DNA of 33,417 bases from Acidobacteriota bacterium (GTDB lineage Bacteria; Acidobacteriota; JAAYUB01), in contig JAFGRT010000183.1 of assembly GCA_016935015.1 (NCBI GenBank), positions 1-33,417 on the forward strand, written 5' to 3'. The notes below the pieces were generated by a model. That model did not search any database, had not been told where the DNA came from, and worked only from the letters and a program-made list of their open reading frames with translations. A program made the translations under genes and the position numbers. Positions 1 through 33,417 of the stretch are shown here, one piece after another (the stretch's first letter is position 1; every line of letters starts with the position of its first letter).

Positions 1-303
1 GACGTGGAGGAAATCCTGCTGCCGGGCATGCCCCTGGGCGCCATGAAGGACTTTCCCTATGCCGTCCAATCCACCCGGCTGGCGGCCGGCGACACGGCCC
101 TGCTTCTGTCCGACGGCCTGCCCGAATGGCGGAATCGCCGGGGCGAGAGTCTCGATTATCCGCGGATCATCGATGTGCTGCGCCGACACGGTACCGATAC
201 GCCCACCGCCATCATCGAACGGCTGGTGGCCGCCGGCGAGGACTGGTCGGATGGCGCCCCTCAGGCGGACGATGTGACGCTGCTGGTGATTCAGGTGGTG
301 TAG
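1..303 (+). CDS. SpoIIE/PP2C-type protein phosphatase, C-terminal fragment (partial at left edge)
   Basis: Only the last 100 residues lie in the window; the reading frame is open from base 1. The fragment contains LLLSDGLPEW followed about 45 residues later by QADDVTLLVIQ. These match the GDxLLLxTDGLxE and DDxTLxxI blocks that carry metal-binding aspartates in the SpoIIE/RsbU branch of PPM phosphatases. Such enzymes remove phosphate from anti-anti-sigma (STAS) proteins and so control partner switching. The N-terminal sensory part is outside the window, so the input signal is unknown. Another phosphatase with the same catalytic blocks lies at 17538-20408. The stop is followed by a 393-base gap, so this gene is probably not co-transcribed with the cytochromes downstream. 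Confidence 0.85.
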   Translation, partial: DVEEILLPGMPLGAMKDFPYAVQSTRLAAGDTALLLSDGLPEWRNRRGESLDYPRIIDVLRRHGTDTPTAIIERLVAAGEDWSDGAPQADDVTLLVIQVV

Positions 304-696
304 GCTTCTTCCCGCCGGGTCGGATTATGCCGCTGTCCGGGTCAGGGACGGGCCCTCATGCAACCGGCAAAGGCATAAGAAGACGTGACCCGGGCGATTC
401 CGCTGCGTCTCCTCGCCTGTTTATCACCATTCCATCCCAGAGCATCCACCTGCCGGTCTTCACGGGTTCGGAGACAAAAAAAGACTACCCGACCGATCGC
501 TTTCTGGACGACGCCGGCATCAAGAGGAACGCCCTTCCTGGTGATGCCGTCGTCAATATTTCCATTTTTCTGGATACAAGTCATTATTTTCTTGATCTTT
601 CAGGATAAATCCATATAATAATCTTGGAAAATTTTAATATTTATATAATTTCTGGACTGCCGTGAACTGAGACGAAAATCTTCTTCTGGAGGTCTT
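304..696. other. Intergenic region; AT-rich promoter zone at its right end
   Basis: No convincing gene is seen here. The first 250 bases have genome-like GC content, and short frames in them have no recognisable motif. From about 560 to 660 the sequence turns AT-rich and holds the likely promoter of the first small cytochrome. Confidence 0.6.
592..619 (+). promoter_or_regulatory. Candidate sigma-70-type promoter of first small cytochrome
   Basis: TTGATC (592-597) and a perfect TATAAT (614-619) are separated by 16 bases, 78 bases before the start codon at 697. The surrounding DNA is much more AT-rich than the rest of the window. The second small cytochrome has a TATAAT at a similar distance (2450-2455). 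A second TATAAT-like hexamer at 644-649 lacks a good -35 partner. Predicted from sequence only. Confidence 0.45.
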
Positions 697-1302
697 ATGA
701 GAATACTCATCCTTGCAGGGGTCATATGCATCGGTGTAACCACGGCCCCGGCCGCCATCACCGGCTCGGCTCATGACTTCAGCGCCCGGGGCTGGAACAG
801 CTCCCATGAAATCTGTATCGTTTGCCACACCCCCCATCATGCCGATACGTCCGTGGCTGATTCGCCATTGTGGAATCACGAGGTAACAACAGCGCTTTAT
901 ACCATTTACAGTTCACCGACGATGCAGGCAACCACCGGACAGCCTGACGGAGTTTCCAAGCTGTGCCTCAGCTGCCACGATGGCACGGTGGCCCTGGACA
1001 GTTTCGGTGGCACCAGCGGTACGGTGCACATCGGCGGGCGATATGATCTCGGAACTGATCTGAGCGGGGATCACCCGATTTCCTTCACGTATGACACCTC
1101 CCTCGCCACCAGCGACGGCGAACTGGCTGATCCGGCCACCGCCCTCTCCGGCCTTGGCGGCACGATCCAGAACGATCTGCTGTATGGCGGCCGGCTGGAG
1201 TGTTCGTCCTGTCACGACGTGCACAACGCATATAACCATAACAATCTGCTGGTTATCGAAAATGCAGCCAGTGCGTTGTGTCTGACGTGTCACACGAAGT
1301 AA
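697..1302 (+). CDS. OmcE-like tetraheme c-type cytochrome, exported
   Basis: This 201-residue protein has an N-terminal signal peptide (about residues 1-19, ending near APAA) and four CxxCH heme-binding motifs starting at C40, C90, C169 and C195. Between motifs 2 and 3 is DLSGDHPISF, whose H126 is a likely axial ligand. From memory of the family, the spacing, GSAHDF near the mature N-terminus, CHTPH and the DHP block resemble OmcE, the tetraheme cytochrome that polymerises into filaments in Geobacter. Filament formation here is inferred. The start is fixed by TGGAGG at 687-692, four bases before ATG. It is followed by a strong hairpin and then an NHL pseudogene. A paralogue at 2550-3176 and the N-terminal part of the cytochrome at 7921-9531 share the same block order. 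It could instead be a soluble periplasmic carrier. Confidence 0.85.
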   Translation: MRILILAGVICIGVTTAPAAITGSAHDFSARGWNSSHEICIVCHTPHHADTSVADSPLWNHEVTTALYTIYSSPTMQATTGQPDGVSKLCLSCHDGTVALDSFGGTSGTVHIGGRYDLGTDLSGDHPISFTYDTSLATSDGELADPATALSGLGGTIQNDLLYGGRLECSSCHDVHNAYNHNNLLVIENAASALCLTCHTK

Positions 1303-1313
1303 TATGGAACGGT

Positions 1314-1361
1314 ACAGGGAAGGTTGTCGAACATTCCCCAAAGACGACCTTCCCTGTTTTT
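1314..1361 (+). terminator. Rho-independent terminator or attenuator after first cytochrome
   Basis: Arms 1314-1328 and 1343-1357 pair over 15 positions with one G-U wobble, enclosing a 14-base loop and followed by a run of five T (1357-1361). It begins 12 bases after the cytochrome stop and precedes the NHL pseudogene. Partial read-through could once have set a high cytochrome to NHL ratio. Confidence 0.85.
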
Positions 1362-1400
1362 CACATCAGAATATCATCACTGTCTGATCATGCGGCATAA

Positions 1401-1924
1401 ATGCAGAATTGTGGCCTTCGTTCCGTCAATGGCGGGAGTTTGTCTGACCGGAACCATGCCTGATACTGGCCCGACACTCCACAACTAGCGACCTCTCTCC
1501 TGCTCTCTCCCCGGCTCCCCAATCAGCCATGCGTTCAGTTTCTGACGTCCATTGTCGACACCGCCTTCGTAACCCCGGCCGAAAGTGGCTTTTTCCGCTT
1601 TATATTTGGCGAAGTCAAGGAAAGGGAAAACGTTCGCCCGATCATCAAACCATATGGTGTCGCCATACATGGCGGCCGCCTCTACGTTTGCGACCTCCGC
1701 GGCGGCCTGATCATGCTGGATATGCAGAATCAGGCGAGCTCCCGGGCGGGGACCACCGCGCCAGGCATGCTCCAGAAACCGTGAATCTAGACATCTATCG
1801 GGACGTGGCATTGTATGTGGCCGACATCGGGGGTGAACAGATCCTGGCATCGGATCGTGACGGCACATTCCTCCGGGCCTATGGCCGCCCGGATGAATTC
1901 CAGCCCGCCGATGGGCTGATATGA
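1401..1924 (+). pseudogene. Decayed NHL-repeat protein gene, paralogue of the gene at 3269-4345
   Basis: Translation from ATG 1401 aligns with the N-terminal half of the intact NHL protein at 3269. The codon for Q in the shared QFL motif lies 45 codons after the ATG in both copies. Matching blocks include SGFFRF.FG, KPYGVAIH.GRLYVCDLR, VNLDI and VADIG.EQIL. Lesions are a TGA at codon 21 (1461-1463), a one-base deletion near 1780 that shifts the frame just before VNLDI, and TGA at 1922-1924 where the intact gene has TGG. After about 1930 no homology is visible, so the last blades of the propeller are gone. The distance from cytochrome stop to this gene (98 bases) matches the second copy (92 bases), so cytochrome and NHL gene were probably duplicated together. 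Confidence 0.85.
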
Positions 1925-2427
1925 CCGAGCATCCGGAGTGTCATTCGTTCTTCTTTCAGAAGTATTTTGTGTTTCGCATTGGAGTAAAATGTAGTCAAGA
2001 TTCAATATCTGCCCTGAAAATATCTACTTAGCATAGTTTGTCAACAATTAATACTGCGAGAAATGTTCCCGTATCATGAACAAGATTGAACCGCCTCAAA
2101 CAAGGCATCCCATCGAACCGATGGCCCGGTCATCATCCCTATCATTGCCTGTCAATAGTCGTGAAGTTGGTCGTCACGGCCTTCGGCAATACCGCGGACA
2201 CCTCCCGCCGCCCGGCTTGCCGGTGGAAAATCCCGGGTGCCAACGCCAGACTCACGCTGGTACTTTATCCTGGAAAACCGGTTCCGGAAGTTTGTCTGCC
2301 TCCCCCGCCGAACGGACTCGCTTGCACAAAATTCCATCTTGAATAACTATCACGAACAGTTTCAATGGCTTGGATGTGACAGACGTCGCCTCATCCGTCG
2401 CAATTACAATAATATTGAGTCTTTTCC

Positions 2428-2455
2428 TTGCGTTCTGTGTAAGAGACCGTATAAT
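2428..2455 (+). promoter_or_regulatory. Candidate promoter of second small cytochrome
   Basis: TTGCGT (2428-2433) and a perfect TATAAT (2450-2455) are 16 bases apart, the same spacing as at the first cytochrome, and lie 95 bases before the ATG at 2550. The -35 match is weak, so this is a prediction. Confidence 0.4.
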
Positions 2456-2511
2456 CTAGATTGACTAATACAGATTTATTGTAATCAGGGCATATCTTGA
2501 GGGTTCGCCAA

Positions 2512-2526
2512 ACAGAATGATTCTGT
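2512..2526. promoter_or_regulatory. Perfect 15-base palindrome in leader of second cytochrome
   Basis: ACAGAATGATTCTGT is a perfect inverted repeat (7-base arms, 1-base centre) in the 5' leader, 23 bases before the start codon. It could be a repressor operator or a short RNA hairpin. No matching copy was seen upstream of the first cytochrome. Confidence 0.4.
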
Positions 2527-2549
2527 ATACATATTTTTAAGAAGGAGCA

Positions 2550-3176
2550 ATGCATAAATTCGTCCTTGCCTGTCTCATTTTATGTTGTGCCTGCCTGGCT
2601 CTTGGTCAGGCCGGCATCGCGGGCTCGGCCCATGATTTCAGTGATGAAACGTGGAGTCATGGGCAAATATGCCTGCCCTGCCACACACCTCACAACGCGA
2701 ATACTACCGTTGCCGAGGCGCCACTCTGGAACCATGAATTGACTGCTGTGGCGACATACACTCTTTACTCCACAACCTCGCTCGACGCGACAGTAGGGCA
2801 GCCGAACGGGACCTCCAGACTATGCCTGAGTTGTCATGACGGTACAGTAGCTCTTGAGAATTTCGGTGGCGTAACAAATGGTACAGCTTTTGTTACAGGA
2901 ACAATATTGGTCGGAAATGGGGCCAATTTAAGCGGGGACCACCCTGTCTCTTTCACCTATGATGCCGCGCTGGCAGCAACTGACGGCGGTCTTCATGATC
3001 CCACGGTTACTGCTTCCGGCTTGATTGGAGGAGGAACCATCTCGGACGATATGCTCTCAGGCGGAACCATGCAATCATCCTCCTGCCACGAGGTTCACAA
3101 CGAATGTGGACATAACTCGCTGCTGATACTAGATAACGGTGGCAGTGCATTATGCCTGACGTGTCACGACAAATAG
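2550..3176 (+). CDS. OmcE-like small cytochrome with one degenerate heme motif (SxxCH)
   Basis: This 208-residue exported protein is a paralogue of the cytochrome at 697, sharing GSAHDFS, CHTPH, LWNHE, CLSCHDGTVAL, LSGDHP and CLTCH. Canonical CxxCH motifs begin at C41, C92 and C202. The third expected motif reads SSSCH (S176 to H180) where the paralogue has CSSCH, so the first thioether cysteine is missing (codon TCA at 3075-3077) while C179 and H180 remain. An extra cysteine, C186, lies six residues after H180. The signal sequence (about 1-20) is rich in cysteine. AAGGAG (2542-2547) is only two bases from the ATG, unusually close. The gene is visibly less GC-rich than its downstream neighbours. 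It may form a filament with three or four hemes, or be a diverging paralogue. Confidence 0.85.
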   Translation: MHKFVLACLILCCACLALGQAGIAGSAHDFSDETWSHGQICLPCHTPHNANTTVAEAPLWNHELTAVATYTLYSTTSLDATVGQPNGTSRLCLSCHDGTVALENFGGVTNGTAFVTGTILVGNGANLSGDHPVSFTYDAALAATDGGLHDPTVTASGLIGGGTISDDMLSGGTMQSSSCHEVHNECGHNSLLILDNGGSALCLTCHDK

Positions 3177-3188
3177 CCTGATTGTTGT

Positions 3189-3233
3189 AGAGAGACCGGA
3201 ACAGTTTCCGCCGACAATTACAGGTCTCTCTTT
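3189..3233 (+). terminator. Hairpin between second cytochrome and NHL gene (weak terminator/attenuator)
   Basis: AGAGAGACC (3189-3197) pairs perfectly with GGTCTCTCT (3223-3231) across a 25-base loop that holds a smaller GGAA/TTCC stem. Only three T residues follow, so termination may be partial. This would let some transcripts continue into the conduit operon starting at 3269. Confidence 0.55.
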
Positions 3234-3268
3234 CCGTCTAACTCAATTCAGAATCCATCCGGTGCTAA

Positions 3269-4345
3269 ATGAAAAGATTGCTGTTGTTTTCAGGATTTGT
3301 TCTGTTCCTGGTCTTTGTGGGGAATATCACTTCCACACTATTCGGAAGCGACGAGGTGGACGAGCCACTGTTCTATCCGGCCTTGCCCGTGGAACCCCGG
3401 ATCCAGTTTCTAGCCACCATCAGCGACACCGGATTCGTCCTGCCGGAGAAAAGCGGATTCTTCCGGTTCGTGTTCGGCGATGAAAAAGAAAAAGAGAAAA
3501 TCCTGCCCATCGTCAAGCCCTACGGGGTGGCCATCCATGACGGACGGCTCTATGTATGCGACCTGCGCAGCGGCCTGCTGGTCCTGAACCTGGAAAATGA
3601 CAGTTTCTCCTTCCTGGGTACGGCAGAACCAGGCCGCCTGAAAAAAGCGGTGAATCTGGATATCGCCCGTAACGGCGATGTCTTTGTGGCCGACATCGGG
3701 CGCGAACAGATCCTGTCGTTCGACAAGAAAGGCAACTTTCAGAGAGCGTATGGGAAAACCGGGGATTTCCGTCCCAGCGATGTAAAAATCTGGCGATCCC
3801 GCCTCTATGTGGCGGATATGGAACACAATGAAATCGTCATCCTGAATGTTCGCGACGGCAAGGAGATCGCGCGGCTGGGCGGGAAGGGCAAGGAAGAGGG
3901 GAAACTCCTGCACCCCAGCAACATCGCGCTGGACAGTTTGGGCAACCTGTACGTCTCCGAGACCACCAACTTCCGCATCTCGGTGTTCGGGCAGGACGGC
4001 TCGTTCGTCCGGACCTTCGGCCAGATCGGCCGGCGCCCCGGTGATTTCGCCCGCAACAAGGGGATCGCCCTCGACCGGGGCGGCAATTTCTGGGTGGTGG
4101 ATTCGGCGTTTGAAAATGTGCAGATTTTCAATCCGCAGGGTGAACTCCTGCTCTTTTTTCTGGGTTCCGGCCAGGGCCGCGGCAACATCAACCTGCCAGC
4201 CGACATCTGGATCGACTACGAAAACATTGACTATTTCCGGAAATACGCCGACCCGAGATTTGACATCAAGTGCCTGGTGTTTGTCACATCCCAGTTCGGA
4301 CCCAACAAAATCAATGTGTACGCCCATGGATCCTATGCCCGCTGA
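3269..4345 (+). CDS. NHL-repeat beta-propeller protein, exported (first gene of conduit operon)
   Basis: This 358-residue protein has a hydrophobic N-terminus (about residues 3-25), then an N-terminal signature ending PRIQFL, then five or six NHL-type blades. Examples are PYGVAIHDGRLYVCD, NGDVFVADIG, PSNIALDSLGNLYVS and GNFWVVD. NHL propellers are binding scaffolds and no catalytic residues are evident. NHL-repeat genes are reported beside outer-membrane and nanowire cytochrome genes in Geobacter, so a role in cytochrome assembly, export or surface placement is a reasonable inference. The start has no clear Shine-Dalgarno, but the aligned ATG of the 1401 pseudogene supports it. The stop TGA shares its A with the next ATG (TGATG). 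The C-terminus (from about residue 310) departs from the repeat pattern. Confidence 0.85.
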   Translation: MKRLLLFSGFVLFLVFVGNITSTLFGSDEVDEPLFYPALPVEPRIQFLATISDTGFVLPEKSGFFRFVFGDEKEKEKILPIVKPYGVAIHDGRLYVCDLRSGLLVLNLENDSFSFLGTAEPGRLKKAVNLDIARNGDVFVADIGREQILSFDKKGNFQRAYGKTGDFRPSDVKIWRSRLYVADMEHNEIVILNVRDGKEIARLGGKGKEEGKLLHPSNIALDSLGNLYVSETTNFRISVFGQDGSFVRTFGQIGRRPGDFARNKGIALDRGGNFWVVDSAFENVQIFNPQGELLLFFLGSGQGRGNINLPADIWIDYENIDYFRKYADPRFDIKCLVFVTSQFGPNKINVYAHGSYAR

Positions 4346-4944
4346 TGGTCCCGGCTATGTTCAGATATTGGAAGACCATTCTGCTACTCATCCCCGGATG
4401 CCTCTGGCTGCTCGCCGGGTGCGCCCCGAACACCCGCCACAAGGTATTGCGCACCGTATTTGACGGCGTTCCCCCGCCCCGGCCAGCCGCCGCGACGTCC
4501 CCGGCCGCGACGCCGGCACCGACGGATCAGGCGGGCACCGCGGACCCCGCCTCGTTACGGCCCACGGGCAGCGTGCACCAGCCCTATGCCGACCGGGAAT
4601 GCAATTCCTGTCACGGCACCCGGCTGTCCAACCAGCTGATCCTGCCGCCCGACCAGCTGTGCCAGGAATGCCATGACCCGGCCGAGTTTTCAGCCCCCTG
4701 GCTGCACGGACCGGTGGCCGGCGGCGGCTGTTCGTCCTGTCACCTGCCCCACCGCTCCGAAAAGGCCCACCTGTTGCGGAACGGCGGCGACAATTTCTGC
4801 CTCGACTGCCATGACCCGCGACAGGGCCTAATGGATCCGGACAGCCCGGCCCACCGGCAGCCGAACGGCTACGACTGCCTCGACTGCCACACCGCCCACG
4901 GCGGGGCCACCCGATTTCTGCTGAAAAGCGGGAGGGCCTCTTGA
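4345..4944 (+). CDS. Pentaheme c-type cytochrome lipoprotein of porin-cytochrome conduit
   Basis: This is a 199-residue protein from ATG 4345, which overlaps the preceding stop. A hydrophobic stretch ends in LLAGC, so C26 is the likely lipid anchor. A proline/alanine-rich linker (about 42-70) follows, then five CxxCH motifs at C86, C106, C129, C152 and C178. Several are followed by the HxPH/HDP patterns of doubled-CxxCH cytochromes. In Mtr/Omb-type conduits a multiheme cytochrome passes electrons through a beta-barrel; the barrel is the very next gene here. Whether the lipid anchor sits on the inner or outer leaflet of the outer membrane cannot be read from the sequence. An in-frame upstream methionine (4270) exists, but it would overlap the NHL gene by 76 bases and break the lipoprotein signal. 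Confidence 0.85.
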   Translation: MVPAMFRYWKTILLLIPGCLWLLAGCAPNTRHKVLRTVFDGVPPPRPAAATSPAATPAPTDQAGTADPASLRPTGSVHQPYADRECNSCHGTRLSNQLILPPDQLCQECHDPAEFSAPWLHGPVAGGGCSSCHLPHRSEKAHLLRNGGDNFCLDCHDPRQGLMDPDSPAHRQPNGYDCLDCHTAHGGATRFLLKSGRAS

Positions 4945-6908
4945 GCAGACGCCCGCTGCCGCCCCTCGCCGTTCTCGGCCTGCTTTTCATTATCGGCAGC
5001 GGTCTGGCTGGCACTCTCCGCGCCGACTCGTGGGATGAATCGGATGACATCCGCTTCTTTCGATTCCGCTTCGATGAGGGCGCCCTGGGCGTGGCCTACG
5101 AACTCAACGATGATGAACGTCGTTCCAGCGGCAACCTGGATTTCTTTCTGCATAACCGCGACTGGGTCTATTTCCTTGATTTGGACGGCCAGGCGGCCGT
5201 GTATCATCCGAAGTTCCTGGAAATCGACGTCAAGGGCCGGTTCAGCATCCACCAGGACCGCACGGAGCGCCGGCAGGACATCACTTCGGAAAACATCTAC
5301 AATCCCCAGTACACCCTCCGCGCCCGTTTGCTAAAGAACCATCCTTACAGCCTTGAAGTGTTCGACACGCGGCGCTTCGACTCGGTCCTCTACGATTTCG
5401 TGGACCGGGTCTTCGTGGACTCCGAATCGCGCGGCGCCACCTTTTATCTGCGCCGAGACAATTTCCCCCTGCGGCTGTCCTATATGTCCAACAAGGTGTT
5501 GGGCACCAACGCCGACCGGGAATATTACAATTACTGCAACCGCTTCGCGACAGTGGACCTGTCTCCCATCCATATCGGCGCCAGCGAGTCCGACTTCCGC
5601 TTCCAGCATCGGGAGTACTTCGACCATGTTCGGGAAACCCAGTATTTTCACAACGACCTGCACACCACCAACCACTGGCGGATCGGCGGCGATGCGCGCA
5701 AGGAGCTGCTCAGCCGTTTTATGGTCAATTCCCAGACCGGTTCCTTCCACCGGGATCTGCTGGACTGGAACGAGCGCTTCCAGTGGCGGCACACGCCCGC
5801 CTTCCGCACCTTCTACTCGGCCGGCTTCCGGCGGGTGGAGGTGGAAGACTCCAGCTCCGACGTCGTCACCGGCGGTTTCGGATTTCTGCACGATCTGTAC
5901 GAGAGCCTGACCACCACCTTCCGCGGCGACCTGTTCCGCGAAAAGCGCACTCCGGCCGAGTCGCTCCGCCAGCAGTACACGCTGGCTTTCACCTACCGCA
6001 AGAAGGTGCCGGGCGGTCGGCTGGGCGCCGGCTACCAGCTGGCCTACAACCGCCTCAACCAGGACTCCACGGGCGGGTCCGGCATCATCATCGGCGAGGT
6101 AGTGCGCTTCGACGGTTTCCTGCCCGTCGTGTTGCGATTCGCCCAGGCCTTGCCGGAAAGCGTCGTGGTATATGAATCCGACTCCGGTTTCGTTTTCGAC
6201 GAAGGGTTCGATTACGAGATCATCCTCGCCGAGGGCCGCCTGCTGCTGGCCCGGCTGCCCGGCAGCCGCATTCCGCCGGACGGGCCGGTCCTGGTGGATT
6301 ACCGGTACCTGCTGTCCCCCGAATATCTCAACGTCACCTGGAGCAGCGGTGCCAACGTGCAGTACACCTGGCGCCACCTGGTCACCGTCTACTACCGCCG
6401 CTTCCGACTGGACCAGACCATCACTGCCGCGACGGCGCCGCCCCCCGAAATGGATATCGACAGTGACACCGTGGGCGCCCGGCTGCGCTGGCGCTTTTTC
6501 AACACCACGTTCGAGGTGCAGGACTATGAATCGACGCCACTGAGCTACACCCAGACCCGCGCCGACGCCGGGATCAGCTTCAACTGGTGGCGGCGGCTCC
6601 GTTTCGGCATCAACGGCTTTGTCATGAACCTGAACTACCGCTCCGATTTCGAGCCGCGTCGCTACCGCGGCGGCAATGTGCGGGTGGAGTGGCTGGCCGG
6701 CCGTGACCTGCGCCTGTTCGGCGACGGCTACCTGTACCACGACCGCTTCGCCGACAACGACCGCCGTTCGTGGCTGGCCCGGGCCGGCCTCCAATACCGC
6801 CTGCGCCGGTTTGCCCTGCAGGCTGATTACTCCTACGGGCACCGGATGTTCAATGATGTCCTGGATTTTTCCCGCTACTTTGCCGTATCCTTGCGGAGGA
6901 CCTTCTGA
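4941..6908 (+). CDS. Outer-membrane beta-barrel (porin component of conduit)
   Basis: This is a 655-residue protein starting at TTG 4941; the start is supported by GGGAGG at 4930-4936 and the 4-base overlap with the previous stop. It has a signal peptide (about 1-28, cleavage near LRA). Long alternating polar/aromatic segments follow and the protein ends in phenylalanine, as many outer-membrane barrels do for BAM recognition. Around residues 385-460 is a non-barrel insert (FVFDEGFDYEI to VLVDYRYL) that looks like a small beta domain between strands. It lies between a multiheme lipoprotein and large cytochromes, so it is inferred to be the sheath through which electrons cross the outer membrane. 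I see no MtrB-type CxxC near the N-terminus, so it is not an obvious MtrB orthologue. No plug or TonB box was seen. Confidence 0.8.
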   Translation: MSRRPLPPLAVLGLLFIIGSGLAGTLRADSWDESDDIRFFRFRFDEGALGVAYELNDDERRSSGNLDFFLHNRDWVYFLDLDGQAAVYHPKFLEIDVKGRFSIHQDRTERRQDITSENIYNPQYTLRARLLKNHPYSLEVFDTRRFDSVLYDFVDRVFVDSESRGATFYLRRDNFPLRLSYMSNKVLGTNADREYYNYCNRFATVDLSPIHIGASESDFRFQHREYFDHVRETQYFHNDLHTTNHWRIGGDARKELLSRFMVNSQTGSFHRDLLDWNERFQWRHTPAFRTFYSAGFRRVEVEDSSSDVVTGGFGFLHDLYESLTTTFRGDLFREKRTPAESLRQQYTLAFTYRKKVPGGRLGAGYQLAYNRLNQDSTGGSGIIIGEVVRFDGFLPVVLRFAQALPESVVVYESDSGFVFDEGFDYEIILAEGRLLLARLPGSRIPPDGPVLVDYRYLLSPEYLNVTWSSGANVQYTWRHLVTVYYRRFRLDQTITAATAPPPEMDIDSDTVGARLRWRFFNTTFEVQDYESTPLSYTQTRADAGISFNWWRRLRFGINGFVMNLNYRSDFEPRRYRGGNVRVEWLAGRDLRLFGDGYLYHDRFADNDRRSWLARAGLQYRLRRFALQADYSYGHRMFNDVLDFSRYFAVSLRRTF

Positions 6909-7924
6909 TGATGGCGCCACGACAACTATACCTTCTTCTCCTGCTGTTGGCGGCAGGGCCCGGATCCTTCCTCGCCGGTGATGTGAAGCCACCGAGTCCT
7001 GTCTGGCCGCCGCCGCCCGACACGCCACGCATCGCCTGGCAGGAGGCGTGGGATCAGGCCACCCTGTTCAGCGTGCATGACGGCTTCTTTGACCGGATCG
7101 GCCGCTTCCTGTTCGGCAAAAAGGAGGTCCCGTTCGAAACGCCTTACGCCCTGTGCCTCACCGGCGACCGGGTGGGCATCCTTGACTCCGGGACGGCCAC
7201 CCTGTGGCTGGTGGACCGCGCCGGCGGCGACATCCGGCCCGCCGAAACGGGCCGGGCCGGCCCCATGGCATCCCCCGTGGGCCTCACCGCCGACGCCGCC
7301 GGACGCATGTACGTCACCGATTCCGGACGGCGCCGGATCCTGATCTTCGACACAGCCGGTGAATTCACCGGCTTTCTCGGCCAGACGGTGGCCTGGGAAC
7401 GGCCGGTGGGGATCGCCTGCGATGCGGCCGGCGACCGCTTCTGGGTATCGGACAGCCAGCGCCACCAGATCGTCTGCCTGGACGCCGCCGGGCGGCAGAC
7501 GGGCGTCATCGGCCGGCGCGGCAACGGGCCCGGCCAATTCAATTTTCCCGGCCAGCTGGCTCTCGACGGGCGCGGCCGGCTCTACGTGGTGGACAGCCTG
7601 AATTTCCGCATCCAGGTGTTTTCACCCGGCGGCGACTGCCTGCTGGCCTTCGGCACCGCCGGCGACCGGCCCGGCTCCTTCGCCCGGCCGCGCGGCATCG
7701 CCGTCAGCCGCCACGGACATGTTTACGTCAGCGACGCCCTGTCCGACGTGGTGCAGGTGTTCGATGACCAGGGCCGCCTGCTCATGGATTTCGGCCGGCC
7801 CGGCCGCGGGCCGGGGGAATTCGCCATGCCGGCCGGCCTCGCCGTCGACGGTGACGACCGGATCTACGTGGCCGATCACCGGAACCACCGCGTTCAGGTG
7901 TTCCGGTTTCTGGGAGAGCAATGA
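6908..7924 (+). CDS. NHL-repeat beta-propeller protein, six blades, exported
   Basis: This is a 338-residue protein with signal peptide (about 1-24) and a proline-rich start to the mature chain (WPPPPDTPRIAW). That matches the PxxPRI signature of the NHL protein at 3269. Six repeats follow, each of the form P-x-G-[IL]-A-x-D...G-R-[LI]-Y-V-x-D...[IV]-x-[VI]-F; examples are GRLYVVDSLNFRIQVF and DRIYVADHRNHRVQVF. The regular six-fold pattern suggests a closed propeller. GGAGGA (6895-6900) precedes ATG 6908, which overlaps the barrel stop; a second ATG follows at once (6911). Its place between the barrel and the largest OmcE-like cytochrome suggests a scaffold or assembly role rather than enzymatic activity. 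Confidence 0.85.
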   Translation: MMAPRQLYLLLLLLAAGPGSFLAGDVKPPSPVWPPPPDTPRIAWQEAWDQATLFSVHDGFFDRIGRFLFGKKEVPFETPYALCLTGDRVGILDSGTATLWLVDRAGGDIRPAETGRAGPMASPVGLTADAAGRMYVTDSGRRRILIFDTAGEFTGFLGQTVAWERPVGIACDAAGDRFWVSDSQRHQIVCLDAAGRQTGVIGRRGNGPGQFNFPGQLALDGRGRLYVVDSLNFRIQVFSPGGDCLLAFGTAGDRPGSFARPRGIAVSRHGHVYVSDALSDVVQVFDDQGRLLMDFGRPGRGPGEFAMPAGLAVDGDDRIYVADHRNHRVQVFRFLGEQ

Positions 7925-9531
7925 ACCGCACACGTTTCATATGCCGTTCACTTTTTGCCTGCCTGGCCGTCCTGCTGGTCGCGGGGCCGGCCTACGCCCG
8001 CATCGAGGGCACCGCCCATGATCTGCGCAGCGGCTCCGGCGGCGACGTGTGCCGGTTCTGCCATGCGCCCCACCTGACCAGCGGCCAGCGGGCCCTCTGG
8101 AGCCGCGGTGCCAACAACCGGGTGTACACGCCCTACACCAGCGCCACCATGCGCGCCCTGCCCGGTCAGCCCGACGGCAGCTCCCGGCTCTGCCTCAGCT
8201 GCCACGATGGCACCATCGCCCCCGGACAGCCCGGGCCCGGCTCGGCCTGGAACAATTTTTCGCTATCCGAGCGGGCCAACCTGTCCACGGATCTGAGCGA
8301 CGATCACCCGGTCTCCATTCACCTGCGCGCCGGCGGCGGGGTCGTCCGGCCGCCCGCCCAGGCACCCGTTCGCCTCGACGCCCAGGGCAAGGTCCAGTGC
8401 ACCAGTTGCCACGACGCCCACGACGACCGTTACGATGGCTTTCTGGTGGACTCAAATGAGAGCTCCCGGCTCTGCCTGTACTGCCATGATCCCGACGGCT
8501 GGGACCTGAACATCCACTCCGTCTCCAACGCCACGTTCGCCCGGGAGAATCCCTGGACCACCCCCTATCGGACCGTCATGGAGAACGCCTGCGAAAACTG
8601 TCACCGTCCTCATCAGGCCGGGCGGCGGCAAACGCTGCTGAACCGGGTGACCGTCAACGACACCTGTCTCGCCTGCCATGACGGCAACTTTGGTCTGGCG
8701 GGTAACATCGCGCCGGCCTTCACCCGGATATCGAGTCACGCCGCCATTCACTGCGACGATTGCCACGCCTCCCACTCCATGATGCGGACCTCCGGTCATG
8801 TGCCGCCCGACGTTCCGGCCGCCCTGGGCTGGATCGACGGCGAGACCGTCGACGGGATTCCCCGGGAAAAGGCCGACTTCGGCTACGAGGTCTGCTTCAA
8901 GTGCCACGGCGAGAACCAGCCCCGCCGCCCCCTGATCCGGCGGCAGGTGATGACGGGCGCCGTCAGCCGCTCGTTCGCCACGGTCAACCCGTCATTCCAC
9001 CCGGTGGTCAGCCCCGGGCGCAGCCAGAACGCACCCAGTCTCTACAACGGCTGGACGGTGACCAGCTACGTGCAATGCACCGACTGTCACGGCGACGACG
9101 AGGGGACCGGCACCCGCGGCGCCCACGGTTCCAACTTCCGGCCGCTGCTGGCCCGCAACTACGAAACGGCCGACTTCACCATGGAGTCGGCCGCCGCCTA
9201 TGCGCTCTGCTATGCCTGCCACGACCGGAACAGCATCCTCGACGACCGCAGTTTCCGCGGCCATGTCCTGCACATCGTGGATCAGAACGCACCCTGCTCG
9301 GCCTGTCACGATCCCCACGGTGTGGCCCAGCAGGCCGGCGCCACCCAGCTGAACAACCCTCACCTCATCAATTTCGACACCGGCATCGTGCTGCCCGAGG
9401 ATTCCACCGGCCGGCTGGAATTCCAGGACGACGGCGAGCAGATGGGCCGCTGCACCCTGAAATGCCACGGGGATAATCACCTGGAAGAGAAATATGATGC
9501 ATTTACCATAAAACTACGGTGGAGACGATGA
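7921..9531 (+). CDS. Dodecaheme-type c cytochrome with N-terminal OmcE-like module
   Basis: This 536-residue exported protein (signal peptide about 1-27) has eleven CxxCH motifs at C44, C91, C160, C185, C224, C249, C278, C325, C386, C430 and C459. A twelfth, CTLKCH at C511, has three residues between the cysteines. Residues about 28-195 copy the small-cytochrome pattern: GTAHDL, CHAPH, GQPDGSSRLCLSCHDGT, LSDDHPVS, CTSCHDAH and LCLYCH. The remaining eight motifs form a separate C-terminal part. The protein thus looks like an OmcE-like unit fused to an octaheme domain, and could link the conduit to a filament of the small cytochromes (inference). The start ATG overlaps the preceding stop (ATGA) and follows GGAGAG. 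There is no clear lipobox, so it is probably secreted or held by protein contacts. Confidence 0.85.
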   Translation: MNRTRFICRSLFACLAVLLVAGPAYARIEGTAHDLRSGSGGDVCRFCHAPHLTSGQRALWSRGANNRVYTPYTSATMRALPGQPDGSSRLCLSCHDGTIAPGQPGPGSAWNNFSLSERANLSTDLSDDHPVSIHLRAGGGVVRPPAQAPVRLDAQGKVQCTSCHDAHDDRYDGFLVDSNESSRLCLYCHDPDGWDLNIHSVSNATFARENPWTTPYRTVMENACENCHRPHQAGRRQTLLNRVTVNDTCLACHDGNFGLAGNIAPAFTRISSHAAIHCDDCHASHSMMRTSGHVPPDVPAALGWIDGETVDGIPREKADFGYEVCFKCHGENQPRRPLIRRQVMTGAVSRSFATVNPSFHPVVSPGRSQNAPSLYNGWTVTSYVQCTDCHGDDEGTGTRGAHGSNFRPLLARNYETADFTMESAAAYALCYACHDRNSILDDRSFRGHVLHIVDQNAPCSACHDPHGVAQQAGATQLNNPHLINFDTGIVLPEDSTGRLEFQDDGEQMGRCTLKCHGDNHLEEKYDAFTIKLRWRR

Positions 9532-10832
9532 AGAAAAATTTCGGTCTGATCTGTATCGCCATCATTGGCATGTCATGCTGGTCGCTGGCCCAGTTCGAGG
9601 GAGAGTGCGGCCAGTCCGGCTGCCATGACACCCTGCTGCAGGGCCGCAGCGTCCACTCGGCCGCCGCGGACGACTGCGCCACGTGCCACGAGGTGACCGA
9701 CGCCGACAGCCACGAGTTCAAGCTGGCCGACGACGAGCCCGCCCTGTGCTTCATGTGCCATGGCGAGGACGAGGTGACGGCGGGCAAGAACCGCCACATG
9801 GCCCTGGAGAGCGGCTGCACCGCCTGCCACGACCCCCATGCCGGCAAGGCCGGGCATCTGCTCAAGAGCGGGGAGGGCGGGTCCGTCTGCTTCGACTGTC
9901 ACAGCAAGTACACCAAGGAATTCGTCCACGGCCCGGCGGCGGTGGCTTCCTGCACCGCCTGTCACGTGCCCCACGCCTCGGACCGCCGCGCCCTGCAGCG
10001 CCAGGCCCAGCCCGACCTCTGTTTCCGCTGTCACGGCCCCCTCCAGGCCGAGCACGAGCAGGCCAAACATATCCATTACCCCGTGGAGGACGGCTGTACC
10101 GAGTGCCATTCACCCCACGACGCCTCCCGGGAATACCTTCTGGCGAAGGGGGTTCCGGAACTGTGCGTCACCTGTCATGACGACAAGCTGCCGGGCGATG
10201 ATGAGAGCGTGGCCTCGGTCCACGAGATCATCCGGCGCGACCGGTCCTGCGTGGCCTGCCACTCGCCCCATTTCAGCCCCAACAGCGGCCTGCTGGCCAA
10301 GGCGTCACCCGATCTCTGCTTCTCCTGCCATGACCGCGAGATCACCACCGGGCGGGGCACCATCCAGGACATCGCCACGACGGTGCGGCAGGCTGAGTTC
10401 GCCCACGATCCCGTGGCCAGCGGCTGCGACGGCTGCCACGAGCCTCATTTCTCCGCCAACGGCCGGCTGCTCACCGAACGATCCGCCACCGATTATTACG
10501 TCTCCTACAGCGAGGAGGCGTTCGGCCTGTGCTTCCAGTGCCACGACGCCGCGGCCTTCGCCAGCGAGAAGGTCATCGCCGAGACCGGCTTCCGCGACGG
10601 CAACCGCAATCTCCATTTTGTGCACGTGAACAAGGAGCGGAAAGGACGGAACTGTTTTTTCTGCCATAATGTGCACGGTGCTTCCCGCGAGCACCTGCTG
10701 CGGGAGAGCGTCCGCTTCGGCACCTGGGACCTGCCGCTGAACTACCAGTCCACGCCGACGGGTGGCGCCTGCACGCCCGGCTGTCACAAGATGTACCGCT
10801 ATGAGAACCGGCCGGCGGAAGAGGAACTGTAA
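9528..10832 (+). CDS. Large multiheme c-type cytochrome (13 CxxCH plus CX4CH and CX3CH)
   Basis: From ATG 9528 the protein is 434 residues with a signal peptide (about 1-21, ending SLA). Thirteen CxxCH motifs begin at C50, C74, C97, C121, C142, C165, C190, C213, C241, C264, C300, C335 and C376. Two unusual motifs flank them: CGQSGCH (C27, four-residue gap) and CTPGCH (C415, three-residue gap). If all bind heme there are 15, about one per 29 residues. Repeating CxxCH..PH pairs place it in the doubled-CxxCH group of periplasmic or outer-surface cytochromes. A GTG nine bases upstream (9519) is possible, but GGTGGAG at 9517-9523 fits ATG 9528, which overlaps the previous stop. As the last conduit gene it may be the periplasmic donor or the outer acceptor; the sequence does not decide. 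Confidence 0.85.
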   Translation: MKKNFGLICIAIIGMSCWSLAQFEGECGQSGCHDTLLQGRSVHSAAADDCATCHEVTDADSHEFKLADDEPALCFMCHGEDEVTAGKNRHMALESGCTACHDPHAGKAGHLLKSGEGGSVCFDCHSKYTKEFVHGPAAVASCTACHVPHASDRRALQRQAQPDLCFRCHGPLQAEHEQAKHIHYPVEDGCTECHSPHDASREYLLAKGVPELCVTCHDDKLPGDDESVASVHEIIRRDRSCVACHSPHFSPNSGLLAKASPDLCFSCHDREITTGRGTIQDIATTVRQAEFAHDPVASGCDGCHEPHFSANGRLLTERSATDYYVSYSEEAFGLCFQCHDAAAFASEKVIAETGFRDGNRNLHFVHVNKERKGRNCFFCHNVHGASREHLLRESVRFGTWDLPLNYQSTPTGGACTPGCHKMYRYENRPAEEEL

Positions 10833-10864
10833 CAGTCGGGTCGACGCGGCGGCCCGGGGGATAG

Positions 10865-10894
10865 CGGCCGCCGGTCCGTCTGGTCCGGCGGCCG
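10865..10894. terminator. GC-rich hairpin between convergent genes
   Basis: CGGCCGCCGG (10865-10874) and CCGGCGGCCG (10885-10894) form a perfect 10-base stem with a 10-base loop, midway between the end of the cytochrome operon (10832) and the end of the convergent permease gene (10902). No T-run follows on either strand, so it may slow both polymerases rather than be a classic terminator. Confidence 0.5.
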
Positions 10895-10901
10895 AATCGG
10901 A

Positions 10902-13472
10902 TCATTCGTGCCGCAGCGAGCGCACCGGATTGGCCCGCCCGGCGCGCCAGGCCTGGCCGCCCACCGTCAGCATGGCGATAAGCAGGGCCGCCGCACCGGC
11001 GGCCAGAAACATGTGGAACTCCAGGTCACTCCGGTAGGCATAGCTCTCCAGCCAGCGGGCGGACGCCCACCACGCCAGCGGCCAGGCCACCAGGTTGGCC
11101 AGCAATACCCAGGCGAAATATTCCCGCGACAGAAGGGCCACCACACTCCCCACCGAGGCCCCCAGCACCCGGCGGATACCGATCTCCTTGGTGCGCTGCT
11201 CGGCGGTGAAAGCCGCCAGCCCCAGCAGGCCCAGGCAGGAGATGAAGATGGCCAGAAAGGTGGCGTAGCGCAGGATGGTGCCGCTGCGGACTTCCGTCAG
11301 GTACTCCTCAGCCAACATGTGCTCCACGAAGCGGTATTCCAGGGTATATCCCGGCACCACCTGGCGCAGGGTGTCGCTGATAAAGGCCAGGGTTCCGGCC
11401 TGATCCCGGCCGGTCATGCGGATGCAGACCGTATCCTCGCCCCAGCGTGGCAGCAGCACCAGCGGATCGATGGCCCGGTGCAGGGAGCTGAGATGAAAAT
11501 CCTTCACCACGCCGATGATGGTGGCCGACCGGTCCCAGATCCGGAACCGCTTGCCAACGGGTGAATCGACCCCCATGGCCCGGGCGGCGGCTTCGTTGAT
11601 CACCACCGCATCCTGCCGGTCGGCCGGAAAATCCGTGGAAAAGAACCGCCCGGCCGCCAGGTTCAGGCCCAGGGTATCCAGGCCGGCCTCATCGACGCCC
11701 AGGACAGCGAACGAGGGGCCGGTGTCCGCCGCCGGCTTCCCTTCCCACCAGATCTTGCCGCCGCCGGTGGTGGATTCGGTGTAGGTGGGCGGCGAGTTGG
11801 TGCGGGTCACACCGACGATCCCGTCGTGGTCCGCCAGCAGTCGCCGGAACCGCTCGAAGCGCTGATTCAGCTCATTACCCAGGGGAAAGGTGATCATATG
11901 CTCCTTGGCGAAGCCGAGGTCCATGGTGTCGATGTAGTCCAGCTGGCCGTACACCACCATCACGCCGATCATGAGAGAGATGGCGATGCTGAACTGCACC
12001 ACCACCAGGCCCCGCCGCAACCACGGGCCGCCGCCCAGCCCGCGGGTCAGTCCGCGCAGGATGGTGACGGGCCGCACGGCCGTCAGGACCAGGGCCGGAT
12101 AGGAGCCGGCCAGCAGACCGGTCAGCAGCACGATCCCGGCCAGAAACCGGATCTCCCGCCAGGAAAAGACCAGGGACAGCTCCCGCCCCGTCATCTCGTT
12201 GAAAACAGGCAGAAAAAGCCAGGCCGCCAGCCAGGCCAGCACCGCCGCCAGCAGGGAGGACAGAAAGGCCTCCGCCAGGAACTGCCGCGCCAGCTGGGAT
12301 CGACTGGCCCCCACCACCTTGCGAATGCCCACTTCCCTCGCCCGGCGGGAGGAACAGGCCGTGGCCAGGTTCATGTAGTTGACGCCGGCGATGAGCAGGA
12401 TGAAGGCGCCCACCAGGGCAAAGATGTTGAGGTAGACGACAAGCCCGCCGCCGCCGAGCTCGGTGGTATGCATGTCCGTCAGGGCTTGCAGGCGCAGGTG
12501 GACAGTGCCGTCGGTCACATGCGGCTGGCGCAGACCGGCGATCTTGGCGGCCAGGGCCGTGGCCGACGCCCCGTCGGCCAGACGGATGTAGGTGACGTAA
12601 TCGCTGGTTTTCCAGTCGTTCAGATCCCGCCCCCACAGCGGCTTGTACAGATCGAAGGGAATGAGCACGCCGAACGGGCGGAAATGGGTGTTCCCGGGAA
12701 ACGAGCGGACGACGCCCATGATTCGCGCATCGTACCAGGTCTCCACCCGGAGCGTTTGGCCCAGGGGATCCGCGGCACCGAAATACTTGCGGGCCAGCTC
12801 TTCGGTGATGACGATATCCGTTATCTTCTCAAAGGCGCTCTCCCGTTTGCCGGCGACGAATTCCACCGAGAAGACGTCGAAAAACGACAGATCCACCAGG
12901 AAGACCGGTTCGGTGAAGCGATGGTCCTGGCGACTGATACTCCAGTAATGAAGGCAGGTCCGCGCCGCCGCCGCCACTTCGGGAAAATCCCGGGTCAGGG
13001 TTGGGCCGACCGCCGAAGGCGTGACGGGCGAATACCGCTGCGCCGGCTGGTCCGGCACATCGTATTCGCAATACACGCGATAGATGTTGTCGGCGTCTGG
13101 AAAAAATCCGTCATACGCCCGCTCGTGGCCGGCCCAAAGGTAGATCAGCAGGCAGGCGGCCATGCCCAGGGCCAGCCCGGTGATATTGATGAAGGAAATA
13201 AACTTCTGCCGGCTCATCTGCCGCAGCGCGATCTTCAGGTAGTTCAGGAACATGATGACACTCCAGGGGATGGTATTGCGCAGAAATCCGGGCAGCACGA
13301 CAAGAACCTGACGCCAGTACCAGACCCGCGCCGCGAAAGCGCCGCGCCGGGCGGCCAGATCCCGGAACTGCTCTTCCAGGTCGCCCAGCGCCCCCGCGCG
13401 AATCTCGGGCCGGATGAGCCGCCCCACCAGCCAGGCGCCGAGGCGGGACGGTGCCGGTCGGCGCGCACTCAT
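10902..13472 (-). CDS. FtsX/MacB-type ABC transporter permease without ATPase (orphan, PadR-linked)
   Basis: This is an 856-residue membrane protein. The first ~70 residues are a soluble prefix (RLGAWLVGRLIRPEIRAGAL...) typical of PadR-linked permeases. Then come a transmembrane segment near GLALGMAACLLIYLW, a large periplasmic domain of MacB-PCD type and an FtsX-like three-helix core. A second periplasmic domain and a second FtsX core (AAFTAEQRTKEIGIRRVLG) follow. Duplicated FtsX cores with no ATPase gene alongside fit the orphan permeases that are abundant in Acidobacteriota; the substrate is unknown. The start is ATG 13472, preceded by GGAGGAAGAGCC and overlapping the PadR stop (ATGA). An upstream in-frame codon at 13511 would overlap PadR by 43 bases and is less likely. 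Confidence 0.85.
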   Translation of the reverse strand: MSARRPAPSRLGAWLVGRLIRPEIRAGALGDLEEQFRDLAARRGAFAARVWYWRQVLVVLPGFLRNTIPWSVIMFLNYLKIALRQMSRQKFISFINITGLALGMAACLLIYLWAGHERAYDGFFPDADNIYRVYCEYDVPDQPAQRYSPVTPSAVGPTLTRDFPEVAAAARTCLHYWSISRQDHRFTEPVFLVDLSFFDVFSVEFVAGKRESAFEKITDIVITEELARKYFGAADPLGQTLRVETWYDARIMGVVRSFPGNTHFRPFGVLIPFDLYKPLWGRDLNDWKTSDYVTYIRLADGASATALAAKIAGLRQPHVTDGTVHLRLQALTDMHTTELGGGGLVVYLNIFALVGAFILLIAGVNYMNLATACSSRRAREVGIRKVVGASRSQLARQFLAEAFLSSLLAAVLAWLAAWLFLPVFNEMTGRELSLVFSWREIRFLAGIVLLTGLLAGSYPALVLTAVRPVTILRGLTRGLGGGPWLRRGLVVVQFSIAISLMIGVMVVYGQLDYIDTMDLGFAKEHMITFPLGNELNQRFERFRRLLADHDGIVGVTRTNSPPTYTESTTGGGKIWWEGKPAADTGPSFAVLGVDEAGLDTLGLNLAAGRFFSTDFPADRQDAVVINEAAARAMGVDSPVGKRFRIWDRSATIIGVVKDFHLSSLHRAIDPLVLLPRWGEDTVCIRMTGRDQAGTLAFISDTLRQVVPGYTLEYRFVEHMLAEEYLTEVRSGTILRYATFLAIFISCLGLLGLAAFTAEQRTKEIGIRRVLGASVGSVVALLSREYFAWVLLANLVAWPLAWWASARWLESYAYRSDLEFHMFLAAGAAALLIAMLTVGGQAWRAGRANPVRSLRHE

Positions 13473-13798
13473 GGCTCTTCCTCCAGTTCCACCACCGAAA
13501 TCCCGGTCCACAACTCCTGGTTCACCCGGTAGAGGTCCCGCAGCGCTTCCCGGCCCTTGGCCGTCAGGCGGTAGAACACCTTGCTGCGGCCGCCCCGTTC
13601 GGGGGTGGGTTCACCGTCGACGGTGAAGACATAGCCGTTCTTGTAGAGACGCCCCAGCGGGCCGTAGATGGCGCCCAGGTGCCAGTGCTGACCGGTTGCG
13701 CGGATGACCTCCTCGCGGATGGGGACGCCGTACGCCTCGTCCTGCAGCCGCCAGATGGCCAGCAACAAAACCTCTTCAATTCTGGATAACAGTTTCAT
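13469..13798 (-). CDS. PadR-family transcriptional regulator
   Basis: This 109-residue winged-helix protein has the PadR pattern: EEVLLLAIWRLQDEAYGVPI, then LGAIYGPLGRLYKNGYV and RSKVFYRLTAKGREAL. It is followed by a short C-terminal helix that would pair two subunits. PadR proteins usually repress their own operon and release DNA on binding a ligand or antibiotic. It overlaps the permease gene by four bases, so both are on one transcript and it most likely controls that permease. CCGGAGGCATC precedes the ATG. A pair of near-identical 12-mers just upstream (13815-13849) is the candidate operator. Confidence 0.88.
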   Translation of the reverse strand: MKLLSRIEEVLLLAIWRLQDEAYGVPIREEVIRATGQHWHLGAIYGPLGRLYKNGYVFTVDGEPTPERGGRSKVFYRLTAKGREALRDLYRVNQELWTGISVVELEEEP

Positions 13799-13814
13799 GA
13801 TGCCTCCGGATTTT

Positions 13815-13849
13815 ATTTGTCTACGTTTTTTGAAAAAATTTGTTTACAT
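13815..13849 (-). promoter_or_regulatory. Candidate PadR operator: two 12-base direct repeats
   Basis: ATTTGTCTACGT (13815-13826) and ATTTGTTTACAT (13838-13849) differ at two positions and are spaced 23 bases apart, about two helical turns, so they lie on the same face of the helix. They sit just upstream of the PadR start in an AT-rich patch where its promoter must be. Binding by this PadR protein is inferred. Confidence 0.45.
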
Positions 13850-14046
13850 TTCCAGTCATGTGCGGTGTGATTTTCGGTCCGCCCCGGGGAATCAATCCCT
13901 TCCGGGTTCGTCCGCCTGCGCTCGGACGAGCGGCGGCGGACAGGGCGAACCCGGGGGGCAGTCCGCCGCCTTCGCCGAAGACGGAAGAAGGAGGTTCCGG
14001 AATTTTGCCGATGACTAGTTTTTCACTCCGCCGCGGGGGAGCAAAC

Positions 14047-14115
14047 CCCCGGGTTTGGCCAACCCGGGGCACAAAGCCCGGGGGACTAAACCGGGGGACT
14101 GAACCCGGGGGGACT
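14047..14115. repeat. CCGGGGGACT tandem-like repeats with a palindrome; likely terminator of - strand gene
   Basis: CCCCGGGTT (14047-14055) and AACCCGGGG (14061-14069) form a perfect 9-base stem with a 5-base loop. Next to it CCGGGGGACT occurs at 14078-14087 and 14091-14100, and once more with an extra G at 14105-14115. The last unit overlaps the stop codon of the - strand gene ending at 14114. The hairpin may terminate that gene; the repeats look like local slippage duplication. The rest of the 13799-14113 gap contains no gene. Confidence 0.6.
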
Positions 14116-15925
14116 AGTTTCCGTTGACCCAGTTGAGGAGGATGGCCAGGTCGGTGGCGTCGATGCGGATGTCGCCGTTGCAGTCGGCCTCGGCCAGGCT
14201 GACGGGCAGGGTGTCGATGTTGCCGGACAGGTAATCCGTCAGCAGCTGGACGTCAACGCTCTCCAGCAGCGTGTTGTCGTCCAGATCGCCGCTGCCCACC
14301 GGATCCAGCTGAAAGGCGACGATGCGCGTCTGCCAGTTGGTGCCGGAGGAGATGTAGTATTCCTGGGTATACCAGAACGTCTCGTCATCCACCGGATCGA
14401 TGCTCAGGGTGCTGTAGTCGCCCCAGCGAGTCAGAAAGAGGGCGGACTGCGATCCCGTCCCTTCGATACCGCTGCGTTCGCCGCGGGTCAGTTCGTTCAG
14501 CGGATCCAGCGTCAGCCGGCCGGCATAGCGGATGGCCGGATACATGCTGCCGGAGCTCACGCTGTAGCCCACGGCGATGGCGCCGTTCCGGTCGGCGGCC
14601 ACGCTGCCCATCCAGCGGTGGTGGCTGTCGGGAGCGAAGGTTCCCTGCTGATGGACGGCCAGGGCGCCGGCATCGATCCGTGTCTCATACCAGCGGGTGG
14701 ACTGAATGCCGTCCACGCTGACGGTGTGGCAGAGATACACCGATTCGTGGGTGCCGAAATTGCGGTAGTTGGCCGGATACATCAACCGGCCGGCAAGGGA
14801 GTCGAGCGACCAGATAGATCCTTGCTGCGGAATGCTGCTGTAGCTGATGACAAACGGCGCGGTATCGGTATGGACCGGCCCGGTCCAGGTAGTGGCGGCG
14901 GGAGTGGTCCAGTCTACGTCGAAAGCCCACATATAGAGACGGTCGGCGGGCACGCCTCCCCATTCATCGGCATAAAAGGTGAACATGTAGTTGGGCGCGC
15001 CGTCCGGCGGCGCGGCCCCCTCGGCGTTGGCCGGCAGGATGGACCAGGCTTCCCAGGAGTTGTCGAAGATCGACTGCGCCTGCAGCGTGCCGGCGTAGAT
15101 GTCGGGCTTTTTCAGCGCCCAGACCTTGACCCCCTGGAAACCGCCGCTGAACTGGAACATGTTGGCGGTGATGTAGATGCCGTCGGACCAGATGCCCGCC
15201 TTGGGATAATCGTTCAACAGCGTGTCATCGGCCCGCAGGGCGTATTGCCACCATTCACCGGTGGGATCGGACGTCTTGGACACGGCCACGGAAAAATAGG
15301 AGCCGTCCGTTTCCGAAGGATCCCAGGCGAAATCCAGGATAAACCAGCGCTCGTCATAGGGATCGAAGAGCACGATGGGATCCCCGTTGTTGTTTTCGTC
15401 GCAAGGCGTGCCGGCGATGCCCGTCCCGCCGAAAAAATCATCGAACGTCGTGGCCGAGATGAGCGCCCCGTCGCTCTTGCGATAGATGCCAATGGAGGTG
15501 TTCACCGCCTGGACGTAATACGTAAGCCCCACATCGCCCGTGGTATCGGGCGGCCAGCCGCCGCCGTTGGCCGACAGGTTCATGCCGGCGTAACTGGCCA
15601 GGGGCGTGGTGAGGTCCTTCTCTCCGGGCCGGCCGCGCCCGGACCAGCCCTGCACGACCGGATCCGGCTCCTGAGGACGGACCACAAGGGGCCGCTCGTA
15701 TTCGTGCTCGTTGTTCTGCCGGAATTTGCGGGGCCCCGGCCGCAGGTCGAGCGGCGTCTTGTCGGCGTCCCGCCAGTGGCGGGTTGTGCCCTGAACGGTG
15801 ATCTGCCCGGCGCCCTGCCGCATCCGCGGCGTCACCGGGCCATTCGCGCCGGCCGAGGGCACTATCACCCCAACGACCAGCGTCACCAATCCCACCAACA
15901 CCACAATCAGCGTGATTCTGAACAT
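14114..15925 (-). CDS. Exported protein with C-terminal dockerin-like calcium-binding repeats
   Basis: This 603-residue protein has an N-terminal hydrophobic segment (about 5-22) and a long mature region with no enzyme motif I can name. That region has blocks such as NGGGWPPDTTGDVG, DPIVLFDPYDERWFI and DRNGAIAVGYSVSS, suggestive of a beta-propeller-like secreted domain. The last ~60 residues hold two copies of a dockerin-type I loop and helix: GDLDDNTLLESVDVQLL and DCNGDIRIDATDLAILL, with D/N at the expected calcium positions. Dockerins bind cohesin domains, but no cohesin gene is visible here, so this may be a surface-attachment module as in many non-cellulosomal bacteria. GGTGG lies seven bases before the ATG. 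TGATAAC is tandemly repeated at 15938-15951 upstream. Confidence 0.75.
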   Translation of the reverse strand: MFRITLIVVLVGLVTLVVGVIVPSAGANGPVTPRMRQGAGQITVQGTTRHWRDADKTPLDLRPGPRKFRQNNEHEYERPLVVRPQEPDPVVQGWSGRGRPGEKDLTTPLASYAGMNLSANGGGWPPDTTGDVGLTYYVQAVNTSIGIYRKSDGALISATTFDDFFGGTGIAGTPCDENNNGDPIVLFDPYDERWFILDFAWDPSETDGSYFSVAVSKTSDPTGEWWQYALRADDTLLNDYPKAGIWSDGIYITANMFQFSGGFQGVKVWALKKPDIYAGTLQAQSIFDNSWEAWSILPANAEGAAPPDGAPNYMFTFYADEWGGVPADRLYMWAFDVDWTTPAATTWTGPVHTDTAPFVISYSSIPQQGSIWSLDSLAGRLMYPANYRNFGTHESVYLCHTVSVDGIQSTRWYETRIDAGALAVHQQGTFAPDSHHRWMGSVAADRNGAIAVGYSVSSGSMYPAIRYAGRLTLDPLNELTRGERSGIEGTGSQSALFLTRWGDYSTLSIDPVDDETFWYTQEYYISSGTNWQTRIVAFQLDPVGSGDLDDNTLLESVDVQLLTDYLSGNIDTLPVSLAEADCNGDIRIDATDLAILLNWVNGN

Positions 15926-16231
15926 CGATGCACCACCTGATAACTGATAACGAGCGGATTGTCCAGGTGCGACCGGGCCGCACCGTCAGCACTTCTTCGC
16001 GCATGCGTCTCGTAGCGCTGGATCGGGCGGCGTCATCCGGAGGGGAAGATGCAGGGGGGGGATGACTCGTGCACCGTCGAGACGTATCGGGCGCATTTTA
16101 CAATTCCGCGGCACACAAGTCAATGGGATAGAGAGGGATAACAACCGGGTTCCGTCGGGCGGCGGAGCGGTCGCGGCGGCCCGATGGCAGGCAACGAGCC
16201 CGGCCGGACCCGGTGTGGGATCTCTTCCGGG
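15926..16231. other. Intergenic region
   Basis: No gene seen. Near 15938-15951 a 7-base unit (TGATAAC) is repeated in tandem just upstream of the dockerin-protein start; it may be part of that gene's control region. The remainder is GC-rich without clear structure. Confidence 0.5.
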
Positions 16232-17413
16232 CTAGGACAGATCGAGCAGCTCCCGGACCTTGGCCTCCAGATGGTTTTCGCCGCCGGAACCCACTTCCAC
16301 ATCCACGATGATTCCCTCATCGTTGATGAAGAACAGGGTGGGGATGCCCCGCACGCTATAGGCCTCGAACACGTCCTGGCCGTCGGCCACGGCGATGGGA
16401 TAGGTCATGCCATAGCGCTTCAGGAATTCTCGCGTCAGCTCCAGTTCCGTATCTTTCTCCACTCTGCCCTTGTTTTGGATATCATCACGGTAGGTGCCGT
16501 ATATGCGAGTAAAACCGATCATTTCCAGCCCTTCGGACTTGTACTTTTCGTAGATCCGGACCAGCGTCGGGATGACGGCGATGCAGGGCGGACACCAGGT
16601 GGCCCAAAAGTCGATGAGCACCACCTTGCCCCGCAGTTCATCCAGGGTCAGGGGCTTCGAGTTCAGCCACGTCTCCGCCGCCAGGGCCGCGGCCGGCTGG
16701 CCGATCAGGTTCATGAGCCTGAGCTCGTTTTCCAGATAGGGCTTGTTTTCCGGTCCGGCCTGGGCAATGGCTGCGGCCAGAATGGATTTGGCCTTTTCCA
16801 GGTCCCCGGCGTTCTTGGCGGCATGGGCCATCTGGCTGTAGACATACTTGACGTTTTGCGACATGGCCGGGGGAAGGGTTTCCGCCTCCACCAATCGCTG
16901 CCCGTAGGTGATCACGGCTTCGGGCGACGGCGCGCTGAACACCACGGCCTGATACGCCTCGTACACGTTTTCATCCACCGGTACCCGGCCGTCGATTTCC
17001 GCCAGGAGTGCCGCCGCCGCTTCGCCCTGCCCCTTTTCCACGAGAAGGGGCACCCGTTCCAGCTTGACCTGAGGCGCCAGCGGCGAGTTTTCCTCCAGCA
17101 ACCGGGTGATGAGGACTTCGGCCTCGTCCGTCTTCCCCATATCCTTCAGAATCCGGATCCGGATCAGATCCAGGCGGTCGCCGTTGTGCCCGGCGAACCG
17201 CTGCAACAAGGCTTCCAGATCGATTTTTTTCTGTTCCTGCAGTTTATCGTATTCGTCCCGCGAGGTGATTTGCTGAAGATTTTCCTCAAATGTCTGTTTG
17301 ATGGCGGCATAACCATCCCCGTACTCCCGGGCCAATTCCTCTTCGGAACGGCCGCAGCCGACGGCGGCGGCCAACAGCAACACGGCGGTCAGGATGCCGA
17401 TCTTTCTGAACAT
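16232..17413 (-). CDS. TlpA/ResA-like thioredoxin-fold lipoprotein with helical N-terminal domain
   Basis: This is a 393-residue protein from ATG 17413, preceded by AAAGGAGAGACC. The signal peptide ends AVGC, so C20 is the probable lipidated residue. Residues about 25-245 are helical and alanine/leucine/glutamate-rich, resembling TPR-like repeats (MGKTDEAEVLITRLLEEN, AGDLEKAKSILAAAIAQAG). The C-terminal domain is a TlpA-type thioredoxin fold: VVLIDFWATWCPPC, with the redox pair C274/C277, and the cis-proline loop RGIPT (P358). Family members keep cytochrome c heme-site cysteines or other periplasmic dithiols reduced. In a window with over forty heme motifs, a part in cytochrome c maturation is plausible but not shown. 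An alternative start at 17449 would put the lipobox too deep. Confidence 0.85.
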   Translation of the reverse strand: MFRKIGILTAVLLLAAAVGCGRSEEELAREYGDGYAAIKQTFEENLQQITSRDEYDKLQEQKKIDLEALLQRFAGHNGDRLDLIRIRILKDMGKTDEAEVLITRLLEENSPLAPQVKLERVPLLVEKGQGEAAAALLAEIDGRVPVDENVYEAYQAVVFSAPSPEAVITYGQRLVEAETLPPAMSQNVKYVYSQMAHAAKNAGDLEKAKSILAAAIAQAGPENKPYLENELRLMNLIGQPAAALAAETWLNSKPLTLDELRGKVVLIDFWATWCPPCIAVIPTLVRIYEKYKSEGLEMIGFTRIYGTYRDDIQNKGRVEKDTELELTREFLKRYGMTYPIAVADGQDVFEAYSVRGIPTLFFINDEGIIVDVEVGSGGENHLEAKVRELLDLS

Positions 17414-17537
17414 GGTCTCTCCTTTGACATGATGTGTACGGCGAAACACCGAATCATACAGATAGACGGGTCACAACGGTCCGGAGGTTCGGCGAATTCG
17501 CTCCGGACTGCTGCCCCATCGCCCGGCGGGGCACCGC

Positions 17538-20408
17538 TCAGCCCGGTATTTCCAGTTCCCGGACGAGCGCTTCCGCCGCGACGGACGATGCCGGTTCATC
17601 GGTTACGGTGATGACGATCAGCGTGAGATCGTCCTGCGGTTCGCCGGCGCTGTGTTCGCGCACGTCGGCCAGGATCGCCTCCACCAATCGTTCCGGACCG
17701 GCCGGGGAATACCGCCGGACCAGCTCCAGCAGGCGCTCCTCGCCGAAAGGCTCGAAATCGGGGTCCTCCGCTTCGGTGATCCCGTCAGTAAACAAAACCA
17801 GGCAGTCGCCGGGATTCAACTGCGCCTGTCCCTGATCGTACGTCGCGTTGGCGAAGACACCGGTGATCAGCCCACCTTCTTCCAGCAACTCCTTCCGGCC
17901 GTCGCGGCGCAGCAAGATGGGCGGACAATGTCCGGCGTTCACGTAGTCCAGCCGGCGCTGGCGGGTATTGTAGACGCCGTAGAAGAGGGTGATAAAACGG
18001 CCGGCGGCCATCTGTCCGGCCATGACCTGATTCAGACGGGTGACCACGGCCCGGGGGGACAATTCCGGCCCCACCATGGCCCGGAAGGCCGCCTGCATGT
18101 TGGACATGAGCAAAGCCGCGGCCATCCCCTTGCCGGCCACATCGGCGATGAGGATCCCCAGCGTGCCGTCGCCCATGTCTACCAGATCGAAATAATCGCC
18201 GCCCACCAGCCGGGACGGTTGCCAAGCCCGGGCGATGGTCAGACCGGGGACCTGGGGGATCTTCTGCGGCAGCATCCGGCGCTGGATTTCCCGGGCCACT
18301 TCCAGGTCCTGGCTCTGCTGGCGGACCCGCAGGCGGGCCAGTCCACCAGCCAACAGATCGGCGGCCTGAAACAAAAAGTCGATATCTTCCTCCTCCAGTC
18401 GGGGGTCGGGATACTTCCGGCCCAGGGCCACCAGGCCCGTCAGCTTGCCGGCCATGACGATCCCCACTGCCTGCTCCAGTCCCATCCGCTGCCAAAGTCG
18501 AAACGCCCCGGGCAACATGTCGGCGCGCTGGAACAAACCCCGATCGTTCAACTTTTTTTCAGCCATCTCCGCATCCAGCACCATGGACTGACCGCGCTGG
18601 CTCTCCGGCAGGCCGATGGTCTCGCACACCCGGTAGGTGAAGTCATCCTGCTCACTGCGCCTGAACACCGCCACCACCCGGCAGCGCAGGGACGGCTGGA
18701 CCGTTTCCGCCACAAAACGGATCAGTTGCCGGTCGTCCGTGTTCTCCACCATGAAATGACGGATGGCGGACAGGGCATTGGGATAATCATAAAGGCTGCG
18801 GAAAAAACGACGGTCCACGAAATCCCGTGCCCAGTTGTGCAGGGGATAGAGCAGCGCCACCACCGTCAGGATGGCGACAATGATCCCCCAGATATTTGTG
18901 ACACCGGCCACTTCCACCAGCCCACGGCCGACACCGCCGGCCAGCACCAGAAAAACGACCAGTTCGATACCGGTCACGATGGCATAAATCACCGTCTTGC
19001 GGATGATGATGTCGATATCCATCAGGCGGTATTTGAATATGCCCACGGCGAATGAGAGGGGAATCAGGACGTAGAAAACCTTGCCCAGATTGAAGGTCAG
19101 GTAGTACATCTGCGACGCCAGCGGACTCTGCACCAGGGTTGCGCCCCAATAGAGCAGGCCCAGCAGAATCGAGCCGGACAGGGCCACCAGGGTTCCCCAC
19201 AGCGGCCAGCGCAGCTGCCGCTTTTCTTCGTGACCGGCATGGCGGTAACCGAAGATGAGGGCGATACAGCTGAGCACGGGATAGGCCATGGGGATACTGA
19301 CCAGCAGCAGAAACAGCGGCAGAAACAGCACAACGAAAACGAGCGGCGAATCCTGCTCACCGGAATGGAAATGACTGTACAGAGTCAGGGAGAGCAGCAC
19401 AAACAGGTAATTCAGTGCCAGCACGATCAGGATTGTCCGACCCGGTTTCGCCAGCAGGGCCATCCCCCAGCCATGCCGGCGGATCGTGCGTACCAGCCGG
19501 ATCACGACGACCGCCGCCAGACCGAGAAAAACCACGGCCAGCGCCAACAGCCACAGGGGTGCGCCGGCGGCGGAATGGCTCTCCGTGATCCCGATGGTGA
19601 AGCCCACAGGCAGGAAAAAAAGGATGAAAACCACCGGCAGGAGATAGATCCAGCGAACGATACGGGGATATTTGTCCAACAGCGGCAGCGGTTTGGGGAA
19701 AATCAGGGTCAGATGCAGGAAACTGGCCGGCAGGAAATAGCCAATGAATCCCAGCAACCCCGAGGCCACCAGGAAAGCCGGTTCCACCCGGGCCAGGGTG
19801 TCTCCGCCCAGCGCGCTGAAATCCGGCAGGGTGACAAAGGACATGGTGCAATAGGTGGTGGCAGCGGCGGCGGAAAACAGGAAAAACAGTTCCGCCCGCG
19901 GGTCGTTTTTCCGCCGCCAGAAAACCAGCCCGCCGATCATGAGAAAGGTGAGGGCCACGGCCATATCACTGACGATGCCGATCTTGGCCGCCAGCGGTGC
20001 CAGCGGGGACTCCAGCGACAACGAAACGGCCAGTTCATGGCCGTCCCGGCGCAATCGATAGGTCACCGTGTCGCCCGGCTTCAACCGGTCATTCAGCGCC
20101 TGCAATTGTTCTTTCTGGTCGAGGGGGATACCCTCGATGGCCACGATTTCATCCCCGGACCGCACACCCGCCCGATCCGCCGGCGAGCCGGGCGTGACCA
20201 CACCCACCCGGCCGGGAATGGTAAACCCGATAAATGTGCCGGAAATGGTGGTGTCGCCCTCGCCGGAGGGAAGCTGGAAAAAAATCCCGGTCGTGAAGGA
20301 GGTGGTCAGGTCATTGATCCGCCAGCCGAGCAGTCCGAAGGCGAGGGCCATCAGCAGAGCGGTGGCGATCAGAATAGACTGGGAGCGCAGGGCAGGACGC
20401 ATTGGCAT
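17538..20408 (-). CDS. Membrane PP2C/SpoIIE-type phosphatase with PDZ domain, multi-TM region and GAF-like domain
   Basis: This is a signalling protein of about 956 residues. A first transmembrane helix is followed by a PDZ-like domain (VVTPGSPADRAGVRSGDEIVAI), then roughly ten hydrophobic helices to about residue 530. A GAF-like region (about 550-680) and a SpoIIE phosphatase domain follow. The catalytic blocks are VAREIQRRMLP, GGDYFDLVDMGDGTLGILIADVAGKGMAAAL, LVLFTDGITEAED and DDLTLIVI. It probably dephosphorylates a STAS-domain antagonist in a general stress or partner-switch pathway, with the PDZ domain sensing something outside the inner membrane. The second ATG (20408) is seven bases from AAGGA, whereas the first (20414) is only one base away, so 20408 is preferred. 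No anti-sigma or STAS gene lies beside it. Confidence 0.85.
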   Translation of the reverse strand: MPMRPALRSQSILIATALLMALAFGLLGWRINDLTTSFTTGIFFQLPSGEGDTTISGTFIGFTIPGRVGVVTPGSPADRAGVRSGDEIVAIEGIPLDQKEQLQALNDRLKPGDTVTYRLRRDGHELAVSLSLESPLAPLAAKIGIVSDMAVALTFLMIGGLVFWRRKNDPRAELFFLFSAAAATTYCTMSFVTLPDFSALGGDTLARVEPAFLVASGLLGFIGYFLPASFLHLTLIFPKPLPLLDKYPRIVRWIYLLPVVFILFFLPVGFTIGITESHSAAGAPLWLLALAVVFLGLAAVVVIRLVRTIRRHGWGMALLAKPGRTILIVLALNYLFVLLSLTLYSHFHSGEQDSPLVFVVLFLPLFLLLVSIPMAYPVLSCIALIFGYRHAGHEEKRQLRWPLWGTLVALSGSILLGLLYWGATLVQSPLASQMYYLTFNLGKVFYVLIPLSFAVGIFKYRLMDIDIIIRKTVIYAIVTGIELVVFLVLAGGVGRGLVEVAGVTNIWGIIVAILTVVALLYPLHNWARDFVDRRFFRSLYDYPNALSAIRHFMVENTDDRQLIRFVAETVQPSLRCRVVAVFRRSEQDDFTYRVCETIGLPESQRGQSMVLDAEMAEKKLNDRGLFQRADMLPGAFRLWQRMGLEQAVGIVMAGKLTGLVALGRKYPDPRLEEEDIDFLFQAADLLAGGLARLRVRQQSQDLEVAREIQRRMLPQKIPQVPGLTIARAWQPSRLVGGDYFDLVDMGDGTLGILIADVAGKGMAAALLMSNMQAAFRAMVGPELSPRAVVTRLNQVMAGQMAAGRFITLFYGVYNTRQRRLDYVNAGHCPPILLRRDGRKELLEEGGLITGVFANATYDQGQAQLNPGDCLVLFTDGITEAEDPDFEPFGEERLLELVRRYSPAGPERLVEAILADVREHSAGEPQDDLTLIVITVTDEPASSVAAEALVRELEIPG

Positions 20409-20714
20409 GAACATATCCTTCTGCTAAAACCTGTTTCGATCTGGAGAAATTTATCACAGAATTGACGGTTACCGCCAGATCTTTCTCCCGGACGGCGCCC
20501 GCCGTCCCCCCCCCTGGCCGGGGTGCCCGGTGGTCTGGTGCTCACGCCGCCGGCGTTTCCCGGCTTTCTGCTTTTTGGCCCCCTTCCCGGCGACAGAATC
20601 GATTCGCAAAAGTGACAGCTCGCCTCGAAATCTGGTAGAAACCTGCCTCATACGGAGGTACAATATGCCCCGTCCGGCCGTTCGTGAGGCAGCCGTAACA
20701 TCCGGAGATATCGC
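20409..20714. other. Divergent intergenic region; possible 40-codon leader ORF at 20665-20787
   Basis: This gap separates two divergent genes and must hold both promoters. It contains a run of nine C (20507-20515). GGAGGT (20654-20659) lies five bases before ATG 20665, which opens a 40-codon frame ending at 20787. That frame overlaps the GNAT-C39 start in another frame. The ribosome site is better than that of the GNAT gene, but the peptide has no recognisable features. Confidence 0.4.
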
Positions 20715-21851
20715 ATGGCCCTGGCGGATGCAGAACCATCTTCACTTGTCCTGCGGCCGGCCGCACCGGCCGACATACCGGAGCTGATCCGTCTGGAATA
20801 CGCCTGCTTTGACAGTGACCGCCTGACGGCCCGTCGTTTCCACCACCTCATCACCCGTGGCCACGCCGCCTGCCTGGTACTGGACGGCGGAACGCACCTG
20901 GCGGGATATATCCTGCTGCTGTTCCGGAGCGGCATCTCTCTGGCCCGGCTCTATTCGGTGGCCGTGGATCCGCGCCACCAGGGCCGCGGGCTCTCCCGAC
21001 GTCTCATGACCGCCGGCGAGGAGGAGGCCCGGCGCCGCGAGTGCGCCTACATCCGTCTCGAAGTGCGACCGGACAACACGCCGGCCATCGCCCTGTACAA
21101 AAAACTGGGCTATCGCGAATTCGGACTGTTCCCCGACTACTACGAGGATCATACCGCCGCCCTGCGCATGGAAAAATGGATTTCACCGGCGGTCCATCCG
21201 CCGGTGACCCACGTTCCCTATTACGCCCAAAACTCCGAGTTCACGTGTGGGCCGGCGGCATTGATGATGGCCATGAAATGCATCGATCCCGGATTGAACC
21301 TGGACCGGCGTCTCGAGCTGCGAATCTGGCGCGAGGCCAACACGGTGTACATGACCTCCGGCCACAGTGGCTGCAGTCCGCCTGGTCTGGCCCTGGCGGC
21401 ATGGCGGCGTGGTTTCGGCGTGGAGCTTTTCCTCAACGACGATGGCCCCTTCTTTCTGGACGGTGTCCGCAGCGAGGACAAGAAAGAGGTCATTCGGCTG
21501 GTTCACGAGGACTTCCTGGCGGAAATCGCCGAAACGGATATCGCTATCTATTTCGCCTGCCTGACCGTGGCCGATCTGGAAAAAACCTTCCAGTCGGGAT
21601 CGGTACCGCTCGTTCTGATCAGCTCTTATCGCATCTATCGCGAAAAATTTCCGCACTGGGTGGTGATCACCGGCTTCGATTCCCGCTTCGTTTTCGTACA
21701 TGATCCTTATGTGGACGTCATGGAGGAGAAAACGGTGACGGATAGTTACAACCTCCCCATTCTGCGACACGAATTCGAACGGATGGCCCGCTACGGCAAG
21801 AGCCAGCACCAGGCCACCCTCATCCTGCAACACCGAAAGGAAACACCATGA
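20715..21851 (+). CDS. GNAT acetyltransferase fused to peptidase C39-like domain
   Basis: This is a 378-residue protein in two parts. Residues about 10-155 are a RimI-type GNAT domain with the acetyl-CoA loop VDPRHQGRGLSRRLM and a C-terminal ALYKKLGYREFG motif. Residues about 160-370 are a papain-like C39 family domain (DUF3335 type). Its candidate catalytic residues are Q172 and C178 (QNSEFTCGPAAL), H314 (FPHWVVITG) and D330 (VHDPY). No signal peptide or transporter segment is present, so it acts in the cytoplasm. The next gene, with a 4-base overlap, is a RimK-like ligase. This gene pairing is known in Proteobacteria and was proposed by comparative genomics to make or modify peptides; the substrate is unknown. 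GGAG precedes the ATG by eight bases. Confidence 0.85.
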   Translation: MALADAEPSSLVLRPAAPADIPELIRLEYACFDSDRLTARRFHHLITRGHAACLVLDGGTHLAGYILLLFRSGISLARLYSVAVDPRHQGRGLSRRLMTAGEEEARRRECAYIRLEVRPDNTPAIALYKKLGYREFGLFPDYYEDHTAALRMEKWISPAVHPPVTHVPYYAQNSEFTCGPAALMMAMKCIDPGLNLDRRLELRIWREANTVYMTSGHSGCSPPGLALAAWRRGFGVELFLNDDGPFFLDGVRSEDKKEVIRLVHEDFLAEIAETDIAIYFACLTVADLEKTFQSGSVPLVLISSYRIYREKFPHWVVITGFDSRFVFVHDPYVDVMEEKTVTDSYNLPILRHEFERMARYGKSQHQATLILQHRKETP

Positions 21852-23308
21852 GCCAGCAGGTACTCATCGTGCAACGAGCCGGTGACCTGAAGTGGGCCTC
21901 CGCCGCCTACCGGGTGGTGACAGCCCGCGAATACATCGAGCAGGCGGAGTCGTTCCGTTCCAAAACCCGCGTCATCAACCTTCATCCCAGTTACGAATAC
22001 ATGGGTTACGGCTATTACTGCTCCCTGCTGGCCGAAGCCCGACAGCACCGGGTCATCCCCAGCGTCCGCAACATTTTGGAACTGAGCCAGAAGCGGATGT
22101 ACCGGCCTTACCTGGCCGAGCTGGACGAGTTGCTGCAAAAGAAATTCCACCGCCTGGCCGAGCCGCCCGAAGGCGGATTCACCCTTTACATCTTTTTCGG
22201 GATTGCCGACGACCCCACGTACCAGCAACTGGCCCATCGCATCTTCGAGCTGTTCCGTTTCCCCATTCTGCGGGTGCAGGTCCGCCGGCGGGACACCTTG
22301 CGTCTCCACGCCATCCAGCCGGTCTCCATCGAAAACCTCAGCCAGGAGCAGGATGCCTTTTTCGGCTGGGCCCTGGCCCGGTTTACCCGCACCACCTGGC
22401 AGGATCCCAAGGTCAAGACGGCGGCCCGGTACAGCGTGGCCATCCTGCACGATCCCCGGGAAACCCTGCCCCCCTCCGACCAGCGGACCCTGCAGAAATT
22501 CGTACGCGCCGGCGAGGCCCTCAACCTGGACGTGGCCCTGATCCAGAAAAAGGACCTGCCGCGTTTGCTGGAATTCGACGCCCTTTTCATCCGGGAAACC
22601 ACCGCCATGAACCATCATACCTATCGCTTCGCCCAGCGGGCGCAGCGGGAGGGCATGGTGGTCATCGACGATCCCGTGTCCATCCTGCGCTGCACCAACA
22701 AGGTCTATCTGGCCGAGCTGCTGCGGCTGAACAAAATTCCGACCCCTCGTTCCGAAGTGGTCAGCCGCCGGCGGCTGGGTGAATTGTCCCACCAGCTCCG
22801 TTTTCCCATGGTGCTGAAAATACCCGACAGCTCCTTCTCCCGCGGCGTGTTCAAGGTCGAAACCCTCGGGGAACTGAACACTATCGCCGAAAAGCTGTTT
22901 CACGAATCGGACCTGATCCTGGCCCAGGAGTTCATGTACACCCCCTTCGACTGGCGGGTGGGCGTCCTGAACGGCGAGCCGCTCTTTGTCTGCCAGTATC
23001 ACATGGCCCGCAAGCACTGGCAGATCATCAACCACAAAAGTGACCGCGAGCGCTACGGCAAGTTCCTGACCCTGCCCGTGGCCGAGGCGCCGGCCGAGAT
23101 GGTGGACACCGCCGTGCGCGCGGCGCGGCTCATCGGCGGCGGCCTGTACGGTGTGGATCTCAAGCAGACGGAAGAAGGGGTCTTCGTCATCGAAGTGAAC
23201 GACAATCCCAATATCGATACCGGTGTGGAGGATCAAATCCTCAAGGACGAGCTGTTCGCCCGCATCATGAGGGAGTTTCTGCGCCGCCTGGAGCAGCGTT
23301 CCGGCTGA
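21848..23308 (+). CDS. RimK-family ATP-grasp ligase with RLAN N-terminal domain
   Basis: This is a 486-residue protein. Residues about 1-190 match the N-terminal domain found before RimK-like ATP-grasp proteins (RLAN), and about 200-480 the ATP-grasp fold. ATP-grasp motifs are CTNKVYLAELLRLNKIPTP, FPMVLKIPDSSFSRGVFKV, LILAQEFM, FDWRVGVLNGEPL and the metal site VFVIEVNDNPNID. RimK enzymes join an amino acid, often glutamate, to a carboxyl group with ATP. The ATG overlaps the previous stop (ATGA) after GAAAGGAAAC. With the GNAT-C39 partner this gives acetylation, amide bond formation and amide hydrolysis in one operon. The 3' end is only five bases from the convergent anti-sigma gene. Confidence 0.87.
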   Translation: MSQQVLIVQRAGDLKWASAAYRVVTAREYIEQAESFRSKTRVINLHPSYEYMGYGYYCSLLAEARQHRVIPSVRNILELSQKRMYRPYLAELDELLQKKFHRLAEPPEGGFTLYIFFGIADDPTYQQLAHRIFELFRFPILRVQVRRRDTLRLHAIQPVSIENLSQEQDAFFGWALARFTRTTWQDPKVKTAARYSVAILHDPRETLPPSDQRTLQKFVRAGEALNLDVALIQKKDLPRLLEFDALFIRETTAMNHHTYRFAQRAQREGMVVIDDPVSILRCTNKVYLAELLRLNKIPTPRSEVVSRRRLGELSHQLRFPMVLKIPDSSFSRGVFKVETLGELNTIAEKLFHESDLILAQEFMYTPFDWRVGVLNGEPLFVCQYHMARKHWQIINHKSDRERYGKFLTLPVAEAPAEMVDTAVRAARLIGGGLYGVDLKQTEEGVFVIEVNDNPNIDTGVEDQILKDELFARIMREFLRRLEQRSG

Positions 23309-23313
23309 TTTCC

Positions 23314-24129
23314 CTACAACTCCCCGAACTGCACCAGCGTCTTTGCCGCCTCCTTGGCGACGGCCGGATTGAGCAGCGGCCGCTGCATGAATTCCCGGAG
23401 CACCTGCGGGACCTGGGGTTCGTCCAACCGGACGATGGTGTCAATGAGCGCCAGCTGGACCAGCGGGGAATCCTGGCGGCGCAGGGCCGCCAGCAATCCC
23501 TGGCGGGCGGCGGCGTTCGCGCGGAATGTGAACAATGCCTCGGCGGCGGCCAAGCGGACATTAACGTTGGGATCTCTGTCAAGAGCGGTCAGCAGGGCCG
23601 TCACCACCTCGGGTGCCGGTTCGGTCAGGCGGGTGCCCCAGGAGATGGCTTGCAACCGGTCGGTGGCCGAGGATTGTTTGAGCATTGACAGGGCGACGGT
23701 CATCCGCAGCTGCTCCATCTGCTGCTGCATCTCGGCCAGGCGGGGATCCGGCCCCTCGGGCAATACGAGCGGCCGGGTGAGCCAGCCCGTGACCAGGACC
23801 AGCACCACCAGCGCCAGCTGCCAGGCCGGCGACAGGGGCCACAGATGCCGCCGCAACCAGTCACCCGGGCGAAAACGGGCAGCGGTGGGCTGATCGTCCA
23901 GCCCGGCCCGGTAAGATGCCAGCATCTGGTAAAAATTGGCGCGCAGTTGTTCACCGGGTTGCTCCTCCGTCAGGATGCCCAGTTGCTGCCACACGCGGGT
24001 GATCTCCTCCAGCTCGTGCCGGCAGGCCGCACAGCGGCGGCAATGCTCCCGCACCGCCGCCTGCTGCAACGGCGGCGACTCATCCGTCAAGTAGTCGGCG
24101 ATTTGCTGACGAATCTCTTCACACGTCAT
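23314..24129 (-). CDS. Anti-sigma factor: zinc-finger, one TM helix, periplasmic HEAT-like repeats
   Basis: This is a 271-residue protein. The N-terminus has the zf-HC2 anti-sigma pattern HxxxCxxC (H29, C33, C36), with C3 a possible fourth ligand. A transmembrane segment (about 103-118) follows. The C-terminal part (about 145-271) has HEAT-like helical pairs with the spacing DPNVNVRLAAAEALFTF and DSPLVQLALIDTIVRL. The cytoplasmic zinc domain would hold the sigma factor encoded just upstream (13-base gap), and the repeats would sense a periplasmic protein or stress. GAAAGGAAAC precedes the ATG. Confidence 0.83.
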   Translation of the reverse strand: MTCEEIRQQIADYLTDESPPLQQAAVREHCRRCAACRHELEEITRVWQQLGILTEEQPGEQLRANFYQMLASYRAGLDDQPTAARFRPGDWLRRHLWPLSPAWQLALVVLVLVTGWLTRPLVLPEGPDPRLAEMQQQMEQLRMTVALSMLKQSSATDRLQAISWGTRLTEPAPEVVTALLTALDRDPNVNVRLAAAEALFTFRANAAARQGLLAALRRQDSPLVQLALIDTIVRLDEPQVPQVLREFMQRPLLNPAVAKEAAKTLVQFGEL

Positions 24130-24142
24130 GGCCAGTTTCCTT

Positions 24143-24673
24143 TCAGGTCCACAGCATCCGGCGCAGGTCCTCCAGGGCCCGGTGCACCCCCACCTTGATG
24201 GCCGATACGCTGCAGTCCAGCATGTCGGCGATTTCCTGGTATCTCAGGTCATGATACCGGCTCAGGACCAGCAGTTCCCGCTTTTTCCAGGGCAGCCGCG
24301 CCAGAGCCTGGCGCAGACGAACCACGTTCTCTCTTTTTTCCATGTCATCCGATGGATCCACGGTCCGGGCTACCGGTTCCGGGGCATCATCGGCCGCCAT
24401 TTCGGGATGATTTTTTCGCAAATAGTCAAGATTCACATTACGGGCGATCTGGAACATCCAGGTGGTGAATGTGCGGCTCTCCCGGTAGGTGTGGCGGTAT
24501 TTGAGCATACGAAAAAACACCTCCTGGGTCAGATCTTCGCTGAGAATCCGGTCACCGGTCATGCGCAGCAGGAAGTTGAACACCCTGACATGGTAGCGCT
24601 CGAACAGGATGGCCAGCTGCTCCACCTGCCCGTCCCGGACCATGGCCATGACCGACTCGTTGCTCAGCGTCAT
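24143..24673 (-). CDS. ECF-type RNA polymerase sigma factor
   Basis: This is a 176-residue sigma-70 family protein. Region 2 is seen in FERYHVRVFNFLLRMTGD, SEDLTQEVFFRML and TWMFQIARNVNLDYLR. Region 4 is LPWKKRELLVLSRYHDLRYQEIADML followed by the helix-turn-helix CSVSAIKVGVHRALEDLR. There is no region 1 or 3, as expected for the ECF group. The start is ATG 24673, with AAGGG eight bases upstream; an upstream in-frame ATG (24730) would add 19 residues of low-complexity sequence and is unlikely. The anti-sigma gene follows on the same transcript. Confidence 0.9.
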   Translation of the reverse strand: MTLSNESVMAMVRDGQVEQLAILFERYHVRVFNFLLRMTGDRILSEDLTQEVFFRMLKYRHTYRESRTFTTWMFQIARNVNLDYLRKNHPEMAADDAPEPVARTVDPSDDMEKRENVVRLRQALARLPWKKRELLVLSRYHDLRYQEIADMLDCSVSAIKVGVHRALEDLRRMLWT

Positions 24674-24747
24674 CCGGCGCCCTTCAGAGTGTGTTGCCGC
24701 GGCGGCCTGCCATGACGGCAGCGGCCGCAACGCAGGTTTTGGAACGT

Positions 24748-24774
24748 AATACTCCCCTGCCGAGCAAAAGTTAC
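24748..24774 (-). promoter_or_regulatory. Possible ECF-type promoter of sigma/anti-sigma operon
   Basis: On the - strand GTAAC (24774-24770) resembles an ECF -35 element and lies about 100 bases before the sigma start. The -10 is not clear. ECF factors often drive their own operon. Weak prediction. Confidence 0.25.
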
Positions 24775-24962
24775 ATTATTTACCCGATATTCGACACCTT
24801 CTTTCTGATCTGCGGGCCGCCGCTCCCATTCGCATCCGTCCGCGCTCAAAACAACGCACGGCCGCGCGCCGCAAACTCCCTGGACGCTTTTCCATTGCGT
24901 CTTGTCCCGCGGGCGGCTACAATGGACTTTCGCTATGCCCGACCTACCACAGGAGAAACAGC

Positions 24963-25961
24963 ATGAGTAATCAGTGTCGCCCCGGCGTCAGCCGGCGGGA
25001 TTTCGTAAAAGGCACCTTGCTGGGCGCGGCGGCCTGGCCGCTCTCCCGGTACGGCCGGGCGGCCGCTCCGGCCGGCGGCAAAACCCGGATCGCCCTCTGC
25101 AAGACCGGCGACCGCCGGGTCGGCGTCCGGCAGGTGATGAAGTTGCTGGAATTCGATCCGGTGGCGGGCCGCAAGGTGTTGCTGAAGCCCAATTTCAACA
25201 CGGCGGACCCGGCCCCCGGCTCCACCCACAACGACACCCTGCACCAGATCATTCTCGAGCTGCAGCAGCGCAACGCCGCCGCCATTACCGTCGCCGACCG
25301 CTGCGGCCCGGCTCAGATGCCCGAGGTGCTGGCCGCCAAGCAGATCCCCGAGATGGCGGCCGAGGCCGGCTTCGACGTGGTGGATTTCGGCGCCCTGCCC
25401 GAGGCCGACTGGCTGCCGTACCATCATCCGGCCCTGCACTGGGAGAACGGCTTCACCGTTCCCCGCCCCGTGCGCGAGACGGAGTACATCGTCACCACGC
25501 CCTGCCTCAAGACCCATCAGTACGGCGGCGTGTTCACCATGTCATTGAAACTGTCCGTCGGCGTAACCCCCCGCCGCCTCATGCGCGAGCTGCACCGCAG
25601 CGAGCACATGCGCCGGATGATCGCTGAGATCAATCTGGCCTACACACCGCGGCTCATCGTCATGGACGGGCTGGAGTGTTTTGTGGACGGCGGTCCCATG
25701 ACCGGCAAGAGCGCCCGGGGTGACGTGTTCCTGGCCGGCACCGACCGGGTGGCCGTGGACGCCGCGGGTCTGGCCGTGCTCAAGGAGATCGGCGCCAACG
25801 ACGCTATCATGGGCACCCCCGTCTTCCGGCAGGAACAGATCGTCCGCGCCGTAGAACTGGGGCTGGGCGTCGGTGCTGCCGATCAGATCGAATTCGTCAC
25901 CGCTGATCGGGAGAGCGAACTCTACGCCCGCAAGCTCAAGGATATCCTTCGGAAAAGCTGA
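24963..25961 (+). CDS. DUF362-family protein with Tat signal
   Basis: This is a 332-residue protein with a twin-arginine signal (SRRDFVKG at residues 10-17, then a mild hydrophobic stretch), so it is exported folded. The rest matches DUF362: KVLLKPNFNTADPAPGSTHND, TPCLKTHQYGGVFTMSLKL and MDGLECFVDGGPMTGK. Some DUF362 proteins carry ferredoxin-like clusters, but this one has no CxxCxxC array, so a bound metal or cofactor is only suggested by Tat export. AGGAG lies eight bases before the ATG. The next gene starts 89 bases downstream and may be co-transcribed. Confidence 0.85.
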   Translation: MSNQCRPGVSRRDFVKGTLLGAAAWPLSRYGRAAAPAGGKTRIALCKTGDRRVGVRQVMKLLEFDPVAGRKVLLKPNFNTADPAPGSTHNDTLHQIILELQQRNAAAITVADRCGPAQMPEVLAAKQIPEMAAEAGFDVVDFGALPEADWLPYHHPALHWENGFTVPRPVRETEYIVTTPCLKTHQYGGVFTMSLKLSVGVTPRRLMRELHRSEHMRRMIAEINLAYTPRLIVMDGLECFVDGGPMTGKSARGDVFLAGTDRVAVDAAGLAVLKEIGANDAIMGTPVFRQEQIVRAVELGLGVGAADQIEFVTADRESELYARKLKDILRKS

Positions 25962-26050
25962 TGCCGGTCGAACCGGACATCGGCCTGACGGCCCCCCGCA
26001 GAGTTGGCGGCACGACGGTTCGGTCATTGACCGGAAAGGATCGATCACCG

Positions 26051-27205
26051 ATGATTTCGTTACGGAACTTTCGTCTCCGGAGATGGCTTACGCCCTTGAC
26101 GATGGCATTGGGTCTGCTGGCGGTCCTGGCCGCCGGCGGCCCATTCGCACCCGTTACCGCCCCGGCGGCCGTCAGCGATGGCCCTTACATCTTCCGCGAC
26201 GGCCGGCAGCTGACAGTCTGGACGGTGATGGACGGACAACCGCAGGAGACCGTCGTCCCCCTGACGGGCGAATGGCAGCAGGTCTCCTGGTCGCGGCCGC
26301 ACCTGCCGCTCCTCATTCCGGCCGATCCCCCCTCGCCCGCGGCCGATTCCTGGCCGGCCGTTGACCGAATCTTTGCCGTCAGCGATATTCATGGTCAGCA
26401 CGGCCTCTTTTACCGTCTGCTGGAACGTCATGGTGTCATCGACGCTTCCGGCAACTGGCGCTGGGGTGACGGCCACCTGGTCATTGTCGGCGACGTCTTC
26501 GACCGCGGCCCGACCGTGACAGAGGCGCTGTGGGCCATCCACCAGCTGGAACAGGCGGCCCGCCGCCACGGCGGCCGGGTGCACTTCCTGCTGGGCAATC
26601 ACGAGGTGATGGTGTTGCAGGGCGACCTGCGCTATATCCACGATAAATACAAGGCGGCGGCGGACATCCTGCAGACTCCCCTGCCGGAGCTGTACGGTCC
26701 CCGCTCGGTGCTGGGCCAGTGGCTGCGGACCAAACACGCCGCGGTCCGGATTGGCGACCTGCTGTTCGTGCACGGCGGCATCACGCCGGTGCTGGCCCGA
26801 CAGTTCCCCGCTATCGGGGACATGAACGCGGCCCTGCGCCGGGGCCTGGACGAACCCGCCGACGGGATCGAAAACGACCCGGAACTGGCAGCGGTTTTTG
26901 GCCGCCTCGGCCCGTTCTGGTATCGCGGCTACCTGGAGGAACGGACAAATTATCCCTTGCTCCGGCCCGACGAGGTGCAGGATGTCCTGCGGACCTACGG
27001 AGTGTCCCGCATTGTGGTCGGCCACACTACCCAGAAACACGTCAGCCTGTTCCTGGACGGCCGAGTGATCGCCGTCGATGCCGGCATGAAACACGGCGAC
27101 CGGGGTGAAGGGCTGCTCTTGCAGAACAACCGCTTTTTCCGGGCCGCCCTGAACGGCCGCCTTACGAAACTGGTTGAGGAAGAGAACGAATCGTCGACTT
27201 TCTGA
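26051..27205 (+). CDS. Exported calcineurin-like (PPP/Shewanella-like) phosphoesterase
   Basis: This is a 384-residue protein from ATG 26051 (AAGGA ten bases upstream). An N-terminal hydrophobic segment (about 14-40) indicates export or membrane anchoring. The catalytic metal motifs are complete: SDIHG (D112, H114), GDVFDRG (147-153) and GNHE (182-185). Later histidines lie in FVHGGITP and VGHTT. The GDVFDRG/GNHE spacing and the segment MVLQGDLRYIHDKY match Shewanella-like PPP phosphatases rather than generic phosphodiesterases. Substrate is unknown. An upstream in-frame start (25961) is possible but would shift the hydrophobic segment about 30 residues inward. Confidence 0.83.
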   Translation: MISLRNFRLRRWLTPLTMALGLLAVLAAGGPFAPVTAPAAVSDGPYIFRDGRQLTVWTVMDGQPQETVVPLTGEWQQVSWSRPHLPLLIPADPPSPAADSWPAVDRIFAVSDIHGQHGLFYRLLERHGVIDASGNWRWGDGHLVIVGDVFDRGPTVTEALWAIHQLEQAARRHGGRVHFLLGNHEVMVLQGDLRYIHDKYKAAADILQTPLPELYGPRSVLGQWLRTKHAAVRIGDLLFVHGGITPVLARQFPAIGDMNAALRRGLDEPADGIENDPELAAVFGRLGPFWYRGYLEERTNYPLLRPDEVQDVLRTYGVSRIVVGHTTQKHVSLFLDGRVIAVDAGMKHGDRGEGLLLQNNRFFRAALNGRLTKLVEEENESSTF

Positions 27206-27228
27206 GATCTTTCATACGAGGAGGTTCC

Positions 27229-29901
27229 ATGCTTACATACCTTTTATATCCGTCCCCTGTCCGGCGCGTCGGCACCGGCCTGATTCTGCTGCTGGCACTG
27301 GGGTGCGGCGCGCTGTTCGCTGCCGACACCCTCACCGACCCCGCCTTGCGGTGGCAGTGGTATGACCAGCACGTCACCCTGAAGCAGCAGTCTATCTTCG
27401 GAAACCTGCCCTGGCAGTTCTTGGGACCCACCAACATCAGCGGCCGCATGACCGACGTGGACGTGGTGGCGCCCAAGGGCAAAAACTACACCATCTACGT
27501 AGCCGGTGCCTCGGGCGGCGTCTGGAAAACCGTCAACGAGGGCACCACCTGGGAACCGGTCTTCGAGCACGCGCCGTCCACATCCATCGGTGATGTGACC
27601 CTGGCCCCGTCCAATCCTGACATCATCTGGGTAGGCACGGGCGAAGCCAACATTTTCCGCAGCTCCCACGCCGGTTGCGGTGTGTTCAAGTCCGTCGATG
27701 CCGGCAAGACCTGGCAGCACATGGGCCTGACGGATACCAACACCATCCCCCGCATCGTCATCCATCCCGAGTATCCCAACGTCGTGTACGTGGCCGCTTC
27801 GGGTCACGAATGGACGCCCAATGCCGAACGGGGCGTCTTCAAGACCATCGACGGCGGCCAAAACTGGGAAAAAATCCTGTATATCGACGAGATGACGGGG
27901 GCCATCGACCTGGTCATGGATCCCGCGTCGCCGGACACCCTTTACGCCACCACCTGGCAGCGGGTTCGCAAAAAATGGAACGATCCCCGCAACGAGCCGG
28001 ACTACGGCAACAGCGGCATCTACAAGACCGTGGACGGCGGTCGCGCCTGGGTCCAGATCAACAACGGACTGCCCGAAGCCCGCTACCGCGGCCGCATCGG
28101 CATCGACCTCTGCCGGACCCATCCCGAAATCCTCTATGCCTTTGTGGACAACTATGACATTTTGCGGGCGGCCGACCCCACGGAAGAGACCGACTCCTAC
28201 GGCCGGCCCCGCGGCGACGTCATCAAGGGCGCCACGGTGTACCGTTCCGACGACGGCGGCGCCAACTGGCGACAGGTGAGTGAGGCCGACGATTACATGG
28301 CCAGCCTGTCGGCCACCTACGGCTGGGTTTTCGGCCAGATTCGGGTGGATCCGGTAAATCCCGACCGGATCTATGTCATGGGCCTGGCCCTCAACGTTTC
28401 CGATGACGGCGGCAAGACTTTCCGCCCCCTGCGCGGCATGCACGGCGATCATCACGGCCTGTGGATCGACCCGGAGAACACCGACTATCTGATCAACGTC
28501 AACGACGGCGGCGTAGTCATCTCGTACGACGCCGGGGCGAATTGGAAACACTTTCTCGACAACCTGCCCCTGGTTCAGTTCTTCAATGTTTCCCACGACA
28601 TGGACAATCCCTTTCATGTGTACGGCTCCATCCAGGACCACGGCAGTTATCGCGGCACCGTGGATCTGGGCAACGGCCGGGACCATATCCCCGCCGGGGA
28701 ATGGGAGCGGGCGCCCGGCGGCGAAGGGAGCTGCCATGCCATCGATCCCACCAATCCCGACATCGTCTATTCGGCCGGTTTTTACGGCACCATCTCCCGC
28801 ACCAACATCCGCACCGACGAAAGCACCATCATCGTGCCCCGGCCGGCCAAGGGCGAGCCGCCTTACCGCGGCCAGTGGCTGGCCCCGTTCATTCTTTCGC
28901 CGCACAATCCGCGTATTCTCTATCATGGCATGAACTTCCTGTTCCGTTCCCTGCACATGGGCGAATCCTGGGAAAAGATCAGCCCCGATCTCACCTACAA
29001 CAACCCCGATCGGCTGGGCGACATCCAGTACCAGACCATCTTCACCATCTCCGAGTCACCGCTGAAGTTCGGTCTGATCTATGCCGGCACCGACGACGGC
29101 CGGGCCCACGTGACCCGCGACGGCGGCCGTAACTGGCAGGAGATCACCTTCGGCCTGGAGCCCTACCGCTGGATTTCCCGGGTGGTGGCTTCAGCCTACG
29201 ATGAAGGCACCGTTTACCTGACCCAAAACGGCAAGCGGGATGACGATTTCGCGGCCTACATCTGGAAATCAACGGATTACGGCGAAACATGGGTCAGTAT
29301 CACCAACAACCTGCCGTGCGGTCCGGTGAATGTCATCCGCGAAGATCCCCGCAACAAAAACATCCTGTATGTGGGCACCGATCTGGGCGTCTATGCCAGC
29401 CTGAACGGCGGCGCCACCTGGCACGCCCTCCCCGGCAAGCTGCCCACGACGTTCGTGCATGACCTGGTCATTCATCCCGAGGCGGACATCCTGGTGGCCG
29501 CCACCCACGGCCGGGGCATGTACGCCCTGAACGTGCGCCACCTGCAGCAGATGGACATGGAGTTCCTGCGCCAGCCGGTGCATCTGTTCGCCCCGGAACC
29601 GGCCAAGGTGCCGCAACGGCGCTGGTGGCGTTTTGCCGGCGGCCGCGACGCCACGTTCCATTATTACCTAAACCAGGCCCAGGATGTCGTCATCCGGATC
29701 CTGGACGCAGAGAAGAACGCGGTCAAGGAGATGACGGTAACGGCGGACCGGGGCTACAACCTGGCCGCCTGGGACCTGCGGAAAGCCGACGCCGGCGAGG
29801 CATCGCGGCGCCGCTCCCCCTTCGTCGAGGCGGGCACCTACACCGTGGAGCTGACGGCCGGCGGGCAGACCGTTACCGCTGAACTGAAAGTTACCGAGTA
29901 A
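27229..29901 (+). CDS. Secreted BNR/VPS10 (sortilin-like) beta-propeller protein
   Basis: This is an 890-residue protein with an N-terminal signal peptide (about 12-32). It has about eleven BNR-type turns of the form S-x-D-x-G-x-x-W, for example TIDGGQNW, SDDGGANW, TRDGGRNW and STDYGETW. It looks like a large or double propeller of the VPS10/sortilin or exo-xyloglucanase-like type. The C-terminal ~100 residues (VVIRILDAEKNAVKEMTV ... GTYTVELTAGGQ) resemble a FlgD-type Ig-like domain. Such proteins are often numerous in Acidobacteriota and related groups. No glycosidase catalytic pair was clear, so peptide or glycan binding is as likely as hydrolysis. GAGGAGG lies just before the ATG. It ends with a clear terminator. 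Confidence 0.83.
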   Translation: MLTYLLYPSPVRRVGTGLILLLALGCGALFAADTLTDPALRWQWYDQHVTLKQQSIFGNLPWQFLGPTNISGRMTDVDVVAPKGKNYTIYVAGASGGVWKTVNEGTTWEPVFEHAPSTSIGDVTLAPSNPDIIWVGTGEANIFRSSHAGCGVFKSVDAGKTWQHMGLTDTNTIPRIVIHPEYPNVVYVAASGHEWTPNAERGVFKTIDGGQNWEKILYIDEMTGAIDLVMDPASPDTLYATTWQRVRKKWNDPRNEPDYGNSGIYKTVDGGRAWVQINNGLPEARYRGRIGIDLCRTHPEILYAFVDNYDILRAADPTEETDSYGRPRGDVIKGATVYRSDDGGANWRQVSEADDYMASLSATYGWVFGQIRVDPVNPDRIYVMGLALNVSDDGGKTFRPLRGMHGDHHGLWIDPENTDYLINVNDGGVVISYDAGANWKHFLDNLPLVQFFNVSHDMDNPFHVYGSIQDHGSYRGTVDLGNGRDHIPAGEWERAPGGEGSCHAIDPTNPDIVYSAGFYGTISRTNIRTDESTIIVPRPAKGEPPYRGQWLAPFILSPHNPRILYHGMNFLFRSLHMGESWEKISPDLTYNNPDRLGDIQYQTIFTISESPLKFGLIYAGTDDGRAHVTRDGGRNWQEITFGLEPYRWISRVVASAYDEGTVYLTQNGKRDDDFAAYIWKSTDYGETWVSITNNLPCGPVNVIREDPRNKNILYVGTDLGVYASLNGGATWHALPGKLPTTFVHDLVIHPEADILVAATHGRGMYALNVRHLQQMDMEFLRQPVHLFAPEPAKVPQRRWWRFAGGRDATFHYYLNQAQDVVIRILDAEKNAVKEMTVTADRGYNLAAWDLRKADAGEASRRRSPFVEAGTYTVELTAGGQTVTAELKVTE

Positions 29902-29928
29902 ATTCGGTCAGATCACGACACATCCACT

Positions 29929-29956
29929 GCCGGGCGGCCTCCCGCCCGGCATTTTT
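29929..29956 (+). terminator. Rho-independent terminator after BNR protein
   Basis: GCCGGGCGG (29929-29937) pairs perfectly with CCGCCCGGC (29942-29950) around a 4-base loop, followed by A and five T (29952-29956). It lies 28 bases after the stop. Confidence 0.9.
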
Positions 29957-30216
29957 CTGTTTCCGGTACAAACTCCCGGCTGCGCATACGCGCCATTTTG
30001 TGCCTTGCCATAACGTCGACGCATCAGCGACGGTCCCGGCCGGCATGTCGTGCCAGGGGCGGCCATCGCGGGTCTGCTTGGCCACGGGCTGCTGGGTGAG
30101 AGGCAATTGCGGTGCCACCAGAACCGGAGTCATAGCCATCCCGCCGCTGACCCGGGCTGCCGGTTTCGAGAAAACGGCCGCCTATGACACACCGCATCGG
30201 ATCTGCCGGCAATGAC

Positions 30217-30244
30217 AAAAACCGCCCGCCACCGGGTGGCGGGC
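30217..30244 (-). terminator. Rho-independent terminator of bd-like operon
   Basis: GCCCGCCAC (30224-30232) pairs with GTGGCGGGC (30236-30244) around a 3-base loop. On the - strand the hairpin is followed by GG and five T (30221-30217). It ends the operon whose last gene stops at 30279. Confidence 0.88.
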
Positions 30245-30278
30245 GCCGAAACGTGAAGGAAGGTAACTCATTCATCCA

Positions 30279-31625
30279 TCAAGGGATTACGGCTTTCGGG
30301 ACCGGTTCTGTTTTGGCCGTCGTCTCCTCGCCGGACGGGACCGGCCGCACGACCCTCAGGTTCAGCTCTTCCAGCCGCTCGAAGATCCGCTCCGCCGGGA
30401 GATTGGCTTCCTCGTAGGTGAAACGCACCGTGTTGGCATCCAGGTCGAATGTCAGATCGATGACGGCACCCTCGAACTGGAAGGCACGGACAATCTGCCG
30501 GCGGGCATACCAGCCCAGCTTCTCCACCACCGCCACTTCCAGGGCGGTGACCCCCATCTGCCGCTCGTAGTCCTGCCAGGCCGCCCGGGACAGCTGAATC
30601 TGCCGTTCGGTCCGCGCGGCCATCTCCGCCCGGTGGGGCGCCAGGGTGACGGCCCGGTAGGCCTGCCGGCCGCTGCCCATGAAGAGCACGGCGATGGTCA
30701 GAGCCAGGGCCACCCAGCCGAAGTTGCGGCCGAGGAACTCGTCCGGTCCCCGCAGATCCAGCCAGAGCAAGGCCATGGCCGCCAGGGCCACGCCGGCGCC
30801 GGCCAGCAGAAGCCCTGCCGAATCCCAGGTGACGGAATTCCAGGGCAGGGTCAGCAGGTTCAGCGGCCCCAGCACCAGCAGCTGCAGGACCGTCGTCCAG
30901 AAGGCCAGGCCGTACCATTTCCGCAGAACTTCGCCGCGACCGAAGCCGGGCAGCTTTTCGCCCAGCCCATAGCCCGCCCGCCGCATGTAGCCGAACAGGA
31001 ACAGTCCCGTCACCGCCAGGGACGCGGCCAGGAAGTGCAGGTAGCGGGGCAGCACGTTGGCCAGGAACATGGCGCTGAAAAAGCCCGAAACGCGCCCCCA
31101 CTCCTCGGGAAAGTGCATCAGGTTGACGTTGGTCAGGAAAATCAGCGGCACGAAGAGCAACAGCACCACGGCCGCCGCCACCAGGGCGATATGCTGTTTT
31201 TTGCGGCCGGCGAATTTGTCCCAGGCGTACTTGTGGGCGTACAGGAGCAGAAAGGCCGCCATCACCAGCGGCACGATGCCCACCCAGAAGTCGCCGGTGA
31301 GGGCGTTGGCCGAATAAAAGTGCACCGTGTACAGCACATTGATGGACAGCAGCGGCGCCACGCCCAGCACCACGGCCAGGCTTTTGTTGACGGTGATGGT
31401 CTGGGCGATCTCCTGCGCCAGCCGGTCGTAGCGCGTGTCGGCCAGCCCTTTGATTTCCGCCCACAGCGTCAGGACCGATCCGCCCAGCATCAGGTTCACG
31501 AACAGTATGTGCAGCAGGAACGACACCACCAGCAGCGCCACCAGCAGCCACTCGGGCAGGGGCAGCGGCAGGGGGATGTCCCGGGGCACCGGCGTGCCCG
31601 ATAGCAGGATCAGGGCCGGGTTCAT
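30279..31625 (-). CDS. Multi-TM membrane protein, probable cytochrome bd-superfamily paralogue (second subunit)
   Basis: This is a 448-residue protein with about nine hydrophobic helices in residues 24-325 and a soluble C-terminal tail of about 120 residues. The first helix (LLHILFVNLMLGG) has a histidine placed as in the heme-binding helix I of CydA. The helices and loops that follow parallel the upstream gene, so the two look like distant paralogues. Its start overlaps the upstream stop (ATGA) and follows AAGGAGGTGCCCC. I see no CxxCH. The tail (FEGAVIDLTFDLDANTVRFTYEE) is not a known domain to me. It would form a heterodimer with the CydA/cytochrome c fusion. Assignment to the bd superfamily rests on pattern matching by eye. 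Confidence 0.65.
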   Translation of the reverse strand: MNPALILLSGTPVPRDIPLPLPLPEWLLVALLVVSFLLHILFVNLMLGGSVLTLWAEIKGLADTRYDRLAQEIAQTITVNKSLAVVLGVAPLLSINVLYTVHFYSANALTGDFWVGIVPLVMAAFLLLYAHKYAWDKFAGRKKQHIALVAAAVVLLLFVPLIFLTNVNLMHFPEEWGRVSGFFSAMFLANVLPRYLHFLAASLAVTGLFLFGYMRRAGYGLGEKLPGFGRGEVLRKWYGLAFWTTVLQLLVLGPLNLLTLPWNSVTWDSAGLLLAGAGVALAAMALLWLDLRGPDEFLGRNFGWVALALTIAVLFMGSGRQAYRAVTLAPHRAEMAARTERQIQLSRAAWQDYERQMGVTALEVAVVEKLGWYARRQIVRAFQFEGAVIDLTFDLDANTVRFTYEEANLPAERIFERLEELNLRVVRPVPSGEETTAKTEPVPKAVIP

Positions 31626-33082
31626 GGGGCACCTCCTTCACCGCGCCGGTTTTCGTCCGTCCGGGCCACCTCCTCATGGGCCACCGCCACACCTTCGTCC
31701 TGGGCGCCCGGCAGGGATTCGTCGGCGTGCTTGTCCATATGGATGATGTAATCGACCAGGGCGTCCAGTTCCGCCGCCGTGCCCGGAAAGGGGGGCATGT
31801 AGAACCAGACGTTGTGCATTTTGGGGATATAGCTTTTCATGGCCGCCGGATCGAGGGTTCGGCCGTCGGACGACATGTCCTTAAACTTCGTGATGACCGA
31901 GTTGACACCCCGCACCGTGTGGCAGCGGCTGCAGGCCAGCATGAACACGTTGCGGCCGGCGGCGACAGTGTTGTCGGCGGTCACGGCCGGCGTGTCCACA
32001 TACGTGGCGTGGGCCAGGAGGCCGTCCCGCCTGTAGAGCGGATAGTCGGCCATCCGCAGGCCGTTGGCGTACATGTAGTCGCCGATGACATAGGGCTTGC
32101 GGATGAATTCGCGGATGCGCTCGAAGGAGCCGAGAAAAACCATCAGGACAATGATGGGCAAAGCCATCACCACGCCGGGCAGCCGGCGCGGCGCCAGGAA
32201 TCCCCACAGGGCGATGATGACGGAGAGGAGGACGGCCACCAGTATAACCGTCAGCAAGGAACTGTGCCAGTCCATGAAGGCCATGGTGCCGACGGCTGTC
32301 GGCAGGTTACCCACCATGGCATCGGGGATGAACAAATAGTAGTAGGCCGCCCCCACGGCGCCCATGGGCGTCCAGACCAGCAGCCACAGGGACGTGAAAG
32401 AAACCAGGGGCCGGCGCGCGTCAGGGGTCCGGCGGGCGAAAAAGGCCAGCAGCAGCAGGGCGAAGGCCCCACCCATCATCATAGCCAGCGGCGTCCGGAA
32501 CAACAGCTGGGGCAGGTACAGGGGGTTGACGAAACCGCTGATGAAGGTCTTGTCCGCCGTCCAGCTGCCGGTGTCCATCATGAAGGCCAGGATGCCGACG
32601 ATGATGGCCATGGTCAGCCAGGAAAAGATCACCAGGGCCGTGCCGAAGCGGATGTGGCGGACTTTGGCCGTCTCCGATTCGCCGGCTTTGCGCCACGTGA
32701 GGAAGTAGATCATGATGAAGACCACTTCCAGGATGAAAATGATCCACTCGGTGAACCAGGCGCCGTAGAAGACGCGGATCAGGCTGCCCAGGGAGGCCGG
32801 GTTGACCAGGGAGGCCGACAGCCAGATCCCCACGCCCGTCATGGCACCCACGGTGGTGGTGATGATGAAGCCGACGAGCATGATCCGTCGGACCACGTCA
32901 TCCCACGTGGCCGCCAGCCCGGGATCGGTGCGACGCTTTCTGAAACCCAGGTATTCGAGGAGAACCACCAGCGGCAGGAATCCCACCGCCAGGGCGTGGT
33001 TCACCAGCACGTGCAGGATGGCGATGGTGGCAATGAGCAGCCGGTTGCCGAAGAAATCCAGGTGAAACAACGGAAAGTCCAT
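31622..33082 (-). CDS. CydA-like membrane subunit fused to C-terminal cytochrome c domain
   Basis: This is a 486-residue protein. Residues 1-320 hold about eight or nine helices aligning with CydA. H24 corresponds to the helix I heme ligand (E. coli H19). The segment AWFTEWIIFILEVVFIMIYFLTW matches the CydA helix with two glutamates, here E112 and E119. TTVGAMTGVGIWLSA matches the GVATG segment. Residues about 370-450 form a class I cytochrome c: CSRCH (384-388) and the methionine block YMPPFPGTAAELDALVDYI (M429). I cannot see the long quinol-binding Q-loop. A bd-type enzyme with cytochrome c may take electrons from c-type donors rather than quinol, or may pass quinol electrons to periplasmic cytochromes. 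GGGAGAG precedes the ATG by nine bases. Confidence 0.75.
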   Translation of the reverse strand: MDFPLFHLDFFGNRLLIATIAILHVLVNHALAVGFLPLVVLLEYLGFRKRRTDPGLAATWDDVVRRIMLVGFIITTTVGAMTGVGIWLSASLVNPASLGSLIRVFYGAWFTEWIIFILEVVFIMIYFLTWRKAGESETAKVRHIRFGTALVIFSWLTMAIIVGILAFMMDTGSWTADKTFISGFVNPLYLPQLLFRTPLAMMMGGAFALLLLAFFARRTPDARRPLVSFTSLWLLVWTPMGAVGAAYYYLFIPDAMVGNLPTAVGTMAFMDWHSSLLTVILVAVLLSVIIALWGFLAPRRLPGVVMALPIIVLMVFLGSFERIREFIRKPYVIGDYMYANGLRMADYPLYRRDGLLAHATYVDTPAVTADNTVAAGRNVFMLACSRCHTVRGVNSVITKFKDMSSDGRTLDPAAMKSYIPKMHNVWFYMPPFPGTAAELDALVDYIIHMDKHADESLPGAQDEGVAVAHEEVARTDENRRGEGGAP

Positions 33083-33334
33083 GGATTGTTTCTCTCCCTG
33101 TTCATGGTGTGAAATGATGATTTACAGCCGAGCTTAAACTATAAATGAATCGGCATTGGTGTGCAACCGGATTTCCGCGTCGCCTGGCGCTACCCGCCTT
33201 CGCCGTTTGTATGTCGCTATGGCGCAACCATCGAAGGTGGATGAACGGACACATCCCTTTCCGGAAAGACGAGGGAATGCGCGAGTCCGATGGGAATCAG
33301 CGTGATCAACCTGATCCGCTCAGGGGCACTTGAC

Positions 33335-33417
33335 TCAGGTGTCCACCGGCAGGCCGATGGAACTGCCCAGGCGGGTCCAGTCGGCCGAGACGTAGGTGAT
33401 GTCGCCGATGACCTCGC
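33335..33417 (-). CDS. 3' end of unidentified gene (partial at right edge)
   Basis: On the - strand an open frame enters from the right edge and ends at TGA 33337-33335, giving 26 residues that include DITYVSADWTRLG and GLPVDT. Codon choice is like its neighbours, so it is probably the C-terminus of a real gene, but it is too short to identify. It lies upstream of the bd-like operon on the same strand. The 252-base gap in between (33083-33334) shows no convincing gene. Confidence 0.5.
   Translation of the reverse strand, partial: EVIGDITYVSADWTRLGSSIGLPVDT

Follow-up and report, generated by a model that had tools for sequence, protein, structure and literature searches.

The window, the whole stretch of 33,417 nucleotides analyzed here, comes from an Acidobacteriota draft genome (4.75 Mb, 237 contigs) and contains a run of eight genes at positions 697-10832, all on the + strand. 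They encode two OmcE-like cytochromes, an NHL protein, a pentaheme lipoprotein, a β-barrel, a second NHL protein, and two larger multiheme cytochromes, cyt12 and cyt15. An earlier sequence-only reading of this DNA had claimed such a single-strand run, including cytochromes of 12 and 15 motifs, and our analysis recovered the same genes, strand, coordinates, and motif counts. Heme motifs (CX2-4CH) number 4 in omcE1, 3 in omcE2, 5 in the lipoprotein, 12 in cyt12, and 15 in cyt15. Neighboring genes from NHL1 through cyt15 share a few bases at each junction, and good ribosome-binding sites precede omcE1 and omcE2. A promoter-like site (TTGATC-16-TATAAT, 592..619, + strand) lies upstream of omcE1; its 10/12 match to consensus is not evidence of function.

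Proteins encoded at the locus

The tetraheme cytochrome omcE1 (697..1302, + strand; four CXXCH), a candidate filament subunit, and omcE2 (2550..3176, + strand; three CXXCH) both align over their full length to the OmcE filament structure 7tfs (phmmer E 4.4e-21 and 4.2e-22, respectively). They also match 9yuq, a second PDB entry of the OmcE family with 16 chains (E 9.5e-27 for omcE1 and 8e-19 for omcE2). Full-length homology and the four c-heme motifs place both among the OmcE filament cytochromes, omcE2 without one cysteine of motif 3, which reads SSSCH. This cysteine loss is unique among 79 filament-type sequences and was absent from the sequence-only reading; in omcE1 all heme ligands are conserved. 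Four CXXCH motifs and four distal histidines are conserved in the 79 filament-type and in 84 cyt12 sequences. The distal histidines, at alignment positions 19, 46, 137, and 196 in 7tfs numbering, are 92-100% conserved and present in both omcE1 and omcE2, which thus carry the OmcE distal set. In OmcE, one heme takes its histidine ligand from the neighboring subunit (PMC12954529). The description of the small cytochromes as OmcE-like therefore holds, with full-length homology (4e-21, 4e-22) and every heme ligand but one. From sequence we infer that OmcE1 and OmcE2 may polymerize into a heme filament.

Between the two omcE genes lies an NHL pseudogene (1500..1912, + strand), also new relative to the earlier reading, which is frameshifted and truncated and covers NHL1 residues 34-171 (tblastn E 1.3e-42, 54-59% identity, two frames). 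The remnant suggests that an omcE-NHL unit was duplicated in tandem at this place, but we rejected this origin since omcE1 and omcE2 are not sisters in the tree. Between the two copies pN is well below pS; synonymous sites are saturated, which limits the conclusion to purifying selection in general terms.

Both NHL genes encode predicted exported propellers, NHL1 (3269..4345, + strand; PF01436 2.4e-14) as putative partner of omcE and NHL2 (6908..7924, + strand; PF01436 1.9e-34) as putative partner of cyt12. The gene neighborhoods are strict: omcE is followed directly by NHL1 in 46 of 56 loci, and NHL2 precedes cyt12 in 67 of 70, overlapping it in 57. Lipobox-like starts occur on NHL1 in 43/60. 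The role of assembly factors proposed for the propellers is suggested only by this adjacency and by the frequent lipoprotein signals.

The lipoprotein (4345..4944, + strand; lipobox LLAGC, five CXXCH) has MtrA-like repeats and is a candidate wire within the barrel. The MtrA/DmsE-like cyt15 (9528..10832, + strand; 13 CXXCH, one CX4CH, and one CX3CH, 15 in total; TIGR03508 138 bits, below its cut-off) is a candidate periplasmic relay. Both resemble chain A of 6r2q (2.5e-6 and 3.2e-12, respectively), which we take to be MtrA from the entry title, the molecule name printed for that chain being odd. The lipobox and the MtrA-like repeats support, at the level of sequence, cytochromes on both sides of the membrane with electrons presumably crossing it. 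The lipoprotein adjoins the barrel in 46 of 52 loci. Its heme count varies widely among loci and several gammaproteobacterial versions have no pentaheme lipoprotein, so the filling of the barrel must vary.

The barrel (4941..6908, + strand) gave no Pfam, NCBIfam, or PDB sequence match on its own. Through 60 relatives it gave no Pfam match, MtrB-type or other, in any relative, and no PDB match of the profile; by sequence it does not belong to the MtrB family. An AlphaFold2 model from an alignment with the 60 relatives (pLDDT 89.5, pTM 0.79) shows ~28 long strands, a small inserted domain, and no plug; 28 strands correspond to a barrel radius near 25 Å. Foldseek searches with this model returned outer-membrane barrels generally, and MtrB (chain B of the Mtr complex) had the top TM-score among the matches listed (0.46). 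We rejected a TonB-type transporter, given the absence of a plug in the model and the lower TM-scores of TonB receptors among the matches listed. The predicted model is thus a large, unplugged outer-membrane barrel of the kind expected of a porin-cytochrome conduit, and the plugged or too narrow barrel that would have spoken against the earlier reading did not appear.

Finally, cyt12 (7921..9531, + strand; 11 CXXCH and one CX3CH, 12 in total) is a 12-heme cytochrome and candidate filament base, composed of an OmcE domain (residues ~1-190) and an 8-heme C-terminal part. Its first ~190 residues match OmcE 7tfs (4.5e-19), and a template-free model of the whole protein, with its lowest confidence in this head (pLDDT 40-60 in places), had OmcE 7tfs as its sole significant PDB match (E 3.5e-5, TM 0.58 by target length, 30% identity). 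The 12 motifs, one of them a conserved CX3CH, are invariant in 60 cyt12 homologues together with 14 further histidines, two above the need of 12 bis-His hemes. In a 165-sequence tree, the heads of cyt12 group as a single clade (SH-aLRT 99), separate from stand-alone OmcE. A mirror-tree comparison did not set the pair of OmcE and cyt12 head apart from other pairs. Because the extra domain of cyt12 begins immediately past heme motif 4 of the OmcE-like head, it would take up one end of that head, and a filament subunit could bind at the other. Family searches upheld the OmcE relationship, for omcE1, omcE2, and the cyt12 head, and failed to place the barrel in a porin-cytochrome family, with no MtrB-type match. 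The OmcE-like head went unmentioned in the sequence-only reading and may be the most telling part of the locus.

Recurrence of the gene order and the host genome

A single genome scan found at least 552 cyt12 relatives. The best 80 of these at least 552, with phyla assigned from record titles, come from Planctomycetota, Verrucomicrobiota, Nitrospirota, Nitrospinota, Bacteroidota, Ignavibacteria, Calditrichota, KSB1, Zixibacteria, Neomarinimicrobiota, Acidobacteriota, Proteobacteria, and Desulfobacterota, and this spread rules out the module as an Acidobacteriota oddity. Loci were picked by similarity to cyt12, and the counts accordingly describe cyt12-bearing loci rather than all OmcE genes. 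Among 46 named cyt12 loci of at least 17 kb, omcE, NHL1, and the barrel each occur in 44, NHL2 in 42, and the lipoprotein in 39; omcE and the barrel are both present in 42, and omcE, NHL1, barrel, NHL2, and cyt12 all together in 39. About a dozen phyla share the order omcE-NHL-lipoprotein cytochrome-barrel-NHL-12-heme cytochrome, and the adjacency is strict. Because of this recurrence in many phyla, together with OmcE homology at 1e-19 to 1e-27, we do not regard the locus as a chance assembly.

Within Acidobacteriota, 42 of 396 genomes match at E <= 1e-40, some via stand-alone OmcE only. Stand-alone OmcE is found in 16/22 Acidobacteriota genomes with cyt12 vs. 2/38 without it (p 6e-8, kinship uncorrected); the other 6 of the 22, some of the genomes being incomplete, have no clear stand-alone OmcE. 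The cyt12 locus of Planctomycetales bacterium ZRK34 contains no omcE, and two OmcE genes lie elsewhere in that genome. Searches for OmcE in catalogued phages gave no match; some IMG/VR contigs hold OmcE.

The composition of the module agrees with its own contig and with other contigs of the host genome (tetranucleotide correlation 0.91-0.98); on these grounds we rejected a misbinned contig, although one flanking gene has no close match in the three other genomes of the host's family. Those three genomes have no cyt12 either. Elsewhere the host encodes OmcK/OmcL homologues and, in a second cluster of barrel and cytochrome genes, a NapC-like protein, findings consistent with an electroactive lifestyle.

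A proposed filament base and its alternatives

That filament and conduit would be encoded together outside Geobacter, the core of the earlier reading, is well supported by the OmcE relatives and the wide, unplugged predicted barrel. What changes is the setting: rather than a local arrangement, the locus represents a module conserved across about a dozen phyla, near the Uet pathway in content. We consider it probable that the module serves extracellular electron transfer, with a filament, a conduit, the cyt12 head as filament anchor, and NHL partners. Gene content, the OmcE homology of three proteins, ligand conservation, the barrel prediction, recurrence of the module, and the separate clade of cyt12 heads are what the analysis shows directly. 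The association of stand-alone OmcE with cyt12 among Acidobacteriota genomes and the two OmcE genes elsewhere in ZRK34 also speak for this reading. We infer the locations, polymerization, docking, electron path and direction, and NHL role as follows. The cytochrome cyt15 would relay electrons in the periplasm, and the pentaheme lipoprotein inside the ~28-strand barrel would carry them across the outer membrane to cyt12, seated outside on the barrel. The OmcE-like head of cyt12 would imitate a filament subunit and dock the first OmcE, thereby anchoring the polymerized heme filament of OmcE1 and OmcE2 and joining the two heme chains, and each NHL propeller would help fold, export, or dock the OmcE-domain protein encoded beside it, as its dedicated partner. 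Against this reading stand the lack of any sequence relation found between the barrel and known conduit porins, the modest TM-score of 0.46 to MtrB, the gammaproteobacterial versions without the pentaheme lipoprotein, the 6 of 22 Acidobacteriota genomes with cyt12 but no clear stand-alone OmcE, the low model confidence in the cyt12 head, and the mirror-tree result.

We propose, from sequence and model, that the filament meets the conduit at the cyt12 head, which would serve as its base. The broader form of this idea is tentative and has somewhat less than an even chance: the cyt12 proteins, conduit cytochromes of a single orthologous family conserved across about a dozen phyla, would anchor OmcE-type nanowires at the membrane and connect them electrically, their N-terminal domain being a built-in first filament subunit.

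The same anatomy would fit a module that imports electrons from iron, a cathode, or partner cells rather than exporting them. The nearest described gene set, Uet, belongs to cathode-oxidizing Tenderiales (PMC10734462), which makes import a serious alternative if an unlikely one, whereas the host's OmcK/OmcL homologues and NapC-like protein are known from reducers. It is rather improbable that the barrel, lipoprotein, NHL proteins, and cyt12 form a secretion or assembly machine for the OmcE filament while electrons use other conduits of the cell. NHL genes are indeed strictly paired with OmcE-domain genes, the host has other candidate conduits, and the osc operon of OmcS is proposed to encode folding and secretion proteins (PMC13194489). 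However, the 32 heme motifs across the lipoprotein, cyt12, and cyt15 exceed the needs of a pure export machine, the cyt12 ligands are conserved one by one, and export and conduit roles could coexist.

The OmcE-like proteins might instead sit on cyt12 as extracellular monomers or oligomers of a short-range porin-cytochrome conduit, with no long filaments, an improbable reading to which the lost heme cysteine of omcE2 lends some weight, as does the fact that membership in the OmcE family is set by sequence, with filament structures available for few of its proteins. Yet nearly all members keep the full OmcE ligand set, including whichever histidine crosses the subunit interface, and of the two PDB entries of the family 7tfs is a filament and 9yuq has 16 chains. 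That the locus is decaying or recently acquired in this genome, and perhaps not fully working, is very improbable: the NHL pseudogene, the omcE2 cysteine loss, and the absence of cyt12 from three other family genomes point that way, but the remaining frames are intact and overlapping with ribosome-binding sites, omcE1 is complete, composition is genome-like, and pN is low relative to pS between the omcE copies.

A 2025 review lists membrane anchoring, electron entry points, and secretion of cytochrome nanowires as open (PMC12307469). Here, a candidate OmcE-type filament and a predicted trans-membrane conduit are encoded by the same small set of genes in about a dozen phyla, and one protein bears both kinds of domain. 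If the proposal for the filament anchor is true, cyt12 would give a cytochrome nanowire an identified base, and anchoring could be tested by deletion of one domain. Named strains carrying the module or its cyt12 (Desulforhopalus sp. IMCC35007 and Planctomycetales bacterium ZRK34) make the idea testable outside Geobacter, and the module may mark likely electroactive Acidobacteriota, Planctomycetota, Verrucomicrobiota, Bacteroidota, and Nitrospirota.

Comparison with known electron transfer systems

The OmcE filament of Geobacter sulfurreducens (7tfs) shares sequence family, heme motifs, and distal histidines with omcE1 and omcE2. In Geobacter, omcE (GSU0618) lies near ppcA (GSU0612), the cytochrome biogenesis genes GSU0613-0614, and the cytochromes GSU0615/0616; we found no barrel or NHL gene described in that neighborhood, whereas both are present in the module. 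With MtrCAB and the Geobacter porin-cytochrome systems the module shares a large barrel, for which MtrB had the top TM-score among the matches listed, and MtrA-like cytochromes. It differs in a barrel without a sequence-family match, in having no MtrC/OmcB homologue, and in the OmcE-headed cytochrome placed at the putative outer position.

Closest in content is Uet (undecaheme electron transfer), a pathway described from cathode-oxidizing Tenderiales and from some Gallionella and proposed to take up electrons in Tenderia (PMC10734462). Compared by that description, both gene sets cluster a tetraheme cytochrome (extracellular in Uet), a β-barrel porin, two NHL proteins, and a cytochrome of 11-12 motifs. 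The prolyl isomerase UetB, the triheme UetDEG, and the TPR protein UetF named there are absent from 697-10832, where a pentaheme lipoprotein and a 15-motif MtrA-like cytochrome stand in their place (PMC10734462). For this reason we do not file the module as Uet and describe it only as working like Uet. A proteobacterial locus (L088) holds two trihemes, a barrel, NHL genes, and a cyt12 orthologue. Parts of this account, among them the spread of the module or the OmcE-like head, may have been published before.

The osc operon of OmcS nanowires resembles the module in combining a filament cytochrome with dedicated partner proteins and differs in a filament family other than OmcE (PMC13194489, PMC12977616). 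The OetABI cassette of ANME-partner sulfate reducers, with OmcS/OmcX-type rather than OmcE filaments and no NHL genes reported, is the earlier example of a single cassette that combines cytochromes of a conduit with those of a filament (PMC10553843).

Second omcE copies and heme motif 3

In the tree of 165 sequences, omcE2 (2550-3176) groups not with omcE1 (697-1302) but with the OmcE-like gene of locus L025 and the second copies of loci L018 and L027 (support 85). Several other fetched loci (L016, L062, L063, L081, L088 and L093) also carry two omcE genes each. Heme motif 3 of omcE2 reads SSSCH, and a new cysteine lies seven residues downstream of the cysteine in this motif; the change may reflect a single-thioether heme or a recent loss.

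OmcE-like genes on IMG/VR contigs

Complete OmcE-like tetraheme genes were found on four IMG/VR contigs of 166, 536, 181 and 12 kb (L010:4986-5627, L011:4923-5540, L012:4986-5576 and L013:4809-5489, respectively), with no conduit or NHL genes near them. Some of their neighbours are of phage type (RNA ligase, ribonucleotide reductase, exonuclease). These genes are possibly phage-borne nanowire subunits.

Other genes of the window and host genome

Two paired multi-spanning membrane proteins (30279-33082, minus strand), one of them carrying a cytochrome c domain at its C-terminus, look bd-oxidase-like; an NCBIfam search with the pair returned zero matches. Overlapping GNAT-DUF3335 (C39-like) and RLAN/RimK-like ATP-grasp genes (20715-23308, plus strand) form a biosynthetic-looking pair.

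Elsewhere in the host genome, a row of genes on contig C237 (L156:4369-13631) encodes a barrel-like protein, an MtrA-like decaheme cytochrome, a membrane cytochrome resembling NapC and a protein that combines a cytochrome b561 domain with 21 CXXCH motifs, and contig C37 carries homologues of OmcK/OmcL (L155:316-3035; NF041028, 389 bits; NF041027, 475 bits).
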